Shown here piece after piece: positions 1 to 64,000 of a stretch of 64,000 nt of DNA. The stretch spans positions 3,871,074 through 3,935,073 of the forward strand of contig NZ_CP041186.1 of NCBI RefSeq assembly GCF_006517175.1. The letters are read 5' to 3'. Position 1 is the first letter of the stretch, and each line of letters begins with the position of its first letter. Source of the DNA: Persicimonas caeni (GTDB lineage: Bacteria; Myxococcota_A; Bradymonadia; Bradymonadales; Bradymonadaceae). The position numbers and the translations under genes were made by a program. The notes beneath the pieces were generated by a model that saw only the letters and a program-made list of their open reading frames with translations, was not told where the DNA came from and did no database searches.

Positions 1-706
1 AGGTCAGCCCGGCGGCCGTGATGGCGGTCGCGGGGTGGCCGGCGATAAAGCTTCGGGCGTACTCGCTGCTCTCCGGGTCGCAGATACTGCCGCGCCGCTC
101 CGGGTCGTCGCAGTTGGCGGACGTGGGGCGCACGCGACCCACGTAGAGCTGTGTGCCCCACAAGACGGCCGCGACGGTGCCGAAGGCCTGCAGGTCGATC
201 CAGGCCAACTGCCAGGCGACCTCCCAGTTGTCGTGCAGGTAGCCCGGGACGATGACCGAGTCGAAGGCGCGGTAGGCCATCGAGCCGAAAAAGCCGATGT
301 CGCTGACCTCGATCAGGTTGCTTCGCCACGGGTCGTCACGCACGGCGATGGCGTCCAAAATCTCCTGGTCGATCGAAATGGTGCCTTCCCAGTTCGGCTC
401 GGGGTCGTCGAGCGCGAAGCGCGCGGTAAACCCGAAGGCGTTCAGGCCGACCGCGGTGGGATATTGCCACCAGCGCACCTTCTCCCAGTTGTCGTTCCAA
501 CGCACCTCCGTCGAGGTCGAGGCGTTCGAGTCTGGGGTGGCCCCTGTCTCACCGTCAGCCGGCTCGTCCAACGGACGGGCCTGTGCCGACGGGTCGGCAC
601 TGCTGTCGCCCTCTTGGGCAAACGTGACGACGGGCGTGACGACGGTGAGCACAGCCAGGGCGATGGCGAGCAGGCTTGGGCGCACAGCGGTCTCCTGCGG
701 TGGCAT
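1..706 (-). CDS. PAP2-superfamily membrane protein, C-terminal part outside window
   Basis: Reading the minus strand from an ATG at 706 gives about 235 codons that run off the left edge, so the gene is partial. The N-terminus has a hydrophobic signal-like segment (PSLLAIALAVLTVV) ending at an FAQ-type cleavage site, followed by an acidic linker. Near the visible end is SFIAGHPATAIT, which resembles the second phosphatase motif (SGH) of type 2 phosphatidic acid phosphatases, with Ala in place of the usual Ser. The first motif (KxxxxxxRP) is not obvious; RVRPTSANCDDPERRG just before it may be its degenerate form. An in-frame TGA at 710-712 fixes ATG 706 as the first start. The family hydrolyses lipid or other phosphates at the membrane; the substrate cannot be told. 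Family assignment is moderate because the third motif is not in the window. Confidence 0.6.
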   Translation of the reverse strand, partial: MPPQETAVRPSLLAIALAVLTVVTPVVTFAQEGDSSADPSAQARPLDEPADGETGATPDSNASTSTEVRWNDNWEKVRWWQYPTAVGLNAFGFTARFALDDPEPNWEGTISIDQEILDAIAVRDDPWRSNLIEVSDIGFFGSMAYRAFDSVIVPGYLHDNWEVAWQLAWIDLQAFGTVAAVLWGTQLYVGRVRPTSANCDDPERRGSICDPESSEYARSFIAGHPATAITAAGLT

Positions 707-803
707 CAGTCATGATGCGACGACAAACGGATGGCGTGTGGCTGAATTTAAACCGTACGCAGCAGAGACAAGAGCTGGCGGGGCTTCGGGTGGGTCTAAG
801 TGA

Positions 804-832
804 TTGGACGCGCTCGGGAAAATAAATATTTG
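804..832 (+). promoter_or_regulatory. possible sigma70-like promoter for the RNA candidate
   Basis: TTGGAC at 804-809 is followed after 17 bases by TATTTG at 827-832, in a locally AT-rich patch. Transcription from here would start near 840, just before the first hairpin of the structured region that ends in the terminator at 1204-1253. The match to consensus is only partial, and the same patch could serve the divergent minus-strand gene at 706. Confidence 0.3.
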
Positions 833-839
833 ACCGATC

Positions 840-1253
840 GGGGGACGTGCCCAGAATCAAATTTGAAGTCGCGATGAGGTCGTCGGTTACGAGATGACGA
901 CCTCGTCGATTCTCACCGTGGCCTGTTTAGACCGCAGTGAGCAACAAGGCCCACCTCCTCAAACGAGGTAAGGCCTGCAAAAAGGTCCATGGGAGCGTAA
1001 AAACCTCCATCGGACCGAGACAGGTATGTTGTTCGTGACTGAATTAGCATCCAGATGATGTCTGCCGCGGCGTAAAAAACCACGGCAGTTGTCGGCCGTC
1101 GTAGGTGGAAAGCCTGCGGTAGCTAAACGGACGCTGGACAGATCTCGTCGCGGCTTTCAGTCAGCTGAGGACGCTTTCAGAAATGAGAGCTGCCCTTAGC
1201 CAAAGAGGCTCCGATTGCGTACCCCACAAGGGATGCAACGGAGCCTCTTTTTT
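840..1253 (+). ncRNA. candidate structured non-coding RNA of unknown family
   Basis: No credible ORF fills 707-1401, but the plus strand is dense in paired elements and ends at a strong terminator. There is a perfect 9-bp hairpin (876-884 with 896-904). A long-range stem pairs 934-947 with 1029-1041 and encloses two inner hairpins, one around 948-977 and one at 984-1016. A further hairpin pairs 1062-1070 with 1080-1088, and a short GGAAA-capped hairpin lies at 1101-1117. Two hairpin loops carry nearly the same sequence, GCGTAAAAACC at 995-1005 and GCGTAAAAAACC at 1070-1081. The octamer GCTTTCAG occurs twice near 1153 and 1173. I looked for signatures of RNase P, tmRNA, SRP RNA, 6S RNA and common riboswitches and saw none convincing. 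The 5' end is inferred from a weak promoter. Confidence 0.5.
1204..1253 (+). terminator. strong intrinsic terminator
   Basis: AGAGGCTCCG at 1204-1213 pairs perfectly with CGGAGCCTCT at 1239-1248. The loop is partly paired (TTGC with GCAA, CCC with GGG), and six T follow. The T run is on the plus strand, so it ends a plus-strand transcript, although both flanking protein genes are on the minus strand. Confidence 0.85.
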
Positions 1254-1265
1254 GTGTAAGGGGGG

Positions 1266-1400
1266 GACTAAGAGTTACTAAGGGTGACTAAGAGTTACTA
1301 AGGGTGACTAAGAGTTACTAAGGGTGACTAAGCTAGCGTGTTGGACATGGCTGCTTTAGTTCCCCTTAGTTCCCCTTAGTTCCCCTTAGTTCCCCTTAAA
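1266..1400. repeat. tandem repeats forming a hairpin directly after the yebC stop
   Basis: Three copies of a 20-bp unit (GACTAAGAGTTACTAAGGGT) occupy 1266-1325 with a partial fourth. After a short spacer, four copies of TCCCCTTAGT-type decamers occupy 1355-1400 and end at the yebC stop (1402). The arms are near-complementary (AACTAAGGGG against ACTAAGGGTG), so the block can fold into an imperfect hairpin. It occupies the place of a terminator for yebC. It resembles in design, but not in sequence, the elements at 34691, 35405, 58161 and 63002. Confidence 0.85.
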
Positions 1401-1401
1401 C

Positions 1402-2160
1402 TCACTCCGCCGCCAACTGCTCGGCGACGTCGTCCGACAATTCGAGGTTGTGGTAGACGTTCTCGATGTCGTCGTGGTCCTCGAGCTCCTCGATGAGCGC
1501 CAGGTTGGTCTCCACGGTGCTCAGGTCGGGGGCGATGTGGTTGTCGGCGAGCTTGGTGATCTCGTCGGTCATGAACTCGTCGTAGCCGGCCTCTTCGAGG
1601 GCGGTGCGCATCGCCATGTAGTCGGCGACCTCGGTCTGGATGGTGACCACGCCGTCTTCCTGCTCGAAGTCGACCGCGCCGTTTTCGAGCGCGACCTCCA
1701 TGAGGTTCTCCAAGTCCTCGACCTTCTCCTCCGAGATGCTCAGAAGCCCGCGATCCTTGAACATCCAGTTGACGCAGCCACTCTCGCCCAGGTTGCCGTT
1801 GCGCTCGCTGAACATGTGGCGAATCTCGGCGACGGTGCGGTTTCGGTTGTCGGTCGCGCCCGTCAAAAAGATCGCCACCCCGCCCGGGCCGTAGCCCTCG
1901 TAGGTGAACTCGTCATAGCTGACGCCCTCGAGCTCGCCGGTGCCCTTCTTGATGGCCCGCTCGATATTGTCCTTGGGCATGTTGGCGTCTTTCGCCTTGT
2001 CAATGAACAGGCGAAGCTCGTTGTTGATATCCGGATCTCCGCCGCCACGGCGCGCCGCCGAGGTGATCTTTTTGACCAACTTGCTAAAGATTTTGCCGCG
2101 TTTGGCGTCTTCTCGGGCCTTCTTGTGCTTGATATTAGCCCATTTACTATGTCCTGCCAT
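1402..2160 (-). CDS. yebC: YebC/PmpR-family protein
   Basis: A full-length 252-residue member, opening with the signature MAGHSKWANIKHKK and containing the conserved GYGPGGVA and TDNRNRT segments typical of YebC/TACO1. Members of this family have been described as DNA-binding transcriptional regulators and, for related proteins, as factors that help ribosomes through difficult (proline-rich) sequences; the sequence does not decide which role applies here. It is a single gene, with the repeat-built hairpin at 1266-1400 directly downstream and a divergent lipoprotein gene 287 bp upstream. Length and start match the family. Confidence 0.97.
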   Translation of the reverse strand: MAGHSKWANIKHKKAREDAKRGKIFSKLVKKITSAARRGGGDPDINNELRLFIDKAKDANMPKDNIERAIKKGTGELEGVSYDEFTYEGYGPGGVAIFLTGATDNRNRTVAEIRHMFSERNGNLGESGCVNWMFKDRGLLSISEEKVEDLENLMEVALENGAVDFEQEDGVVTIQTEVADYMAMRTALEEAGYDEFMTDEITKLADNHIAPDLSTVETNLALIEELEDHDDIENVYHNLELSDDVAEQLAAE

Positions 2161-2447
2161 GGTATCACCCGACTCGTTCAGGAAGCGTTTTCTGCGACCT
2201 TTTTCTTTTAGAATGTTTGAGGTGTGTTCTCAACCGGCATATTGACAATCGAGAGGCTTTCCGAATTCCCATGCTTGCCTCACGTGATCCCCCCACGCGA
2301 ACCCCCAGATCCGCCGCAAACGGCGCGGCTACGCAGAGGGCAACTAGAGCTGGCATCCTTCGGCTCGGGGATGAAGAACGTTCGAAGACTTGATATCGTC
2401 TGGGAGGTTGACCGCACAGAGTCCCCTTTCATTAATCTCGTACATCT

Positions 2448-3188
2448 ATGGCGTTAATGAGTCGCGTTTTTGGACCATTCAACTCTCTTCGAATTGCTCG
2501 AAGTTGCGCTGCAGGAGCACTCGTCGGCTTTCTGATCGGCGGGCTCGCCTGCGGTGAGGACGACGCCGACAGCGACTCGTGGAACGTTGGAGAACCAGGA
2601 GCAGAGGAGCGCTTCGACTCTCTGCAGACTGGCATCTACCGCGCAACGCTACAAATCGACGTCGACGAGTGTAGCCCATCGATCGCCGAGTTGGACGCCG
2701 CCTACGAGGATTGGCCGGCGCGGCTCATTCCGGTCAACGTTTCTCCGTCGGAAGCCGACGGGCAATCGACTCCGAGCAAGGACCTGCAGCTTCTGATTCC
2801 CTCGCCGCGTCATGGGGAAATGATCGAGTTGGTTCAGGGCCGGATTTCACCTTCCGACCTCACAGATGCGGATCCACTGTTTTTCGAACCGGTTACCTTC
2901 GGTGGATGTGAGAATGATGTTCAAAACGGGGTAGCCGTTTCGATCGAGCAGCCGGGAACCCTCGATATAAACTACTATGTGGACTATCAGTTCGCTCCAG
3001 GGTGTAGTTTTGGCCGATGGTCGCCGCAATTGCGTTGCGTCGAGGACTTCACATTTGAACTCGAGCCAATAGAGTTGTGCGATGCGGGGTGCGTCGCTGT
3101 CGGCGAATTCGAACCAACGTCCTGGGAGGGCTTCAGTCCGACATATCCCAGTGCGGTTGAGGCAACGTTCGGCTGTGAATGCGAGTGA
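2448..3188 (+). CDS. hypothetical lipoprotein
   Basis: A 246-residue protein with a Lys/Arg-bearing N-terminus, the hydrophobic run CAAGALVGFLIGGLAC and an acidic tail (GEDDADSD) right after the Cys. This is a lipoprotein signal peptide with lipobox GLAC. The mature part is acidic with scattered Cys (CGG-, CSF-, CVED, CDAGC, CECE) that could form disulfides outside the cytoplasm. No domain is recognised. ATG 2448 or ATG 2457 could be the start, and I see no strong ribosome-binding site to choose between them. Codon use looks less GC-biased than in the housekeeping genes nearby, as for the other lipoproteins at 3337-8802; that is an impression, not a computed value. Confidence 0.75.
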   Translation: MALMSRVFGPFNSLRIARSCAAGALVGFLIGGLACGEDDADSDSWNVGEPGAEERFDSLQTGIYRATLQIDVDECSPSIAELDAAYEDWPARLIPVNVSPSEADGQSTPSKDLQLLIPSPRHGEMIELVQGRISPSDLTDADPLFFEPVTFGGCENDVQNGVAVSIEQPGTLDINYYVDYQFAPGCSFGRWSPQLRCVEDFTFELEPIELCDAGCVAVGEFEPTSWEGFSPTYPSAVEATFGCECE

Positions 3189-3265
3189 GGTTACGTGGAA
3201 ACAACCGCTACAGTCGCAACTGCAGAGTTAAGGTTGAGAGGGCATTTGAAGGCGAGGCTCCCCGT

Positions 3266-3307
3266 GTGGAAAGAGAAATGCCCGGGCTGCGAGTACAGCC
3301 CGGGGCA
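3266..3307 (-). terminator. intrinsic terminator for the minus-strand lipoprotein gene
   Basis: TGCCCGGGCTG at 3279-3289 pairs with CAGCCCGGGGCA at 3296-3307 with one bulge. Read on the minus strand the stem is followed by a T-rich tract (TTTCTCTTTCC). It lies about 30 bases after the stop of the gene ending at 3337. Confidence 0.65.
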
Positions 3308-3336
3308 CCTCCGTGGGAGGGTATAGATGCCGTCGC

Positions 3337-4161
3337 CTAGCGGATGTCTTCTGTATAGTGCGGCGAGCCGCCTTCGCTGAATTCAATCGTACGTTCGTCG
3401 CTCATCGATGCGGCGAAACTGCATGGAAAGGTGCATGTTCCCGTCTGTCCCGTCGTCAAGTACTGACCCTCAAGCAGGTCGTAAGTAAAGCTGTTGAAGG
3501 CAATACTCGTCCCACTGCTCTGTCCGTTCGGGTCCATATCACCGACCGACAGCACCGTCGCGTCCGGGCTCAGCAAGAATTTGACCACCTGCGGATAGCC
3601 GTACGTTTGGCTTTGCGGTTCATATATGCTGACTGAAAGCGCACCACTCTCGACGGGCGTCGTAGATCCGCTACTTGAAGGCGGGAAGTAAATAATGTTG
3701 ATCGAGAAGCCCGTCGAAACGGAAGAATTTTCTGACAGCACGAGGACTGCACGACAATTCGACGCGACGACCGCCCCGCCAACATTGACTTGAGTCTCGC
3801 CACCTTCGCAAATGCCATTGTTACATTGGTTACTTCCGTCGCAGTCAGAGTCTGTCGAGCAAGAGCCGGCTTGGCTCGGATCGCGCGCTTGGAGCACCGA
3901 TACGTCGTAGGTGACGGATTTACTCTCATCACCGGTCGTGATGTCAATGCTCGAAGTTCCCGAAAATGTCACGGACTGGACAAGGTTTGAACCGCCTGAT
4001 GTGCAGCTATCAGGTAGTTGTCGTGCACTCGGATAGGACAGGGTCTTAAACTCACCGACACCGTACGAACTGAATGCGCCGTTCTTGCGGTCCTTGAGCG
4101 TAATCGTCTCTTCATCATCACTTTCCATCGAGCCGATATGGACTTCGACAGTATCGGTATG
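3337..4161 (-). pseudogene. 3' fragment of a lipoprotein gene split by the IS element
   Basis: About 274 codons with no start or signal peptide of their own; upstream the reading frame runs into the IS3-family element ending at 4162. Joining it to the 5' fragment by removing exactly 4162-5781 keeps the frame (1620 bp, 540 codons) and reads IYTPR-HTDTVEVHIG across the junction. The fragment contains CSTDSDCDGSNQCNNGIC, a Cys-rich segment of the kind seen in EGF-like or dickkopf-type repeats of deltaproteobacterial surface proteins. The C-terminus ends at a TAG/TGA-type stop at 3337 with a terminator behind it. A short frame using IS sequence as leader (from 4245) exists, but it has no signal peptide, so I treat this as a remnant. 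Confidence 0.7.
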
Positions 4162-4190
4162 TGTCAAGATAGTTGTCGCGTCTGAATTAT

Positions 4191-5240
4191 CTACGTCTCT
4201 TGTAAATTGAGCGGCGCAAGCCGCACCTCTTCGGGGCGCGTCCATCCTCGCGGCCTTCGACTCCAGCGTGCGGGATTCTTTTGGCGCGCCTGTTCATAGA
4301 GCTTTTGGCGTCTTTGTAGCAGCTCGACGTCTTCGCCCGCGTGGCGCTGCTCGGGGGTCACCCAGCCGATCCCGCTGTGATAGTGCTCGGTGTTGTACCA
4401 GCGGACAAACGCCTCGACCCACTCAGACCATTCATGCACGCCGTCGAGCGGCTTTTTGGGGTAGCCAGGCCGGTATTTGAGCGTGCGAAAGCTCGATTCG
4501 CAGTGAGGGTTGTCGTTGGAGACGCCCGGGCGGCTAAACGAAGCGGCCACCTCCAGGCGCTCCAGCGTCGCCAGAAGCGTCGAGCCCTTCATCGCAGCCC
4601 CGTTGTCGGCGTGGATGCAAAGTCCGCTCGCCTCGACCTGTTCGGCGAGGATCGTCTTTTCAATGAGGCGGCTCGACAGCTCCATCGATTCTTGGTCTTC
4701 GACGCTAAAGCCGACGATCTTGCGGCTGAACAAGTCCATGATCCAGTAAAGGTAGACAAACCGGCCGCGTACCTGGGTGGGCAAGTATGTGATATCCCAC
4801 ACCCAGACCTGGCCGGGGCTGGCGGCCACTAATTCGGGCTTCGGCCTGGGCTTCGGCGGCCGGCTTGGCTGGCGGTGGGTCATCATCTTCTCTTCGCGCA
4901 ACACGCGGTAAAATGTCGACTCGCTGGCGACATACTCGCCCCGGTCGGCCAGGCTGCATACGATCTGCCGGGGGCTCACATCACAGAATTCACGACCTGT
5001 GGCGATGGCGACCACCTGTGCTCGCTCCTCGTCGGTGAGCGCGTGCGCACACCGACTGTGGGGTCCCTGGCGAGCGTCCTCGGCCTGCGGGTCTTTTCGC
5101 CACCGCTGTATGGTGCGCTCGCTGATGCCCAGGGTCCGACAGGCCTGGGCCTGACGCGCGCCGTGGGAGACCGCCTCTGCGATCATGTCGAGGATGACTT
5201 GTCGCTCTTGCCGATCATGGGAGCGTCCTCGTCCCCCCAC
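4191..5240 (-). CDS. IS3-family transposase OrfB (DDE integrase core)
   Basis: A protein of about 349 residues with an HTH-like N-terminus (ACRTLGISERTIQRW) and an rve integrase core. The three acidic residues are visible: Asp in VWDITYLP, Asp in HADNGA and Glu in SNDNPHCESSF, fitting the DD(35)E layout. The start given is a GTG near the frameshift region; the frame stays open upstream to the slippery site at 5252-5258. The functional transposase is therefore probably an OrfAB fusion made by -1 frameshifting, as in other IS3 elements. It cuts and joins element ends through a circular intermediate in the known family. It sits inside the 1620-bp element with intact ends. Confidence 0.93.
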   Translation of the reverse strand: MGGRGRSHDRQERQVILDMIAEAVSHGARQAQACRTLGISERTIQRWRKDPQAEDARQGPHSRCAHALTDEERAQVVAIATGREFCDVSPRQIVCSLADRGEYVASESTFYRVLREEKMMTHRQPSRPPKPRPKPELVAASPGQVWVWDITYLPTQVRGRFVYLYWIMDLFSRKIVGFSVEDQESMELSSRLIEKTILAEQVEASGLCIHADNGAAMKGSTLLATLERLEVAASFSRPGVSNDNPHCESSFRTLKYRPGYPKKPLDGVHEWSEWVEAFVRWYNTEHYHSGIGWVTPEQRHAGEDVELLQRRQKLYEQARQKNPARWSRRPRGWTRPEEVRLAPLNLQET

Positions 5241-5713
5241 AACCGGCGCGCCTTTTTTGAGAGCACCAACAAGGCGGCCGTCTCGGCCAGCGCGGCCTCC
5301 TTTCGGCGAAGCTCGCTTTCGAGTTCGCGCTTGTCCCGTTGGGCCTGGCGCAGCTTCTGGGTGGCCTCCTTCTTGGCCCTGGTGCGTCCATCAAGCCCCT
5401 CGTACATCTGCGCTCTCCAGCGTCGAAGGTCGCTTGTATGCACTCCTTCCTCGCGCAGGAAAGCGCCAAACTCCTTGCCCTCGAGCGCCTCGGCGGCCAT
5501 CACAAGACGCAGCTTTTCGGCCGAAGAGCGTCTCTCGGGTGCCGACTCTGGCTTTGCCTCAGCACGCAAGGCACCATCGAGCGCCGCCTTTCTCCACCGC
5601 CAAAGCGTCGTCTTGCCCACGCCGCTCAGCTCGGCCAGGCTCTCCGGGCTGATCTTTTCGTCGAGCATCCGTCGAACAAGACGCTCTTTTAGCTCTTTAG
5701 GATATGGACTCAT
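5183..5713 (-). CDS. IS3-family OrfA, helix-turn-helix protein
   Basis: About 176 residues starting MSPYPKELKERLVRR. The start at 5713 is supported by an AAGGAG ribosome-binding site about 8 bases upstream; an upstream ATG at 5770 lies almost in the inverted repeat and is less likely. It has an HTH that reads SPESLAELSGVGKTTLWRW, a second HTH-like segment (FLREEGVHTSDLRRW) and a C-terminal Lys/Arg/Glu-rich coiled-coil, as in OrfA proteins that bind the IS ends and dimerise. Its 3' end overlaps orfB by 58 bp in the -1 frame. It ends shortly after the slippery heptamer. Confidence 0.9.
   Translation of the reverse strand: MSPYPKELKERLVRRMLDEKISPESLAELSGVGKTTLWRWRKAALDGALRAEAKPESAPERRSSAEKLRLVMAAEALEGKEFGAFLREEGVHTSDLRRWRAQMYEGLDGRTRAKKEATQKLRQAQRDKRELESELRRKEAALAETAALLVLSKKARRLWGDEDAPMIGKSDKSSST
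5252..5258 (-). other. -1 ribosomal frameshift site of the IS3 element
   Basis: On the minus strand the OrfA codons TCA AAA AAG form the heptamer A AAA AAG, the classical IS3 slippery sequence. Slipping back one base continues into GGC GCG CCG GTT GTG, which joins the OrfB frame without a stop. A G-run lies just downstream. Confidence 0.8.
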
Positions 5714-5781
5714 CTCGGATCTCCTTGTTGCCCCTTCGTTCCATGAAACTAACAATCGAAGAGGCGACAACTATCCTGACA

Positions 5782-8109
5782 CCTGGGGGTATAAATTCCG
5801 CCTGCGCCAACCACGCCGTTTGGAATCTCGACGCCGACGAGTTCGTCGGCTGAAGAGTTTGCGTTATCGAAGTTGGTGCTTGTCTCGCAATTGGGCTGCG
5901 AGCCGAGCGTGCAGAACTCGACCGAGGTGGTGAGGTTGGGCGGGTAGAACAGGTGATCGCCGTCAATATCGACGGTGTTCGGAGAATCCGACACTGTCTG
6001 AGCGAATAGCTCAGACGGCGAGATATTGACGACCCTGGGTTTTTCCTGTTCGATTTGGACGTTGATTTCCGCGGTGGGCACCCACGAGCCGCCAAAGTTC
6101 TTCGCTTCAGCATGCACCGTAATCTGGCCCGGGCTCAACCCATCAATTTGGGTATCGAGGGTGAGTCGACCCGGCACCGGAACGGTTTCCGTAGCTGTTT
6201 TCTGCGACGGGTTGTTCACGAGACCGACGGGGTCGGATATCACTCGGACCTCTTGGACGCCGTCGCGGTCGAAGGCATCAACCGAAATTGTGATATCTTC
6301 ACCGGCCGAGACGGTGACCGAGTCTTCGCTAGATGCTTCGTCGGTTTCGGCTCCTTCGACATTCAGCGATACCTCGAGCGGGCGTGAATCACCGCTATTG
6401 TTGGCTTCGCCGGTGAGCACGAAGAACGGGACCTTGAGCTTCGCCTCAGAACAAGGCGACTCTACCACGGCGACGTATTGATAATTGGCCGGCGGTGGAA
6501 TGGGTCCCCCGGTCGATTCGCTCATGAACCAGTCCCACCGCCCGGAATAGACGCCGGAATACTGGCGGTCTAGGTGGATCGTCGCGTACGGGAAATTTAG
6601 ATCGTCCTCACGAAAGATATCGACCTTAACGCGACCGTCTTCGGTGACTGGTTCAGCTGGACAGCACTCACGCAATTCGAATGTCGGACCCCGGCTAGTC
6701 TCGCGGACAAAGCCCTCGATGGGCCGTTGGTCGTCTTGATCGGTGTGGCTTGTCTGGCCGCTGACTGTGAAGTTAGGGTCGTCGCCCACCGGAACGGGGA
6801 GGGACTCTTGTCCTTTCAGACCACTCGGCAATTCTTGGCGGGCGTAGACATTATTGACATTGTTATTGTTGAGCGGAGCGGTCAGTCCGACAGCCGTCGG
6901 GCTATCGGCCGCGGCCGCCGCGCCAATATAATTCGAGGGGTCTACCTTGTCTCCGTACAACACAATGCGCCCCATGGGGTTCTGAGTTGCAACCTCGACA
7001 TAAGGTGCGTTGGGGCACACTGGTGTGAGGATCTCAACCTTCGAGATTCTCTCCTTCAATTCATCACTCGAGCCGATATACAAATCGTTGCTCGGGTTCG
7101 AGACCGAGCAGAGTTCCTGCGTTGCTTTCAGATCCCAATGCTGCTGGATCGTCTCGGATGAGTTCCACCAGTTTGACGGGTCGATAGCGATCCCGGAGAA
7201 GAGATGTAGTAGTGGGCTAGGATCGACGCGTTCCGTCTCCACGACCGCACCGGTCAATAGCCCACGAACGGTGATTTGCTCGCCGCCTTCCCAGGCTTCG
7301 ACCTTTGTGGGGGCAGGAGGAGGAGATTGAGCACCGATCGATTTGGGAGCGGAATCGACGGGCGTTCCCCCGCATATCGATTGCGTCGCGATGACCTGTT
7401 CACCCTGCTGAGCAGAGCCCTGAGGGATATAAGATCGTATGATCTCCCATCCGCTCGAGACCGGCTCTCTGCGTACTACGCTCATGTTTCCGGGCGTACC
7501 TCGGCTGAGCTCGATATCACCGCCCGGCAGGCCGCCGTCCACGACGACGAGTCGGCTGCAATCCCAAACGTCGCGAGCAATCCTAGGTTCGGGAATCGGA
7601 CCTGTGTGTTTGGACACGCGCTGTTCCGATGACTCTCGTCCAATCTGCCCGTTTACCTTCTGGACGGCTCGAATGGACTCGCCAGCTTGAAGCTGGCGCC
7701 CACTATCGAGTTGCACAGTTGCGGTCCCGTTTATACAAGGCGCGCTGCCAATCTCCTTGTCGCTCTCATCAACGATCACCACGAGCGCCTTGTCCAAGCA
7801 ACTGCGAACCTGAACTTCGGTGGCACATTCATGCAGCGGCTGAGGAACGAGTGGCGGTGGGATGGTGGATTCGTCAAACTCAATGTCATCGAACTTCCAA
7901 CTCTCACCGAGTGAGCCCTCGCCGCCTTCTCCTTCCGGCAGAGCACCTCCGCGCGGCCCACCGCTACCTGTCGAGGCCAAGGCTCGCGTTTCGATTTGAT
8001 CATGAGGGGCAGATGATTCTTGATCGGTGCAAGAGCTTGTCACCGATGCGGCCAGTACAAGCGCTCCGACGAGCATAGTTTGGTGCGTGAACCTACTACT
8101 TTGTTCCAT
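5782..8109 (-). pseudogene. 5' fragment of a large lipoprotein gene interrupted by the IS
   Basis: The frame starts at ATG 8109, 8 bases after a GGAG ribosome-binding site; an upstream ATG at 8133 lacks one. The signal peptide (MLVGALVLAASVTSSC) gives a lipobox Cys followed by TDQESS. About 776 host codons follow. The last ones (VNISPSELFAQTV ... VDIDGDHLFYPP) look like an IPT/TIG immunoglobulin-like fold that is cut in mid-domain at the IS boundary. An Asp/Gly-rich, Ig-like stretch (SVDAFDRDGVQEVRV) precedes it. The remaining 274 codons are at 3337-4161, so the intact protein would be about 1050 residues. Translation would now end ten residues inside the IS, giving a truncated product that might still be exported. 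It sits 60 bp downstream of the lipoprotein gene at 8170, probably in one operon. Confidence 0.8.
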
Positions 8110-8169
8110 TTCATACACTCCAAAAACGTTCAATATTCAGTCATCTGGCAATCCGCTGAAGATGCCAAT

Positions 8170-8802
8170 TCACATGCAGCTCAATTCATTGACGACTTCC
8201 TCGGTGGCGAGGTCCCAGGACGCTTCGAATGGAATCGAATGCTCGGCTCCACAAGCGTCTGTGAGTTGGAGTTCGGTGAGTTCGATCTCGCTCGAGAATT
8301 CTCCCTCCGGCTCGACAAGAAATCGCAACTCATTCTCCGTGGCCTCAGCCTCGACCTCGAGATCCGTGATATTTTCCACGCAATTGCTGCCGCCAGTTCC
8401 CCCGCCACCTCCGCCCTGACAAACTCGCTCGATTTCCCGGGCCAGAAGTGTCGCGGAACTTATTTCGGTCTGCCCGGGTTGGATTGTGATGGTGATATTG
8501 CCGCCGACGGAATCGATCGTGCTCTCGGCAAGATCAAACGAACTGCACTCCAGCGCGGCAGCTGGACAGGATTGACACGTCGAATCCGACGAATTCAGCC
8601 ATTCATCGGACCCGCAACTTTCCGTGACGTCGCTTGCATCGTTGCTCCCAGCATCGGCGTCGTTATTGACGTTCGAGTTCGGAGCGCCATTTGACGAGTC
8701 GCCACAGCCGAGGCCAGCGGTGAGACACAGAAGAATCGCGCAGATGGCGGTTTTCGGACGAAGTGATGGGGATGAATCTGGCTTCCTACAGCATGAGAAC
8801 AT
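8170..8802 (-). CDS. hypothetical lipoprotein
   Basis: About 210 residues. ATG 8802 follows a GGAGG ribosome-binding site with 7-base spacing and is preferred over the ATG at 8847. The signal peptide (AICAILLCLTAGLGC) has lipobox GLGC, followed by a low-complexity Asn/Asp/Ser linker (GAPNSNVNNDADAGSNDAS). The mature part contains Cys pairs (SCGSDEW, CQSCPAAALEC) and a glycine run (GGGGGGTGG). No domain is recognised. It lies 60 bp upstream of the IS-interrupted lipoprotein on the same strand, so the two were probably co-transcribed, and may form a surface pair. Confidence 0.75.
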   Translation of the reverse strand: MFSCCRKPDSSPSLRPKTAICAILLCLTAGLGCGDSSNGAPNSNVNNDADAGSNDASDVTESCGSDEWLNSSDSTCQSCPAAALECSSFDLAESTIDSVGGNITITIQPGQTEISSATLLAREIERVCQGGGGGGTGGSNCVENITDLEVEAEATENELRFLVEPEGEFSSEIELTELQLTDACGAEHSIPFEASWDLATEEVVNELSCM

Positions 8803-9069
8803 CGAAATGCCTCCAGATAGAGATCGTGTGGTGGTGTTCGCGAACAACCAGCCAAGATGGATGTGGACAGCGCCCGCGAGTTTTTGACGGCGGTGTGTCT
8901 ACTTTTGCCACCCCTGTGTTGTGAAATTGTGAGATGTGGATGCTCTTTTCGGCGACTTGTGTCGACGAAAGCCGGTGATGGCTTTGTTCGGAGGCTACAG
9001 GGGGAAGGGGGGGGGGCTGTCAACGAGCGTCGACAAACTGCGGGCGGGCCTACGTCATTTAGTCCTAAA

Positions 9070-10278
9070 TCAGGAGGTCGGCGAACCCACACCCGGCACG
9101 TTCATGTCCGAGTGGGCCTGAATCCATCGCAAGATGTCGTCGCGATGTACCATGCCGCGAAACTCGCCGTCGTGGAGCACGGGGAGCTGGTCGCGGCTGT
9201 GGCGAAGCATCGTGCGCAGCACGTCGCTCACGTCGTCTTGTAGTTGGGCGGTGTCGGTCTCATCGGCCGGGGTCATCACTTGGGTGATTGTGGTGTCGCT
9301 CCAGTCGTCTTGGTCGACCTTGTGGATGTCGGAGAACTCGACCATGCCGCGGTAGTCGGCGCCGTCGACCACCGGCAGGCGCTCGATGTCGCCCTCGAGC
9401 AGGTAGTCGTCGATGAGTGTGTTGATCGACAAGCTCGAGGGCACGGTCTGCCCCCCTTCGCGCACCAGGCGGCTGACTTGGACGCCTTCGAGGGCCTCAT
9501 CGAGCAGCAGTTGGGTGTAGGAGGCCATCGCCGAGCGGCCAAGAAACCAGCCGATTACTGCCAGCCACAAGCCGCCGATGAATCCGCTGCCCAAAAACGG
9601 TACCTCGATGCCGAAGATCATCGCCACGCCCACGCCCACCAGCGTCCACGAGATGAGGCGAGCGACCGCGGCCGACCAGCGCGTCGCCTTCTTGAGGTCG
9701 CCGGTCGCTTTCCACAGGATGGCGCGAAAGACGCGGCCTCCGTCGAGCGGAAGCGCCGGGATCATGTTGAAGACGGCCAGCAAAATGTTGATCGGACCCA
9801 CCCAGGCCAGCACCGAGGCGGTGGGGCCGAGCTCGGTGAACGCCTGCATCTGGGCGTCTACCCCGCCGGCGTCCACGGGCATGAGCAGGTTGAACCACCA
9901 CAAGAACAAAATGCCCAACACGAGACTCATCAGCGGGCCGACCCCGGCGATGACGATCTCGCGCCACGGGGTGTCCGGCTCTTCCTGAATGTCGGAGACG
10001 CCGCCGAACAAAAAGAGCGTGATGCTTCGCACCGGCAACCCGTAGGCCTTGGCGGTCAGCGAGTGGGCCAGTTCGTGGGCCAGAAGGGACAAGAAGAAGA
10101 CGACCGCGGCGGCCAAGGACACCGTCCACAACAGCAGCGGACTCCAGCCAGGGTGCCATTCGGGGTAGACGCCCACGGCCAGGTTGACCACGATCAGCGC
10201 GAAGATGACCAGCACGCTCCAGTTGAGCTTGATGCTGATGCCAAACAAACGACCGAGACTCAACGATTCGCGCAACAT
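9070..10278 (-). CDS. site-2 protease family (M50) with two CBS domains, Rip3-like
   Basis: About 402 residues from ATG 10278 (MLRESLSLGRLFGISIKL, the usual N-terminus of this family); the longer frame to 10542 is rejected. The zinc-binding HELAH is near residue 68 and the third ligand in PLDGGRV follows in a later membrane helix. At least five hydrophobic helices surround these motifs. The C-terminal third has two CBS modules (ending LPVVDGADYRGMVEF and LPVLHDGEFRGMVHR), which in relatives bind adenosyl nucleotides. The protease cleaves membrane-embedded substrates, often anti-sigma factors or signal-peptide remnants. No anti-sigma gene is adjacent. It is divergent from thiI, with about 220 bp between starts. 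Confidence 0.93.
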   Translation of the reverse strand: MLRESLSLGRLFGISIKLNWSVLVIFALIVVNLAVGVYPEWHPGWSPLLLWTVSLAAAVVFFLSLLAHELAHSLTAKAYGLPVRSITLFLFGGVSDIQEEPDTPWREIVIAGVGPLMSLVLGILFLWWFNLLMPVDAGGVDAQMQAFTELGPTASVLAWVGPINILLAVFNMIPALPLDGGRVFRAILWKATGDLKKATRWSAAVARLISWTLVGVGVAMIFGIEVPFLGSGFIGGLWLAVIGWFLGRSAMASYTQLLLDEALEGVQVSRLVREGGQTVPSSLSINTLIDDYLLEGDIERLPVVDGADYRGMVEFSDIHKVDQDDWSDTTITQVMTPADETDTAQLQDDVSDVLRTMLRHSRDQLPVLHDGEFRGMVHRDDILRWIQAHSDMNVPGVGSPTS

Positions 10279-10496
10279 AGGCAGATCACGACTTGAGGGA
10301 AGCGAAGCATTTTCGAGCACCTCAGTGCTGCACGCCGAAAATGTGCACTCGATCGGCCAATGCAATCGCTGCCGTCGCGCCTCGTTCCCCCCTGGTCGGC
10401 CTCTCGTCGACACCTCCCCCTTGACTCTGCTGGCCCAGTTGGCCATGAAATGCCCGAGCTGATTCGTTCGTTGGGGAGTCCGAACGTCAGCCTTTC

Positions 10497-12011
10497 GTGT
10501 TTCAAACCGACGCTGTGGAGTATTTCGTGTCGAAGCCAGCAAAAAGCCGCAGAACCAATATCTTGCGCCTGTCCGGCGAGTTGGGGATCAAGTCGCCGCA
10601 GGTCCGCAAGCGCTTCCAGAATCGACTGGTGCACAATATCCACGATGCGCTCCGACGCGCCGAGGTCGACTACGAGTTGCACCGGCAATGGGCGCGTATC
10701 GACGTGGAGTCTGACGACGAGCGCGCCGGCGAGATTCTTGCGCGCATTTACGGCATCAAGGGCGTGGTCCCGGCGACGCGCTACTCCTGGGAGACCCTCG
10801 ACGATATCCTCGACCTGGGCGAGCAGCTCTACGCCGAGCGCGTCGAGGGCAAGAAATTCGCCGTGCGCGCTCGCCGCGTGGGCAACCGCGACGGGATCGA
10901 CTTCCAGTCGGGCGACGTCAACCGGCAGTTGGGCGCGAGGCTCTTCGACGCCAGCGCCGGCGTCGACCTCGACCACCCCGAGGTGGTCGTGGGCGTCGAG
11001 ATCCGCGAAGACGAGGTCTTCTTTCTGGACGAAGAGCTTCCCGGGCCCGCCGGCCTGCCCATGGGCACCGAGGGCAAGGCGCTGTGCTTGATGAGCGGCG
11101 GGTTCGACTCGGCGGTGGCTGGCTGGATGATGCAAAAGCGCGGCATCGATCTCGACTTCTTGTTCTTCAACCTCGGCGGGCCCGCCCACGAGCGCGGGGT
11201 GCGCGACGTCACCAAACGGCTGTGTGAGTTGTGGTCGAACGGCTACGCCGCCAAGCTGCACGTGGTCGACCTGCGCTCGCTGGTCGCCGAGATGAAGCAG
11301 AACGTGCGCGGAAGCTACTGGCAGCTCTTGCTCAAGCGCCTGATGATGCGCGCTGCCCACCTCCTCTGCGTCGAGCAGGGCTACCCGGCGATGATCACCG
11401 GCGAGTCCGCCGGGCAGGTTTCTTCGCAGACGCTGATGAACCTGGCGGCGATCCAGCAGCCCATCCCGACGCCGATCCTTCGCCCGCTGGTCGGCCTGAA
11501 CAAAAACGACATCACCGAGCTCGCCCGCCATATCGGCACTTTCGATATCTCGGCGAGCGTGCCCGAGTTCTGCGCGCTCGACGGCGGCCGGCCGGTCACC
11601 ACCTGCACTCCCGACAAGCTCGACGTGGAGGAAGCCCGCGTCAGCCAGACGCTCCTCGAGACCCTGGTCGAAAAGCGTCGGACCCACGATGTGCTCGAGA
11701 TGGCCTCGGGCGACGAGATCGTCGACGTCGAGATCAACCGCGTGCCCGAGGGGGCCGTGGTGCTCGACCTGCGCACACACGTGGCTGACAACGCCTGGTC
11801 GTACCCCGACTCCGTCCACCTGCCCTTCGAGAAGGCGATCGAAAACGTCGCCTACCTGCCCAAAGAGGGCACCTACCTGCTCTGCTGCGAGGTGGGGCTC
11901 AAGAGTGCGTTTCTAGCCGAGCAAATGCGCCGCGCCGGCTTCGAGGCGTATAGCTTCCGCGGCGGCACCCACGCGCTGAAGCGTCACCAGAAAAAGCAGC
12001 AGACGGTGTGA
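10497..12011 (+). CDS. thiI: tRNA sulfurtransferase ThiI with C-terminal rhodanese domain
   Basis: A 504-residue protein. An N-terminal ferredoxin-like/THUMP region (residues about 20-170) binds tRNA. A PP-loop ATP-binding motif SGGFDSAVAG starts near residue 200, and the AANH-type domain follows with MITGESAGQVSSQTL. A rhodanese domain ends the protein with the persulfide-carrying Cys in LLCCEVG (residues 462-463). The enzyme makes 4-thiouridine at tRNA position 8 and in some bacteria also sulfurates ThiS for thiamin synthesis; the rhodanese extension is needed for both. No thiamin gene or cysteine desulfurase is nearby. The start is GTG 10497, with GTG codons at 10515 and 10527 as alternatives; no clear ribosome-binding site decides. 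Confidence 0.96.
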   Translation: MFQTDAVEYFVSKPAKSRRTNILRLSGELGIKSPQVRKRFQNRLVHNIHDALRRAEVDYELHRQWARIDVESDDERAGEILARIYGIKGVVPATRYSWETLDDILDLGEQLYAERVEGKKFAVRARRVGNRDGIDFQSGDVNRQLGARLFDASAGVDLDHPEVVVGVEIREDEVFFLDEELPGPAGLPMGTEGKALCLMSGGFDSAVAGWMMQKRGIDLDFLFFNLGGPAHERGVRDVTKRLCELWSNGYAAKLHVVDLRSLVAEMKQNVRGSYWQLLLKRLMMRAAHLLCVEQGYPAMITGESAGQVSSQTLMNLAAIQQPIPTPILRPLVGLNKNDITELARHIGTFDISASVPEFCALDGGRPVTTCTPDKLDVEEARVSQTLLETLVEKRRTHDVLEMASGDEIVDVEINRVPEGAVVLDLRTHVADNAWSYPDSVHLPFEKAIENVAYLPKEGTYLLCCEVGLKSAFLAEQMRRAGFEAYSFRGGTHALKRHQKKQQTV

Positions 12012-12145
12012 ACTGACGAGCTCAGAGCTGCTGGCTCGACCTTTTTTGCATCTCTTTTCCTAGGTCCGAGCAGTTGTTTGCTGTAATTTGAGTATAGCCA
12101 ACTGCACCGTCTGCGGCCACCCATGCATCCCATTGCCGGTTCGCC

Positions 12146-12191
12146 CCCGAGGCTTCTGGCTTCATCAGCCCGAGGCTTCTGGCTTCATCAG
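12146..12191. repeat. perfect 23-bp tandem duplication
   Basis: The 23-bp segment CCCGAGGCTTCTGGCTTCAT plus CAG occurs twice back to back at 12146-12168 and 12169-12191. It sits in the thiI-to-kinase gap (12012-12254), which otherwise holds only a short minus-strand frame I do not support as a gene. Confidence 0.9.
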
Positions 12192-12254
12192 GGGGGAATC
12201 GTGTAGGGTCATTGGCTCCAATGTCGGACAATATGCTCGTGAGGATTGGGCGCG

Positions 12255-14303
12255 ATGAACGACGATCTCGAAGTGAACAGGCTGCTTGCTTCTCAGCTCG
12301 ACAAGTTCGACCTCTCGGTCGACGAACCTCCCACTGCCGAACAGTGGCGCCTATTTTTGGACGAGCTCGACGGCGTCTACGAGCGTGCCAGTGAAAACAC
12401 GCTCATCCTCGACGAGAACTTCGACAACCTCATCTCCCACGCGGTCGACGCGTTCGTCTTGCACGACACGAAGGGGCATATCATCGAGGCCAACCAGGCG
12501 GCCTGCGAGATGCTCGGCTATACCCGAGAGGAGTTCTTGTCGTTGCACGTCTCCGACTTCGAGATGGCCCTCGATCCGGGGGCCTTCTGGGACGACATGA
12601 CCGTCGACGAAGTCTTTACCGTCGAGGGGACCCATCGACGCAAAGACGGCAGCATCTACCCGGTAGAGACGCGAGTGGGCGCTTTTGTGGTCGACGGCCA
12701 GAAGGTCATCTTGGCGTTGTGCCGCGATATCAGCAAACGCAAGGCGGCCGAAGAGCAGCTCAAGGCGCTCAACGCGCGTCTGGAGTCGGCGCGCGACGAG
12801 GCGATTCAGGCCAGCCAGGCCAAGAGCACCTTCTTGGCGAATATGAGTCACGAGCTTCGCACCCCGCTCAACGCCGTCATCGGCTACTCCGAGTTTCTTA
12901 TCGAAGAGATGGAGGACGTCGGCGACGAGGATTATATCCCCGACCTCGACCGAATCTTGACCGCCGGGCGCCACTTGCTGGCGTTGATCAACGATATCCT
13001 CGACCTGTCCAAGATCGAGGCGGGCAAGACCGAGCTCGACATCACCGAGTTCGACCTGGAGCAGATGGTCGGCGACATCGAGTCGACCGCCCAGCCCTTG
13101 GCCGACAAGAACGACAACGAGTTGGTCGTTCAGGTCGTCGGCGAGCCTCCGCCCATGCGCTCGGACGTCACCAAGATCCGCCAGATTCTGTTCAACCTGC
13201 TGAGCAACGCCTGCAAGTTCACCTCCGAGGGCCAGGTGCGCCTGCGGGTGACCTGCGACGGCGACTATTTCGGCTTCGAGGTCAGCGACACCGGCGTGGG
13301 CATGAGCGACGAAGAGCTCGACCGGGTCTTCGAGGCTTTCCAGCAGGCCGACGCGTCGACCACCCGCAAATTCGGCGGCACCGGCCTGGGGCTGGCGATC
13401 ACCAAGCACTATAGCCACATGCTCGGCGGCTCCATCGACGTCTCCTCGGAGCAGGGGCAGGGCACGACCTTTCGTGTGGTGCTGCCGGTCGACTTCGAAG
13501 AGCGCGAGGTCGAGGTCGACGAATCCGCGCACACGGATGCGTTGCCCTCACCCCGAGCCGACAGCAGCGGGATTGTGTTGGTCATCGAGGACGACGAGAG
13601 CGCGCGCGACCTGCTCAGCCGTACCCTGCGCGGGGAGGGCTACAAAGTGGTCACCGCCACCAACGGCGCCGAAGGGCTGCATCTGGCCCGTGAGCTCGAC
13701 CCGTTGGCGATCACTCTCGACGTGCTCATGCCCGAGACCGACGGCTGGGGCGTGCTCGGCGAGCTGGAGGCCGACGAGAAGCTGCGTCGGATCCCGGTGA
13801 TCCTGATAAGCATGCTCGACGAGCGCCAACGCGGCTTCGCGCTCGGCGCCGACCACTACCTGGTCAAGCCCATCGACCGCTCGCGATTGGTCGACCTGAT
13901 CGGTGAGTACCGCCGCCGTGGCAGAGCCACGGGCCACTGCCTGGTAGTCGAGGACGACGAGGCCACCCGTGAATTGGTGCGCCGGATCGTCGAACAGCAG
14001 GGCTGGCAGGTCAGCGAGGCGACCAACGGCCAGGAAGGCTTGGACGCCGCCGCGCAATCACTGCCCGACCTGGTGTTGCTCGACTTGATGATGCCCGAGG
14101 TCGACGGGTTCGAGTTTTTGAGCCGGTTCCGCGCGGACGCGCGTTTTGCAGCGGTGCCCGTGGTGGTCGTGACCGCCAAGGAGCTGACCTCCGAGGAGGC
14201 CGACGAACTTGAAGCGGCCGCCTCCCAGGTCATTCAGAAGGTCAGCCGCGGCCCCGGCGAGTTGCTCGCCGAGGTGCGACGGGTGTTGCGCAAGCTCGGT
14301 TGA
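12255..14303 (+). CDS. hybrid sensor histidine kinase: PAS-HisKA-HATPase-REC-REC
   Basis: About 682 residues. ATG 12255 follows GAGG with 10-base spacing; a TTG at 12246 is less likely. There is no transmembrane segment, so the sensor is cytoplasmic. Order: a PAS domain (about 60-170, [20 protein letters not shown]), a short coiled-coil, HisKA with the phospho-acceptor His199 in [16 protein letters not shown], HATPase_c with the N box (NLLSNACKF), DTGVGM and GTGLGLAI, then two receiver domains. Receiver 1 has its Asp in [12 protein letters not shown] and Lys in LVKPIDRS. Receiver 2 has [14 protein letters not shown], but its end carries VIQKVSR where a KP pair is expected. The two tandem receivers suggest a phosphorelay or phosphate sink. 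No partner regulator or output gene is adjacent. A bidirectional terminator follows. Confidence 0.95.
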
Positions 14304-14334
14304 GGTGGCGCGACTATGTGATGCTCTGGCAACA

Positions 14335-14375
14335 CGAAAAAGCCCCGGCGATGTGAACGCGCCGGGGCTTTTTCG
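14335..14375. terminator. bidirectional intrinsic terminator
   Basis: CGAAAAAGCCCCGGCG (14335-14350) and CGCCGGGGCTTTTTCG (14360-14375) are perfect 16-bp complements with a 9-base loop. There are A/T tracts on both sides, so it serves both convergent genes (kinase and collagen-stalk lipoprotein). Confidence 0.93.
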
Positions 14376-14395
14376 TTGTGTCGCGATGGCGAGCC

Positions 14396-16042
14396 TTACT
14401 GCATCGTCACCGTCTCGTCGGTGCCGTTGGTGGTGGTCACCTGCAGGCTGTCACCACTGTCGGCAGGCACGAAGGTCTCGAAGCTACCATCGGAGTTGGC
14501 CGTCACCGACGACGACTCACTCGAAGCGGTGTTCGTCACGGTCACCTCGCCAAAGGGCTCGACCGCGCCGGCCTCGCCGCGTACGTTCGGACCCGACACG
14601 TTGATGTTCGACAGGTTGATGACCTTGGAGTACTCGTCGATGCTCATGCCGGCCACGTACTCGGCCGACATGAAGGAGTCGAAGCGCTGCAGCAGGTCGC
14701 GAAGCGTCTCGGCTTGCGGGGCGGTTTCGTACTCTTGGAATCCCCAGTGGACCAAGATGACCGTGCTATTGGCCGGCACGGTGATTCCCGTCCAGGTATA
14801 GTCGATGTCGTCGCCGCTCTTCGTCGGCTCGGCTCCCGGGAAAAAGAAACCAACCGCCGGATCGCTCTGGTCTTGATAGTTGACCAGCCACGAGTCGGTG
14901 GCGTCCACGATCTGGTCGCCGTTCGACGAGTACGTGACCTCGTCGTTGCTCTCGTCACTGCCGAGGTTGCCGCCGACGGTCACGTTGACCGTGACATCGG
15001 TGGCCGTCGAGTTGGTCAGAATTTCGGCGTAGCGAATGAACGAGCCGGTCTCGGGTACGAATACTTTGCGGGTGACCTCCACTCCAGCGAGGGGCTCGGG
15101 GCCGATGACGAACTCGCGGTCGTCCTCGAGGGCGGCGTTGAACGAGGGGCTTTCTTCGTCGATGAAGAAGGAATTGCCATCAATAGACAGCTCGAAGAAG
15201 CTGTCATAGGCATCATCGGTGCCGTCATCGACGACGCCGGCGCCTGCGATGTCCCACTCTTCGTCTCCTCCATCAGTAAACGTGATCGCGGGGATCGAGA
15301 GCGGTGTGCTGACATCATTGGGGTCGGTGGTGATGGGCGCGCCGGGATCGGCGGCGATCACTGGACCCTCGGAGCGGTCGGCGATGGCCGGGCCCACTTC
15401 GGCCAACACGAGCGAGAAGACGGCGTCGGTGTCGGTCAAGTCGATGGTGGCGGCACCGAGCGCGGTTTCGGCTTCGGCGACGCTGTCGGCGATCTCGGTG
15501 GCGGTGTAGTCGTCGACCGAGCGGCCCATCGGCGTCTCGATGATGTGCGAGATGACCTCGTACACGGCGTTGGTCGCCGCGGTGATGTCCTGGGTCTGCC
15601 CGCTCACGAAGGCTCGGTAGATGCCGTGGTCGGTCGGGGCGCTGGCGACCAGCCAGGGAGAGGCCTCCTCGATATCGACCAGGGTGATCTCGTAGGCGCC
15701 GTTGTCGTCGGTCAGGTCGGCGCCGGCGGTCGAAAACGGCATGCCGTCCGAGTCGACCACGTTGAGGGCGACCGGGGTGCTCGAGACGGCGCCGGTGCCG
15801 TCGTCGACGGTGCCCGAGATGGCGAACCCTTCAAAACCGGGACCTTCCGGGCCCTCCGGGCCTTGTTCACCCTGCGGACCTTCCGGGCCCTGTTCACCTT
15901 GCGGGCCTTGCTCACCCTGCGGACCTTGCTCCCCCTGCGGGCCCTGTTCACCCTGCGGGCCTTCGTCACCGGTGCATGCGCTGGCCGCGAGGCTCAGCGC
16001 CAGAACGACTAGCAGGCCTTTTGTCTTCAAGTTCTTAAACAT
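14396..16042 (-). CDS. collagen-like-stalk lipoprotein
   Basis: A 548-residue protein with a lipoprotein signal ([15 protein letters not shown]). Immediately after the Cys there is a run of collagen-type G-x-y triplets (GEQGPQ repeated, then GPEGPEGPG; about residues 24-68). The globular part begins with a carboxypeptidase-regulatory-like beta domain ([19 protein letters not shown]). Next is a region that may carry a long alpha segment ([19 protein letters not shown]), and the end resembles another beta domain ([20 protein letters not shown]). It is probably an outer-surface protein displayed on a triple-helical stalk. Collagen triplets usually trimerise, but prolyl hydroxylation is absent in bacteria. 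Function unknown. It is convergent with the kinase across a shared terminator. Confidence 0.85.
15838..15967 (-). repeat. collagen-triplet coding repeat
   Basis: Nine-base G-x-y-type units recur as 18-bp pairs encoding GEQGPQ or GPEGPE. The near-identical units make the tract prone to length change by slippage or recombination. Limits are approximate. Confidence 0.75.
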
Positions 16043-16147
16043 CTCTCGTACCTCTACTGCGAAAACCGAAATTTATAAGCGTAGAAGCTACGATAGACAC
16101 TTGTCGGTTAAGAGCAACCAAAAAATTTTATATTTCTTTAAGGTGAT

Positions 16148-16900
16148 TTAGCCCTCACCGAGCAGCTTCGACTTTTGAGGCTCGGGATAGGTCAGCCCGA
16201 ACTGCTCGATAGCGTTCTTCTCGATCACCTCGAGCATCTCGTCGATGTCGTCGGTCAGCGTGATCAACTCGAGATCTTCGGGCGAGATGGTGCCCACCTC
16301 GATCATCATCTCCTCGATGAACTCGAGCATCGGCTGCCAGTAGTCTTTGCCCATGATCACCACCGGAAAGTCGTGGATCTTGCCGGTCTGGATGAGGGTG
16401 AGCGTCTCGAAAATCTCGTCCATCGTGCCGAAGCCGCCGGGCAGGATCACAAAGGCGTACGAGTATTTGACCAGCATGACCTTGCGCACGAAGAAGTAGC
16501 GAAAGTCGATCCAGTCGTCGACGTAAGGGTTGGCCTCTTGCTCGAAGGGCAGCTGGATATTGCAGCCGATCGATTTGCCGCCGACTTCGTGGGCGCCGCG
16601 GTTGGCGGCCTCCATGATGCCCGGCCCGCCGCCGGTCATCACCGTAAAACCCTTCTGGGCGAGCGCAGCGCCGGCAGCGCGGCCAAGTTCGTAGTATTTG
16701 TGATCCTCTTTGAAGCGCGCCGAGCCGAAGACGGTCACGCACGGGCCGACGAAGTGTAGCTTTCGAAAACCCTGTATAAACTCCCAAGAGATGCGCAGCA
16801 GCCGCATAAATTCGAAGCGGCGGGTCTTGGGCCCCTCGAGAAAGCGAATCTCCTGCTCGGATTTGCGGACATGGTGTTTCTGAAGGTCTTTCGAGTCGTT
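16148..16900 (-). CDS. LOG-family (TIGR00730) Rossmann-fold protein
   Basis: About 250 residues from GTG 16900, which has an AGGA ribosome-binding site 6 bases upstream; a GTG at 16933 would add 11 residues. The nucleotide-binding segment [15 protein letters not shown] and the signature PGGFGTMDE match the lysine-decarboxylase-like LOG family (PGGxGTxxE). Characterised members remove ribose 5-phosphate from nucleoside monophosphates, including cytokinin precursors; the substrate here cannot be read from sequence. The N-terminal 50 residues are Lys/Arg-rich and longer than in short LOG proteins. It is divergent from the MscS gene, and an AT-rich gap separates it from the collagen-stalk lipoprotein downstream. 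Confidence 0.93.
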
Positions 16901-17008
16901 CACGACACTTCCTGGTTGGCTGAGGAGGGCCACTATCTGTTGTTTTTGTCGGCAGATAAGCTATAACGCAGCAGGTCAAATGCGTCCAATTTGGGCAGGA
17001 GGATTGTC

Positions 17009-18280
17009 ATGTTCGAACGAGGGAAAGAGCGAATGCGCACGGTGTCGCTGTGGCTGGCTGCCGCGGCGATAACCTTGACGTCGACGTCGGCCTTCGCACA
17101 GGCCGGGTCCGATTCGGCGGCCGAAAAGGTCGCTCCCGACGGCCCGCTGCCCGAGTGGGAAGAGTTCGTCGAAGGGGTCTTGGCCATCGATCTGTTCAAC
17201 ATCCCGGTGTGGCGGCTGGGGCTGTCGCTGTTGATGCTCCTGCTCGGCTTTTCGCTGCGCGGCTTTCTGCTCGACAAGCTGCTCACGCCGTTCAAGCTGC
17301 TGTTTGGGCGTACCGAAACCGAGATCGACGATCGCCTCCTCGAGGGAGTGCGAGGGCCGTTGGGCTGGGTGGTCAACCTGGTCGCCGTTTACTTCGCGCT
17401 TCTATTCTTGGAGCCGCCGGCCTCGCTGATGACGGTGGCGACGCTGGTGTTGCAGACGATCGGCACGGTGCTGGTGGCCTGGGTGGTCTACCGGGTGCTC
17501 GACGTGGGCATGCACGCCATGCTCAAGTACACCGAGCAGACCGAGTCGGAGATGGACGACCAGCTCGTGCCCTTGGTCATGCGCGTGGCCCGGGTCGTGC
17601 TGTTCATCATCGTGGGCATCGCGATCATCCAGCAGTGGGGCTACGACGTGACCAGCCTCATCGCCGGCCTGGGCATCGGCGGCTTGGCGTTTGCGCTGGC
17701 GGCCAAGCCGACATTGTCGAACTGGTTTGGCTCGCTGATGATCTTCACCGACCGGCCCTTCAAGATGGGCGACTGGGTGCGTACCGATGTCGGCGAGGGG
17801 ATTGTCGAGGAGGTCGGACTTCGGTCGACCAAAATCCGCACGTTCAGCGACACGCTGATCACGGTGCCCAACGCCGATATCGCCACCCGCGCCGTCGAGA
17901 ACTGCTCGGCCATGAAGAAACGTCGGCTTCGCACCCACATCGGGCTAGTCTATGGGACCAGCAGCGAGCAGATGGACGAGATCATCGCCAAGATCAAACA
18001 GCGCATCCTCGATGACGAGCGCATCGAAGACGAGTCGATGAAGGTCTTCTTCGAGGGATTTGGCGCAAGCTCACTCGACGTGCTCGTGCAGTGTTGGATG
18101 CTGACTACCGCCTATGACGAGTTCATGGAGATCAAGCAGGCGCTTTTGTTGGATGTGATGGCAATCGTCGAGGACGCCGGCAGCGGCTTTGCCTTCCCCA
18201 GCCAATCGGTCTATCTGGAGAATGCGGTGCGCTTCGAGGGGGCCGCAGTGGTGCCTGGCGCCCCCCACGAGCCGAACTAG
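17009..18280 (+). CDS. MscS-family mechanosensitive channel
   Basis: About 423 residues. ATG 17009 has AGGAGG at 16997-17002; the TTG at 16991 is not needed. The N-terminus has a signal peptide (AAAAITLTSTSAFAQ). Four hydrophobic segments follow, the last being the pore-lining TM3-like helix VTSLIAGLGIGGLAFALAAKPTLSNWFGS, a strong MscS signature. The cytoplasmic beta domain follows (RPFKMGDWVRTDVGEGIVEEVGLRSTKIRTF, TVPNADIA). Such channels release solutes on hypo-osmotic shock; the extra TM segments are typical of the larger YbdG/YnaI-like branch. Its stop overlaps the stop of the convergent gene at 18277 by sharing CTAG. Confidence 0.95.
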   Translation: MFERGKERMRTVSLWLAAAAITLTSTSAFAQAGSDSAAEKVAPDGPLPEWEEFVEGVLAIDLFNIPVWRLGLSLLMLLLGFSLRGFLLDKLLTPFKLLFGRTETEIDDRLLEGVRGPLGWVVNLVAVYFALLFLEPPASLMTVATLVLQTIGTVLVAWVVYRVLDVGMHAMLKYTEQTESEMDDQLVPLVMRVARVVLFIIVGIAIIQQWGYDVTSLIAGLGIGGLAFALAAKPTLSNWFGSLMIFTDRPFKMGDWVRTDVGEGIVEEVGLRSTKIRTFSDTLITVPNADIATRAVENCSAMKKRRLRTHIGLVYGTSSEQMDEIIAKIKQRILDDERIEDESMKVFFEGFGASSLDVLVQCWMLTTAYDEFMEIKQALLLDVMAIVEDAGSGFAFPSQSVYLENAVRFEGAAVVPGAPHEPN

Positions 18281-18708
18281 AACTCGTCTAAGGAGGGGCG
18301 TTGGACCCCGTCGGCGATCACGTAGGCTGCGGCCACATAGACCCCCTGCACGACGAGCAACAGCGCACTGAACGCGGTGAAAACTATGCCGCTCGAGCCG
18401 TGAAAGAGCTTCTCGAGCACGGGGGCGATTCCGTCGAGCATGAAGAGCGTCGAGAGGATGGAATAGGGCACGATGCCGGTCGAGGCGGCCAGAAGTGCGG
18501 GCTTGCAACTGCAGTTGTGCCTGAGCACCCACAACGCGATAAACGTCAACAGCGACGCCGGGATCCAAAAGATCGAGCCGAACGCAGTGTTGTAATGCAC
18601 AAACGTCCATTCGCCGATATCCGCGCTGCACAACAGCCCGCACGCCCACGCAGGAAGGCTCGCCAACATGATTGCGGTGAACGTCGCAAGAAACGTCTTC
18701 TCCTTCAT
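18277..18708 (-). CDS. small membrane protein of unknown function
   Basis: 143 residues from ATG 18708, with GGAGG five bases upstream. Four hydrophobic segments are visible (TFLATFTAIMLASLPAW, FGSIFWIPASLLTFIALWVL, TGIVPYSILSTLFML, FTAFSALLLVVQGVYVAAAY). Pairs of Cys occur near the first membrane segment (ACGLLCS) and in the loop between TM2 and TM3 (HNCSCKP). No family recognised. It is convergent with the mechanosensitive channel and shares four bases at the stops; it is divergent from the GTPase gene by about 118 bp. Confidence 0.8.
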   Translation of the reverse strand: MKEKTFLATFTAIMLASLPAWACGLLCSADIGEWTFVHYNTAFGSIFWIPASLLTFIALWVLRHNCSCKPALLAASTGIVPYSILSTLFMLDGIAPVLEKLFHGSSGIVFTAFSALLLVVQGVYVAAAYVIADGVQRPSLDEF

Positions 18709-18826
18709 CCCAGCCTCCGCCTCGTTGTAGTTGTGGACCAACAGATCTGATCGTAATCACTGTGGCGCAGCAGAGAATCGGGCCCCACGGACCAACCAAG
18801 AACCCAACACGTCGAGTCCCCACCCC

Positions 18827-19537
18827 ATGTTCTTCGTCTGGAGTCAAAAACGCATCAACGTCAAGCTGGCCTTCTGGGGCCCGGTCGACAGTGGCAAGAC
18901 CACCGTCGTGCACGCCCTCGCCGCCCAGGTCGCCCAGCGCGTCGACGATGTCGACGTCCCCGAGCGCGACACGCGCCAGGCCGTGGGCATGCGTCGAAAT
19001 GCGCTGCCCGTCGAGGTCGACGAGCCCGACACCCGCTTTACGACCTATTTTTGCCACCCGCCCGGCGAGATCGGCGAGTTTTCGGGGTATCCCGTCCACT
19101 ACCAATGCAAGACGCCCGAGCAGCCGCTGGAGGGCAACCTCGCCCTGGAAAAGGTGTTGGACGGCATCAGCGCAGTGATCTTCGTGGCCGACGCGGCCCG
19201 CGAGCGCCAAGGTGCCAACGAAGAGGCGCTGCGCGACCTGGTGGCAAGGCTGTCGCAGCGCTACCAGGTCGACGCCGGCTCGACCTCGGCGCTCGTCGAG
19301 CAACTCTTCGGCGCCGACGGCCCGCTTCGGCTGGTTTTACTGGCCAACAAGGTCGACCTAGACAGCGCGGTGTCTGGCGAGGACGTACGCCGAGGGCTGA
19401 TGCTGCCGAGCTGGGTCGAGGTCGTCGAATCGGTGGCCACAGGCGAGCGGGGCGTCTTCGAGGCCTTCACCGCGGCCGCGCAGGCCATGCGCCCACTGCT
19501 GGAGCAGGCGCAGCAACGCGGGCGCATCCCCTCGTAA
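18827..19537 (+). CDS. MglA-like small Ras-superfamily GTPase
   Basis: About 236 residues from ATG 18827 (MFFVWSQKRINVKLAFWGP). The P-loop is GPVDSGKTT, matching the GPxxSGKTT form of MglA. The G3 region is unclear (PPGEIGEFSGYP). The G4 motif is NKVD, preceded by hydrophobic LVLLA. MglA proteins of myxobacteria set front-rear polarity in gliding; related orphan GTPases occur in many deltaproteobacteria. No MglB-type roadblock gene is adjacent. The G3 DxxG motif seems replaced, so hydrolysis may differ. The longer frame upstream (18731) has no support. Confidence 0.85.
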   Translation: MFFVWSQKRINVKLAFWGPVDSGKTTVVHALAAQVAQRVDDVDVPERDTRQAVGMRRNALPVEVDEPDTRFTTYFCHPPGEIGEFSGYPVHYQCKTPEQPLEGNLALEKVLDGISAVIFVADAARERQGANEEALRDLVARLSQRYQVDAGSTSALVEQLFGADGPLRLVLLANKVDLDSAVSGEDVRRGLMLPSWVEVVESVATGERGVFEAFTAAAQAMRPLLEQAQQRGRIPS

Positions 19538-19555
19538 TTTCGCCCCCCTCCCACC

Positions 19556-19592
19556 GGGAACTACATTCCCCGACGAGCCGCGCAGCATGCGG
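19556..19592 (-). repeat. REP-like sequence, copy a
   Basis: Contains GGGAACTACATTCCCC, then CGACGAGCCGCGC and GCATGCGG. It is the reverse orientation of the copies at 22729, 22866 and 43962. The palindromic core GGGAA-N5-TTCCC can form a small hairpin. It lies in the gap between two convergent genes. Confidence 0.75.
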
Positions 19593-19647
19593 CCGAGCGA
19601 CTCGTTGGTCCGTCGAAGTTCATGGACTCGTAGTCCCCTTTTCGATG

Positions 19648-21456
19648 TCAGGGAATGGGGCCGTAGAACACAAAGTTCGCCCCGGCATGTAACGACTCGG
19701 GATCGTTGGGGTGACGAAAGCTGAGGAGCACGTCGTCGTTGCCGTCGTCGTCGAGATCGCCCGCGGTGGAGAGCTGGATGAGAGGTGCCGCGTCGTAGCT
19801 TGCGCTGAAGCGCGCCTCGGCGGAGTCGAGGCCGATAATGCCCTGCAGGTTGGCGGCGCCATGGATCAGGTAGGCCTTCGAATGGGTTCCGAGCAAGATG
19901 TCAGCCGCGCCATCGCCGTTGACATCGCCCGCGGCCGCAAGCTTGCCGCCAATGCCCGGGGCGGAGACTTCGCCCACAAATTTCACCGGGGCGTCGACCA
20001 GGCGGTACTCGGCATCCGGTTGAGACTGGCCTTTGACCAAGTAAACCACTTCCGCCGGGGTTACTTCATTGCTCCCATCGCCGATGAGCAGGTCGTCGAA
20101 GCCGTCGCCATCGACGTCACCGGCAGCAGCTGCGTAGCGTCCGGCGAATGCTCCTCCTCCGAGTGGCACCGTGGGGTCGACCACGAACGTGATGTCGGTC
20201 GAGTTCAGATCGAGCTCGCCAGCCAAATCGGTTCGGCCGAGTACCACATTGGCGACATGAGTGGTCGAATTTTGCCCTCCGGTGGCGAATAAGAGGTCGC
20301 TTATACCGTCTCCGTTGAAGTCACCTGCGGGCCGTGCTCCTTCCAGCTTAGGCCCTTCGGTGTTGGTCGGCACGAACGACACATCGGCGTCTGCCAGCGA
20401 TACCTCGCCGGTTAGTGCACTCGAGCCAAAGAAGATGTACGCCTTGCCCTGCGTTTGAGTTTCGCCGCCGATAGCCATGGCGTAGATGAGCACATCGTCG
20501 ACCCCGTCGCCGTTGACGTCACCGGGCATGGACACCGAAAAGCCTGCAGCATCATCGATCGCTTCGCCCACAAACCGAACGTCGGCGTCGGCGAGTGAAT
20601 GAGTTCCGCTCAAGTTCGAGCCGCCGTAGAGCAAATAGGCTCGCCCAGGCGTGTCTGTGCTGCGTCCCGTGGCACCCACGAGAACATCGTCGAACCCGTC
20701 ATCGTTGATGTCACTACCACCGGCGACCGAGAATCCGGCGTGGTCGTAGGCTCGAGGCCCAGTGAAGATTGCGTCGGCGTCCGATAGCTCGGGCAGTGTG
20801 CCGCCTTGCTCTCCAAAGATGAGATAGGCCGCTCCAGCATTGTCGAAATTGTCGGAGTAGCCAAAGGCTCCGAGGACGAGATCGTCAACGCCGTCGCCGT
20901 TGACATCTCCGGCTGGCGCAGCCGAACTCAACAAGTCTCCCTCACTCTCACCGATGAACACATGGTCCGAGTCGGCCTCCAGATCGAGGTCCGGAGCGCA
21001 CGGCCGCCCGCCGTCGCCACATGCTGGTACGGTGAACTGCTCGTCGTCGTCGCACGCCGAGCCTTTTCCGTCCCTGTCGCCGTCGGCCTGGTCTGCGTTG
21101 GCGGTATTTGGGCAATTGTCGTCATCGTTAAAAACGGTGTCCCCATCGATATCGTCGTCGCAGGCATCGCCGACGCCGTCCCCGTCTGTGTCTTCTTGTT
21201 GAGGGTTGCAGATATCGGGGCAGTTGTCCGACCCATCGTCAGGCTCATCGCAACTTGGCTGGATATCGTAAGTGTCGGTGGCGTGGCCCAGGTCAGTGGC
21301 GTCCTGTTGCTTCTCGGTATCGTCGACCGCGTCAACGGCGGCAACCGTCTCTTCATGCGCGTTATCGTTGCTGCAATTGAGCGAGAATAGGCTGAGCCCA
21401 ATGACGAGGCACACAAGCAGATGCCGCGAGCACAAACAAGTGATGGTTGGCTTCAT
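19648..21456 (-). CDS. FG-GAP / thrombospondin type 3 repeat lipoprotein
   Basis: About 602 residues from ATG 21456 behind a GGGGGA stretch; an in-frame ATG at 21516 is upstream of the signal and is rejected. The signal (HLLVCLVIGLSLFSLNC) gives a lipoprotein. After a linker, Ca-binding thrombospondin-3 repeats (DNCPDICNPQQEDTDGDGVG, DNCPNTANADQADGDRDGKG) precede about seven FG-GAP blades, each with a DVNGDGVDDLVLGA-type metal-binding loop and a YLIFG strand. This is a beta-propeller like an integrin alpha head, probably at the cell surface and Ca-dependent. Target or ligand unknown. It resembles the 26356 gene in architecture only. Confidence 0.9.
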   Translation of the reverse strand: MKPTITCLCSRHLLVCLVIGLSLFSLNCSNDNAHEETVAAVDAVDDTEKQQDATDLGHATDTYDIQPSCDEPDDGSDNCPDICNPQQEDTDGDGVGDACDDDIDGDTVFNDDDNCPNTANADQADGDRDGKGSACDDDEQFTVPACGDGGRPCAPDLDLEADSDHVFIGESEGDLLSSAAPAGDVNGDGVDDLVLGAFGYSDNFDNAGAAYLIFGEQGGTLPELSDADAIFTGPRAYDHAGFSVAGGSDINDDGFDDVLVGATGRSTDTPGRAYLLYGGSNLSGTHSLADADVRFVGEAIDDAAGFSVSMPGDVNGDGVDDVLIYAMAIGGETQTQGKAYIFFGSSALTGEVSLADADVSFVPTNTEGPKLEGARPAGDFNGDGISDLLFATGGQNSTTHVANVVLGRTDLAGELDLNSTDITFVVDPTVPLGGGAFAGRYAAAAGDVDGDGFDDLLIGDGSNEVTPAEVVYLVKGQSQPDAEYRLVDAPVKFVGEVSAPGIGGKLAAAGDVNGDGAADILLGTHSKAYLIHGAANLQGIIGLDSAEARFSASYDAAPLIQLSTAGDLDDDGNDDVLLSFRHPNDPESLHAGANFVFYGPIP

Positions 21457-21613
21457 CAAAATCCCCCATGTAGAGCTGGTGATGTGGCTTAAAGAACACG
21501 TTACAAGGTCATCCAACCAGAATGTGCAACGTCATTCAAATTTCCACCCATTTGGCATCGTCTGGCTCCACCATTTTCGTGGGACAGGTCCTTAGGGGGA
21601 CAGGAGGGGGACA

Positions 21614-21650
21614 GGAAACCACATTCCCCGACGAGGCCCGTCAAATGCGG
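21614..21650 (-). repeat. REP sequence, copy b, downstream of the RAYT gene
   Basis: GGAAACCACATTCCCCGACG followed by AGGCCCGTCAAATGCGG, in reverse orientation relative to copies c and d on the other side of the transposase. Just before it GGGGGACAGG-type units recur (21588-21615), which often accompany RAYT-associated ends. Confidence 0.8.
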
Positions 21651-21681
21651 TCGAGCGCGCCTTCGGCCAGTGCGTTCAAGC

Positions 21682-22602
21682 TCATGCGCACCGGCACAAG
21701 CCCGGTGGATGCGTCCCCGTAGGAAATGTCACCGAAGACTTGCCCCGGCGCCACCTTCCCATCGCCTGTTTGTAGGCGTCGACCGTGGTCATTCGCTCTT
21801 CGAGGTAAGCCTTCTTCTTCTCGGCGTCCGCGCACAGGCATTTGACTCGTGGATAGCATTTGGGAGCGGGAGGGCTATGCCGAACCTTCATGCGTTTGAG
21901 CTTGGCTGGGCCCACAACTCGCCTTCGCCGGCGCGCACGCTCCTTCTGCAGCTCGGTGGCCTGTTCCTCGACCTGAGCCACGATGAGTTGGCGGAGCTCC
22001 TCGTCGCTTTTGTCTTCCCACATTGGCGGCGTTGCGAGCACGAGCTCGTCGCTTCGCATCGCCTCTTCACGTGGCGTCGATGGGTCTTTTCTGCGCAGTC
22101 GGCGAAGCTCTTTGTAGTCGATGAGCCGTCCGACCTGCGCCTCGCCGGTCTGGTGGGACTTCCAGGACGACACCCCGGGCCAGTCGGCGGGATGGCGCAC
22201 TAGATCGGACAGGCAGGGGTTGTTGACGATGTACTTGAGCTTCTCCAGAAACATGTCGTCGCCGATGACCTTGGGTGCATCGAACGGGCGGGGGAACACG
22301 GTACCGGTGCGGTTACGGTGGCGGTTGAGTCGGGCGGCAAGCTCGCGCTGAAAGTCACGCATGAACTCGGACAGGTTCATCTTGGGGGCGCGCACGAGCA
22401 GGTGAAAATGGTTGCTCATGAAGACGTAGGCGAAGATCTCGACCTCGTGCTTCTGCGCAGCCCACGCCAGGCAGGCCAAACAGATGCGCTGCATCTCGCC
22501 GTCGTCGTCCGGGCGAATCAAGAACTTCGCCTCGATGCAGCGATTGGTGACGAAATAGAACGCATCGTCTTCGTAGATTCGGATATTATCGACGGCAGGC
22601 AT
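21682..22602 (-). CDS. REP-associated tyrosine transposase (RAYT, Y1/HUH family)
   Basis: About 306 residues from ATG 22602, with GGAGGA 8 bases upstream; ATG 22644 is possible. The HUH motif is in FMSNHFHLLVRAP, and the likely catalytic Tyr is in LEKLKYIVNNPCLSDLVRHP, in the typical RAYT context. The Y1 domain ends near residue 170. A long basic, Glu/Arg-rich C-terminal extension (ELQKERARRRRRVV) makes it longer than many RAYTs and may bind DNA. RAYTs are single-stranded-DNA nickases related to IS200/IS605 that act on REP hairpins. Here inverted REPs flank the gene (21614-21650 on one side, 22729-22766 and 22866-22903 on the other), so the unit looks like a self-contained REPtron. No frameshift or damaged motif is visible. 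Confidence 0.93.
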   Translation of the reverse strand: MPAVDNIRIYEDDAFYFVTNRCIEAKFLIRPDDDGEMQRICLACLAWAAQKHEVEIFAYVFMSNHFHLLVRAPKMNLSEFMRDFQRELAARLNRHRNRTGTVFPRPFDAPKVIGDDMFLEKLKYIVNNPCLSDLVRHPADWPGVSSWKSHQTGEAQVGRLIDYKELRRLRRKDPSTPREEAMRSDELVLATPPMWEDKSDEELRQLIVAQVEEQATELQKERARRRRRVVGPAKLKRMKVRHSPPAPKCYPRVKCLCADAEKKKAYLEERMTTVDAYKQAMGRWRRGKSSVTFPTGTHPPGLCRCA

Positions 22603-22728
22603 CGCGACGTTCCTCCGGGTAGAGTCAAACCAGTCAGCTCTCACTCTGGTTTTCGGCAGAACCGGCCAAATCGTTGCGTGCCAAACCCGAAAAAATTTTC
22701 CGCCGATCGATGCAGCAATGCCCCGAAA

Positions 22729-22766
22729 CCCGCATGAGCCGGGCCTCGTCGGGGAATGTAGTTCCC
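22729..22766 (+). repeat. REP sequence, copy c, upstream of the RAYT gene
   Basis: CCCGCATGAGCCGGGCCTCG then TCGGGGAATGTAGTTCCC. Same unit as copies d and e, inverted relative to copies a and b. The GGGAA/TTCCC pairing is intact. Confidence 0.85.
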
Positions 22767-22865
22767 GATCGGGAGGCAGAAATTCGGGGTTAAATTCTGT
22801 TTGGATCGCGTGCCGTCATCGAGTCTCGATTTGCGAAACCCCGGTGAGCAGAAAGGTCGCGATGA

Positions 22866-22903
22866 GCCGCATGAATAGCGGCTCGTCGGGGAACGTGGTT
22901 CCC
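22866..22903 (+). repeat. REP sequence, copy d
   Basis: GCCGCATGAATAGCGGCTCG then TCGGGGAACGTGGTTCCC. The core GGGAACGTGGTTCCC is a perfect hairpin with a three-base loop. A second GGTTCCCACGCAG follows directly. The segment 22645-22943 otherwise holds nothing I can support. Confidence 0.85.
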
Positions 22904-22943
22904 ACGCAGCGGTTCCCACGCAGGGGGGGATGGGGGGCGGGGG

Positions 22944-23921
22944 TCAGGCGCGCAACGCAACCTGGGTGATCACCGCTTCGTCGTGCACGTTGAAGTCGAT
23001 GAGGTTGACGCGCATCGCCTCGGCGAAGCCGCCGGGGCAGCTGACCGGGTGGCCGTCGTAGTGGTACTCGACGGGCATCACGTCGTGCTTGTGGCCGTGC
23101 AGGATAAGCGCCTCTTTGTCGACGAGTTCGAGGGCGTCGACCATGTCTTCGACGCCGTCGGCCGGCGCCATCAGGTTGCCGATGGCCGACGCGGGGCGCT
23201 CGGTGTACCAGTCGTCGGTGATGTGGTGGTGCATCAGGGTGATCACCCGCATGCCTTCGATGTCGCGCCGATTCTTGTCGAACCAGTCAGGCACTTCCTC
23301 GTAAACCTTTCCGACCGTATTCGGCAGCCACTTTTCGGTGAAGAGAGGGTCGTCCTTCGGGTCGCGGTTGGTATCCAGCTCGACAAGTGCCACCCCTTGC
23401 TCGAGCGTTTTGATGCGCGGCTGACGCGGTGTGACCACGTCGAAGAACGCCTCCATCGGCTCTTTGGGGTGCTTTTCGTACAGGTTGAACCGATCGTGGT
23501 TACCCGGGATGACCGTGAGCTTGTCGTCGCCCCACCAACCGGTAACCTCGAGCGCGCCTCGCATCTCCAAAAACTCGGTGGGCAGGCTGCAATGCGACAA
23601 GTCGCCGGTCAGCAGCAGGTGGTCGACCCCGAGTTGGTGCAGCCCCAGCAGCGCCTTTTTGATGAGGTTGGTGTAGAGGCGACGCTGCTTTCGATAGCGG
23701 TGGCCAATCTCGTTGGTCACCCGGCCGATCCCATGCGCGAAATCCCACACCGACTCCTGCAAGCCGACCAGATCCCGCAGCCGTCCGATCAGCTCGACCT
23801 CGCTCGGCACGTGCGGATCGGTGAGCTGCGCCAGGCGCAGCTTGACCCCTTCGGGCCGCATCAGGCTGCGCGGTCGCGTTCGGTCCGTACAGTCAATCCA
23901 ACGAAAAATTGGGTGGGGCAT
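22944..23921 (-). CDS. metallophosphoesterase
   Basis: 325 residues with the full set of calcineurin-like motifs in order: LTDPHVP (D-x-H), LTGDLSH (G-D), GNHDRF (G-N-H-D), MHHH (x-H) and HGHKHD (G-H-x-H). The two-metal centre is therefore complete. Compared with the small housekeeping nucleases the protein has an insertion of about 80 residues between motif 1 and GDLSH. Substrate unknown; cAMP, nucleotide or phospholipid hydrolysis are all known in the family. ATG 23921 is used, with ATG 23861 (MRPEGVKLRLAQLTD) a plausible alternative nearer the first motif. It lies 72 bp downstream of the EcsC-domain gene on the same strand. Confidence 0.93.
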   Translation of the reverse strand: MPHPIFRWIDCTDRTRPRSLMRPEGVKLRLAQLTDPHVPSEVELIGRLRDLVGLQESVWDFAHGIGRVTNEIGHRYRKQRRLYTNLIKKALLGLHQLGVDHLLLTGDLSHCSLPTEFLEMRGALEVTGWWGDDKLTVIPGNHDRFNLYEKHPKEPMEAFFDVVTPRQPRIKTLEQGVALVELDTNRDPKDDPLFTEKWLPNTVGKVYEEVPDWFDKNRRDIEGMRVITLMHHHITDDWYTERPASAIGNLMAPADGVEDMVDALELVDKEALILHGHKHDVMPVEYHYDGHPVSCPGGFAEAMRVNLIDFNVHDEAVITQVALRA

Positions 23922-23993
23922 CTATTCGTTCGGTGTATTTCGAGAGAGCAACGCCTCGATGAGGAAAACGCCTTTCACAAAGGCGCCCATCCA

Positions 23994-26333
23994 TCAAACA
24001 TCTTCGGGTAGCTCCGCTATTTCACCCTCGAGCTGCCCCGGCGCTCCTCCCAGGTCGAATTTACGAATCCAGTCCGGGTATTTGCGCTCCAGGAATCGGT
24101 CGGTCAGCACGGCCTGGGCCGCCTCGCACACGTCATAGATGAGCGCGACGTTGAGCGAGGCGCCGAGCACCGCGCCCACGAACGGCAGCGTCTTCGACGG
24201 CACCGACTCGGCGGCTCGCCGCTGCAGGTTCTTGGTCACCGCGCGCTTGGCCAGGTTGGTCACCTGCTTGGTCGTCTCCTGGCCGAGCTGCTCCTGCATG
24301 AACTTGCCCAGCGTGCGCCCGGCCATATGGGTGACGCTTCCGTGGGCGACCGCGCCGACCATCAACGACTTGCGCACCGCGTACTCGCGAAGGTTTTGCC
24401 GAAGCAGCATCGGCTCGATGGCCGCCGCGCGCGAGCCACCTAGCGCCACCGCCATGATCTCCATGGGCAGCTCGGGATTCTCGCGCGGGTCGAAGCCGTA
24501 GTACCAGCAAAACCGGCTGCAAATATCGGCCGTCAGGCCCAAGAGCACCGGCGCGTCGGCCAATGACAGCGCCGCCCAGCTGAACGGGGCGAGCCCACCG
24601 GACAAACCGCCGGCGACCGCGCTCAACAATAGCCGCATCGTCTTTCGGTTCTGCAAGACGTTGTCGACCTGGCCCATATTCAACCGGGCGATATCCTCGA
24701 TCGACTCGACCGGTGCGCCTGCCTCCTTGTACTCGGCGACGACGCGTTCGGTCATGTCGACGGTGCGCACCCGCTTTTCGAACATCTCGAGCGCACGCTC
24801 GACCGCCTTGGAGATAAAGTCGAGGTTGGTGATCGACGCGCCGATCCACTCCATCGGGGTAAACAGCTTGCGCACAATGCGCGTCAGGCTGTTGGGGTCG
24901 AGGCGCTTCTCGACGAAGAACTTCACCCGCGCGGCCGCGTCCTTGTCGGCGTGCTCGAGGGTGACCCCGTCGAACTTGCACGTCAGGTGCTCGAAAGCGC
25001 GCTCGTAGTCACTGACCACCAGGTACATATCGAGTTCCTGGGGGCCGGGCGTACGCTCGGGATCCTCCCAGTCGATACGGTCCGCCACCCGGCGCACCAA
25101 GCGCACCGCGTGCGGCTCGATATTGTAGTTGCTCACGTACAGGCGGATGAGCGTCTCGTCGGCGTCCTCGAGCTTGGGCTTGTCGGCGAGTTGGTCGAGC
25201 GCGTAGCCGAGTTTCGTCGGCAGCGTGCCCACCCGGCGCGGGTGCTCGCGCATCACCATCAACTCGAGCAGTCGCTGGGCGCGCATCGGGTTGTGCTCGA
25301 CGGTCTGCTCGACCTCCTCGAGAAGCGCGCGCCGCGCCTCGTCGCGCTCGTCTTCGTCGCGGCTGCTGTAGGCCGACAGGAGCCCCTCATACAGTTCTTT
25401 GAGCCGGGAGTGATCGGCGTCGTAAGGTCGACGGTCGTGCCACGAGCGAAGCTCTTGTTCGCGAGCCGGGTCATCGATGCTCACCCGAATCGCCGCGCGC
25501 ATCGGCTTTTCGAGCCACGGGTAGTTCAGATATCCGCCGATGGCCGCGTCGGCGAGCAGGTCGAGCCACGGGGCCATCTCGCGAGGGCGCTGGTCGGCGG
25601 CTCGGTCGCACGCCTTGACCAGGTTCGTCATCGGCGAGCCGGCCCAACTCGGGGCGAACTCGCGCACCAGATAAAACCCGCACAACAGCGCCGCCGGGTC
25701 CCAGAATTTGGCCTCGAGTTGCACTCGGGCCAGGTCGATGAGCTGGCGGTCGTCTTCGCGTACGCCGTCCTCTTGCTGTAGTTTGGCGAACGTGGTGACT
25801 AGCTCGTACATCCAGTCAGGCTCGTCGGGCAGCGCGTAGCGCCCGAGAAGCTCGCTGGCCTCCTTTTGCTGGTCGACGTCGCCGTGGCGCCACATGGCGA
25901 TGGTCGCCAAGGCGGCCATCGGGTGGAATGCCGGCCGGCCCGGTCGCGTCGAGTGCGCCAAACGCTCCAGCGCGATGCGCGCCTTGCCCCCAAGCTCGGC
26001 GTAGGTCTGCTTGGACAACACACCCCACAGCGGCTTGTGCCGCAGACTGTCCGCGCGCCGAAACAGCCGCTTGTAGCCCAACTCCTGGGCCAGCAGCATC
26101 GACAAGATCTCACGGCCGTGCTGCGGCTTGTCCTCGAACTCGTCCGCTACGAGCTCGAGCACCTCGTCGGGGGGCATCTCCAAAATCGCCTGCCAGCGCT
26201 TCTTGAAATCCTCCGAAAGATCGTCGGGCGCGGCCGCCGCGCTGGCTTCGTCGAGTTCGGAGACGTCCGAGTCCTCGACGAGTCCCGCTTCGGTAAGTTC
26301 CTGCTCGTCTGGTTTGATAAAACCGTCGGTCAT
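23994..26333 (-). CDS. large protein with a C-terminal EcsC-family domain
   Basis: 779 residues. The C-terminal 200-250 residues show the EcsC-family pattern: a run of small residues (AGGLSGGLAPFSWAALSLADAPVLLGLTAD), then FCWYYGFDPRENPELPMEIMAVALGGS, and further helices ending near SVPSKTLPFVGAVLGASLNV. The preceding 500 residues are highly charged and look all-helical, with repeated pairs like LERLA/LLEL that could be HEAT- or TPR-type repeats; I do not recognise a named domain. EcsC proteins are often found beside ABC transport or membrane-stress genes; their exact activity is unknown. It is the first gene of a run of same-strand genes with the metallophosphoesterase (72 bp downstream), and 23 bp behind it upstream is the CRTAC1 gene. 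Confidence 0.78.
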   Translation of the reverse strand: MTDGFIKPDEQELTEAGLVEDSDVSELDEASAAAAPDDLSEDFKKRWQAILEMPPDEVLELVADEFEDKPQHGREILSMLLAQELGYKRLFRRADSLRHKPLWGVLSKQTYAELGGKARIALERLAHSTRPGRPAFHPMAALATIAMWRHGDVDQQKEASELLGRYALPDEPDWMYELVTTFAKLQQEDGVREDDRQLIDLARVQLEAKFWDPAALLCGFYLVREFAPSWAGSPMTNLVKACDRAADQRPREMAPWLDLLADAAIGGYLNYPWLEKPMRAAIRVSIDDPAREQELRSWHDRRPYDADHSRLKELYEGLLSAYSSRDEDERDEARRALLEEVEQTVEHNPMRAQRLLELMVMREHPRRVGTLPTKLGYALDQLADKPKLEDADETLIRLYVSNYNIEPHAVRLVRRVADRIDWEDPERTPGPQELDMYLVVSDYERAFEHLTCKFDGVTLEHADKDAAARVKFFVEKRLDPNSLTRIVRKLFTPMEWIGASITNLDFISKAVERALEMFEKRVRTVDMTERVVAEYKEAGAPVESIEDIARLNMGQVDNVLQNRKTMRLLLSAVAGGLSGGLAPFSWAALSLADAPVLLGLTADICSRFCWYYGFDPRENPELPMEIMAVALGGSRAAAIEPMLLRQNLREYAVRKSLMVGAVAHGSVTHMAGRTLGKFMQEQLGQETTKQVTNLAKRAVTKNLQRRAAESVPSKTLPFVGAVLGASLNVALIYDVCEAAQAVLTDRFLERKYPDWIRKFDLGGAPGQLEGEIAELPEDV

Positions 26334-26355
26334 ATGTGCGTGTTGCCCCGTTGAA

Positions 26356-28347
26356 CTATTGAGGTGCCACCACCGGCTCCTCTCCCTGCTTCCAAATATA
26401 ACGTTGACCGGCCTCCAAATCGAACGTTTCTTCGCTCAAGTTTTCATCCGGCCACCGCACCGTCACCGTGGCTTGTTCGGCTGCACCGAGCCCAAAGTGG
26501 CGTGCGAGCTCGTGCTGGACGCCATAATGGCCGTGGCCGCCGCCGACCTCGGAGACCTGGGTGCCGGCGTCGGTTTGGACGGTCACGCGTGCGCCGATCG
26601 CCTTTCGGTTGGTGCCGTCGGCGCCTTCGAGCTCGACCTGCAGCCAATTATTGGCCTGGCCGATGGTGTTCTCGAAGAGCCGCGCGTGCCCCTCTTCGGG
26701 CGCATAACAATGATCGCCCGACCCGCAGCGAAACCGCGAGTGCCCGACCACAATGTCGAGGTCACCGTCTCGGTCGTAGTCGGCCACGCCGACCCCGTGG
26801 CTGCTGGTGTGGTCGATGCCGTCGGCCAGCGGGACTCTCTCGAAGGTGCCGTCCTCTTTTTGATGCCACAGATGGCCGCGCGTTCCCGGATAGTCGGTCG
26901 AGCCGATGTAGACGTCCTTTCGGCCGTCGTTGTCGAAGTCGAAGACCGCGGCGGTGATGTCGCCGTCGTTCCAGGCGGTCAGCTCGTGCTCACGCGTCAG
27001 CCCGGTGGCTTCGTTGCCGGGGCGCTCGAAGCGCACTGACGGGTCTTGTTTGTTGTAGAGCAGTTCGCTCGGGTCGCTCGACGAGCCCACGTCCCAGTGG
27101 ACGATCTCGGTGGTCAACAGGTCCATCCAGCCGTCGTTGTTGACGTCGGCGCACACCGTCGTGCCGCTGTTGCCGCCCAGGCGAAACGCCTCGCGATCGT
27201 TGTTGTGGTTCCAGCGAAGCTGGGTGTTTGCGTTGCATTGGATAAGCTCGGGCGCCGGCACTCCGTCGCAGTCGGGAGCGTCGGGGTTGAGCTGGCAGTA
27301 GCAGCGCGCCGACTCGTTGTCGGTCCAGTCGGTGCGGTCGTCGAACGCGTAGGCCGAGGCGACCGACTCGTTCGCAAAGCTCACCTCGCCGTCGTCCGCG
27401 CGCTGGCCGAGCCACAGGTGGTTGGGCGCGCGACCGTACGAGGCCGCCATCAGCTCGGGAGTGCCGTCGCCGTTGAGGTCGCAGGCGGTCGCGCCCCACG
27501 ACAGTGAGTGGCCCTCGGCTTGATTGAGCGTGGTGATGCTCGTCCACTCCTCGGTGCTCAACCCCGCGTCGGCGGTCGCCTCGGTAAAGCCGCCGGTGCC
27601 GTCACCCAGAAGCAGCCGGTCTTGCAGCGGTGATTGAGCGGCATATTGTGAAATCCACAGGTCGAGTGCGCCGTCGCGGTCGACGTCGACGAAGCTCGCC
27701 CCGCCGGGGGAGTCGATCGCACCAGCGTTGCGCACCGGATCGTCCGCCGCGGCGAACACGAACGTGCCGTCACCCTCGTTGAGCATGATCTCGGCGGTGT
27801 CCTCGTTCTGCGCGTTCTGCTTGTTGAACGCGGTGTAGGCGTCGAGATCGCCGTCGTTGTCGACGTCGCCCCAGATGATCAGGTCGATCTTGCGTCCGGT
27901 ATTTGCGTCTGCGCCCGAGCGCGTCGCGACCAGCCCCGACGCCTTCGTCACGTCCTCGAAGCCGCCTTCGCCGGTATTTCGCAGAAGCCACGAAGCGCGC
28001 TCACCGCCCGACGAAAAGTCATCCTTGCCGCCGCCGGCCCGCCGCACCGACAGATCGGCCCATCCGTCGCCGTCGACATCGGTCACCGAGATGCGCTGGC
28101 CGTTCGCAGCGAGTCCGTCGAGGCCCCAGTCACTCGAGGCGTCGCGAAACGCCTGCTCCCCGGGACTCCACGGCAAGCCTTTGGGACGTTCGCACTCACC
28201 GGTGCTCGGATTGCAAACGTCGCCGTTCAAGCAGACGACGTTGTCTCGGACGCACAGATCTTGCTCTTGTTCTTCTTTGGCGTCGCCACAACTCGCCACG
28301 AGGGCGAGGAGCAACAGGCAGGAGGCGCTACGGGCGAACAACTTCAT
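26356..28347 (-). CDS. CRTAC1-family FG-GAP/ASPIC_UnbV lipoprotein
   Basis: 663 residues. The signal ends in LLLLALVASC, then GDAKEEQEQ, a lipoprotein. Short EGF/Cys motifs (CVRDNVVCLNGDVC) precede a propeller of FG-GAP/VCBS blades (DVDGDGWADLSV, DVDRDGALDLWISQ, DVNNDGWMDLLT, DFDNDGRKDVYIG, DYDRDGDLDIVVG). The ASPIC_UnbV domain at the end (NNWLQVELEGADGTNRKAIGARVTV ... FGLGAAEQATVTVRWP) is diagnostic for this family. Cys clusters near CYCQLNPDAPDC and FRCGSGDHC suggest disulfides. It is probably an outer-surface protein; CRTAC1-like proteins often relate to cell adhesion or matrix interaction, but its partner is not visible. Confidence 0.93.
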   Translation of the reverse strand: MKLFARSASCLLLLALVASCGDAKEEQEQDLCVRDNVVCLNGDVCNPSTGECERPKGLPWSPGEQAFRDASSDWGLDGLAANGQRISVTDVDGDGWADLSVRRAGGGKDDFSSGGERASWLLRNTGEGGFEDVTKASGLVATRSGADANTGRKIDLIIWGDVDNDGDLDAYTAFNKQNAQNEDTAEIMLNEGDGTFVFAAADDPVRNAGAIDSPGGASFVDVDRDGALDLWISQYAAQSPLQDRLLLGDGTGGFTEATADAGLSTEEWTSITTLNQAEGHSLSWGATACDLNGDGTPELMAASYGRAPNHLWLGQRADDGEVSFANESVASAYAFDDRTDWTDNESARCYCQLNPDAPDCDGVPAPELIQCNANTQLRWNHNNDREAFRLGGNSGTTVCADVNNDGWMDLLTTEIVHWDVGSSSDPSELLYNKQDPSVRFERPGNEATGLTREHELTAWNDGDITAAVFDFDNDGRKDVYIGSTDYPGTRGHLWHQKEDGTFERVPLADGIDHTSSHGVGVADYDRDGDLDIVVGHSRFRCGSGDHCYAPEEGHARLFENTIGQANNWLQVELEGADGTNRKAIGARVTVQTDAGTQVSEVGGGHGHYGVQHELARHFGLGAAEQATVTVRWPDENLSEETFDLEAGQRYIWKQGEEPVVAPQ

Positions 28348-28472
28348 GGCACACCTTGGGCAGTACTCGAAATCGATTGTATGCCGCGAGTGTACATAAA
28401 TCGGCGGGGTGGCAAAAGTGTGTTGAATGGCGATTCAGTCGCGGCGTCGATGTGGCGCAGGCCACGAACGCA

Positions 28473-29042
28473 TTAGTCCAAGTTACCCTGAAACAACCTG
28501 CGAGGGCCCTGAGCGTCGCACTCTTTGCAGCGCAGCGGGAATTGGCGCAGCACCGCGAGCCAAAAGCCGATAAACGCGCCGGCGTAGAAAATGATCCCGT
28601 GGGTGTCTTTGAGGAACGCCGTCGCCGCAGTGTCGGGCAAAAAGATCGGGCCGATGCCCAACAGGATGACCGCGGACCAGTACCAGTGAAAGAGGCTGCC
28701 AAAGCCGATCTCTTGGCTGTGGCACTTGGGGCAGGCGAGGGTGGACGAGGCGAGTTGGCTCGACTCGGCTTCGTCGCTCTCGAAGTCGTCCCAGTCGTCG
28801 TCGATGATCGAGCCGGGCTCGCCGGCCGGTGCATCGCGCAACACCTCGACGGCCTCGTCGGCGTCGTCTTCGCGGATCACCAATTTGATGCCGCCGACGG
28901 CGGCGCCCAGGAGGGGATCGGCGACCATCATATTCTCGTCGTCCAGCCGACACGAGATGCCGTGCTCTTCGAGGCGCGTCCGGGCGATATTGGCTTCGAC
29001 CGGGCTTTGAAACGTCGCGATTACAACGGTCGTGTCGGTCAT
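28473..29042 (-). CDS. DUF2007-like N-terminal domain with zinc ribbon and membrane segments
   Basis: 189 residues. ATG 29042 follows AGGAG with 6 bases between. Residues about 5-75 (VVIATFQSPVEANIARTRLEEHGI ... VREDDADEAVEVL) match the DUF2007 signal-transducing fold found in PII-like families. CPKC near residue 103 and CKEC near residue 173 could make a treble-clef or rubredoxin-like zinc site across the protein. Between them are two hydrophobic segments (WSAVILLGIGPIFL, GIIFYAGAFIGFWLAVLRQF), so the site sits on one membrane face. Function unknown. Gene is alone: the following gene on this strand is 125 bp away, and the upstream neighbour is divergent. Confidence 0.82.
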   Translation of the reverse strand: MTDTTVVIATFQSPVEANIARTRLEEHGISCRLDDENMMVADPLLGAAVGGIKLVIREDDADEAVEVLRDAPAGEPGSIIDDDWDDFESDEAESSQLASSTLACPKCHSQEIGFGSLFHWYWSAVILLGIGPIFLPDTAATAFLKDTHGIIFYAGAFIGFWLAVLRQFPLRCKECDAQGPRRLFQGNLD

Positions 29043-29279
29043 CGGCTCTCCTGGTAGATCCCCTGTAGGTATGCACGTCTGCGCTCAGCATGACAGCTGC
29101 CCGCCAGCCTGTCCAACATGGTGTCTGATATCGTGTTGCGGGCTATATGAGCACGCGCTGTCCACGTGTCACACAAACGCGATTCGATCGTCACACAATT
29201 GAATTCTGGCCCCAAGGTCTGCTAAGTTGCCGCCATCTGCAGTGAAACTGGGCGATTTTGCACCACTGGCACGGACGAG

Positions 29280-30734
29280 ATGAGGCCGATGATGATTGAT
29301 TTGCGCAAACTGATGGCGAGCGTTTTTGTGGTGCTCTTGGTTGCGTCTTTGGGCGCTGCATGCAGCGATGACACCGACAGTGGCGGCCAAGGTGGTGGTG
29401 ACGAGTGCGAAAGCGGCGAATCGTTCAACGTGCTCAGCGGTCGGTGCGAGCCGATTGCCCGCGACAACAACTCGGGCAGCGACGGAGGCACCACCCCGGG
29501 CGTCGACGGCGGGACTGATCCCGGCAGCGACGCCGGCGGCACCGAGCAGTGCCCGGAGGGGCAGTCTTATAACCCAGTTTCCGGCGTCTGCGAGCCAAAC
29601 GGCTCGGAAACCGACGCCGGGACGAACCCCGGCGAAGACGGCGGCTCGGGCTACGACGGCGGCCCCATCGGCGGCACCTGCGGGCCGGGCACCGTCATCG
29701 GCAAGGCGTGCGCGCCCTCCGGCGAGTTGCTCGCCGGCGCCACGGTGACCATCGAGGGCTTCGATTGTGACGGCAACCCCTACACCGACACCGTGCAGAC
29801 CGACGCCAACGGCAACTTCCAGTTCGACGACGTGCCCGCCGGCCAGCACACGCTGACGATCAGCACCGGCTCGTTCAGCCGTAACCAGACGATCATCGTG
29901 CAGAACGGCCAGACTCTCGATTTGAGCAGTGCGGCGGCCAAGGTCTGCCTCGACGGCGGCAGCGTCAAAATCGCGGTCATCGAGGGCGCCTACGACCACG
30001 TCGCCGGCATCCTCGACGACCTGCAGCTCGACTACGACATCAAGGGGAACGACAAGATGTCGTCGTTCTTCGAGCCCAACGGGCGCTACAGCGACTCGCT
30101 GGCCTTTCTGAAGGACTCGGCGGCCATGTCGCAGTACGACATCATCTTCATCAACTGCGGCGAGTTGTGGAACGTCATGGGTCAGAACAACTCGGGCGAC
30201 GTCTCCACGGTGATCGCGAACCTGTCGTCGTACCTGAGCGCGGGCAACAGTCTGTACGTCTCCGACTGGTCACATCCCTTCCTCGAGAAGGTCTTCGCCG
30301 ACGCGGTCGACTTCCACGGCGACGATCAAACCATCAACGACGCGCGTATCGGTTACGCGCCGCAGACGATCTCCGCACAAGTGACCTCGCAAGGGCTCCA
30401 GACCGCGCTGGGCAACACGCAGGCGACCATCGAGTTTCCCCATGACCCGACCGCCAACCCGCCCATCATCAACAACAACTGGGTCGTGGCCGAAGGCGCC
30501 GGCGCCTCGAGCACGATTCACCTGCAGGGCGACGCGCAACTGTGCTCACAGCCGTTCTCCAGTCTGAGCCGCTGCGACTCGGCCGCCGGCACTCAGCCGA
30601 GCTCGCCGCTCCTGATCTCTTATCAGGGCGCCGGCGGCGGTACCGCGATTTACACGGCGTTCCACAACGAGCGTCAGTCGGCGCTCAACCAGGACATGGA
30701 GAAGATCCTCAAGTTCCTGATCTTCCAGTTGTGA
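29280..30734 (+). CDS. lipoprotein with carboxypeptidase-regulatory-like domain
   Basis: 484 residues. Signal VFVVLLVASLGAAC gives a lipobox Cys followed by SDDTDSGG. The first 140 residues hold two copies of a Cys-containing motif (CESGESFNVLSGRCEP, CPEGQSYNPVSGVCEP) in a Gly/Asp/Ser linker. A carboxypeptidase-regulatory-like beta sandwich follows (LLAGATVTIEGFDCDGNPYTDTV). The C-terminal 250 residues begin VKIAVIEGAYDHVAGILDDL and contain YDIIFINCGELWN and SLYVSDWSHPFLEK, which resemble a Rossmann-like or glutamine amidotransferase-like fold (ThuA/DJ-1 type surfaces), but the catalytic residues are not clear. ATG 29280, 29289 or 29292 may be the start. The 237-bp upstream gap is divergent with the DUF2007 gene. 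Confidence 0.78.
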   Translation: MRPMMIDLRKLMASVFVVLLVASLGAACSDDTDSGGQGGGDECESGESFNVLSGRCEPIARDNNSGSDGGTTPGVDGGTDPGSDAGGTEQCPEGQSYNPVSGVCEPNGSETDAGTNPGEDGGSGYDGGPIGGTCGPGTVIGKACAPSGELLAGATVTIEGFDCDGNPYTDTVQTDANGNFQFDDVPAGQHTLTISTGSFSRNQTIIVQNGQTLDLSSAAAKVCLDGGSVKIAVIEGAYDHVAGILDDLQLDYDIKGNDKMSSFFEPNGRYSDSLAFLKDSAAMSQYDIIFINCGELWNVMGQNNSGDVSTVIANLSSYLSAGNSLYVSDWSHPFLEKVFADAVDFHGDDQTINDARIGYAPQTISAQVTSQGLQTALGNTQATIEFPHDPTANPPIINNNWVVAEGAGASSTIHLQGDAQLCSQPFSSLSRCDSAAGTQPSSPLLISYQGAGGGTAIYTAFHNERQSALNQDMEKILKFLIFQL

Positions 30735-30740
30735 GAGATC

Positions 30741-30860
30741 GAGGGATCGAGAAATCGAAGGAAAGGCCGCGGATGGCGCGGATGACACGGATAAACTGCG
30801 CGACGCATCGAATGCTTGCGAGACATTTGCAGTTGTAGTTAGTAGTTTACTCGATCCCTC
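30741..30860. repeat. long-range inverted repeat before mtnD
   Basis: GAGGGATCGAG at 30741-30751 is a perfect complement of CTCGATCCCTC at 30850-30860, with about 98 bases between, in the gap 30735-30888. It could close a large loop in the leader of mtnD or act after the lipoprotein gene. No T tract follows, so a simple terminator is unlikely. Confidence 0.6.
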
Positions 30861-30888
30861 AATCCTCTTTCTCCAAAGGAGCTTCACA

Positions 30889-31416
30889 ATGGCAGAATTG
30901 AGAGTACGCGGTACCGACACCGTCCTGACCGAGCCGGGGGCCATCAAAGACTTCGTTGGCGCCTACGGCCTCGACTACGAGGTGTGGAATATCGACAAGT
31001 TGCACTCCGAGGAGGCCAAGGCGGTCGAGGCCGACACCGAGCAGGAGCGCATCCTCGAGGTCTTCTCCGACGAAATCGAGGCCCTCAAGGAGCGTGGCGG
31101 CTACGAGACGGCCGACGTCATCGCGCTGTCGCCCGATACGCCCAACCTCGACGATATCTTGGCCAAGTTCGACAAGGAGCACGAGCACACCGAAGACGAG
31201 GTGCGCTTTGTGGTCGACGGACGCGGCGTCTTCGTCATCCACGCCCCCGACGACAAAGTCTTCGACGTCGAAGTCCACCCTGGCGATCTCTTGGTCGTCC
31301 CCGAGGGCACCTGGCACTGGTTCGAGTTGTGCGAGGACAAGCAGATCAAATGCATTCGCGTCTTCACGTCGAAGGACGGCTGGGTGGCGCATTATCGCGA
31401 AGAAGCCGCTGAGTAG
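30889..31416 (+). CDS. mtnD: acireductone dioxygenase
   Basis: 175 residues, the usual length. ATG 30889 follows AAAGGAG with 7 bases. The cupin metal ligands fit the ARD set: His98, His100 and Glu104 in HEHTEDEVRF, and His143 in GTWHWF. The enzyme oxidises 1,2-dihydroxy-3-keto-5-methylthiopentene in methionine salvage. With Fe it yields the 2-keto acid plus formate; with Ni it yields methylthiopropionate, formate and CO. No other mtn gene is adjacent, so the pathway genes must be elsewhere. Confidence 0.95.
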   Translation: MAELRVRGTDTVLTEPGAIKDFVGAYGLDYEVWNIDKLHSEEAKAVEADTEQERILEVFSDEIEALKERGGYETADVIALSPDTPNLDDILAKFDKEHEHTEDEVRFVVDGRGVFVIHAPDDKVFDVEVHPGDLLVVPEGTWHWFELCEDKQIKCIRVFTSKDGWVAHYREEAAE

Positions 31417-31515
31417 AGTAGGCGCCAGGTGCCTGAAGCCCTTCGCTTCGCCGCACTCAAATCGTAGTTCGCGCCGCAGTGAAGGCGCCCCTAATAGCGG
31501 GCGTCACGCCTCTGC

Positions 31516-32946
31516 ATGGCCAACTCAATTGGATTGATGATGACCCCACAACACCTCACCGCCTGCGTCCTCGCCGCAACTCTACTGTCCCCTGCAGCGG
31601 TATCGGCGGCGGTCAACCTGGACGCCACCGAGGTGCGAAGCTTCGAGATCCCTGAGGGCTTCAACCTCGGCCAGGCTCAGATTCAAGCGCAGGATGGCAA
31701 GACCGTCATCTCGGCGACCACCGGTCAGGACGCCGACACCGCGTGCACCGTGTTGGTGGCAGACGACGCCGGCGCAACGTCTTATGCGTATCAGTACGCC
31801 GGTGGCCCGACCGCGTGCGCCGGGGTGCTGCCGCATCCCGACGGCGGGTTTTTCGTGCGCGGCGGCGAGGCCGACGCCCAGCAGGGCGACGTCTACGGTT
31901 TCACCGCGCGCATCGACGCCGAGGGCAACGAGGTGTGGGCGCTGGCCGACCAAGAGCTGGTCGACGCGGCTGACGAAGCCGACGGCGGCACCGGCTCCTT
32001 TTTGGGCGAATACGTCAGCCCGCACGCCCAGATGGCCTACAGCGCCGAATTCGACAAGCTTCTGGCGTTTACCAACGGCCAGCTCAACATCGGCGGCGCC
32101 CAGCCGCTGACCCAGGCGCACGTGGTCGACGCCGACGACGGTCGGCTGCGCGTCAGCGGCCAGACCTTCGGGCTAAGCGGCAGCGCAGGGGTCATCGCCG
32201 AGGCGGTCAGCCGCACCTCCGACGGCTATTTTCTGCTCTACATCTACGACGCCGGCTCGCAGGGCGCGCACTTCTTCAGCTACAACGGCCGCAACAGCAT
32301 CGACGCGTTCAAACCGCTGGGCGAGGACTGGTCGACGCGCTATGTGCGTCAGATGGTCTACGGCCAGCAGGGCAACGCCTTTTTGCTGTGGACGCCGACC
32401 AACGATCCGGCCGCGCCTACGAACGTGACCGTGGTCGACGACGAGGCAGGCGAGGTCTGGTCGGCGAGCTTCGAGGCGACGGTCGACGCCTCGTCGGAGT
32501 CCATCGAGCTCGGCTTGCCGCTGGGCATGTGGGTGGGTGCGAATCACGCGCTGATCTTGTACAATGCGGCCAACGAGCTCGTGTTGCGCGTGGCGGACGC
32601 CGCCACCGGTGATGAACTCGGTGTGGCGCCGCTCGGCGGGCTGACCGAGCACAGCCCGGCGGCGATCGTCGAAGGCGCCGACGGAAGCTTGAAACTCTTG
32701 GCGATCAACTCGAGTGGCACGACCGTGCACGAGTATCGCCTCGACATCAGCCAGGGAGCTGGCGGCGGTGAAGACGCAGGCGGTGACGCCGGTCTTGGCG
32801 ATGCCGGCAGCGGCTCTGGCGGCGGAGGCGGCGACGAAGGCTGCGCCACCTCCTCGCCGACCGCCCCGGCGCCTGTGTCGGGTGCCGTGTTGGCGATTTT
32901 GCTCACAGTGTTTACCATCGCAAACCGTAGAAGGTCTTCCTGCTAA
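31516..32946 (+). CDS. secreted protein with a MYXO-CTERM-like C-terminal signal
   Basis: 476 residues. An N-terminal signal peptide (TACVLAATLLSPAAVSA) is followed by a beta-rich body with many Gly/Asn turns; no named domain seen. The C-terminus has a Gly/Asp/Ser linker (GGGEDAGGDAGLGDAGSGSG), the dipeptide-like EGCATSS, a hydrophobic helix (GAVLAILLTVFTIA) and basic NRRRSSC. That layout (Cys, TM, Arg cluster at the end) matches MYXO-CTERM sorting domains, in which the protein is moved to the outer surface and anchored by the Cys. ATG 31516 is used; ATG 31537 or 31540 would shorten it by seven or eight residues. No ribosome-binding site decides. Confidence 0.75.
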   Translation: MANSIGLMMTPQHLTACVLAATLLSPAAVSAAVNLDATEVRSFEIPEGFNLGQAQIQAQDGKTVISATTGQDADTACTVLVADDAGATSYAYQYAGGPTACAGVLPHPDGGFFVRGGEADAQQGDVYGFTARIDAEGNEVWALADQELVDAADEADGGTGSFLGEYVSPHAQMAYSAEFDKLLAFTNGQLNIGGAQPLTQAHVVDADDGRLRVSGQTFGLSGSAGVIAEAVSRTSDGYFLLYIYDAGSQGAHFFSYNGRNSIDAFKPLGEDWSTRYVRQMVYGQQGNAFLLWTPTNDPAAPTNVTVVDDEAGEVWSASFEATVDASSESIELGLPLGMWVGANHALILYNAANELVLRVADAATGDELGVAPLGGLTEHSPAAIVEGADGSLKLLAINSSGTTVHEYRLDISQGAGGGEDAGGDAGLGDAGSGSGGGGGDEGCATSSPTAPAPVSGAVLAILLTVFTIANRRRSSC

Positions 32947-32961
32947 CTTGGAGAAGTCTCG

Positions 32962-34170
32962 ATGCCTGAGTTCGAACGCGAGCCGCTCGACCTGAGCGCG
33001 ATTCCGCAGAAGCTGCAAAAGCACGTCCAGCCGGACGCGCCGTCCAAGCTCAAGATGATGGCCGCGCGCGGCATGTTGCCCGCGCCGCCCGAGCAGATGG
33101 TCAAGGTGCTGTACCAGCTCCACTTCGACTCGGATCAGAAGGTCGCCGGGGCCGCCAAGGACTCGCTGGCCGACATGCCGCCCAACGTGCTGGGGCCGGC
33201 CATCCAGAACGCCGACCACGCCGGCCTGCTCGACTGGGTCGGCACCGTGCGCGCGGACAGCTCCGAGATCGGCACCATTGTGGTGCGCAACCAGGCCACC
33301 GACGACCAGACGGTGGCCAGGCTCGCCGAGAAGGCCGACAGCCAGCTCGCCGACGTCATCGCCACCAACCAGGTGCGTATCCTTCGCACCCCCAAGATCA
33401 TCGAAGGGCTGTACAAGAACACCGCCGTCAGCTCGGCGACCATCGACAGCCTCATCGAATTGGCCCAGCGCAATAACGTCGAGCTCAAGGGGCTTCCCGG
33501 GCTGTCCGACGCGCTCAAGACCGGCCAAGACCTCTTTGGGGACAAGGGCGCCGACGACGAGAGCTTCTCGGCGCTGCTCCAGCAGGAATCGGAGCGCGTC
33601 GAAAAGGAAGAAGAAAAGCGGCGCATGCTCGAGGAGGCCGGCGAGAAGCTGACGCGCTCGCAGCGCGAGAAGCTTCGCCAGGAACTCGACCTCGGCCCCG
33701 AAGAAGAAGAGGAAGAGGGCGACGAGTTCGACGAACTCGACGACGGTTCGGGTGCACGCGGCAACCTGTACGCCCAGCTCAGCGACATGTCCATCGCTCA
33801 GAAGATCCGCCTGGCCACCGTCGGCAGCCGCGAGGCGATCAAGATCTTGGTGCGCGACCAGAACAAGCTCGTGCACATGGCCGCGATCAAGAGCCCGCGC
33901 ATCAAGCCGGCCGACATCGCCAAATTTGCCGGCAACAAGTCGCTTCCCGACAACGTCATCGAGTATATCGCCAACAACCGCGATTGGACGCGCAAATACG
34001 ACGTGGTCAAAAACCTGGTCAACAACCCGAAGACGCCGCTCAAGGATACGATGAAATTCTTGAAGCACCTTCGTCAGAATGACCTGCGCGACGTCATGCG
34101 CAGTCGCAACGTGCCGCACCAGGTCTCACGCGCGGCCAAGTCGCTGATGCGTAAGCGAGCCGGCACCTGA
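32962..34170 (+). CDS. hypothetical protein, HEAT-like repeat character
   Basis: 402 residues without signal or membrane segment. The sequence is mostly helical with short repeats that look like HEAT-type pairs (KVAGAAKDSLADMPPNVLGPAI, KILVRDQNKLVHMAAIKSPRI). There is an acidic stretch (GPEEEEEEGDEFDELDDGSGA) near residue 250 and a basic end. Similar proteins occur in Myxococcota genomes next to small unknown genes, which is what I see here (34205). ATG 32962 follows GGAG by 8-9 bases. Function unknown; it could be a scaffold or polar regulator. Confidence 0.75.
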   Translation: MPEFEREPLDLSAIPQKLQKHVQPDAPSKLKMMAARGMLPAPPEQMVKVLYQLHFDSDQKVAGAAKDSLADMPPNVLGPAIQNADHAGLLDWVGTVRADSSEIGTIVVRNQATDDQTVARLAEKADSQLADVIATNQVRILRTPKIIEGLYKNTAVSSATIDSLIELAQRNNVELKGLPGLSDALKTGQDLFGDKGADDESFSALLQQESERVEKEEEKRRMLEEAGEKLTRSQREKLRQELDLGPEEEEEEGDEFDELDDGSGARGNLYAQLSDMSIAQKIRLATVGSREAIKILVRDQNKLVHMAAIKSPRIKPADIAKFAGNKSLPDNVIEYIANNRDWTRKYDVVKNLVNNPKTPLKDTMKFLKHLRQNDLRDVMRSRNVPHQVSRAAKSLMRKRAGT

Positions 34171-34204
34171 GCCCGTTCGCACTTCTCGAAGCCCTTTTGA
34201 TCCT

Positions 34205-34690
34205 GTGACCGAGAATTCCATGCAGGAAAATCTGCCACCCTGTGGACTCTACCGCACCACCGAGCCGCTCCCGGGAAAAGAGCAGTGGGTGCGCGCCGGG
34301 ATGCTTGTCTACTTTCACAACCACTCCCAGCAGGGCCCCCCGCTGCTTTTGCTGCCGGCTGAGAACAAGCTCAACCGCTGGGTCTTCCACGACAAAGGCT
34401 ACCTGATCCGCGAGCCCGGCTACGTCGAGACCCTCGAGGGGCTCAAAGACGAGAGCCTGTACGTGCTCGCCGAGCCGATCTACTTGTCGCGCGAAGAGTT
34501 CATCCCCGAGGACACCCTCGTGCAGCTGGGCTACAACCGCTCGGCCGATCCGATCTTGTTCCTCGGCCAATTCGAGGACAACGCCATCTTCTTCCCCGAC
34601 AGCGGGCTCAAGTGCACCAGCGAGGTGTTCGACTTGTTGGAGGACGTGCGGTTCCGCGTGCCCGGCCAGGACGGCGATAGGCATCACTGA
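34205..34690 (+). CDS. hypothetical cytoplasmic protein
   Basis: 161 residues. GTG 34205 starts the frame; ATG 34220 (MQENLPPCGLYRTTEP) is an equally good start. No signal, membrane segment or known domain; LLLPAENKLNRWVFHDKGY and PIYLSREEFIPEDTLVQLGY look like a beta-strand-rich, possibly SMI1/KNR4-unrelated fold. It lies 34 bp after the 32962 gene, likely one operon, and is followed at once by the long repeat hairpin. Function not inferred. Confidence 0.7.
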   Translation: MTENSMQENLPPCGLYRTTEPLPGKEQWVRAGMLVYFHNHSQQGPPLLLLPAENKLNRWVFHDKGYLIREPGYVETLEGLKDESLYVLAEPIYLSREEFIPEDTLVQLGYNRSADPILFLGQFEDNAIFFPDSGLKCTSEVFDLLEDVRFRVPGQDGDRHH

Positions 34691-34932
34691 CGGCGGCGAA
34701 AAAGCGAACAAGCAAAAGAGCAAAGAAGTAAAAGAGTAAAAGAGCAAAGAAGTAAAAGAGTAAAAGAGCAAAGAAGTAAAAGAGTAAAAGAGCAAAGAAG
34801 TAAAAGAGTAAGAAAGTAAAAAAGCAAAAGAGCAACAGCGTCACTCGCCGTTGCTCTTTTGCTTGTTCGCTTTTTAGCTCTTTTGCTGCCTTAAAGCTCT
34901 TTTGCTTGTTCGCTCTTTAGCTCTTTTGCTGC
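34691..34932. repeat. post-stop purine/pyrimidine hairpin element 1
   Basis: Starting right after the stop (TGACGGCGGCGAAAAAG), a purine-rich arm carries four tandem copies of a roughly 24-bp unit (GCAAAGAAGTAAAAGAGTAA plus AAGA). A short loop follows, and then a pyrimidine-rich arm (GCTCTTTTGCTTGTTCGC and variants) that reaches the stop of the convergent yqeY-like gene. The arms are complementary over long stretches. Both outer ends carry GGCGGC/GCTGCC, so each gene sees stop plus GGCRGC plus hairpin. Confidence 0.85.
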
Positions 34933-34933
34933 C

Positions 34934-35383
34934 TTACAGCTTGCCGAGCACGATGTCCTTCATCTTCGAGCCCTCATACCGACCTTTGATCTTGGGCATC
35001 ACGTAGCCCATGACCTTGCCCATGTCGGCCTTCGACGAGGCGCCGGTCGACTCGATGGCTTCGTCGACCAGAGCTTCGGCTTCGTCGTCGGTCATCTGCT
35101 CGGGCAGGTACTCCTCGATGACCTTGATCTCGGCCTCTTCCTTCTCGGCGAGCTCGTCGCGGCCGCCGTCGGCGTACATCTCGGCCGCCTCGCGACGCTT
35201 CTTGGCCTCCGTCGACAGCACGCTGATGACCTCGTCTTCGTCGAGGTCGTCGCCCTTGTCGATACGCGCGTTCTTCAGGCTCGACAGCAGCGAGCGGATC
35301 GTCTGGAGCTTGTCCTTCTCACGCGCTTTCATGGCCGCCTTCATGTCGGCCTTCATCTGTTGAATCGTTTCCGTTTCAGCCAT
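34934..35383 (-). CDS. GatB/YqeY domain protein
   Basis: 149 residues from ATG 35383, preceded by an AGG ribosome-binding site; a GTG nine bases further up is possible. Sequence matches YqeY family throughout: MKAREKDKLQTIRSLLSSLKN, EYLPEQMTDDEAEALVDEAI and GKVMGYVMPKIKGRYEG (the last also found as the tRNA-binding tail of GatB). The role of stand-alone YqeY is unproven; binding to tRNA or aminoacyl-tRNA amidotransferase-related function is suggested by the shared domain. It sits between two post-stop hairpin elements (34691 and 35405). Confidence 0.92.
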   Translation of the reverse strand: MAETETIQQMKADMKAAMKAREKDKLQTIRSLLSSLKNARIDKGDDLDEDEVISVLSTEAKKRREAAEMYADGGRDELAEKEEAEIKVIEEYLPEQMTDDEAEALVDEAIESTGASSKADMGKVMGYVMPKIKGRYEGSKMKDIVLGKL

Positions 35384-35404
35384 TGGGCTCACCTTGGGTG
35401 AGAG

Positions 35405-35570
35405 CGAAAAGCTCGAGAGAAAAAAGTAAAAGAGTAAAAGAGCAAAGAAGCAACACCGTTGCTTTGACTTCTTCGCTCTTTCACTTGCTTGTAGTTCTTT
35501 AACTTCTTCGCTCTTTAACTCGTTCGCTCTTTGACTTGTTAGCTTTTTCGCTGTTTAGCTTTTCGCTGCC
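35405..35570. repeat. post-stop purine/pyrimidine hairpin element 2
   Basis: On the minus strand the lipoprotein stop (TAA) is followed by GGCAGCGAAAAGC and a long purine-rich run. The complementary pyrimidine arm is in the leader of yqeY (the purine run AAAAGTAAAAGAGTAAAAGA on the plus strand at 35424-35443 and nearby). The loop is short (CAACACCGTTG). The genes on either side point the same way, so the hairpin is intercistronic. Confidence 0.8.
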
Positions 35571-36206
35571 TTATTCGGCGGTTTCGACCAGCGTGTTCGC
35601 CACGCCGTGAATGATGTCCTTTTTGGCCTCGTACATCTCGGCTTCGCTGAAGATAAACAGCGTGGCGGTCTGGTCGCCTTCGCGTTTGATGGTGTAGCCG
35701 AGGAACTGGATCTCTTGGTCCATGTCCTCTTTTTCGAGCACGCCGGTGCCGGTGCCCTTGAACACGGGCATGCCGTTGATGGTGCTCGGGCCGGTCTTCT
35801 CGACCTTGATGTCCTTGAACTGCAGGTCGGCGCGCATGTCGTTGAGCATCGACTTGGCGAGCTCCTGGGACTTCGAGCCGGCCAGAAGCACGGTCGTCGA
35901 GCCTTCCGGATCGGTAGCCGACACGCCCTCGTCGTCTTTGACGACTTTCCAGTCTTCGGGCACGCGGAACTTCAGCCCGTAGGTGTCGCTTTCGACCCAT
36001 TGGCCGGCCTGCTCTTCCTCGGCGGCCTCTTCTTCTTGGGCGCCTTCGTCGGCCTTCTCGGCCTCTTCGCCCTCGTTGGCCTCGTCGGCTTTGGCGGCCG
36101 TTTCGGTCTCGGCTTTCTCTTCGCCGCCGTCGGTCTTCGACTCACACCCGACTCCGGCCAGGAGCACGAGCGACAGAACCAACAAGCTCGTCAGTACCTT
36201 CTTCAT
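35571..36206 (-). CDS. hypothetical lipoprotein with acidic linker
   Basis: 211 residues. Signal MKKVLTSLLVLSLVLLAGVGC gives a lipobox GVGC. Then a 45-residue Glu/Ala/Lys-rich linker (EEKAETETAAKADEANEGEE), followed by a globular part with YGLKFRVPEDWKVVKDDEGV, a strand pattern found in PsbP/DcrB-like proteins. A weak AGGG ribosome-binding site is 7 bases before ATG 36206. Likely attached to a membrane and exposed outside. Function unknown. Confidence 0.82.
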   Translation of the reverse strand: MKKVLTSLLVLSLVLLAGVGCESKTDGGEEKAETETAAKADEANEGEEAEKADEGAQEEEAAEEEQAGQWVESDTYGLKFRVPEDWKVVKDDEGVSATDPEGSTTVLLAGSKSQELAKSMLNDMRADLQFKDIKVEKTGPSTINGMPVFKGTGTGVLEKEDMDQEIQFLGYTIKREGDQTATLFIFSEAEMYEAKKDIIHGVANTLVETAE

Positions 36207-36311
36207 TTTTATCCCTGAGAAATTGGGTGATTTATGCTATTTCCTACCACGTGGATTGATAACGTCTAGTAGTACTAGAGCCTCGTTCCCTTTGGTGCAA
36301 GCGGTAACGTC

Positions 36312-37625
36312 GTGAGTGACGACAGTCAGGTCACCTGCCCAGAATGCCAGACGACCCAGTCGGCCAAGGCACCGTTTTGCGAGAATTGCGGCTATCGTAT
36401 CCGTCGCAGCGACACGGTCAAGGAAGGTCATCAGGTCGTGACCGACGAAATGCTGCAACGGCTGCGCCGAAGTCGCACCGACCAAGACCCGAGCCAAACA
36501 GGCCGGCAAGTGGGCCAGACCGCCAACGACGGCGGCGCGCCTTTTACCGGCGCGGGCCGCCCTGCAGCAGGCCGCTCGTCCAAGATGCCCTCGCCCGAGG
36601 AGCCCCAGACCCAGATCGAGGGGCTGCAGGCCGTCGGTTCGGCCGATATCAGTGCCGAGACGCCGGCGGCCGCACACTCGGCCGAGCTTTCGGCCGCCAC
36701 CTCACAGAGCGCGCTCATGGAGCGGCCCGCTCCCGACGCTGGCGGCGGCAAGATGGCCATCTACGTGACCATCTGGCTGAGCCTGACCGCCGTCGCCGTG
36801 CTGGCCACCTACTTTCTGGCCACGCGCCTGCCCGATGATGCGTCGGCCGACGCCGTCGATGTGCCCGAAAAAGTCGACATCCCCGAAGGCCCGTTTTTGC
36901 GCGGCCTCGAGGAAGACGTGCGCTCGTTCATCTTGCAGATGTGCCAGAAGGTCGAAGACGATCCCAAGGAGACCTGCAAGCAGGACAAGCTCCTTGCCGG
37001 CGAATTTCCCGAGAAGACCGTCGAGCTCGCCGCCTACGAAATCGACGCGACCGAGACGACCGTCGGCGAGTACCAAGACTGCGTCGACGCCGACGGCTGC
37101 GAGCCCATCGACTATAAGGCGTGCGAGGTGTGGACCCACCAGGGCCTGCAGATCTCGCTTCGGGTGCCCAAGGCGCTCCAAGAGCCGAATATGCCGGTGA
37201 CCTGCGTGAGCCAAGCCCAGGCCAAAGCTTACTGCAAATGGGCCGGTGGCAAGCTGCCCAGCTCCGACCAGTGGGAGAAGGCCGCCCGCGGCGACAAAGG
37301 CAAGCTCTTCCCCTGGGGCACCTCGTGGTCGAGCGACATCGCCAACTGGGGTGAGATGGACATCGCCAAAAACCCCATCGTCGGCAAGCTCGACGGCTTC
37401 GAGTGGACCGCGCCGCCGGCGAGTTTCCCCAACGGCAAGAGCCCCTACGGCGTCTACGACATGGCCGGAAACGTCGCCGAGTGGGTCGACAATGGCGAAA
37501 AGCTCGAGCTCGAGGCGCGCGGCGGCTCCTGGACGAGCCACCCGTTCGATCTGCGCGTGACCTCGCGCATGGAGCTCGAGCCCGACGACACCCGCACCGA
37601 CGTCGGCTTTCGCTGCGTTTACTAA
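36312..37625 (+). CDS. zinc-ribbon, TM, formylglycine-generating-enzyme-like protein
   Basis: 437 residues from GTG 36312 (no ATG nearby; no clear ribosome-binding site). Residues 6-26 form a zinc ribbon (CPEC ... CENC). A Ser/Ala/Gly/Pro-rich linker leads to one membrane helix (MAIYVTIWLSLTAVAVLATYFLATRL, near residue 150). Outside it is an FGE-sulfatase (SUMF1/PvdO/EgtB) domain: YEIDATETTVGEYQDCV, CVSQAQAKAYCKWAGGKLPSSDQWEKAARG, FPWGT, YDMAGNVAEWV and the final RGGSWTSHPFDLRVTSR ... GFRC. The two active-site cysteines of true FGE are not evident, so I expect a structural or regulatory role. The architecture matches serine/threonine-kinase-like signalling scaffolds with no kinase domain. Confidence 0.85.
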   Translation: MSDDSQVTCPECQTTQSAKAPFCENCGYRIRRSDTVKEGHQVVTDEMLQRLRRSRTDQDPSQTGRQVGQTANDGGAPFTGAGRPAAGRSSKMPSPEEPQTQIEGLQAVGSADISAETPAAAHSAELSAATSQSALMERPAPDAGGGKMAIYVTIWLSLTAVAVLATYFLATRLPDDASADAVDVPEKVDIPEGPFLRGLEEDVRSFILQMCQKVEDDPKETCKQDKLLAGEFPEKTVELAAYEIDATETTVGEYQDCVDADGCEPIDYKACEVWTHQGLQISLRVPKALQEPNMPVTCVSQAQAKAYCKWAGGKLPSSDQWEKAARGDKGKLFPWGTSWSSDIANWGEMDIAKNPIVGKLDGFEWTAPPASFPNGKSPYGVYDMAGNVAEWVDNGEKLELEARGGSWTSHPFDLRVTSRMELEPDDTRTDVGFRCVY

Positions 37626-37631
37626 ACCACA

Positions 37632-38783
37632 TCACGCCGCCAACTCACCGCCACTCTGCACCTGAAGGGCGACCCAGCGACACGCCCCGACGAGTCGGTC
37701 GATCTGCGTGGCGTCGACGTCTTTCCACACGCCTCCGGCGAGCCCGACGGCCACCACGGCGCCGTTTTCCTCCGGCTGTAGCCCCTCACTCTCCAGCAAC
37801 TCGACGTCTTCGCCGAATAACTCGTCGGCTCGGGCTCGCCAGGCGCGCACGAACCGGCTGGCGCTCCCTGATTCCTGCCACTCGAGCTGCTCTTGCATCG
37901 ACTCGAACAGCGTCAGCGCCGGCCATCGGCCGTTTCGTGCGATGCTGCAGACGCCGCCGTCGGGCAGCGAGAGCACCAGCGGCGCCACGCCGGTCAGGCT
38001 GTCGGCGACTGCGGACTCGAGAAGCTCGAAGGCCGCGTCGAGGCGCAGCCACTGGTCGGCGTCGAGCTCTGACTCGACCAGCGACACGTTTGGCTCGGGC
38101 ATCGGACGCCACCCGGCCAGGCGGTCGCGATGGCGGCGAATGGCGTGGGCCAAGATCAACGCGCTGCCGCGGTAACGCATGTAATCTGCGCGTGTATCGA
38201 ACGGTCCGGGTTGCTCACATTCGATCTGGTTCACCAATTGTGCCAGACCCTCCTGCTCGGGCATCAGCGGCACCGGCGCAGCCACAAAACCACCCGCGTC
38301 GAAGCGGCGACAGGCCACCACCGTATGACGCATGAGCGGCAGGTCGCGCTCGAGCGCGCTCAACTCGACGCTCACGTTGTCGTGCAGGCGGCGAAGCCCG
38401 AGCGCGCCGCTGTCGGTGAGCCCGACCACCTCGAATAGCTCCCAATACGAAGCGGCGAGTTGCGAGAGCTGGCCGCGCACCTCCTCAGGCAGCAGGTGGG
38501 CGGCGTCGACGGCGCATTCGGCCATCGTTCGCCCCGTGCTGCCGGGCACGTGGAACGCGGCGAACTCGTACAGGTGCTCGACGAGGCCGAAGCCGACCGG
38601 GTCGGCGTCGCCGCGCTGGAACGCGTCGAGCAACTCGAGCACGGTCGGGTCGCGCGAGTGGCCGACGACGCGCCTGCCGGCGGCTTTGAGTTCGGCCATC
38701 AGGTGACCGAAGTGGCGTTGCCAGTCCGCGTAGATAGCCGGGGTTTGGGGGCGAAGAAGTTCCATTGTCTTTGTATGCTTCAT
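37632..38783 (-). CDS. hypothetical protein, mostly helical
   Basis: 383 residues, no signal or membrane segment. The sequence looks all-alpha and moderately conserved in style (RDPTVLELLDAFQRGDADPVGFGLVEHLYEF, LHDNVSVELSALERDLPLM). I do not recognise a family. It has His and Glu residues that could bind haem or metal (for example HLYEFAAFH), but that is only a possibility. ATG 38783 is used; ATG 38765 (MELLRPQTPAIY) is as good. It is convergent with the FGE-like gene, 6 bp from its stop, and divergent from the 38985 gene. Confidence 0.7.
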   Translation of the reverse strand: MKHTKTMELLRPQTPAIYADWQRHFGHLMAELKAAGRRVVGHSRDPTVLELLDAFQRGDADPVGFGLVEHLYEFAAFHVPGSTGRTMAECAVDAAHLLPEEVRGQLSQLAASYWELFEVVGLTDSGALGLRRLHDNVSVELSALERDLPLMRHTVVACRRFDAGGFVAAPVPLMPEQEGLAQLVNQIECEQPGPFDTRADYMRYRGSALILAHAIRRHRDRLAGWRPMPEPNVSLVESELDADQWLRLDAAFELLESAVADSLTGVAPLVLSLPDGGVCSIARNGRWPALTLFESMQEQLEWQESGSASRFVRAWRARADELFGEDVELLESEGLQPEENGAVVAVGLAGGVWKDVDATQIDRLVGACRWVALQVQSGGELAA

Positions 38784-38984
38784 GGTTCGTCATCGGTGTC
38801 GTTGTTGGTTATCGAGGCCGTTGGCCGCCCTCTATTACGGTTATCGGCAGAAACACCCATTTCGTTGCGTACTTTTTTGGAGCAACGGGCAATGAACGCC
38901 CTCAGACGCCCGTTGACGTGGGTCGGGCGCTGTTCCACATTGGCGCCGCCAAACGACGATCTTTTCGAGGCGAACAGAAAAACC

Positions 38985-40025
38985 ATGCAGCCAAAGCGAA
39001 TCGCCGAGCTCAAGAAGACGGCCGACGAAGCCCTCCAATCGGGGGAGTTGACCGAAGACGCCCAGAAGACTTTGATCGAGGTGCTCACGCCCGACGCCTA
39101 CGAGCAGACGTGGCCCGACGTGGAGGTCGTGCTCCACGTGGCCGAGCACCCGGTGGTGGCCAAGCGCATGCAAGACGAGCGGCTTCCCGAGTTGTTGGAG
39201 ACGGCGCTCGTCGAGGCGTTTTCGGCCGTATTACCCCTTCTGGGCACCCGCGCGTTCGGCCCGCTGGCTAATTTCGCCGCCCACACGCGAAAGCGCCTCG
39301 ACGCCGAGCGCCGAAAATACGAGCTCGTCGCCGAGCGCCTCGACGGACTCGACGAAGACGCAGCGGTGCGTCTGTTGAGGAACTATATCTCCACCGACCC
39401 AGCCCCGTACTTCGTGGCCAAGCTGCGCCAGCGGTATTCGGCGCGGGTCGGCGAGGCCGAGCGCCAGAGCGAAGAGGGCGTCGATTTGGCGGTGCTGGTC
39501 GAGGACGAAGGGCTCGTCGAAGCCCTGCGCGAGCCGAAGACGGCCGACGTCGACGTGGTCCGACAGGCGCTGGCCGAGCTGAGCGGGCACCCGGACGTCT
39601 CCACGGTCACCCTGCAACGCGCCTTTCGCGACGGTGACGCCGATCACAAGCTCGTCGCCGCGGCGATCGCCACCTTCGACGCGCGCGCCGACTTCGCCCC
39701 GTCGATCCTCGCCCAGGTCATCTCGGGCCACCGCGACGCCGCCCACATGGCCGTCTTGGCCGGGCGCCTCGCGCCCCTGATGGCTCGGCAGGTCTTCTCG
39801 CAATTCTTGGCCGAGGCCGCCTGGCAAAACCCCGAGGAGCCCGAAGCCAAGATCACCGCCGAGCGCACCCACGCCATCTTGAGCGCGCGCTGCGTGCTGC
39901 CCAAAATCGGCAGCCCCCTGGACGCTGTCGACCCGCAGAACCTGCCCGATGCCCTCGAGGAAGGCCTCGACACGGTCCCTGACACCGTCGAGGCGGCGTG
40001 GGAGCTTTGGGGGCGAGTGAAGTAG
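38985..40025 (+). CDS. hypothetical protein, helical
   Basis: 346 residues from ATG 38985 (MQPKRIAELKKTADEAL); a longer frame from 38460 has no start support and overlaps the divergent gene. It is all-helical, with no Cys-rich or membrane features. The first 60 residues resemble a small four-helix segment (TEDAQKTLIEVLTPDAYEQTWPDVEVVL). No family recognised. It lies 79 bp upstream of the next gene (40105) on the same strand. Function unknown. Confidence 0.72.
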   Translation: MQPKRIAELKKTADEALQSGELTEDAQKTLIEVLTPDAYEQTWPDVEVVLHVAEHPVVAKRMQDERLPELLETALVEAFSAVLPLLGTRAFGPLANFAAHTRKRLDAERRKYELVAERLDGLDEDAAVRLLRNYISTDPAPYFVAKLRQRYSARVGEAERQSEEGVDLAVLVEDEGLVEALREPKTADVDVVRQALAELSGHPDVSTVTLQRAFRDGDADHKLVAAAIATFDARADFAPSILAQVISGHRDAAHMAVLAGRLAPLMARQVFSQFLAEAAWQNPEEPEAKITAERTHAILSARCVLPKIGSPLDAVDPQNLPDALEEGLDTVPDTVEAAWELWGRVK

Positions 40026-40104
40026 TTGTTTTGCGCCTCGCGTCCGTGATAGACCACGGGCGTACGAACAAATCGTTGTGTTGCGCTTGGTGATTGGTGG
40101 AGCG

Positions 40105-41331
40105 ATGGATGTAATGCGCTGTTGTTGCTCGGTTTTGTTGTCTGCTTTGATCGCGTTGGGCCCTGCTTCCGTTTTCGCTCAGCAGGCTGACGAAGGCGCG
40201 CCGCCTCCGCCGCCACCTGTGCCCGAAGCGCCTGCGGACGTCGAAGAGCCGCCGGCGCCCGAAGCGCCCGCGGACGTCGAAGAGCCGCCGGCGCCCGAGA
40301 AGCCGGCCGACGAGGTCGTCGAAAAGGAGCTCGACGCCGACGCCGACCCCGCCGGCTGGAACCTGCTGCGTCGCGCGCTCGACCAACTCGCACGCGGCAA
40401 GCGCTACGGGGCGCTCGAGCTTCTCGAGCGACTCGCCGAAGACTACCCCGACCACCCGGCCACCGAAGTCTCCGCCGAGGCGCTCGCCGTGCTGCGCGAG
40501 AAGACGCGTCCCAAAGGCGAAGATCTCATCGGACAAGAAGAGCCCAGCGGCCTGGCGCGCGCCGAGCTCGCCTTTTTCCAGACCGCCCACGGCATCACGC
40601 TAGGCGCCGAGTTGTGCGCGATGGTCGAGTGTGACAGCGAGCAGGCCGTCGTCGCGGCCCTCGGCATCGGCGGCGCGCTGGGCCTGACCCTGTCGCTCGT
40701 GCCCACTCAGGACGGGATCACGCAGGGCCACGCGCTGCTGCTCAACTCGGGCACCGCCTGGGGCTTTGGCAACGGCGTCCTCGCCGGTATTGCGCTCGAC
40801 ATCGAGGGATCGGAATACGCCGGTCTGTTGGCCGGCTCGCAGCTGGCCGGCCTGGGCGCCGGCGCCTTGATCTGGGACCTCGCCGAGCCCACCGCCGGTG
40901 AGGTGTCGATGGCCAACTCGGGCGGTCTGTGGGCGGGCTTTTTGACCTTCCTCATCCACGCCGCCAACGAGTTCGACGCCGAGGAGTCCACGGTCGCCTG
41001 GTCGGTGCTCTTCGCCGCCGATCTGGGCATCGCCGGTGGCGCCGCGCTCTCCCAGAACTACCCGATGAGCCGCGGGCGTACCTTCGTCATCGACTCGGGC
41101 GGTATCTTGGGCTTTTTGATCGGCATCGGCACCTACATCTTCATCGAACCCGACGTTCAGAGCGCCACGGCGTTTTCGGTCATGGGCATCCTGGGCACGG
41201 TCACCGGCCTGGGCACCGCGACCTACCTGACGCGTAACTGGGACGTCGAAGAGACCGGCGACTTCAGCGCCAACTGGGGCGTCTCACCCACCGACGGCGG
41301 CGCGCTGCTGTCGGTTGGCGGCTCATTCTGA
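40105..41331 (+). CDS. membrane protein with Pro-rich repeat N-terminus
   Basis: About 408 residues from ATG 40105. A signal peptide (CSVLLSALIALGPASVFAQ) is followed by a Pro/Glu/Ala linker with a tandem 12-residue repeat (EAPADVEEPPAP twice, 36-bp units at about 40228-40299). A helical pair (GWNLLRRALDQLARGKRYGALELLERLAEDY) looks TPR-like. From residue 160 on there are eight or so small-residue-rich segments with Gly-x-x-x-Gly pattern (GALGLTLSLVP, GAGALIWDLA, GFLTFLIHAANEF, GILGFLIGIGTYIF), typical of a polytopic inner-membrane or beta-barrel-like region. No family recognised. Confidence 0.75.
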   Translation: MDVMRCCCSVLLSALIALGPASVFAQQADEGAPPPPPPVPEAPADVEEPPAPEAPADVEEPPAPEKPADEVVEKELDADADPAGWNLLRRALDQLARGKRYGALELLERLAEDYPDHPATEVSAEALAVLREKTRPKGEDLIGQEEPSGLARAELAFFQTAHGITLGAELCAMVECDSEQAVVAALGIGGALGLTLSLVPTQDGITQGHALLLNSGTAWGFGNGVLAGIALDIEGSEYAGLLAGSQLAGLGAGALIWDLAEPTAGEVSMANSGGLWAGFLTFLIHAANEFDAEESTVAWSVLFAADLGIAGGAALSQNYPMSRGRTFVIDSGGILGFLIGIGTYIFIEPDVQSATAFSVMGILGTVTGLGTATYLTRNWDVEETGDFSANWGVSPTDGGALLSVGGSF

Positions 41332-41380
41332 CGCTGGAGGCCTTCAGGGGGCTTCATTTCATCTGTTCGGGTATGGCGAG

Positions 41381-42349
41381 CTATTCGAGCGCGGCCAGGT
41401 GGATGACCGCGTCGCCCTGGTGGACCAGGGGGTTGTTGACGTGGCTGATGATCAGCCCGTCGAAGCTCGCTTTGACCTTCCCGCTGACCGCGTCGAACGC
41501 ATCGCCGATGGTGCCGATGCACTCGCCTTTCTTGACGAAATCCCCGCTCGACTTCTGCAGGCGCAAGATCCCGGCGCGCTTGGCGCGCAGCCAGGTGCGT
41601 CGCTTCGACTCGCGCGGCTCGTAGTCGAGCTCGGTGTCGGGGTGCTCGCACATGCCCAGCGCCTCCATCAGTCGCAGCGTGCCGGCCAGCCCCACCTCGA
41701 CCACGTCGGCGTTGAACCGGCGAGGCTCGCCTCCTTCGAAGACCAAGATCGGCTTGTCGCGCTTTCGCACGGCGCGGCGAAGTGAGCCGCGCGGCCCCTG
41801 CGAGTCGATCATGACCGGCGCGGCGAACGCCTCGGCGCAGCGGCGCGTCTCTTCGTCGCCCAGGTCGGCGCGGATATGCGGCAGGTTGGTGCGCTCGTTG
41901 CTTCCGGTGTGCAGGTCGAGCCCGTGGGTGCACTGGTCGACGATCTCGGTCATGAACAGGTGGGCCAGGCGCGCGGCCAAGGAGCCGCGGGCGCTGCCCG
42001 GGAAGCTGCGGTTCAGGTCGCGCCGGTCGGGCAGGTAGCGCGACTCGTAGACAAAGCCGAAGACGTTGACGATGGGCACGGCGAAGACGGTGCCGCGAAG
42101 CTTCTGCGGGTCGAGCTCGGCCAGAAGCTCGCGCACGATCTCCACGCCGTTGATCTCGTCGCCGTGGATGGCCGCGTTGACCCACAGCCGGGGGCCGGGC
42201 TCGACGCCGTTGACCACCTCGATGGGAATGGAGACCTGGTTTTGGGTGGGCAGCTGGGCCACCGGCAGGTCGGCGCGCTTGCGCATGCCGGCGGGGATGA
42301 CGACGTCGCCGACGCGAATGATCCTGGGAGTGTTGTCTCGTGTCGTCAT
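41381..42349 (-). CDS. M14-like succinylglutamate desuccinylase/aspartoacylase family
   Basis: About 322 residues from ATG 42349; a TTG six bases up is possible. Zinc-ligand motif IHGDEINGVE (H, E) and the third ligand His in GLDLHTGSN are present, with RDLNRSFPGS (Arg binding the substrate carboxylate). The C-terminal part (RAKRAGILRLQKSSGDFVKKGECIG) carries a biotinyl-lipoyl-like beta segment common in this branch. Relatives near RimK have been suggested to remove or trim the glutamate added to ribosomal protein S6 or other targets; that is an inference from context. It is the last gene of the RimB-RimK-deacylase run, 41 bp after RimK. Confidence 0.92.
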   Translation of the reverse strand: MTTRDNTPRIIRVGDVVIPAGMRKRADLPVAQLPTQNQVSIPIEVVNGVEPGPRLWVNAAIHGDEINGVEIVRELLAELDPQKLRGTVFAVPIVNVFGFVYESRYLPDRRDLNRSFPGSARGSLAARLAHLFMTEIVDQCTHGLDLHTGSNERTNLPHIRADLGDEETRRCAEAFAAPVMIDSQGPRGSLRRAVRKRDKPILVFEGGEPRRFNADVVEVGLAGTLRLMEALGMCEHPDTELDYEPRESKRRTWLRAKRAGILRLQKSSGDFVKKGECIGTIGDAFDAVSGKVKASFDGLIISHVNNPLVHQGDAVIHLAALE

Positions 42350-42389
42350 GTCCAAAGCCCTGTTCAGTAACCTGCGCCCACCCGGCGCG

Positions 42390-43277
42390 TCATTGTTTTG
42401 CTTCGACGGCTCTCTCGATAAACGCCACGACGTGATCGGCCACGTCGATCTTACTCGACTTTTCGATCCCTTCCAGTCCCGGCGAGGAATTGACCTCGAG
42501 GACCAGCGGCCCGCGCTCCGAGCGCAGCAGGTCGACGCCGGCCACGCCCAAGCCCATGACCTTGGCGGCGTGCACCGCCGTTTGGCGCTCTTCGTCGGTC
42601 AGCTCGATCTCGGTGGCGCTGCCGCCGCGGTGCAGGTTCGAGCGAAACTCGCCCTCGGGCGCCTGGCGCTGCATGGCGGCGACGACCTCGTCGCCGACGA
42701 CCAAGGCGCGGATGTCGGCGCCGCCCGCCTCGTGGATGAACTCCTGGACGAGGAAGTTGGCGTCCATGCCCATGAACGCCTCGATGACCGACTGGGCGGC
42801 CTTGTGCGTCTCGGCGAGCACGACCCCGATGCCCTGGGTGCCCTCGAGCATCTTGATGACCAGCGGCGCCCCGCCCACGGCCTTGATGATGCCGTTGACG
42901 TCCTTCATTGAGTGGGCGAACGCGGTCACCGGCATGCCCACCCCTTCGTGGGCCAGAAGCTGCAGCGCGCGCAATTTGTCACGCGAGCACGAGATCCCCT
43001 CGGAGCTGTTGGCCGCAAAGACCCCCATCATCTCGAATTGGCGCACCACCGCCGTGCCGTAAAAGGTGTGCGAGGCGCCCACCCGCGGAATCAGGGCGTC
43101 GAACTCGTTGGTCAGGTCGCGCTCGCCATAGCGGATCACCGGCTTTTTGGAGGTGATATCCATGTAGCAGCGCAGGTAGTCGATGACCTTGACCTCGTGG
43201 CCGCGCTGGGTGCACGCCTGGCGAAGCCTGCGGGTGGAGTAGAGCGTCGATTTTCGCGACAGGATAGCAATCTTCAT
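42390..43277 (-). CDS. rimK: RimK-type ATP-grasp alpha-L-glutamate ligase
   Basis: 295 residues. ATP-grasp signatures are visible: [36 protein letters not shown] (P-loop-like GTQGIG), [22 protein letters not shown] and [17 protein letters not shown] (metal-binding Glu, Asn). The classical enzyme adds glutamate residues to the C-terminus of ribosomal protein S6. The flanking RimB-like protease and the M14 deacylase make a three-gene set found in many Proteobacteria. Length and start fit the family. Confidence 0.95.
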
Positions 43278-43300
43278 GCGTTCAATACGGCTAGGGGCTC

Positions 43301-43338
43301 CTCCCCGCGTCGGGGAGGTGGCGGCGAAGCCGCCGGAG
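43301..43338. repeat. tandem hairpins in the RimB-RimK gap
   Basis: CTCCCCGCGTCGGGGAG and GGCGGCGAAGCCGCC are two adjacent perfect hairpins, followed by GGAGGGGC, in the 75-bp gap between the RimB-like gene and rimK. They may adjust the expression of rimK or stabilise the upstream message. A similar phrase belongs to the repeats near 59998 and 61048. Confidence 0.65.
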
Positions 43339-43352
43339 GGGCTACAAATTGG

Positions 43353-43817
43353 CTACTTCTTCACATCGGGCCTGCCGGCCAGATATGAGCGCCCGGGGTC
43401 GACCAGAAAGCGGCCGCGGGTGGCTTCGCGACCCAGGAGCATGCGAAAGCCCATGGCGTCGCGGTTGGTCAGCGTGAGATCGATGGCATAGCGCTCGCCC
43501 AGCAGCTCGATCTCGGGGCGGATGACGATGCGTTTTTGCTCGTGGCCCACCGAGCTGCGCACGGTGCGCTCGTCGTGGATGGGCGCCTCGCAGCGGACCG
43601 TCTCCTTGGTGTTGCGCTGGACCGGGTGGACCTTGAAGCGCACCCACGGCTGGCCGTCTCGCTCGAAACGCCGGATCTCGAAGGCGTGCAGCGCCGAGCT
43701 GCGCGCGCCGGTGTCGACCTTCGCCTTGACGAAGTCGATGCCAAACTCGGGGATCGCGATCCACTCGCGCCACCCGACGACCTTGTCGGGAGCAGTCTTT
43801 TGTGTGCGTTTGGCCAT
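43353..43817 (-). CDS. RimB-like retropepsin-fold protease (RimK-associated)
   Basis: 154 residues from ATG 43817; the frame extends upstream to 44708 but that part overlaps the sulfotransferase and has no start support. The motif VDTGARSSALHA (D-T-G of aspartic proteases) and KIVIRP-like KRIVIRPEIELLGE follow the family named ATP-dependent zinc protease in older annotation. In Pseudomonas RimB acts with RimK and RimA to modulate S6 glutamylation. It is the first gene of this run. Confidence 0.9.
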   Translation of the reverse strand: MAKRTQKTAPDKVVGWREWIAIPEFGIDFVKAKVDTGARSSALHAFEIRRFERDGQPWVRFKVHPVQRNTKETVRCEAPIHDERTVRSSVGHEQKRIVIRPEIELLGERYAIDLTLTNRDAMGFRMLLGREATRGRFLVDPGRSYLAGRPDVKK

Positions 43818-43961
43818 GAGTCGGTGCGTGCGGCCGCAGGTCTGTGGGGGAGTTTCAATGCGCCGGGGCCTTCTTACACCACGACCCATTCGAGCATCAA
43901 CGACGAAGAGAAGCGCCCCCCTGTAGAGGCGATCCGAAAAACGAGGCCGAACTTGCGCAGA

Positions 43962-43999
43962 CCCGCATGAACCGGGCCTCGTCGGGGAACCCCATTCCC
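43962..43999 (+). repeat. REP sequence, copy e (orphan)
   Basis: CCCGCATGAACCGGGCCTCG then TCGGGGAACCCCATTCCC, more than 21 kb from the RAYT gene. It sits in the gap 43818-44029. Its arm GGGAA-N5-TTCCC is intact. Confidence 0.85.
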
Positions 44000-44029
44000 T
44001 TACGGCGGGCGAAAATGATGGGCGAAAAA

Positions 44030-44857
44030 TCACGCCTCGACGTCGGCAAACCAGGCGTCGGTGTCGACGCCGTGCTCGTCGCGCAGTCGCTGCATGTCGT
44101 CGGCGAGTTCGCGGGCGACGAAGGCGCGCTCGTCGGGGCTCAGCACCTGGCGCTCGACGCCTTCGCCCAGAAAGCGGCGCACACCTGTGGGCAGCGCCTG
44201 GCCCAGCGGGCCGGTCTTGCTCAGCACGCGCCACAGGCCGCGGTCGACGGTCTTCTCGCGGCTCGAGTTGTGCTGCGAGTCGGTGTTCAGCTCGAAGTCG
44301 GCTTCCAGCCCGATATGGGCGAGCACCCGGTCGACGACCGCGCGCGGCCGCTGCTTCAGCTCGGACAGGCTCACCACCAAGATGTCGTCGGCGGGGAAGT
44401 GCTCCAAGAAGGCGTCGAGCTGGTAGGCGTAGCGCGACACCGCCAGTACGTGCGGGTGATCTTTGATGTGCTTGCGCTCGCCGAGCCACCCCTTGAACAC
44501 CCCGTGGGTCAGGTGCGACTCGATGCGCGCGATCGGGTCGCGCACCAGGTAGACCAGCTTGAACGACGCGTCGACCTGGGCCATGCGCTCGGCGGCGTTC
44601 GGGTACATCGGCTGCTTGGTGTAGTGCGTCGACGCCTCCAGGCCCACCCGGTGCCGCGCCGGGTCGAAGTCGAAATGCTCTTCGTACCAGGTGTTGCCGC
44701 GCGCCCAATTATCGTCGTTGGCGAAGTAGTTGAGCTCCTTGTGCGACGAGCCGACCACCTGCGGGTGCTGGCATAGATAGCGAAACAGGCTGGTCGTGCC
44801 GCACTTCATCGCGCCGATGATCACGGCAAATCGGTCGATATTGGACGCGCGCTTCAC
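44030..44857 (-). CDS. sulfotransferase
   Basis: 275 residues. GTG 44857 follows GAGGAG with 7 bases. The PAPS-binding loop IIGAMKCGTTSLFRYL (5'-PSB) and the 3'-phosphate-binding region LVRDPIARIESH are clear. Catalytic-base-like His/Lys candidates lie in HPQVVGSSHKELNYF. This family transfers a sulfuryl group from PAPS to lipids, glycans or small molecules. The substrate is not inferable, and no glycosyltransferase is nearby. It is transcribed away from the giant lipoprotein gene. Confidence 0.93.
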   Translation of the reverse strand: MKRASNIDRFAVIIGAMKCGTTSLFRYLCQHPQVVGSSHKELNYFANDDNWARGNTWYEEHFDFDPARHRVGLEASTHYTKQPMYPNAAERMAQVDASFKLVYLVRDPIARIESHLTHGVFKGWLGERKHIKDHPHVLAVSRYAYQLDAFLEHFPADDILVVSLSELKQRPRAVVDRVLAHIGLEADFELNTDSQHNSSREKTVDRGLWRVLSKTGPLGQALPTGVRRFLGEGVERQVLSPDERAFVARELADDMQRLRDEHGVDTDAWFADVEA

Positions 44858-45184
44858 AGCGGTACTCCTCGTCTCGTGTCGTTACGTGGTCTCGTGTCGT
44901 TTGCATGCAGCCTTGGCAGCGAACGCAGTGGGTGTCGGGTCTGACGTTGTACCGCGCCAAGCCACTGTGTGTGAAGGCAACGCATCCGAGTGGCGGCACC
45001 TCACCTGTGAAGACACCACTGAAGACACAGCCAGAGTAAGGGGAGTGCAAAAAGTCGTTAAACGCCTCGGCTTTTCGTGTCGATGCCCTCGCTGCGGATC
45101 TCCGCGCTCCATCAGTCAGGGGGTGCAGTGTGTCCGGTAGCTAATCGTTAATGGCGTCTTCGGGCGCCCAGCATGGAGCGAGGG
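44858..45184. other. 327-bp divergent intergenic region
   Basis: Between the divergently transcribed sulfotransferase and giant lipoprotein genes. Contains a direct repeat TCTCGTGTCGTT at 44872-44883 and 44890-44901, and TGAAGACAC twice near 45010. Any ORF here overlaps and has no start or family support. It probably holds promoters for both genes, but I cannot point to a convincing -35/-10 pair. Confidence 0.5.
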
Positions 45185-48100
45185 ATGATAGGATCGAAGA
45201 GGCGGACCCTACAGCGGGTCTGCGTGGTAGTAGCGTTAGTGCAGGCGGCCGCGTTTTGGACTGGATGTTCGGACGATGACGACAAGACAGAGGAGCCGCT
45301 CACTCTCTCCGAGCTCGTCGAAGTCGGCGAGCCGAGCGGAAAGACCAGCGAGGCTGGCGCGCAAGCGACCTTCTCGGTGGCGCTCAAGGAGAAGCCGTCG
45401 GCCGACGTCGTGCTCCAGGTGGCCTCGAGTGACCCCGGCGAGGGTGAGGTCGACCGGGCGACGCTGACCTTCACCCCCGACAACTGGGACGCCCCGCAGA
45501 CGGTCACCGTGACCGGCCAAGACGACGATCTCGCCGACGGCGAGCAGGCCTACCAGGTGGTCTTCGAGGCGATGGAGAGCGACGACGAGCGCTTCGCCGG
45601 CCTCCAGCCGCCCAGCGTCGCGCTGGCCAACGTCGACGACGAGACGGCCGGCTTTACGGTCAGCGAGGCCTCCGGCGACACCACCGAGGCTGGCGGGCAG
45701 GCCAGCTTCACGCTAGTCCTCAACTCCCAGCCGACCGCTGACGTGGTCGTCAGCCTCGAGTCGAGCGACGCCGAAGAGGGCACGCCCGATCGCAGCAGCC
45801 TGACCTTCACCCCCGACAACTGGAACGCCCCGCAGACGGTCACCGTGACCGGCCAAGACGACGATCTGGCCGACGGGCCGCAGGCTTACCAGGTGGTCTT
45901 CGGCGAGACGTCCAGCGACGACGCCGATTACGCGGCGATCGCCCCCGAGGCGGTCGACTTCACCAACGTCGACGACGAGACGGCGGGCATCACCGTCAGT
46001 GAAGCCTCCGGCGACACCACCGAGGCGGGCGGGCAGGCCAGCTTCACTGTGGTCCTCAACTCCCAGCCCGAGGCCGACGTCACCCTGAGCCTCGCCTCGA
46101 GCGACCCCGGCGAAGGCACGGCCGACAAGACCGCGCTGACGTTCACCGCCGACAACTGGAACGCCCCGCAGACGGTGACCGTGACCGGCCAGGACGACGA
46201 TCTGGCCGACGGCAACCAGGCCTACGAAATCCTGTTCGAGGAGACGACCAGCGCCGACGCCGACTACGCGGCGATCTCGCCCGAGGCGGTCGCCTTCGCC
46301 AACGTCGACGACGAGACGCCCGGCATCACCGTCCAGGTGCTCGACGCCACGACCACCGAAGGCGGCGGCCAGGCCGTCTTTTCGGTTGTGCTCAACTCCA
46401 AGCCCGCCGCCGCGGTCAGCCTCGGCTTCGCGGTCGACGCTCCCGAAGAGGCGAGCCTGGGCACGAGCGAGTTGACCTTCACCCCCGACAACTGGAACGC
46501 CCCGCAGACGGTGCTCGTGACCGGTCTCGACGATGAAATCGCCGACGGCGACCAGCCCTTCGGCGTGGTCTTCGAGGCGAGCGCGAGCGACGACGCCGAC
46601 TACGCCGGGCTGACCCCGCAGAACCTGGCGCTGACCAACGTCGACGACGACTCGGCCGGCTTCACCGTCAGCCCGATGAGCGGCCCGACGACCGAGGCGG
46701 GCGGCCAGGCGACCTTCGCGGTGGTGCTCAACTCCGAGCCGACCGACGACGTCACGCTCAGCTTCGACTCGAGCGACCTGGGCGAGGGCGTGCTCGATCG
46801 CACCGAGCTGACCTTCACCGTCCAGAACTGGAACGCCCCGCAGGCGGTCATCGTGACCGGCCAGGACGACGATCTGGCCGACGGCGACCAGCCGTACGCG
46901 ATCGCCTTCTCGGCGACCACGAGTAACGACGCGCGCTACGCCGCGCTGACCCCGCAGAACGTGGCCGTGAGCAACACCGACGACGACTCGGCGGGCATCA
47001 CCGTCAGCGATATCAGCGGTGACACCAGCGAGGCGGGCGCGCAGGCGAGCTTTACGGTCGTGCTCAACTCCGAGCCGTTCGAAGACGTCACCATCAACCT
47101 CGACTCGGGCGCCCTGGGCGAAGGTCTGGTCGACAAGACCGCGCTGACCTTCACCGCGCAGAACTGGAACGCCCCGCAGACGGTCACCGTCACCGGACAA
47201 GACGACGACCGCGCCGACGGCGACCAGCCCTACAGCATCGTGTTTGCGGCGACGACGAGCAACGACGCCGCCTACGCAGCGATCACTCCGCAGAACGTGG
47301 CGGTGACCAACACCGACGACGATTCGGCAGGCATCACCGTCAGCGCCGTGAGCGGCGCCACCACCGAAGCCGGCGGCCAGGCGAGCTTCACGGTCGTGCT
47401 CAACTCCGAGCCGTTCGAAGACGTCACCGTCAACCTCGACTCGGCCGGCGCCGACGAGGGCACGGTCGACAAGACCACGTTGACGTTCACCGCCCAGAAC
47501 TGGAACGCCCCGCAGACGGTCACGATCACCGGCCAGAATGACGACTACGCCGACGGCGACCAGCCCTACGACATCGTGTTCTCGGCGACGACGAGCAACG
47601 ACGCCGCATATGCTGCGATCACCCCGCAGAACGTGGCGGTGACCAACACCGACGACGACTCGGCGGGCATCACGGTCAGCGCGATCAGCGGCCCGACGGG
47701 TGAAGCCGGCGGCCAGGCCACGTTCACCGTGGTCCTCAACTCGCGCCCCTACGGCGACGTCGCGCTGAGCTTCGAGTCGAGCGACGCCGGCGAGGGTAGC
47801 CTCGACAAGGCGAGCCTGACGTTCACCGACGCCAACTGGAACGCCCCGCAGACGGTGACGCTGACCGGCCAAGACGACGATCTGGCCGACGGCGACCAGC
47901 CCTACAGCGTGGTCTTCGACCCCACGAGCAGCCAGGACCCGGCCTACGACGCGTTGTCGCTGCAAAACGTCGCCGTGAGCAACGTCGACGACGACTCGGC
48001 GGGCATCACCGTCAGCGCCGTGAGCGGCCCGACGAGCGAAGCCGGCGGCCAGGCGACCTTCACGATCGTGCTCAACTCCGAGCCCTACGAGGACGTGACC

Positions 48101-51100
48101 CTCAACTTCGGCTCCAACGAACGCGGCGAAGGCGTGCTCGACAAGACGTCGCTGACGTTCACTGCCCAGAACTGGAACGCCCCGCAGACGGTCACGTTGA
48201 CCGGTCAGGACGACGAATATGCCGACGGCGACCAGCCCTACGCGGTGGCCTTCCTTCCGGCGCTCAGCCAGGACGCAGCCTACAACGGGCTGACCCCGCA
48301 GAACGTGGCGGTGACCAACACCGACAACGACTCGGCGGGCATCACCGTGAGCGCGGTGAGCGGCGCCACCAGTGAGGCGGGCGGCCAAGCCAGCTTCACC
48401 GTGGTCCTCAACTCGCGCCCCTACGGCGACGTCACCGTCAACTTCGACTCGAGCGACGCCGGCGAGGGTAGCCTCGACACGACCTCGCTGACGTTCACCG
48501 ACCAGAACTGGAACGCGCCGCAGACGGCGACGCTGACCGGCCAAAACGACGACCTGGCCGACGGCGACCAGCCGTACGCGGTGACCTTCGCGGCGACGAC
48601 GAGTCAGGACGCCGCCTACGCAGCGATCACCCCGCAGAACGTGGCGGTGACCAACACCGACGACGACTCGGCGGGCATCACCGTGGGCGCGATCAGCGGC
48701 GCGACGAGCGAAGCCGGCGGCCAGGCCACGTTCACCGTGGTGCTCAACTCCGAGCCCTTCGAAGACGTCATCGTCAACCTCGACTCGGCCAGCGCCGACG
48801 AGGGCACGGTCGACAAGACCGCGCTGACGTTCACCGCGCAAAACTGGAACGCCCCGCAGACGGTCACGGTGACCGGCCAGGACGACTTCTTGGCCGACGG
48901 CGACCAGCCCTACGCCATCGCCTTCTCGGCGACGACGAGCCAGGACGCGGCCTACGCGGCGATCACTCCGCAGAACGTGGCGGTGACGAACACCGACGAC
49001 GACTCGGCAGGGATTACCGTCAGCGCCGTGAGCGGCTCCACCAGTGAAGCCGGCGGCCAGGCCACGTTCACCGTGGTGCTCAACTCCCAGCCCTTCGAAG
49101 ACGTGACCGTCAACTACGCCTCGACCGACACGAGCGAGGGCACGGTCGGCAATGGCAGCCTGACCTTCACCGACCAGAACTGGAACGCCCCGCAGACGGT
49201 CACGGTGACCGGCCAGGACGACTTCTTGGCCGACGGCGACCAGCCGTACGCCATCGCCTTCTCGGCGACGACGAGCCAGGACGCGGCCTACGCGGCGATC
49301 ACCCCGCAGAACGTGGCGGTGCAAAACACCGACGACGACTCGGCGGGCATCACCGTGAGCGCCATCAGCGGCTCGACGAGCGAGGCGGGCGGCCAGGCGA
49401 GCTTTACCGTCGCGCTCAACTCGCGCCCCTACGCCGACGTCACGGTCAGCTTCGCTTCGAGCGATGCAGGCGAGGGTAGCCTCGACAAGACGACGCTGAC
49501 GTTCACCGACCAGAACTGGAACGCCCCGCAGACGGTCACGCTGACCGGTCAGGACGACTTGTTGGCCGACGGCGACCAGCCCTACAGCGTCGTCTTCTCG
49601 GCGACGACGAGTGGGGACCCGGCCTACGCGGCGATCACTCCGCAAAACGTGGCGGTGACCAACACCGACGACGACTCGGCGGGCATCACCGTCACTCTCG
49701 TCGACGGCACCACGGGCGAAGACAACGCCCAGGGCAGCTTCGCAGTGGTGCTCAACTCGCAGCCGTACGCCGACGTCACGGTCAACTTCGCCTCGAACGA
49801 TGCCGGCGAGGGCATCGCGGCGACGAGCAGCCTGACGTTCACCGACCAGAACTGGAACGCCCCGCAGCAGGTCACCGTGGTCGGCCAGAACGACGCGTTC
49901 GCCGACGGCGACCAGCCGTACGCCATCGCCTTCTCGGCGACGACGAGTGGGGACGCGGCCTACGCGGCGATCACCCCGCAGAACGTGGCGTTCACCAACG
50001 TCGACGACGACTCGGCGGGCATCACCGTGGGCGCGATCAGCGGCCCGACGAGCGAGGCGGGCGGCCAAGCCACCTTCTCGGTGGTGCTCAACTCGCGTCC
50101 GTTCGCCGATGTGGTGGTGAACCTCGACTCCAACAACCCGGCCGAGGGCACCGTCGACCAGACGAGCCTGACGTTCACCGACGCCGATTGGGACACCCCG
50201 CAGACGGTCACCGTGGCCGGCCAGGACGACTTCTTGGCCGACGGCGACCAGCCGTACGCCATCGCCTTTACGGCGACGACGAGTGGGGACGCGGCCTACG
50301 CGGCGATCACCCCGCAGAACGTGGCGGTGACCAACACCGACGACGACTCGGCGGGCATCACCGTGGGCGCGATCAGCGGCCCGACGAGTGAAGCCGGCGG
50401 CCAGGCGACCTTCACGGTCGTGCTCAACAGCGAGCCGTACGACACGGTCACGCTCACCTTGGGCTCGAACGACTCCACCGAGGGTCTCGTCGACCAGACG
50501 AGCCTGACGTTCACCTCGGCTGACTGGAACACCCCGCAGACGGTCACCATCACCGGCCAGGACGACTTCGTGGCCGACGGCGACCAGCCCTACGCGGTCA
50601 CGTTCGGCGCCAGCTCGAGCAACGACGCCGCCTATGCCGGGATCACCCCGCAGAACGTGGCGGTGACCAACACCGACAACGACTCGGCGAGTATCCAGGT
50701 CAGCGCGATCAGCAACGACACCAGCGAGAGCGGCGGCCAGGCGACGTTTACCGTCGTGCTGACCTCGCGTCCCCTCGCCGACGTGACCGTTGGCTTCGAC
50801 AGCAACGATCTGACCGAGGGCACCGTGTCGGTGACGCAGCTGACGTTCACCTCGGCCGACTGGGATACCCCGCAGGTGGTCACGGTCACCGGTGTGGACG
50901 ACCCCGACAGCGACGGCCCGCAGGCCTACGGCATCGCGTTCGTGCCCACGGTCAGCGGCGACGCTGCCTACAACGGGCTGACGCCCGCAACGGTGGCGGT
51001 GACCAACGCCGACGACGAGTGGGTCGATATCACCGGTAGCACCGTCGGTTGGGGTCATCATGGCTCCTGCACCTCGTTCAACGGGTGCGGCGACGCGGCG

Positions 51101-51298
51101 ACGTGTGCGCTGTGGGCTTGCCAGGCCGAGGGCTTCAGCAGCCTGTACTCCTACGGTCGGGTGTCGACCTGTGAGTCGGGCGGCTTTACCACCTGTCACC
51201 TATTCAGCAGTCAGACCTCGGTCGACTACAACTGGGGGCCGTGGAGCGGTGGCGGGTGCGATATCCCCGTCGTCAGCGAGATTCGCTGTCTGCAATAA
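45185..51298 (+). CDS. giant Calx-beta-like repeat lipoprotein
   Basis: About 2037 residues. ATG 45185 follows GGAG with 6 bases; the ATG at 45173 overlaps it. Signal VCVVVALVQAAAFWTGC then SDDDDKTEE gives a lipoprotein. The body is 17 near-identical 112-residue (336-bp) repeats, each with the pattern SEAGGQATFTVVLNS-P, LTFT-NWNAPQTVTVTGQDD, DGDQPY and a closing NTDDDSAGITVS. These have Calx-beta-like character, with Asp/Glu-rich loops that could bind Ca2+. Repeats 1-5 and 14-17 vary most; the middle ones are nearly clonal. A 90-residue C-terminal domain has eight or so Cys (GSCTSFNGCGDAATCALWAC ... CHLF ... CDIPVVSEIRC). It is probably a long fibrous surface adhesin. A paralogue is at 53276. 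Confidence 0.92.
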   Translation: MIGSKRRTLQRVCVVVALVQAAAFWTGCSDDDDKTEEPLTLSELVEVGEPSGKTSEAGAQATFSVALKEKPSADVVLQVASSDPGEGEVDRATLTFTPDNWDAPQTVTVTGQDDDLADGEQAYQVVFEAMESDDERFAGLQPPSVALANVDDETAGFTVSEASGDTTEAGGQASFTLVLNSQPTADVVVSLESSDAEEGTPDRSSLTFTPDNWNAPQTVTVTGQDDDLADGPQAYQVVFGETSSDDADYAAIAPEAVDFTNVDDETAGITVSEASGDTTEAGGQASFTVVLNSQPEADVTLSLASSDPGEGTADKTALTFTADNWNAPQTVTVTGQDDDLADGNQAYEILFEETTSADADYAAISPEAVAFANVDDETPGITVQVLDATTTEGGGQAVFSVVLNSKPAAAVSLGFAVDAPEEASLGTSELTFTPDNWNAPQTVLVTGLDDEIADGDQPFGVVFEASASDDADYAGLTPQNLALTNVDDDSAGFTVSPMSGPTTEAGGQATFAVVLNSEPTDDVTLSFDSSDLGEGVLDRTELTFTVQNWNAPQAVIVTGQDDDLADGDQPYAIAFSATTSNDARYAALTPQNVAVSNTDDDSAGITVSDISGDTSEAGAQASFTVVLNSEPFEDVTINLDSGALGEGLVDKTALTFTAQNWNAPQTVTVTGQDDDRADGDQPYSIVFAATTSNDAAYAAITPQNVAVTNTDDDSAGITVSAVSGATTEAGGQASFTVVLNSEPFEDVTVNLDSAGADEGTVDKTTLTFTAQNWNAPQTVTITGQNDDYADGDQPYDIVFSATTSNDAAYAAITPQNVAVTNTDDDSAGITVSAISGPTGEAGGQATFTVVLNSRPYGDVALSFESSDAGEGSLDKASLTFTDANWNAPQTVTLTGQDDDLADGDQPYSVVFDPTSSQDPAYDALSLQNVAVSNVDDDSAGITVSAVSGPTSEAGGQATFTIVLNSEPYEDVTLNFGSNERGEGVLDKTSLTFTAQNWNAPQTVTLTGQDDEYADGDQPYAVAFLPALSQDAAYNGLTPQNVAVTNTDNDSAGITVSAVSGATSEAGGQASFTVVLNSRPYGDVTVNFDSSDAGEGSLDTTSLTFTDQNWNAPQTATLTGQNDDLADGDQPYAVTFAATTSQDAAYAAITPQNVAVTNTDDDSAGITVGAISGATSEAGGQATFTVVLNSEPFEDVIVNLDSASADEGTVDKTALTFTAQNWNAPQTVTVTGQDDFLADGDQPYAIAFSATTSQDAAYAAITPQNVAVTNTDDDSAGITVSAVSGSTSEAGGQATFTVVLNSQPFEDVTVNYASTDTSEGTVGNGSLTFTDQNWNAPQTVTVTGQDDFLADGDQPYAIAFSATTSQDAAYAAITPQNVAVQNTDDDSAGITVSAISGSTSEAGGQASFTVALNSRPYADVTVSFASSDAGEGSLDKTTLTFTDQNWNAPQTVTLTGQDDLLADGDQPYSVVFSATTSGDPAYAAITPQNVAVTNTDDDSAGITVTLVDGTTGEDNAQGSFAVVLNSQPYADVTVNFASNDAGEGIAATSSLTFTDQNWNAPQQVTVVGQNDAFADGDQPYAIAFSATTSGDAAYAAITPQNVAFTNVDDDSAGITVGAISGPTSEAGGQATFSVVLNSRPFADVVVNLDSNNPAEGTVDQTSLTFTDADWDTPQTVTVAGQDDFLADGDQPYAIAFTATTSGDAAYAAITPQNVAVTNTDDDSAGITVGAISGPTSEAGGQATFTVVLNSEPYDTVTLTLGSNDSTEGLVDQTSLTFTSADWNTPQTVTITGQDDFVADGDQPYAVTFGASSSNDAAYAGITPQNVAVTNTDNDSASIQVSAISNDTSESGGQATFTVVLTSRPLADVTVGFDSNDLTEGTVSVTQLTFTSADWDTPQVVTVTGVDDPDSDGPQAYGIAFVPTVSGDAAYNGLTPATVAVTNADDEWVDITGSTVGWGHHGSCTSFNGCGDAATCALWACQAEGFSSLYSYGRVSTCESGGFTTCHLFSSQTSVDYNWGPWSGGGCDIPVVSEIRCLQ
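45310..51021 (+). repeat. 17 tandem 336-bp repeats in the giant gene
   Basis: The period is exactly 336 bp throughout: the same antisense landmarks recur at 46936, 47272, 48616, 49624, 49960, 50296 and 50632, all multiples of 336 apart. Exact spacing with high identity in the middle units suggests expansion by unequal recombination and active homogenisation. Assembly collapse or expansion is possible here. Confidence 0.9.
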
Positions 51299-51350
51299 CG
51301 CTGCCTGTACTAACCCGGTCGAGCTCAGTTGATTGAGCTCACTCCGACTC

Positions 51351-51384
51351 AAAAGGCCGCCCGGACACCACCGGGCGGCCTTTT
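51351..51384. terminator. perfect bidirectional terminator after the first giant gene
   Basis: AAAAGGCCGCCCGG (51351-51364) and CCGGGCGGCCTTTT (51371-51384) are perfect 14-bp complements with a six-base loop. It is 53 bp after the stop codon. The second giant gene has a similar stem at 57083. Confidence 0.93.
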
Positions 51385-51398
51385 GCCGTCTGTCACAT

Positions 51399-51735
51399 GC
51401 TCTCGGGCATCGTCGGGCCGAGTGGAGCCGACCCAAAAACGCGCGCGAGCATGGGGCCGGCCGGTTCGACCTGGCGTTGGAGCGCGTTCGAGCACTCGAC
51501 CGGGGAGGGTACCTTCGCGCTGGAGTGCGTTCGGGCATGTATCGGGCAGGTTGAACTGAGAAATTGGCGCGTTCGAGCACTCGACCCGTCAGGGTAACCT
51601 CGCCGAGAGGTGCTCCGACGCGTTTTTGCGTCAGGTCGAAGTCGTTTCGAAGGGCTCGAACGCGTTCGACGGCCAAGGTGACCTCCCAAAAGAGTGCGTT
51701 CGAGCATTTCTCGGGGAGGGTACCCTCCCTCAGGA
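51399..51735. repeat. degenerate 42-bp tandem array
   Basis: The core GCGTTCGRGCA or close relatives recurs at 51399, 51441, 51484, 51527, 51569, about 51612, about 51654 and 51696, i.e. every 42-43 bp. Between cores there are partly conserved stretches (TTCGACCTGGCGTTGGA, GGTAACCTCGCCGAGAGG). Minus-strand frames read as an ill-kept 14-residue repeat (for example GEVTLTGRVLERAN) but have no start support. The array occupies most of the 562-bp gap 51299-51860. Confidence 0.75.
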
Positions 51736-51860
51736 GGCCGTCTGAACGGGGTGCCCTCCTCGTTGTCACAGAGATGTCACGGCAAACGCCGCTGCGAAAC
51801 GGGCCATCGATGATACGTTCGGGCCGTAGAGCTTGCTTCTTTCTTGCAGGAGGTAGATGG

Positions 51861-53093
51861 ATGGATGTCGAACGTGTTGTTGCTGTCGTCGTGGCCGGGC
51901 TCGGGATCTCGCTGGCCCTCGGAGGTTGTGCGTCGCCGAGTCAGACGGCGCCCGAAGATGAGAAACCGATGAATGAGAAGCCCGCAGCCGATCGAGCCGC
52001 CGAACACACTGAAGCGCGCCTGCTCGACCCGAACGTCGACGGCTGGACCGACGCCAACCGCGCCGCGATCAACGCCATGCTCGCCGAGCAGGCCGCCAAG
52101 CTTGCCAATCGGAGCGCCGGCGAGCGCGTCGTCGCGGTGTTCGACTGGGACAACACCGTCATCAAAAACGACGTGGGCGACGCCACCATGGAGTGGATGA
52201 TCGACCACAACCTCATCGCCCAACCGCCGGCCAAAGATTGGTCGAAGACGAACCCCGCCTTGACCGAGGCGGCCACCGCGGCCCTGTCGGCGGCCTGCGA
52301 CGCCGCCGGCGAGCCCGGCGAGTGGCTGCAGACGGCGGGCGAAGACGGGCCGAACGCGTGTGGCCGAGAGATCTGGTCGATCTATTCGACGAGCCAGACC
52401 ACCGGCGGCGATGCGGCCTGGACCGACGAGATGACCGAGACGATCAACCAACCCTACGCCTGGGTCGCGCAACTGCAGGCGGGGCACACGCCCGACGAGG
52501 TGCGCGCGTTTGCCACCGAAGCCTTCGAGGAGCGCCTCGAGGCGCCCGTCGACAGCGGTCGCTATATCCGCATCTACGAGCCGATGCGCGATCTCATCGG
52601 CGCGCTGCAGGCCAACGGCGTCGAGGTGTGGGTCGTCACCGCCTCGCCGCAATACGTCGTCGACCCGATCGCCGAGCGTGCCGGCGTGCCCGGCGAGCGC
52701 GTCATCGGCATCCGAAACGTGCTGGCCGACGGCAAGCTCACCTACGGCTTCCAGGGCTGCGGCCCCGCCGCCGACAACAACACCACGATGATGACCTACG
52801 ACGTAGGCAAGCGCTGCTGGATCAACAAAGAGATCTTCGAGCTCCCGGCCGACGCGCAGATGAGCATTCCCGAAGACGCCTCCAGGCGGCCGGTCTTCGT
52901 CGCCGGCGACTCCGACACCGACATCGGCATGCTCGTCGACGCCACCGACCTGCGGCTGGTCATCGATCGCCACAAAGGCGGCGTGATGTGCCTGGCCACG
53001 GCCAACGGAGACGGCACCTGGCTCATCCAGCCGATGTTCATCGAGCCGAAGGCGCAGCGCTCGGCGGCCTACCAATGCAGCGAGGCGGACTGA
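51861..53093 (+). CDS. HAD-superfamily phosphatase lipoprotein
   Basis: About 410 residues. ATG 51861 has GGAGG at 51849-51853. The signal (VVAVVVAGLGISLALGGC) ends in lipobox LGGC with ASPSQT after it, so it is attached outside the cytoplasm. HAD motifs: motif I FDWDNTVIKND (nucleophile and general acid Asp), motif II VWVVTASP, and motif IV VAGDSDTDIGML. The large cap insertion between I and II (about 150 residues) places it near phosphorylcholine/phosphoserine-type phosphatases of HAD class I. Substrate not known. It stands between two giant adhesin-like genes, same strand. Confidence 0.87.
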   Translation: MDVERVVAVVVAGLGISLALGGCASPSQTAPEDEKPMNEKPAADRAAEHTEARLLDPNVDGWTDANRAAINAMLAEQAAKLANRSAGERVVAVFDWDNTVIKNDVGDATMEWMIDHNLIAQPPAKDWSKTNPALTEAATAALSAACDAAGEPGEWLQTAGEDGPNACGREIWSIYSTSQTTGGDAAWTDEMTETINQPYAWVAQLQAGHTPDEVRAFATEAFEERLEAPVDSGRYIRIYEPMRDLIGALQANGVEVWVVTASPQYVVDPIAERAGVPGERVIGIRNVLADGKLTYGFQGCGPAADNNTTMMTYDVGKRCWINKEIFELPADAQMSIPEDASRRPVFVAGDSDTDIGMLVDATDLRLVIDRHKGGVMCLATANGDGTWLIQPMFIEPKAQRSAAYQCSEAD

Positions 53094-53275
53094 CGGGGGC
53101 CGCTCCGGCGACCGATGCACTTGCTCCCAGCGCTTTCTACTCCCTCGGCGGTAAAATAGTTGGGTGAGCTTGAAATCTGGGACTACTTAGTGTCTGATGC
53201 GCGCACAAATCGAAAAAATTGATTTTTTGGCGTAGCCTTTCAGGCATTTTTTTCAAAGAGATAGGTGAGTGTATC

Positions 53276-56200
53276 GTGAAGAAGAGATATTTACGGCGGA
53301 TTTGTATTGCCTTGGCTTTGGCACAAGCCGCCGCGTTTGGCGCAGCTTGTAGCGACGATGGCACCGGCGGGACCGGGGTCAATAACGGCACCTTGGAGCC
53401 GGGAACCGAGCTTGTGACCTTGGGTGAGGTGAGCGGGACGACCAGTGAGATGGGCGGCCAGGCCAGCTTCGATGTGGTGCTGGCCGTACAGCCCACGGCC
53501 GATGTCGTCATAAGCCTCGCCTCGAATGATCCCGAGGAGGGCCAGGCCGACGTCTCCTCGCTCACCTTCACTCCGGAAAACTGGGACGCGCCGCAGACGG
53601 TTACGGTGACCGGCCAAGACGACGATGTGGCCGACGGCGACCAGACCTACGCGATCGTGGTCGAGTCGCTCGAGACCGACGACAGCCGCTTCGACATCTT
53701 CGAGAAGGTCGAGATCGAGCTGACCAACGTAGACGACGAGACGGCAGGCTTCACGGTCACCGACCCCGACGGCGACACCACCGAGGCCGGTGGACAGGCG
53801 AGCTTCACGGTCGTCTTGAACTCGCAGCCGACTGCCGACGTGACGCTGGAGCTCGCGTCGAGCAATCCTGAAGAAGGCACGATCGATAAGTCGACGCTGA
53901 CCTTCACCGCGGATAACTGGAACGCCCCGCAGACGGTCACCGCCACCGGCCAAGACGATGACGTCGCCGACGGAAACCAGCTCTACGAGGTGGTCTTCGG
54001 CGAGACGACCAGCGACGATGAAGAGTACGCAGCCATCGCGCCGGACGCCGTCGAGCTGACCAACGTCGACGACGAGACGGCCGGCTTCACCGTCAGCGAC
54101 CCCACAGGTGACACCACCGAGGCAGGCGAGCAGGCGAGCTTTACGGTCGTCTTGAACTCGCAGCCGACCGCCGACGTGACGCTGACCCTCGGGTCGAGCG
54201 ACCCCGACGAGGGCACAGTCGACGTCTCTTCGCTGACGTTTACGCCGGACAACTGGAACGCCCCGCAGACGGTCACCGCGACCGGCCAGGACGATGACGT
54301 CGCCGACGGAAACCAGCTCTATGAGGTGGTCTTTAGCGAGACGATCAGTGATGACGCCGACTACGCGGCGATCGTGCCCGACAGCGTCGAGCTGACCAAC
54401 GTCGACGACGAGACGCCCGGGATTTCGGTGAATCAGGTCAGCAGCTCCACCAGTGAAGCCGGCGGCCAGGCCACGTTCACCGTGGTGCTCAACTCCAAGC
54501 CGTTCGACGACGTCACGGTCAACTTCGACACCAGTGACGCCGGCGAGGGCACGGTCGACCAGACCAGCCTGACGTTCACCGACCAGAACTGGAACGCCCC
54601 GCAGACGGTCACGTTGACCGGTCAAGACGACGACTATGCCGACGGCGACCAGCCGTACAACGTGGTCTTCTCGGCCACGACGAGCAACGACGCGGCTTAC
54701 GCAGCGATCACCCCGCAGAACGTGGCGGTGACCAACACCGACGACGACTCGGCGGGCATCACCGTCAGCCCGATCAGCGGCAACACCACCGAAGCCGGCG
54801 GCCAGGCCACGTTCACCGTGGTGCTCAACTCCGAGCCCTTCGACGACGTCACCGTCAACTTCGGCTCGTACAACACCCGTGAAGGCACGGTCGGCCAGTC
54901 CAGCCTGACGTTCACCGACCAGAACTGGAACGCGCCGCAGACAGTCACCGTCACCGGCCAGGACGACGACGTGGCCGACGGCGACCAGCCATATGTGATT
55001 GCATTCGCGGCGACGACGAGCACCGACGCGGCCTACGCGGCGATCACCCCGCAGAGCGTGGCGGTGACCAACACCGACGACGACTCGGCGGGCATCACCG
55101 TCAGCCCGATCAGCGGCAATACCAGCGAGTCCGGCGGCCAGGCCACATTCACCGTGGTGCTCAACTCCGAGCCGTTCGACGACGTCACCGTCAGCTTCGA
55201 TTCGAGCGACACAGGCGAGGGTACGGTCGGCCAGTCCAGCCTGACCTTCACGGACCAGAACTGGAACGCGCCGCAGACGGTCACGTTGACCGGCCAGAAC
55301 GACGACTACGCCGACGGCGACCAGCCGTACAATGTGGTCTTCTCGGCCACGACGAGCAACGACGCGGCCTATGCGGCGATCACCCCGCAGAACGTGGCGG
55401 TGACCAACACCGACGACGACTCGGCGGGTATTTCGGTCACCGTGGTGGACGCTAGCTCCGACGAGGCCGGCGCGCTGGCTGAATTTATGGTCGTGCTCAA
55501 CTCGCGCCCGTTCGACGACGTCACCGTCAACTTCGACTCGAGCGATACCAGCGAGGGCATCGTCTCGCGGACGAGCTTGACGTTCACCGACCAGAACTGG
55601 AACGCCCCCCAGACGGTCACCGTGGCCGGACAAGATGATAACTTGGATGACGGCGACCAGCCCTACAACGTGGTCTTCTCGGCCACGACGAGCAACGACG
55701 CGGCCTATGCGGCGATCACCCCGCAAAATGTGGCGTTGACGAACACCGATGATGACTCCGCTGGCGTAACGGTCAGCATCAGCGCCGCGACGAGCACCGA
55801 AGACGGCGGCGCGGCGACCTTCTCGGTCGTGCTCAACTCCGAGCCGTTCGACGATGTGACCTTCAACTTCGCCACCAGCGATGCTACCGAGGGTGTGCCG
55901 ACCGCCAACAGCCTGACGTTCACCTCGGCAAACTGGAACGCGCCGCAAAATATCGTCGTCCAGGGCCAGGACGACGACTTGGCCGACGGCGACCAGCCGT
56001 ACGCCATCACGTTCGGGGCGACGACGAGCAACGACGCGGCTTACGCGGCGATCTCGCCCCAAAATGTGTCGCTGACGAATACCGACAACGATACCGCTGG
56101 TATCGAGGTGAGTGCGATATCGGGTGACACGACCGAGGCGGGGGGCCAGGCCACGTTCACCGTGGTGCTTCGCTCGCAGCCCTTCGATGACGTGACCGTC

Positions 56201-57046
56201 AACTTCGGCTCCACCGACCCGGGCGAGGGTCAGGTGGGCACGTCGAGCTTGACCTTCACCGACGCCAACTGGAGCACCCCTCAGGTCGTGACCGTGACGG
56301 GTCAAGACGACTTCGTCGCTGACGGCGCTCAACCGTATGCGATCACATTCAGCGCGACGACGAGCAGTGACGCGGCTTACGCGGCGATCACTCCGGCGAA
56401 TGTGTCGGTGACCAACACCGACGACGACACCGCCGGCATCTCCGTTACCCCGCTGACGGGCAACACTTCCGAGGCTGGCGGGCAAGCTACTTTCGACGTC
56501 GTACTCAACTCCGAGCCCACCGGCGACGTCACGCTGACCTACGCGGTCAGCGACAGCAGCGAAGGAAGTGTCTCGCCTGCGTCGTTGACGTTCACCCCCG
56601 CCAATTGGAATACCCCCCAGACCATTCAGGTCACCGGTGTGGACGACAACCTGTCAGACGGCAACCAGTCTTACACGCTCGACTTCAACGCCTCGTCGAG
56701 CACGGATGGTAACTACGACGGCCTCGTGCCGGCCCAACGGTCCCTCAGCAATGTCGATAATGAGGTAGCGGTGGGGACCACCGGCACGACTGGACGCATC
56801 TCGGGAGCTGAGTGGATTGTCTGTCGCGCCGATAGCAGCACAGCCTGGGTCGCGGCGAATAGTGGAGGCGTGTACAACCCGACCGTCGCCTGCCAATCGT
56901 TGGGATATTCAGGCGCCGACGCATGGGGGGGAACTTGCGGCACCGTGTGCGGTTATTGCGGCCAACAGGGCAACGAGTATTACGACGGCGGTGGCGGTGA
57001 CGCCACTTACCTGACCTTCACCGTCCATTGGAGGTGCACACAATAA
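53276..57046 (+). CDS. giant Calx-beta-like repeat lipoprotein, second paralogue
   Basis: About 1256 residues from GTG 53276 after AGGTGAG; the ATG at 53219 is upstream of a stop-free but unconserved leader. Signal ICIALALAQAAAFGAAC then SDDGTGG, a lipoprotein. The signal region is a clear relative of the first gene (RRxxLxRxCxxxALxQAAAF). The body is ten 112-residue repeats of the same family; repeats 1-3 resemble the first repeats of the 45185 gene. The C-terminal domain is different but again Cys-rich (VCRADSSTAW ... CQSLGYSGADAWGGTCGTVCGYCGQQGNEYY). Probably a surface adhesin with another binding specificity. AT-rich DNA (AAAAAATTGATTTTTT, 53214-53229) just upstream may hold its promoter. 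Confidence 0.92.
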   Translation: MKKRYLRRICIALALAQAAAFGAACSDDGTGGTGVNNGTLEPGTELVTLGEVSGTTSEMGGQASFDVVLAVQPTADVVISLASNDPEEGQADVSSLTFTPENWDAPQTVTVTGQDDDVADGDQTYAIVVESLETDDSRFDIFEKVEIELTNVDDETAGFTVTDPDGDTTEAGGQASFTVVLNSQPTADVTLELASSNPEEGTIDKSTLTFTADNWNAPQTVTATGQDDDVADGNQLYEVVFGETTSDDEEYAAIAPDAVELTNVDDETAGFTVSDPTGDTTEAGEQASFTVVLNSQPTADVTLTLGSSDPDEGTVDVSSLTFTPDNWNAPQTVTATGQDDDVADGNQLYEVVFSETISDDADYAAIVPDSVELTNVDDETPGISVNQVSSSTSEAGGQATFTVVLNSKPFDDVTVNFDTSDAGEGTVDQTSLTFTDQNWNAPQTVTLTGQDDDYADGDQPYNVVFSATTSNDAAYAAITPQNVAVTNTDDDSAGITVSPISGNTTEAGGQATFTVVLNSEPFDDVTVNFGSYNTREGTVGQSSLTFTDQNWNAPQTVTVTGQDDDVADGDQPYVIAFAATTSTDAAYAAITPQSVAVTNTDDDSAGITVSPISGNTSESGGQATFTVVLNSEPFDDVTVSFDSSDTGEGTVGQSSLTFTDQNWNAPQTVTLTGQNDDYADGDQPYNVVFSATTSNDAAYAAITPQNVAVTNTDDDSAGISVTVVDASSDEAGALAEFMVVLNSRPFDDVTVNFDSSDTSEGIVSRTSLTFTDQNWNAPQTVTVAGQDDNLDDGDQPYNVVFSATTSNDAAYAAITPQNVALTNTDDDSAGVTVSISAATSTEDGGAATFSVVLNSEPFDDVTFNFATSDATEGVPTANSLTFTSANWNAPQNIVVQGQDDDLADGDQPYAITFGATTSNDAAYAAISPQNVSLTNTDNDTAGIEVSAISGDTTEAGGQATFTVVLRSQPFDDVTVNFGSTDPGEGQVGTSSLTFTDANWSTPQVVTVTGQDDFVADGAQPYAITFSATTSSDAAYAAITPANVSVTNTDDDTAGISVTPLTGNTSEAGGQATFDVVLNSEPTGDVTLTYAVSDSSEGSVSPASLTFTPANWNTPQTIQVTGVDDNLSDGNQSYTLDFNASSSTDGNYDGLVPAQRSLSNVDNEVAVGTTGTTGRISGAEWIVCRADSSTAWVAANSGGVYNPTVACQSLGYSGADAWGGTCGTVCGYCGQQGNEYYDGGGGDATYLTFTVHWRCTQ
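53411..56770 (+). repeat. 10 tandem 336-bp repeats in the second giant gene
   Basis: Same 336-bp period and the same phrase set as 45310-51021, e.g. TTCACCGACCAGAACTGGAA. Middle repeats share long identical stretches with those of the first gene, so the two loci can recombine. Limits are approximate. Confidence 0.88.
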
Positions 57047-57082
57047 GCGCTGCGCGCGTTCATAGGACGCTGTGACAGAGCG

Positions 57083-57113
57083 GCCGCCCGGTTTTTGCCG
57101 GGCGGCTTTTTTT
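57083..57113 (+). terminator. intrinsic terminator of the second giant gene
   Basis: GCCGCCCGG at 57083-57091 and CCGGGCGGC at 57098-57106, with loop TTTTTG, then seven T. It starts 37 bp after the stop. Same core as the terminator at 51351. Confidence 0.92.
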
Positions 57114-57259
57114 GTGCGCCGCTCCGGAGATTATCGAAAGTCTGTCAGCTTGCCCCAAAACCCACGGACCCGGCCAAAGGCCCGCCTTGCCACACTACCC
57201 AACCTGCACTAACCTGCGCGGCGTCCGCTTCCACGAAAACCGTGACCACGACGCTAATT

Positions 57260-58159
57260 ATGTCAGATACTTACCAAACGCCGCGCGTGCCGCCGATCGA
57301 CCAGGTCGGAATCGAGGAGCGCGCGGGTCGCTTCAAGACGCGCAGCATCAAGAAGGCGGCCAAGAAGGCCGGCCTGAACTTGGCCATCACGATGGTCGAT
57401 TTGACCACGCTGGCCGGCATGGACACCCCCGGCAAAGTGCGCATGTTGTGCCGCAAAGCGCGGCTGCCCAGCCAGACGCTGGACACCCCGAAGGTCGCCG
57501 CCGTCTGTGTCTACCCGAGCATGGTGCCGATCGCCGTCGAGGAGCTCGAGGGCACCGGCATCAATATCGCGTCGGTCGCCACCTACTTTCCCAGCGGCCA
57601 GTCCTCGCTCGAGGGGCGCCTCGCCGACACCAGAGAGGCCGTCGAGGCGGGCGCCAACGAGATCGACATGGTCATCAACCGCGGCGCGTTTTTGGCCGGC
57701 GAGTACGTGCGGGTCTTTGATGAGATCTGCGCGGTGCGAGAGGCCTGCGGCGACGCCCACCTCAAGGTGATCTTGGAGACCGGCGAGCTCGAGACCTACG
57801 ACAACGTGCGTCTGGCCAGCCAGATCGCCATCGACGCCGGGGCGCATTTCATCAAGACGTCGACCGGCAAGGTCAAGCCGGCGGCGACGATGCCCGTGAC
57901 GCTCGTCATGCTGCAGACCATCCGCGACCACTTCTTGAAGACCGGCGAGATGGTCGGCATGAAGCCGGCCGGCGGCATCCGCGACGCCAAGCTCGCCCTT
58001 CGTTACCTGGCGATGGTCAAAGAGACGCTGGGCGACGCCTGGCTGTCGAACGAATGGTTCCGCTTTGGCGCCTCGTCGCTCCTGAATGACCTGCTCATGC
58101 AGCTCGAGAAGCTCGAGAGCGGTCGCTATCACTCCAGCCGTTACCTGAGCATCAGCTAA
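57260..58159 (+). CDS. deoC: deoxyribose-phosphate aldolase
   Basis: 299 residues from ATG 57260; the longer frame to 57095 has no start support. The Schiff-base Lys199 is in FIKTSTGKVKP, and GMKPAGGIRDA carries the second conserved Lys. It is longer than E. coli DeoC by 40 residues, mainly at the N-terminus (QVGIEERAGRFKTRSIKKAAKKAGL), a form found in deltaproteobacteria and actinobacteria with adjacent aldehyde dehydrogenases. DERA converts 2-deoxyribose 5-phosphate to acetaldehyde and glyceraldehyde 3-phosphate, and can also run in reverse. The downstream ALDH pair would deal with the acetaldehyde. A post-stop hairpin element lies between deoC and the ALDH. Confidence 0.93.
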   Translation: MSDTYQTPRVPPIDQVGIEERAGRFKTRSIKKAAKKAGLNLAITMVDLTTLAGMDTPGKVRMLCRKARLPSQTLDTPKVAAVCVYPSMVPIAVEELEGTGINIASVATYFPSGQSSLEGRLADTREAVEAGANEIDMVINRGAFLAGEYVRVFDEICAVREACGDAHLKVILETGELETYDNVRLASQIAIDAGAHFIKTSTGKVKPAATMPVTLVMLQTIRDHFLKTGEMVGMKPAGGIRDAKLALRYLAMVKETLGDAWLSNEWFRFGASSLLNDLLMQLEKLESGRYHSSRYLSIS

Positions 58160-58160
58160 A

Positions 58161-58300
58161 GGCAGCAAAGAAGCGAAAAAGTAAGAGAGCAAAAGAGTAA
58201 AGGCTCAATAAAATTGGCCGCATCTGCTTCCTCTTCTCTTTTACTTTTTTACTTTTTTACTTTTTTACTTTTTGCTTGTTTGCTTGTTTGCTTTTTGCTC
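58161..58300. repeat. post-stop purine/pyrimidine hairpin element 3
   Basis: TAAAGGCAGCAAAGAAGCGA at the deoC end, then purine-rich AAGTAAGAGAGCAAAAGAGT, a 40-bp spacer and a pyrimidine arm (TTTTACTTTTTTACTTTTTT, TTTGCTTGTTTGCTTGTTTG) ending next to the ribosome-binding site of the aldehyde dehydrogenase. Here the element separates two genes that point the same way, so a strong structure could lower read-through or protect the deoC message. Confidence 0.82.
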
Positions 58301-58320
58301 CCAATCATCCGGAGGATGAT

Positions 58321-59796
58321 GTGAACAAACCATCCGACATGAAAGACCTGCTCTTCGGCGACATGTGGGGCTACGATCCGGCGCCGCAGGGCACCGACTT
58401 CGTCGAGCTCGACGAGCGTTACGGCCACTTCATCGACGGCGAATTCGTCATCCCCGAGGAGAGCGAGTTCTTCCCGTCGATCAACCCGGCGACCGAAGAG
58501 CCCATCGCGCAGGTGGCCGCGGCGACCGAAGAGACGGTCGACAAAGCCGTCCAAGCCGCGCGCAAGGCCTACGAGAAGTACTGGAAGAAGACCAAACCGG
58601 CCGAGCGCGCCAAGTACATCTACCGCATCGCGCGGATGATGCAGGAGAAGGCGCGCGAGCTGGCCGTCGTCGAGACGATGGACGGCGGCAAGCCCATTCG
58701 CGAGTCGCGCGACGTCGACGTGCCCCTGGCCGCGGCGCATTTCTTCCACTACGCCGGCTGGGCCGACAAGCTCGAGTACGCCTTCCCGGGCGCGCAGGTC
58801 TCGCCCATCGGCGTGGCCGGCCAGATCATCCCGTGGAACTTCCCGCTGCTCATGGCTGCCTGGAAGATCGCCCCGGCGCTGGCCACCGGCAACACGATCG
58901 TCATCAAGCCCGCCGAGACGACGCCGCTGACGGCGATGCTCCTGGCCGAGATCATCCAGGAGGCCGACCTGCCGCCGGGCGTGGTCAACTTCGTCAACGG
59001 CGCAGGCGCCACCGGCGCGGCGATCGTCAACCACGACGACGTCGACAAGATCGCCTTCACCGGCTCGACCGCCGTCGGCAAGCTCATCCAGCGCCAGCTG
59101 GCGGGCACCGACAAGCGTTTGACGCTCGAGCTGGGCGGCAAGGGCGCCAACATCATCTTCGACGACGCCCCCATCGACCAAGCCGTCGAGGGCATCGTCA
59201 ACGGCATCTTCTTCAACCAGGGCCACGTCTGCTGCGCCGGCTCGCGGCTACTCGTCCAAGAGAACATCCACGACGAGGTCATCGACAAGCTCAAGCGACG
59301 CATGTCGACGCTTCGGGTGGGCGACCCGCTCGACAAGAACACCGACATCGGCGCGATCAACTCGCTCGAGCAGCTCAACCGCATCCAGGAGCTCATCGGC
59401 GCGGGCATGGAAGAGGGCGCCCAGATGCACCAGCCCGACTGCGACGTGCCCGAGACCGGCTACTTCTTGCAGCCGACGATCTTCACCGACGTCACCCCGT
59501 CGCACCGCATCGCCCAAGAAGAAATCTTCGGGCCGGTCCTGTCGGTGCTGACCTTCCGCACCCCCGACGAGGCGATCGAGAAGGCCAACAACACCTTCTA
59601 CGGACTCGCCAACGGCATCTGGACCGACAAGGGCAGCAAGCTGTTCCGCGTGGCCGGCGCGCTCAAATCGGGCGTGGTGTGGGGCAACACCTACAACAAG
59701 TTCGACCCGGCGAGCCCGTTCGGCGGCTACAAAGAGAGCGGGTTTGGGCGTGAAGGTGGGCGGCATGGGCTCATGCCGTATTTGAAGCTTTCGTAG
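58321..59796 (+). CDS. aldehyde dehydrogenase (NAD-dependent)
   Basis: 491 residues. GTG 58321 is preferred because GGAGG ends 5-6 bases upstream; ATG 58339 (MKDLLFGDMW) is possible. Full ALDH fold. The catalytic general base is Glu270 in TLELGGKGANI, the nucleophile Cys304 in FFNQGHVCCAGSRLLV, and NAD-binding motifs are GVAGQIIPWNFPLLMAAWKIAPALA and FTGSTAVGKLI. The end (GGYKESGFGREGG) is intact. It is probably cytoplasmic, oxidising the acetaldehyde from DeoC or another small aldehyde. It is followed by a truncated relative. Confidence 0.95.
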   Translation: MNKPSDMKDLLFGDMWGYDPAPQGTDFVELDERYGHFIDGEFVIPEESEFFPSINPATEEPIAQVAAATEETVDKAVQAARKAYEKYWKKTKPAERAKYIYRIARMMQEKARELAVVETMDGGKPIRESRDVDVPLAAAHFFHYAGWADKLEYAFPGAQVSPIGVAGQIIPWNFPLLMAAWKIAPALATGNTIVIKPAETTPLTAMLLAEIIQEADLPPGVVNFVNGAGATGAAIVNHDDVDKIAFTGSTAVGKLIQRQLAGTDKRLTLELGGKGANIIFDDAPIDQAVEGIVNGIFFNQGHVCCAGSRLLVQENIHDEVIDKLKRRMSTLRVGDPLDKNTDIGAINSLEQLNRIQELIGAGMEEGAQMHQPDCDVPETGYFLQPTIFTDVTPSHRIAQEEIFGPVLSVLTFRTPDEAIEKANNTFYGLANGIWTDKGSKLFRVAGALKSGVVWGNTYNKFDPASPFGGYKESGFGREGGRHGLMPYLKLS

Positions 59797-59805
59797 GCGT
59801 TGCTT

Positions 59806-60050
59806 CAGAAAGCGAGGCGTAGCAATGCGGCGCCCCCCATCCGTCTGGCGCGGTTGCGGAAAGCGAGGCGTAGCAATGCGGCGCCCCCCATCCGCCTCGC
59901 GCTAAACTACGCGCTCGGCAACACCCGCAAGCGGGTACCCGCCCAGGGGAAGGGGTGCTGTTGCGGAAAGCTACGTGGTTCGGGCGCGCAAGGACATCCC
60001 TTCCCCTCGGGGAAGGTGCCCGTAGCGAAGCGAAGGGCGGATGGGGGGCG
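59806..60050. repeat. palindromic MITE-like element, copy 1
   Basis: Two direct copies of a left arm (AAAGCGAGGCGTAGCAATGC then GGCGCCCCCCATCCG) at 59806-59852 and 59856-59902. The right arm at 59998-60050 ends in CGAAGCGAAGGGCGGATGGG plus GGGC, the complement of the left arm. The inner part forms smaller hairpins (CCCCTCGGGG). No ORF inside. It is upstream of the truncated ALDH gene; copy 2 is just downstream of it. Confidence 0.8.
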
Positions 60051-60085
60051 ACAGAAATCATGGAGACTCAATCGGAGCTTCGAGC

Positions 60086-60964
60086 ATGACCAAGAAGAGA
60101 TTGTCGGTCCTCAAAACCTACAAACTGTACATCAACGGCAAATACCCCCGCACCGAAAGTGGGCGTTACCTGACCGTCAAAGATCACAAAGGAGGCTTCG
60201 TGGCCAATATCTGCCATGCCTCGAGAAAGGACTTTCGTGAGTCGGTCGTCGCCGCCCGCGGGGCGCTCGGCGGCTGGTCGGGCCGCACCGCCTTCAACCG
60301 CGGCCAGATCTTGTACCGCATGGCCGAGATGATGGAGACGCGCCGGCGCGACTTCGAAGCCGCGCTGGTCGACATCGCCGGCTACTCGGCCGAAGACGCC
60401 GAGGCCGAGGTCGACGCCGCCGTCGACCGCCTGGTGTGGTACGCCGGCTGGTCGGACAAGTTCACCCAGGTCTTCGGGTCGACCAACCCGGTCAGCTCGC
60501 CGCACTTCAACTTCACCACCCCCGAGCCGACAGGCGTCATCACGGTCTTCTCGCCCAAGAACGCTCCGCTGCTGGGCCTGGTCTCGGCGGTCGCGCCGGT
60601 GATCGTGGCGGGCAACACGGCGGTGCTCATCGTCGAGAACGACGCGCCCACCGTGGCCATCGACTTCGCCGAGGTGCTCAACAACAGTGATCTTCCGGGC
60701 GGGGTGATCAATATCCTGACCGGCAAGCGCGACGAACTTCTGGGCCACGTCGCCGGCCACAAGGACGTCGACGGCGTACTTTGCTTCGGGCCGACGGCCG
60801 AGCAGAAGAAAGAGATCGCCCTCGAGGCGGCCGACACGGTCAAGCGGGTCAAGTTCTACGACGACCCCGACGCCAAAGGCTGGCGCGCCGACGACCAGCA
60901 GAGCCCGTATCGCATCATGCCCTTCGTCGAGTTCAAGACGGCGTGGCATCCGATCGGGGCGTAG
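60086..60964 (+). CDS. aldehyde dehydrogenase family protein lacking the catalytic domain
   Basis: 292 residues from ATG 60086 with GGAG 10 bases upstream. It matches the N-terminal NAD-binding part of ALDH (YKLYINGKYPRTESGRYL, KDFRESVVAARGALGGWSGRTAFNRG, ITVFSPKNAPLLGLVSAVAPVIVAGNTAVL) and ends at a stop before the catalytic Glu and Cys region. PKN replaces PWN at the usual active-site Asn. The NAD-binding GSxxVG motif is replaced by LCFGPTAEQKK. Because codons are well kept and the end is clean, it may be a conserved non-catalytic partner, not decay; a similar short second ALDH next to deoC is known in some lineages. Sits between two palindromic repeat elements. Confidence 0.85.
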   Translation: MTKKRLSVLKTYKLYINGKYPRTESGRYLTVKDHKGGFVANICHASRKDFRESVVAARGALGGWSGRTAFNRGQILYRMAEMMETRRRDFEAALVDIAGYSAEDAEAEVDAAVDRLVWYAGWSDKFTQVFGSTNPVSSPHFNFTTPEPTGVITVFSPKNAPLLGLVSAVAPVIVAGNTAVLIVENDAPTVAIDFAEVLNNSDLPGGVINILTGKRDELLGHVAGHKDVDGVLCFGPTAEQKKEIALEAADTVKRVKFYDDPDAKGWRADDQQSPYRIMPFVEFKTAWHPIGA

Positions 60965-60970
60965 GTGTCT

Positions 60971-61118
60971 CAGAAAGCAAGGCGTAGCTTTTTGGCGCCC
61001 CCCATCCGCCTTGCGCGAACCGACCACGTAGCTTTTCGCAGGGTAATCCCTTACCCCTCGGGGAAGGTGCCCGTAGCGAAGCGAAGGGCGGATGGGGGGC
61101 ACCGCATTGCTACGCCTT
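60971..61118. repeat. palindromic MITE-like element, copy 2
   Basis: Left arm AAAGCAAGGCGTAGCTTTTT then GGCGCCCCCCATCCGCC (60974-61010). Right arm GGCGGATGGGGGGC followed by CGCATTGCTACGCCTT (61087-61118). Arms match the copy at 59806. Inner hairpin CCCCTCGGGG again. Start of the element is 7 bp after the stop of the truncated ALDH gene. Confidence 0.82.
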
Positions 61119-61263
61119 ACGTCTTGCAACATTGCCTTCCCTCCCCACGATCCTACGATTTTTCGTAGGCCACATACCCACAACTTGCATGGAATTTATC
61201 CGCCGCCCGTAGCGCTCAAGAACCTAGAGGCTTGCAATACGTCCCCACGCCCACGTCTGGAAA

Positions 61264-62610
61264 ATGCACAACTTCCCCACCCATTTTTGGCGCAAATTCC
61301 AAGACTACAAAGACCTGACCGCGCTGGCCACGGTCGACGAGCGCGGCAAGGTAGTCGAGGAGACGTATTGGGAGTGGACGCGTCGTGTACAACGGCTGGC
61401 CATTGCGCTGATGGACGCCGGCTTCGAGCCGGGTACGCGTATGGGCATGGTCGCTCCGAGCGGGCGCGAGTGGATCGACCTGGCGTTTGCGACCTGGCTG
61501 GTGGGCGGCTGCCTGGTGCCGATTCGTCCCGACCGCCAGCGCAGCACCACCTTGCGGGCGCTGGCGCGCACTGGCGCCGAGTGGATCGTGGTGCGTGATG
61601 CCGACGAGTGGGAGTACCTGCGCGGCAAGAATGGCAAGCTGCCGCCACATCTGCATTGGATCGCGCTCGAAGACAGCGCCGATTGGCCCGAGGCGTCCAG
61701 GTTTCACTCCCTCGAGGGGCTCGACGGGCACGGTCGCTCGCTGGCGGTGCGCGGGCGAGTCGACGACCTGGCCGAGGTGATCTACGGCGTCGATCGCGAC
61801 CAGCCGACGCTGGTCTTGTTCGACGCCAAGCTGGGCGACGACCCGCACGGGGCCTTCTTCACCGGCGAGAGCGTCGGGGAGATGCTCGAGTTGCTGGGCG
61901 ACGATCTCCAACTTAGGGACCACGATCGCCTGGCGACGACCCTCGAGTACGGCGTCTTCTCGTCGTGGCTGCTCACCGCCGCCACGCTGTTGCAGGGCTG
62001 CCAGGTCGCCACCGCCTCATCGAAGGGCGTGCTGCGCGCCAACCTGAACAAGCTTCTGCCCACCCGTCTCGTCTGCGGCCCGGCCTTCTTGGACGATCGC
62101 GCCAACCGTCTGCGTGACGAGATCGAAGAGTCCACCGAAGTGCTGCAGGCCGACGGTGGCGCCGCCGGTGGGCTGACCGGACTCCTGGGGCGTGTGAGCA
62201 AGGAGGCCGCCCGCCGGCTCTTCTTCGACCCGCTCAGCCGCCAATTCGGCGGCAAGCTCGACACCGTCTACCTGATCGGCGGAAGCCTCTCCGACGAAGT
62301 CACCGACGTCATCGATCGCACCGATCTCACCTTGTTGGGCGTCTGGGGCACGCCCGAGTGCGGGATCAGCCACATCGAGCGGCCCGGCGCGCGACGCCGG
62401 GGTTCGGTGGGACGCCCCGTGCAGGGCTACGCCTGCAAGATCGACGGCGCCAAGCGCGGCGAGCCCGGCGAGATCTTGATCCGCTCCGAGGTGCTCTTCG
62501 AGGGCTATTGGGATGGCGACGGGCCACGCACCGTCGACGCCAAGGGATGGCTGCATACCGGCACGCGCGGTCGCATCGAGAGCGGGTACTTGTACCTCCT
62601 TCCCGACTGA
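61264..62610 (+). CDS. degenerate AMP-binding (acyl-CoA ligase-like) protein
   Basis: 448 residues. Overall plan of long-chain acyl-CoA ligases is seen: TYWEWTRRVQRLAIALMDAGFEPG (A-type start), GMVAPSGREWIDLAFATWLVGG, EYGVFSSWLLTAATLLQGC, and GYACKIDGAKRGEPGEILIRSEVLFEGYW near the end with KGWLHTGTRGRI. The usual P-loop SGTTGxPKG is missing at the expected place (TLVLFDAKLGDDPHGAFF), and the A5 YGxTE motif is reduced to GVWGTPECG. The C-terminal domain with the catalytic Lys is absent, and the chain ends SGYLYLLPD. Length is about 150 residues short. Either a pseudoenzyme or a recent remnant; the frame is intact. Confidence 0.85.
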   Translation: MHNFPTHFWRKFQDYKDLTALATVDERGKVVEETYWEWTRRVQRLAIALMDAGFEPGTRMGMVAPSGREWIDLAFATWLVGGCLVPIRPDRQRSTTLRALARTGAEWIVVRDADEWEYLRGKNGKLPPHLHWIALEDSADWPEASRFHSLEGLDGHGRSLAVRGRVDDLAEVIYGVDRDQPTLVLFDAKLGDDPHGAFFTGESVGEMLELLGDDLQLRDHDRLATTLEYGVFSSWLLTAATLLQGCQVATASSKGVLRANLNKLLPTRLVCGPAFLDDRANRLRDEIEESTEVLQADGGAAGGLTGLLGRVSKEAARRLFFDPLSRQFGGKLDTVYLIGGSLSDEVTDVIDRTDLTLLGVWGTPECGISHIERPGARRRGSVGRPVQGYACKIDGAKRGEPGEILIRSEVLFEGYWDGDGPRTVDAKGWLHTGTRGRIESGYLYLLPD

Positions 62611-62749
62611 TACCTGCCATTTCCTGCCCAGTTCCCTTGCCATTGCTCAATTCGGGGTTTACAACTAGCCTCGACTTCCGCAGAATAGCGGCGGTTTAGA
62701 CCGGGCGGATTCGCCCCTGTACGTAGAAGAGTTTTTGAGGTTGAGAACA

Positions 62750-63001
62750 ATGGCTGACAAGCACGAAGAGCACGAAGGACCGATCCACCAGGCTGGCTGG
62801 GTTTTCTATCTCACCGTCGCCGTTTGTTACGCGGTGCTGGCCCTGGTCATGTTCGCCAAATGGTCGGCCGATAGTGCCGAGATCGCCGACATCGTCAACG
62901 TCTTCGCCATCCAAGCGGGCGTGCTCGCGGCGTTCATCGCAGTGTTCGGCGGCACCCTCTACCTCGCTAACAAGCTCGTCGGCGCCACCAGCGGCGATTG
63001 A
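62750..63001 (+). CDS. small membrane protein, two TM segments
   Basis: 83 residues from ATG 62750. Charged N-terminus (ADKHEEHEGPIHQ) followed by two membrane helices (VFYLTVAVCYAVLALVMFA, VNVFAIQAGVLAAFIAVFGGTLYLA) connected by a short polar turn. The size and plan recall small accessory subunits (cytochrome oxidase or ATP synthase-type), but nothing confirms this. It is upstream of hairpin element 4. Confidence 0.75.
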   Translation: MADKHEEHEGPIHQAGWVFYLTVAVCYAVLALVMFAKWSADSAEIADIVNVFAIQAGVLAAFIAVFGGTLYLANKLVGATSGD

Positions 63002-63266
63002 CGGCAGCGAAAGAGCGAAAGAGTAAAGAAGCGAAAGAGTAAAGAAGCGAAAGAGTAAAGAAGCGAAAGAGTAAAGAAGTAAAAAAGTGAAAGAGCAACA
63101 ACGGGCATTAGGCTCGCTGTTGCTCTTTTGCTTTTTCGCTCTTTTGCTTTTTCGCTCTTTCGCTTCTTCGCTCTTTCGCTTCTTCGCTCTCTTGCTTCTT
63201 CGCTCTTTTGCTTCTTCGCTCTTTTGCTTCTTCGCTCTTTTGCTTTTTCGCTCTTCTACCCGCTGC
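63002..63266. repeat. post-stop purine/pyrimidine hairpin element 4
   Basis: TGACGGCAGCGAAAGAGCG right at the stop, then tandem GCGAAAGAGTAAAGAA units (about 15 bp, four copies). The loop is AACAACGGGCATTAGGCTCG. A longer pyrimidine arm (CTCTTTTGCTTTTTCGCTCT, CTTCTTCGCTCTTTTGCT) ends just before the stop of convergent pssA. The pyrimidine arm is longer than the purine arm, so part stays single or has slipped. Confidence 0.85.
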
Positions 63267-63950
63267 TCACGGCTTCGGGATTTTGAGCGTGCCGCTGATC
63301 ATCGCGCAACCGCTCAAAAAGTACATCGTCGACAGCGGGTGCCAGCCCATGCCCAGGATCTCGACCGAGCCGAACCAGAAGTTGGCGCCGACCGCGCCCT
63401 GCGAGAACGCGATGACGAGGACGATCACCAGCACGATGCTCGTCGGGATCGGGGTGCCCTCGTAGTACTTGACCTTGCCGGAGGTCTCCTCGGTGAGTTC
63501 GGCTGCGGTGGCGTTGTAGCGGGCCAGACGGCTGATGCCGCAGGCGACGAAGAAGATGAGCACCGCCATGTCGAGTCCGCCGCGCATGCCCAGCGCCCAC
63601 GCCAGGACCGCCGGGGCGACGCCGAACGACACGATATCGGATAGGCTGTCGAGGTCGGGGCCGAGCATCGACTGCGCGCGGCGCCAGCGGGCCACGTAGC
63701 CGTCGAAGAAGTCCAAGATCAGCGCCACGGGCAGCAGGGCGAACGACACCCACAGATAGCCCACCTCGTGCTCGGAGGCGTAGCTGAGCGCCAAGAAGAT
63801 CGACGCGGTGCCACAGCTGGCGTTGCCCAGCGTGATCAGGTCGGCCAGCGAGAACTCGCGCAGCATCGAGAAGCGTCTTTTCTTCGCCTTTTCGCTTTCG
63901 GTGAGGGTGTTCGTCGGTGATTGCGCTGATTCTGGAGTGGTCTCGGACAT
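63267..63950 (-). CDS. pssA: CDP-diacylglycerol--serine O-phosphatidyltransferase
   Basis: 227 residues. The CDP-alcohol phosphatidyltransferase signature is complete: D-x-x-D-G-x-x-A-R in DFFDGYVARWRRAQSMLG, then P-D-L-D-S-L-S-D. Several membrane helices follow (FGVAPAVLAWALGMRGGLDMAVLIFF, TSIVLVIVLVIAFSQG). This is the type II enzyme for phosphatidylserine synthesis, the first step to phosphatidylethanolamine. psd is not visible in the window. N-terminal 25 residues are Ser/Thr/Glu-rich and precede the first helix. Its stop follows hairpin element 4. Confidence 0.94.
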   Translation of the reverse strand: MSETTPESAQSPTNTLTESEKAKKRRFSMLREFSLADLITLGNASCGTASIFLALSYASEHEVGYLWVSFALLPVALILDFFDGYVARWRRAQSMLGPDLDSLSDIVSFGVAPAVLAWALGMRGGLDMAVLIFFVACGISRLARYNATAAELTEETSGKVKYYEGTPIPTSIVLVIVLVIAFSQGAVGANFWFGSVEILGMGWHPLSTMYFLSGCAMISGTLKIPKP

Positions 63951-64000
63951 AAGCCGTCCCGGTCAAATTAACTACGACTGACCTCGGCGGGGGCAGCCTG

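Follow-up and report, generated by a model that had tools for sequence, protein, structure and literature searches.

RAYT transposases are described as settled, mostly low-copy or single-copy genes for which autonomous mobility is not known, according to the accessible part of Quentin 2018 (PMC6006769). The same part of that work reports the subclasses with large C-terminal domains (2.1 and 2.3) without REPs, subclass 2.3 being exceptional in having several copies per genome, and defines subclass 2.1, which corresponds to Bertels group 1 and contains the TIRYTs, by the motifs NHVH or NH[YF]H, W[EQ] or FQ, YIELNP or Y[IV]HLNP and by a C-terminal HTH-like domain. The IS200/IS605 proteins (subclass 1.1) are characterized there by a Y---Q motif and a short, core-only protein. 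In the GTAG systems the tetranucleotide foot and the hairpin together determine recognition, as stated in the available sections of Corneloup 2021 (PMC8266576), and inverted REP doublets are named REPINs in what is accessible of PMC3116915. REPs with a CGTC foot have also been described; in the available text of Di Nocera 2013 (PMC3733652) families 1-4 occur without a flanking transposase gene and have a stem of 8-9 bp starting with A-T, a loop of 4-5 nt, a CCA-like tail and head-head dimers. Accumulation of REPs near rayt genes was reported in four bacteria, gamma- and betaproteobacteria, in the accessible portion of Nunvar 2010 (PMC2817692).

The window analyzed here, a stretch of 64,000 nt, occupies positions 3871074-3935073 of an 8.05-Mb single-contig genome. 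It contains at 21682-22602, on the minus strand, a RAYT gene (family A) encoding an HUH-Y1 transposase of 306 amino acids, assigned by its NHFH and YIVNNP motifs, its homologues and its fold. The start codon is the ATG at 22602, with GGAGG a little 5' of it. The protein matched Y1_Tnp at 1.1e-7 and the REP-associated tyrosine transposase family with 69.2 bits, under the cut-off of 80. The catalytic residues H65, H67 and Y124 are unchanged across 42 aligned homologues. The best structural match of its AlphaFold model (mean pLDDT 92.9) was the E. coli RAYT in complex with a REP hairpin, 4er8 (Z 15.4 over 156 residues, rmsd 2.7), followed by IS608 (Z 10.3 over 101 residues, rmsd 2.1), and Foldseek gave concordant results. 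Upstream of the gene, a conserved non-coding leader at 22640-22680 on the minus strand (ACGCAACGATTTGG..TGCCGAAAACC; pattern ACGCAACGAWTCGNCC..TGCCGAAAACC.TARTGAGGG) is common to family A, to a second family of the same genome (family B) and to the homologue of another genome, G008 (L141), and sits in all of them 50-100 nt 5' of the start codon. It may act as a promoter or serve as a binding site.

A reading of the sequence alone had considered the long basic C-terminus of the enzyme unusual and possibly responsible for recognizing this particular REP. Length and charge are real, residues 151-306 containing 36 K/R versus 22 D/E, but the region is common to the 42 aligned homologues and is a clade-wide trait. 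Moreover, the family-B enzymes have the same C-terminal plan as those of family A and a different palindrome; hence, the C-terminus alone cannot account for REP recognition. Modelled alone, residues 140-306 gave a poor structure (pLDDT 79, pTM 0.43), so that the lack of a Foldseek match at E <= 0.001 for this model has little meaning, and no HTH profile at E <= 1 was present among the listed Pfam matches of the 42 members. The protein resembles the TnpA_Y1 subclasses 2.1 and 2.3 in being long with a C-terminal region, and its NHFH and FQ agree with the motif list of subclass 2.1 (NH[YF]H and FQ). It differs from them in that YIVNNP or YIVCNP replaces Y[IV]HLNP or YVDLNP and in being accompanied by REPs, which were not reported for those subclasses.

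The proposal that the gene lies between inverted REPs was confirmed. The downstream REP unit, at 21609-21657 on the minus strand (core 21614-21634), forms the right end of the RAYT unit, and two units in the opposite orientation are located upstream on the plus strand, one inside the left end at 22723-22771 (core about 22745-22766) and the other outside the left terminus at 22860-22908 (core about 22882-22903). Two further REPs, beyond those recognized before, were found in the window, a free unit at 19551-19599 on the minus strand (core 19556-19576) and a diverged free one at 43956-44004 on the plus strand (core at 43979, 3 mismatches, loop CCC). No match to the REP core appeared in 100 dinucleotide shuffles of the window. 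Just beyond the downstream REP, GGGGGACAGG stands twice in tandem at 21596-21614 (plus strand), fitting the TIRYT motif GGGGWSAS with no inverted partner.

The REP is about 49 nt long and consists of a CCGCAT head, a CGTC foot, the hairpin GGGAAC-CTG-GTTCCC and a TTACG tail. The alignment of 57 copies, those with <=2 mismatches out of 70 cores at <=3, delimits the unit to about -23 to +25 relative to the core, with CCGCAT, TCGTC, GGGGAA-Y-S-T-R-S-TTCCC and TTACG as its conserved parts; the 13 cores left out are mostly mirror images of the palindrome, together with some true diverged REPs such as the one at 43979, and the DNA from which the copies were taken amounts to about 1.3 Mb of the 8.05 Mb, picked partly for its REPs. 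The near-invariant CGTC is placed directly 5' of the hairpin and the GCAT head about 16 nt farther 5'. Since CGTC adjoins the 5' side of the hairpin, it is CGTC, and not GCATGA as had been proposed, that occupies the guide position of known REPs. GCAT itself is present in the head, but the downstream copy reads GCATTT instead of GCATGA; its hairpin, GGGAATGTGGTTTCC, departs likewise from the GGGAA-N5-TTCCC plan, which is exact in two of the three copies first listed. Canonical REPs carry GT[AG]G or GTAG as the foot at the 5' side of the hairpin, whereas the family-A REP has CGTC in nearly all 57 copies, and the claim is therefore that of a REPtron with a non-canonical REP. The resemblance to the CGTC families 1-4 is limited to a short perfect hairpin with CGTC at one of its feet and to the extragenic location; the family-A REP differs from them in its stem, which begins with G-C, its loop of 3 nt, its TTACG tail, the flanking RAYT and the lack of head-head dimers. 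By a home-made ORF caller, only 2 of the 57 REPs lie within called genes, compared with 76.4% of the same DNA called coding, and the REPs are often located <=100 nt from a gene end. A two-hairpin form of the REP, with CCGCAT-NNA-ATGSGG pairing ahead of the main hairpin, was considered and is weak at best, because depending on the pair position 6 to 47 of 56 distinct sequences can pair, with little covariation. Half a REP with neighbouring DNA is duplicated in tandem (for example GGTTCCCACGCAGC twice) at 22897-22924 of the window and at 3940933, 5639322, 6776457 and 6818161 of its own genome (G000), as if copying had stalled at the hairpin.

The REP was found at 52 places in the full 8.05 Mb (<=2 mismatches; reversed control, 0), and its core (<=1 mismatch) is absent from all 114 other related genomes, being present in its own one alone of 115. 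Hence, neither of the outcomes that would have spoken against a complete REPtron, a REP found only here or one equally common where this RAYT is missing, occurred. The exact consensus gave a single match, in a Bacillales MAG, among the genomes of 84,980 species, a collection that may not include the own genome, and the headed REP pattern gave none among viral contigs. The copy number, the absence from the 114 other genomes and the single match among 84,980 argue for a real REPtron. Homologues of the enzyme at E <= 1e-20 are present in 17 of the 115 genomes, the own one included, with 14 in G043, 10 in G049 and 9 in G006. The nearest one, in G008 (51% identity), is flanked by a different REP, GTGGGTGGCACCCCGAC, which occurs at 21 places in G008, 1 in G000 and 1 in G006 (reversed control 2, 0 and 3, respectively); 9 of the 21 are within 3 kb of the G008 RAYT. 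An array of eleven exact G008 REP cores, mostly at a 34-nt step, is located at C1:4471621-4471991 of that genome, distant from the RAYT.

The RAYT is not alone in its genome. A RAYT profile gave 22 matches, and the window protein at E <= 1e-20 detected 19 RAYTs. Two belong to family A and are 87% alike; the other 17 belong to family B, with 40-43% identity to A and up to 99% to one another. None of the 19 listed matches has an internal stop, all frames being intact. Six more genes (for example, L051-L056 of G000) have stronger IS200-type Y1_Tnp scores and are distinct from the RAYTs. Homology between RAYT copies begins at AACAGA, 198-217 nt 5' of the ATG (18 of 19), and ends at the downstream palindrome. 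In the window, unit comparison places the left terminus AAACAGA, also found in family B, at 22796-22802 on the minus strand (TCTGTTT on the plus strand). The second family-A unit (L075), at 6.775 Mb, has matching ends and inverted REPs too, and homology between the two A units extends from near AACAGA, about 22801, to just beyond the downstream REP; the apparent unit thus excludes the REP at 22882, the second one upstream. The family-B palindrome, CGGTGTCWGACACCG, is located 5' of the gene in 17 of 17 units, with mismatches in some, and within about 290 nt on the 3' side in 15 of 17; exact matches to it number 38 in the own genome and one in each of 4 of the 114 others. The right end of the L085 unit lies about 250 nt beyond the stop codon.

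The units are dispersed and share their ends, and their 1.5-kb outer flanks are unrelated save for five stretches of 23-57 nt, so that the unit looks mobile; by sequence comparison it looks to behave as a mobile element bounded by AAACAG and the REP. An unlikely alternative is that the units are not self-mobile, the 19 copies having arisen by gene duplication, horizontal transfer or homologous recombination while settled, host-adapted RAYTs just process REPs. This would agree with the low copy number and the lack of known autonomous mobility of published RAYTs (PMC6006769, in its accessible part) and with a housekeeping-like picture, given by the 19 intact frames and by strong purifying selection between in-genome copies (dN/dS 0.05-0.15 in 10 of 10 pairs, which were selected and not exhaustive). 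However, homology stops at the same two ends with flanks that share only those short stretches, unlike in larger duplications, and copies whose DNA identity reaches 96-97% sit far apart. It is improbable that the enzyme is a TIRYT and the flanking palindromes are TIRs and not REPs, forming a TIRtron. The long C-terminal protein recalls the TIRYT-containing subclass 2.1 (PMC6006769, as far as its available text goes) and GGGGACAG, found twice just beyond the downstream REP, fits the published GGGGWSAS, but the matches to this motif between 21401 and 23100, at 21596, 21607 and 22940, are all on the plus strand and thus not inverted, and the palindromes form short hairpins, many of which occur free, away from any unit.

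Family-A REPs <=400 bp apart form 10 pairs in the same orientation and none in the opposite one, and the close neighbours of family B, whose orientation is set by the T at the palindrome centre, form 11 and 1, respectively. The check for REP pairs that had been suggested thus gave no inverted pairs among close A neighbours; these REPs follow one another head-to-tail without any inversion, and the REPIN reading was therefore rejected. The REPs cluster around RAYTs of their own family. Within 60 kb of the A RAYTs lie 18 of the 47 free A copies (expected 1.4, rotation p 0.0034), or 14 of 36 after collapsing copies that share flanks (p 0.0055), and within 30 kb of the B RAYTs lie 20 of the 31 B REPs (expected 3.7, p 0.0006). 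In the cross-control, none of the 47 A REPs was within 30 kb of a B RAYT (expected 6.0) and none of the 31 B REPs within 60 kb of an A RAYT (expected 0.9). Of the four distances tried, 60 kb gave the strongest result for A and 30 kb one of the strongest for B, with p values from 0.0002 to 0.048 at the others. Local clustering as such is not a new finding, since the available part of Nunvar 2010 (PMC2817692) already contains it; REPs within tens of kb of their own RAYT are common to both studies, and the rotation test, the two families in one genome and the cross-control distinguish the present one.

For two REP clusters, one at 0.17 Mb and the other at 4.27-4.36 Mb, the DNA examined contains neither a RAYT of family A nor a remnant of one. 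The copies in these clusters (G000 0.165-0.185 Mb, L097, and 4.265-4.362 Mb, L093-L096) belong to a GTACTTCCC subtype with left flanks in common, and the surroundings of the 4.3-Mb cluster are YD-repeat-like coding DNA with other genes resembling transposases. An Rhs or cassette-array origin was considered, as the 4.27-4.36 Mb cluster is YD-repeat-like by eye, but the 6.8 Mb cluster lies in ordinary intergenic DNA, so cassettes do not explain the REP family. Between 6.51 and 7.01 Mb of G000, the REPs point at the 6.775-Mb RAYT from both sides, since those on its left lie almost without exception on the plus strand and those on its right all on the minus strand. Free REPs are distributed as 33 minus and 8 plus in the part of the genome with positive GC skew and as 8 plus and 2 minus in the negative part, a replication-strand bias that is suggestive, because clustered REPs are not independent and those at 6.51-6.755 Mb are mostly opposite.

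Several REP copies have flanking DNA in common on one side only, in most cases with a limit at the 3' edge of the REP. In three copy groups, the left flank of the REP is common over widely differing lengths, about 28 to 340 nt, with up to 98% identity, and the match ends at +21 to +33, which is the 3' edge of the REP. In two pairs it is the right side that is common, from 3-4 nt ahead of the core. Copies that end at a fixed point on the right and at variable ones on the left could, on these alignments, reflect a one-ended movement by the Y1 enzyme; recombination at REPs could also be the source of one-sided flanks, and the pairs sharing the right side count against a strict rule of a fixed right end. 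That the REPs are passive hairpins, such as terminators or other functional palindromes, spread by recombination or slippage and only incidentally close to RAYTs, is very improbable: their extragenic position near gene ends, the tandem 35-nt repeats and half-REP duplications and the one-sided flanks would suit it, but two independent REP families each cluster at their own RAYTs and not at those of the other, the REP differs in the nearest relative that bears a RAYT, and none of the 114 other related genomes contains the family-A one.

The best explanation, to which we assign a probability of roughly 0.8, is that the locus is a REPtron, in which an HUH-Y1 (RAYT/TnpA_REP) transposase and its cognate REPs cooperate in spreading the REPs, the whole unit having apparently been moved too. 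The gene with its conserved catalytic residues, the inverted flanking REPs, the private REP family, the dispersed units with shared ends and the local clustering are direct observations, from which we infer cleavage, strand choice, mobility and the role of this enzyme as the maker of these REPs. The enzyme would most likely bind single-stranded REP DNA in its folded form, by the hairpin and the CGTC foot. Tyr124 would then nick next to the REP and the DNA would be rejoined at another site, with the outcome that REPs, singly or together with adjoining DNA, would spread mostly close to the gene. The entire unit, from AAACAG to the downstream REP, would apparently have moved as well, with two A and 17 B units at unrelated sites. 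Purifying selection between the in-genome copies also counts in favour of the REPtron explanation. Against it are the lack of a GTAG foot, the lack of inverted REP pairs, the clusters at 0.17 and 4.27-4.36 Mb, where the DNA examined has no family-A RAYT, and the copies with only the right flank in common.

Compared with the textbook REPtron, that of the E. coli enzyme of 4er8, the locus has the same HUH-Y1 fold, Y---NP motif, gene between inverted REPs and private cognate REPs, and differs in its long C-terminal region, in the 19 units in one genome and in its REPs, which have CGTC in place of GTAG as the foot and are single or head-to-tail and not inverted pairs. With IS200/IS605 it shares the Y1 fold, as indicated by the match to IS608, and dispersed similar units bounded by hairpins, but here a Y---NP motif (YIVNNP), a protein of 306 amino acids with a long C-terminus, inverted end hairpins and free REPs are found. 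We regard it as a genuine multicopy REPtron of the long-C-terminal clade with a private CGTC-footed REP, presumably active and with presumably mobile units. The literature searched, mostly papers outside subscription, contained neither a CGTC-footed REPtron nor RAYT units that are private and multiple in this way. More tentatively, and as a possibility that we hold with some doubt, these could be self-mobile RAYTs, a living link between IS200/IS605 and the settled, single-copy RAYTs. The unit from AAACAG to the REP, with its 19 intact copies, would then be one that keeps copying itself to new sites. The REP would be the fixed right end of a one-ended movement taking variable upstream DNA, the REPs left behind would be single or head-to-tail and not REPINs, and the enzyme would be the first dedicated transposase for CGTC REPs.

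The locus bears on how REPs spread, RAYTs being usually regarded as settled, single-copy genes, and many dispersed intact RAYT units are unusual for this kind of enzyme. It offers a candidate for the dedicated enzyme of CGTC-footed REPs, none having been found in the available text of Di Nocera 2013 (PMC3733652). Moreover, 19 intact units, in two families that combine different palindromes with the same left end and enzyme plan, together with REP breaks at a fixed 3' edge, provide a direct handle on the end, the choice of hairpin and the target.

Follow-up and report, generated by a model that had tools for sequence, protein, structure and literature searches.

Across the genome of the predatory bacterium Persicimonas caeni, some stop codons adjoin long hairpins in which one arm is a tandem array of a degenerate octamer, AGYRAARR, and the other an array of its reverse complement. 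At orthologous operon junctions of Spirosoma, a hairpin persists in place through replacement of its repeat unit, with changes in both arms. We propose, with a probability of about 0.5, that these elements are transcript-end hairpins at gene boundaries, either terminators or intercistronic helices, with arms grown by slippage and kept by template switching together with selection.

Octamer hairpins in the window

The window, the whole stretch of 64,000 nucleotides analysed here, contains four such elements, at 34691–34933, 35384–35570, 58160–58320 and 63002–63266. Reading of the sequence and scans for tandem and inverted repeats indicated that each consists of a purine-rich (R) array followed by a complementary pyrimidine-rich (Y) array, and that each occupies the whole gap between two called genes. 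RNA folding gave z-scores of −8.5, −5.6, −4.7 and −11.5, respectively, against dinucleotide shuffles, confirming as real the four complementary hairpins that a sequence-only reading of this DNA had described.

Element 1 (34691–34933) fills a convergent gap between a plus-strand gene (34205–34690) and yqeY (minus strand, 34934–35383). Its purine-side octamer array (34696–34832, plus strand) contains five copies of a 24-nt higher-order unit, its core (34822–34864, minus strand) is a terminator-like hairpin of 19 pairs with A/T tracts on both sides, and its pyrimidine-side array (34853–34933, plus strand), the reverse complement of AGYRAARR, adjoins the yqeY stop with the boundary TAA-GGCAGC on the minus strand. 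Element 2 (35384–35570, minus strand) runs, in a tandem context, from the stop side of a minus-strand gene (35571–36182; boundary TAA-GGCAGC) to the start of yqeY, with a core hairpin at 35446–35465 in the region of GAAGCAACACCGTTGCTTTG. Element 3 (58160–58320, plus strand) separates co-directional genes for a deoC-like aldolase (57287–58159) and an aldehyde dehydrogenase (58321–59796), and has its purine array at 58164–58203 and its pyrimidine array at 58230–58299. Element 4 (63002–63266) is again convergent, between a plus-strand gene (62750–63001) and a CDP-alcohol phosphatidyltransferase gene (minus strand, 63267–63866); here the purine-side array (63006–63098, plus strand) repeats a 16-nt higher-order unit, AAAGAAGCGAAAGAGT, 4.4 times, the core hairpin GAGCAACAACGGGCATTAGGCTCGCTGTTGCTCT (63093–63128) has a z of −6.4, and the pyrimidine-side array (63120–63255, plus strand) holds 8.4 copies of the 16-nt unit GCTCTTTTGCTTCTTC. 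The same architecture, built from a 10-mer, was found at 1262–1398, with GGGTGACTAAGAGTTACTAA at 1262–1332 and TTAGTTCCCC at 1356–1398, the latter lying 3 nt from the stop of a minus-strand gene (1402–2160). Elements 1 and 4, the cores of elements 2 and 4, and the 10-mer element are listed with no strand assigned.

A GC-rich stem directly joined to a U-rich tract, as in an intrinsic terminator, is present at convergent cores such as 34822–34864 and also in structured cores, and the core of the tandem copy at 58160–58320 is weak. A simple terminator scanner returned no match in 58100–58400 or 62950–63350, and an Rfam search of the window gave no match.

Several other features of the window were recorded. 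A small palindrome, ATCATCCGGAGGATGAT, lies at 58304–58320, immediately ahead of the aldehyde dehydrogenase gene and its GTG start, and includes a GGAGG ribosome-binding site; hairpins of a similar kind, also on the start side, lie at genome positions 1355614–1355744 (TTTCCGAAGGAAACGT-ATG) and 5′ of yqeY (CTCACCCAAGGTGAG). Two imperfect palindromes, at 59882–60050 and 60966–61131, have CGCCCCCCATCCGCC ... GGCGGATGGGGGGC in common and are possibly a REP-like dispersed repeat. Two giant genes (45239–51298 and 53318–57046; about 2020 and 1243 aa) contain 336-bp tandem repeats, with weak Pfam matches.

One degenerate octamer builds the arms

The arms had been described as varied microsatellites with variable repeat units, a description that we replace with a single degenerate octamer, AGYRAARR, which builds all four window hairpins. 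The pattern AGYRAARRAGYRAARRAG has 71 matches in the window, as compared with 0.23 expected from shuffles, and three octamers in a row match 262 times in the whole P. caeni genome (one contig of 8,047,206 bases) versus 4 times for the reversed pattern; this control is invalid for AGTGAAAA arrays (G067), which match in both directions. Positions A1, G2, A5 and A6 are fixed at 91–98%, whereas the variation at positions 3, 4, 7 and 8 is almost confined to the purine or pyrimidine class, and every one of the 16 Y/R combinations occurs. Each octamer carries one pyrimidine, at position 3 in nearly every unit, so that the arrays are not purely purine; position 3 is C in about half of the Persicimonas units, giving CAA or CGA, which are not stops.

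The hexamer GGCRGC, reported at the start of the arms, begins five of the six window arms, the sixth having TGA GCAGCGGG, whereas in the sampled genome it does so in just 10 of the 53 stop-facing arms, indicating that this boundary is largely local to the window. We rejected it as a defining boundary: its 71 genome matches, versus 19 for the reversed control, lie mostly away from arrays.

Genome-wide placement at stop codons

The census covered a sample of 1.66 Mb, comprising regions around all listed octamer matches and two unbiased blocks, in which genes were called with our own hexamer model. It yielded 45 octamer loci, 42 of them intergenic: 23 in convergent gaps, 18 in tandem gaps and one in a divergent gap. 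The number in convergent gaps compares with 5.7 expected from intergenic base pairs (p = 4e-10). The R arm came first and the Y arm second in all 24 two-arm loci.

The outer end lies within about 24 nt of the stop in 48 of 53 stop-facing arms, at a median distance of 4 nt, so that an element stands right against the stop of one flanking gene or of both; of the 16 arms that had 60 nt or more of intergenic space to move in, 11 were found no farther than 22 nt from the stop, versus 2.6 expected (p = 5e-5). Random placement is thus refuted, and the fixed placement by stop codons noticed in the window extends to the sampled genome. In 21 of 53 arms (d mod 8 = 3), the stop codon keeps the register of the array and itself makes up the YRA of a unit. 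Between the arms a GC-rich hairpin core is usual, with z below −2.5 in about 19 of the 24 two-arm loci, and a canonical terminator hairpin is still there at the one-arm loci 29072, 5898003, 6026698 and 7631384. Comparison of the P. caeni loci revealed no common sequence at the element ends, and flanks and cores differ at each copy. Among convergent gaps, the share with a hairpin scoring at least 20 was 32% in both Persicimonas and Spirosoma and 18% in Bradymonas, and for E. coli it was 0 of 5 in the sample taken; all these numbers are small.

Arm matching and other repeat units in P. caeni

Within P. caeni, matched arms were no more complementary than arms swapped between loci (0.547 versus 0.580, p = 0.975), and RNA duplex energies of matched and swapped arms did not differ (p = 0.39). 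Complementarity is thus preserved, as had been claimed, at the level of unit and orientation, but matched arms fare no better than swapped ones, and co-variation within this genome is unsupported by either measure. Each arm seems to turn over by slippage within the octamer rule.

Inverted pairing extends to other units: 72 of 282 non-octamer tandem arrays in P. caeni have an inverted partner nearby, versus 2.6 expected. These units include the heptamer TCTTGGT/ACCAAGA, CACGGGGAN, AGTGGTTG and the decamer ACTAAGGGTN, which is also the one at window positions 1262–1398. Inverted (TCTTGGT)n...(ACCAAGA)n arrays of fixed polarity were observed at five intergenic sites (genome positions 52973, 213837, 1008852, 2132214 and 6017633). 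Telomere-like intergenic arrays, such as AAACCCCCAAACCCTAAACCCCC and GGGGTTTA, were seen at 1664892, 2553042, 3006980 and 2934997.

Orthologous junctions of Spirosoma

In Spirosoma, a hairpin is present in 26 of 28 distinct accB-accC gaps and in 20 of about 26 murE-mraY gaps, covering most of the distance between the stop of the first gene and the start of the second. The unit varies by species and may be AGTGAAAG, TGATTGAGTGAT, GTGAATGAGCGAATGA, GGTTGAGTGATTGAAT or GATAGAATGA. Matched arms were more complementary than swapped arms at both junctions (accB-accC, 0.599 versus 0.378; murE-mraY, 0.393 versus 0.259; p = 5e-5 each), as they were among ten species that have the octamer as their common unit (0.902 versus 0.764). 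Between close species, taken as overlapping species pairs, the count of mirrored Watson-Crick substitutions was 13 where 0.8 would be expected; a further 40 substitutions were one-sided. The co-variation of arms, absent inside P. caeni, is therefore strong at these orthologous junctions.

On the sense strand, G.U exceeded A.C at accB-accC (33 versus 19, p = 0.035) but not at murE-mraY (16 versus 17); strand-specific tolerance of G.U, being weak or absent, was discarded as proof of selection on RNA. The sense arms of the accB-accC hairpins contain 254 stops, as compared with 8. Spirosoma arms have several times gained a short GC-rich repeat, CCGGRCCGCCGGRGCGG, flanked by TGA on either side and usually in one arm only; at two loci, L271 and L308, an insert of this type sits at the mirrored place in both arms, which points to arm-to-arm copying. 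Such arm inserts, of 17–20 nt between TGA copies, were noted at six loci (L263, L271, L305, L307, L308 and L309) and resemble very small mobile repeats.

Occurrence in other genomes

A scan of public genomes for four octamers in a row detected this architecture, among the matches listed, in Spirosoma, Rudanella, Leyella, Prevotella bins, Flavobacterium, Acidobacteriota, Rickettsiales and others. Bacteroidota and Acidobacteriota are thus among the phyla that carry octamer hairpins. R preceded Y at 21 of 21 loci in these other genomes, among the matches listed, with the opposite order at none, and many arrays adjoin stops. These other genomes were picked by the pattern match itself, which bears on how special the octamer is. 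The octamer occurs in 29 of 36 Spirosoma genomes, the reversed control having 0 matches in any, and in only 2 of 58 genomes among P. caeni relatives: P. caeni itself and one genome with a single match.

Downstream of yqeY, the facing gene is kept in several genera of Bradymonadaceae. This gap holds octamers in Persicimonas, inverted arrays of GGGCAGGTGGTGGGTAAA in G014 (L327) and inverted arrays of another unit, GCTGAATT and related, in G009 (L337). Some syntenic yqeY gaps of other Bradymonadaceae are short and carry no hairpin, indicating that the element is dispensable or optional in this family, where the unit also changes. At L334–L336, in other Bradymonadaceae, a different repeat was noticed 3′ of yqeY, with CGAACGCCTGGCACCCGATCTTCTGA in tandem beside a simple terminator.

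Comparison with known elements

The nearest known structure in kind is the P6b stem of the tRNA-Leu(UAA) intron of Nostoc and Calothrix, whose fold is retained as heptamers of Class I (TDNGATT) and Class II (NNTGAGT) take each other's place (PMC4476775). In both cases the stem pairs tandem degenerate units with their complements, and the unit class is replaced between lineages; however, P6b lies in a group I intron and uses 7-mers, whereas the octamer hairpins are intergenic, at gene ends, and repeated over the genome. Replaceable complementary tandem units with the stem kept are found at the Spirosoma junctions, while the Persicimonas arms match at the level of the unit only.

STRR heptamers and TAACTGA direct repeats, known from Cyanobacteria, Beggiatoaceae and Bacteroidetes (PMC4679880), are likewise genome-wide intergenic arrays of short units, some by stop codons, with a patchy distribution across phyla. 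Unlike the octamers, which are degenerate and form inverted pairs at stops, they consist of exact 7-mers, which in Beggiatoaceae are mostly directly repeated close to start codons; period, degeneracy and inverted pairing exclude the octamers from that group. REP, BIME and REPIN elements are 20–40 bp long, with conserved sequence and end tags (PMC3733652, PMC3116915). They too are extragenic palindromes with many copies per genome, but octamer hairpins have just a unit rule in common, are variable in length and share no sequence at their ends, and we do not assign them to that family. Bidirectional intrinsic terminators resemble the octamer hairpins in their GC-rich core, A-rich and T-rich flanks and location between convergent genes, and differ in lacking the tandem-octamer outer arms, of up to about 180 nt, and the placement at operon-internal junctions. 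A search of open-licence papers for octamer hairpins at gene ends found no description and nothing closer than these systems.

Function, upkeep and alternative explanations

Judged by sequence and context, gene-boundary hairpins of this kind may function as terminators or processing signals. In RNA from either strand, a core between convergent genes would, together with the A-rich and U-rich tracts beside it, serve as a bidirectional intrinsic terminator and 3′-end stabiliser, and the arms would lengthen the core hairpin. Between co-directional genes, the element would instead be an intercistronic helix affecting the processing or stability of the upstream cistron. Because the hairpin there reaches almost to the next start codon and leaves hardly any space for a promoter, complete termination is implausible at these junctions, and a role in processing or stability is more likely. 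The earlier suggestion of a bidirectional terminator thus suits convergent copies with a GC-rich core but fits badly inside the murE-mraY and accB-accC junctions of Spirosoma.

As to their upkeep, non-triplet units would expand by slippage and be tolerated solely after a stop codon, and the complementarity of the arms could be kept if replication uses one arm as the template for the other, the outcome being filtered by selection for the helix. In its abstract, PMC8794818 presents template switching in replication as a route that creates and maintains hairpin stems. That mechanism makes and maintains complementary arms and mimics compensatory change, whereas tandem-unit arms at bacterial gene ends go unmentioned in that abstract. 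In Persicimonas, within-arm slippage may have outpaced arm-to-arm copying, so that just the unit and its orientation still match. More tentatively, at slightly under even odds, we regard the hairpins as one class across phyla, with a helix conserved at orthologous operon junctions, a unit repeatedly replaced and changes copied from arm to arm, the structure being maintained by slippage and template switching with pairing as the sole object of selection. The earlier claim of selection on structure and not sequence holds for this hairpin class, in that Spirosoma pairing is kept as the unit turns over; it is unprovable from the four places in the window, and behind it may lie template switching as well as selection.

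We consider neutral slippage a serious possibility, although we lean against it: non-triplet units would expand harmlessly after the stop, complementarity would reflect a shared oriented unit plus replication template switching, and the hairpin would be functionless. This agrees with the independence of arms within Persicimonas, the lack of a clear G.U bias, the variable presence of a hairpin in yqeY gaps across genera and the tolerance of small-repeat insertions in one or two arms, but not with long-term retention at two Spirosoma operon junctions (26/28 and about 20 of about 26 gaps) despite replacement of the unit, nor with the avoidance of divergent, promoter-bearing gaps (1/42) or the fixed R-then-Y order. 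Should the elements be intercistronic double-stranded helices that act as an RNase III-type processing or mRNA-stability signal, which we think rather unlikely, recognition of long duplexes by shape would explain why sequence is free while pairing is kept. The helices are indeed long, as judged by the fold z of the four window elements, they sit between co-directional partners (deoC and aldehyde dehydrogenase; accB/accC and murE/mraY in Spirosoma), and pairing is retained in Spirosoma as sequence changes; yet most Persicimonas copies are convergent, with no downstream cistron, and an RNA-specific excess of G.U is absent.

It is quite improbable that the hairpins are a dispersed or horizontally spread element, REP- or STRR-like, inserting after stop codons. 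The same degenerate octamer does appear in distant phyla, among the matches listed, and its presence in 29/36 Spirosoma genomes yet only 2/58 P. caeni relatives, itself counted, would suit such spread, but there is no constant sequence, end or length, flanks and cores are unlike at every copy, and the unit has been replaced in place at orthologous Spirosoma junctions. We give still less weight to stop arrays in all three frames, in which the purine arm read in the sense direction would supply TAA or TGA every 8 nt as a fail-safe against read-through or frameshifted ribosomes. The in-phase gene stops (21/53 arms) and the sense-arm stops of the accB-accC hairpins (254 versus 8) speak for it; however, position 3 is C in about half of the Persicimonas units, the composition of C-poor purine-rich arms alone yields stops, and stop polarity is missing in unbiased Persicimonas hairpins, for which reason we rejected it. 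Least credible, with a chance close to negligible, is the triplex-forming (H-DNA) insulator that had been suggested for these elements: long purine/pyrimidine strand asymmetry favours it, but a pyrimidine at position 3 interrupts nearly every octamer and leaves no pure homopurine tract, and the symmetry is inverted, whereas H-DNA requires a mirror repeat.

Significance

Our results point to a class of repeats for which we found no description in the open-licence literature, and they suggest that slippage at stop codons could be an easy way for new terminators and intercistronic hairpins to arise. In dozens of species, one and the same operon junction bears differing units whose arms match, so that these junctions amount to natural replicate experiments on the pairing of long RNA or DNA stems; with units replaced at replicate junctions, selection versus template-switch copying becomes directly testable.
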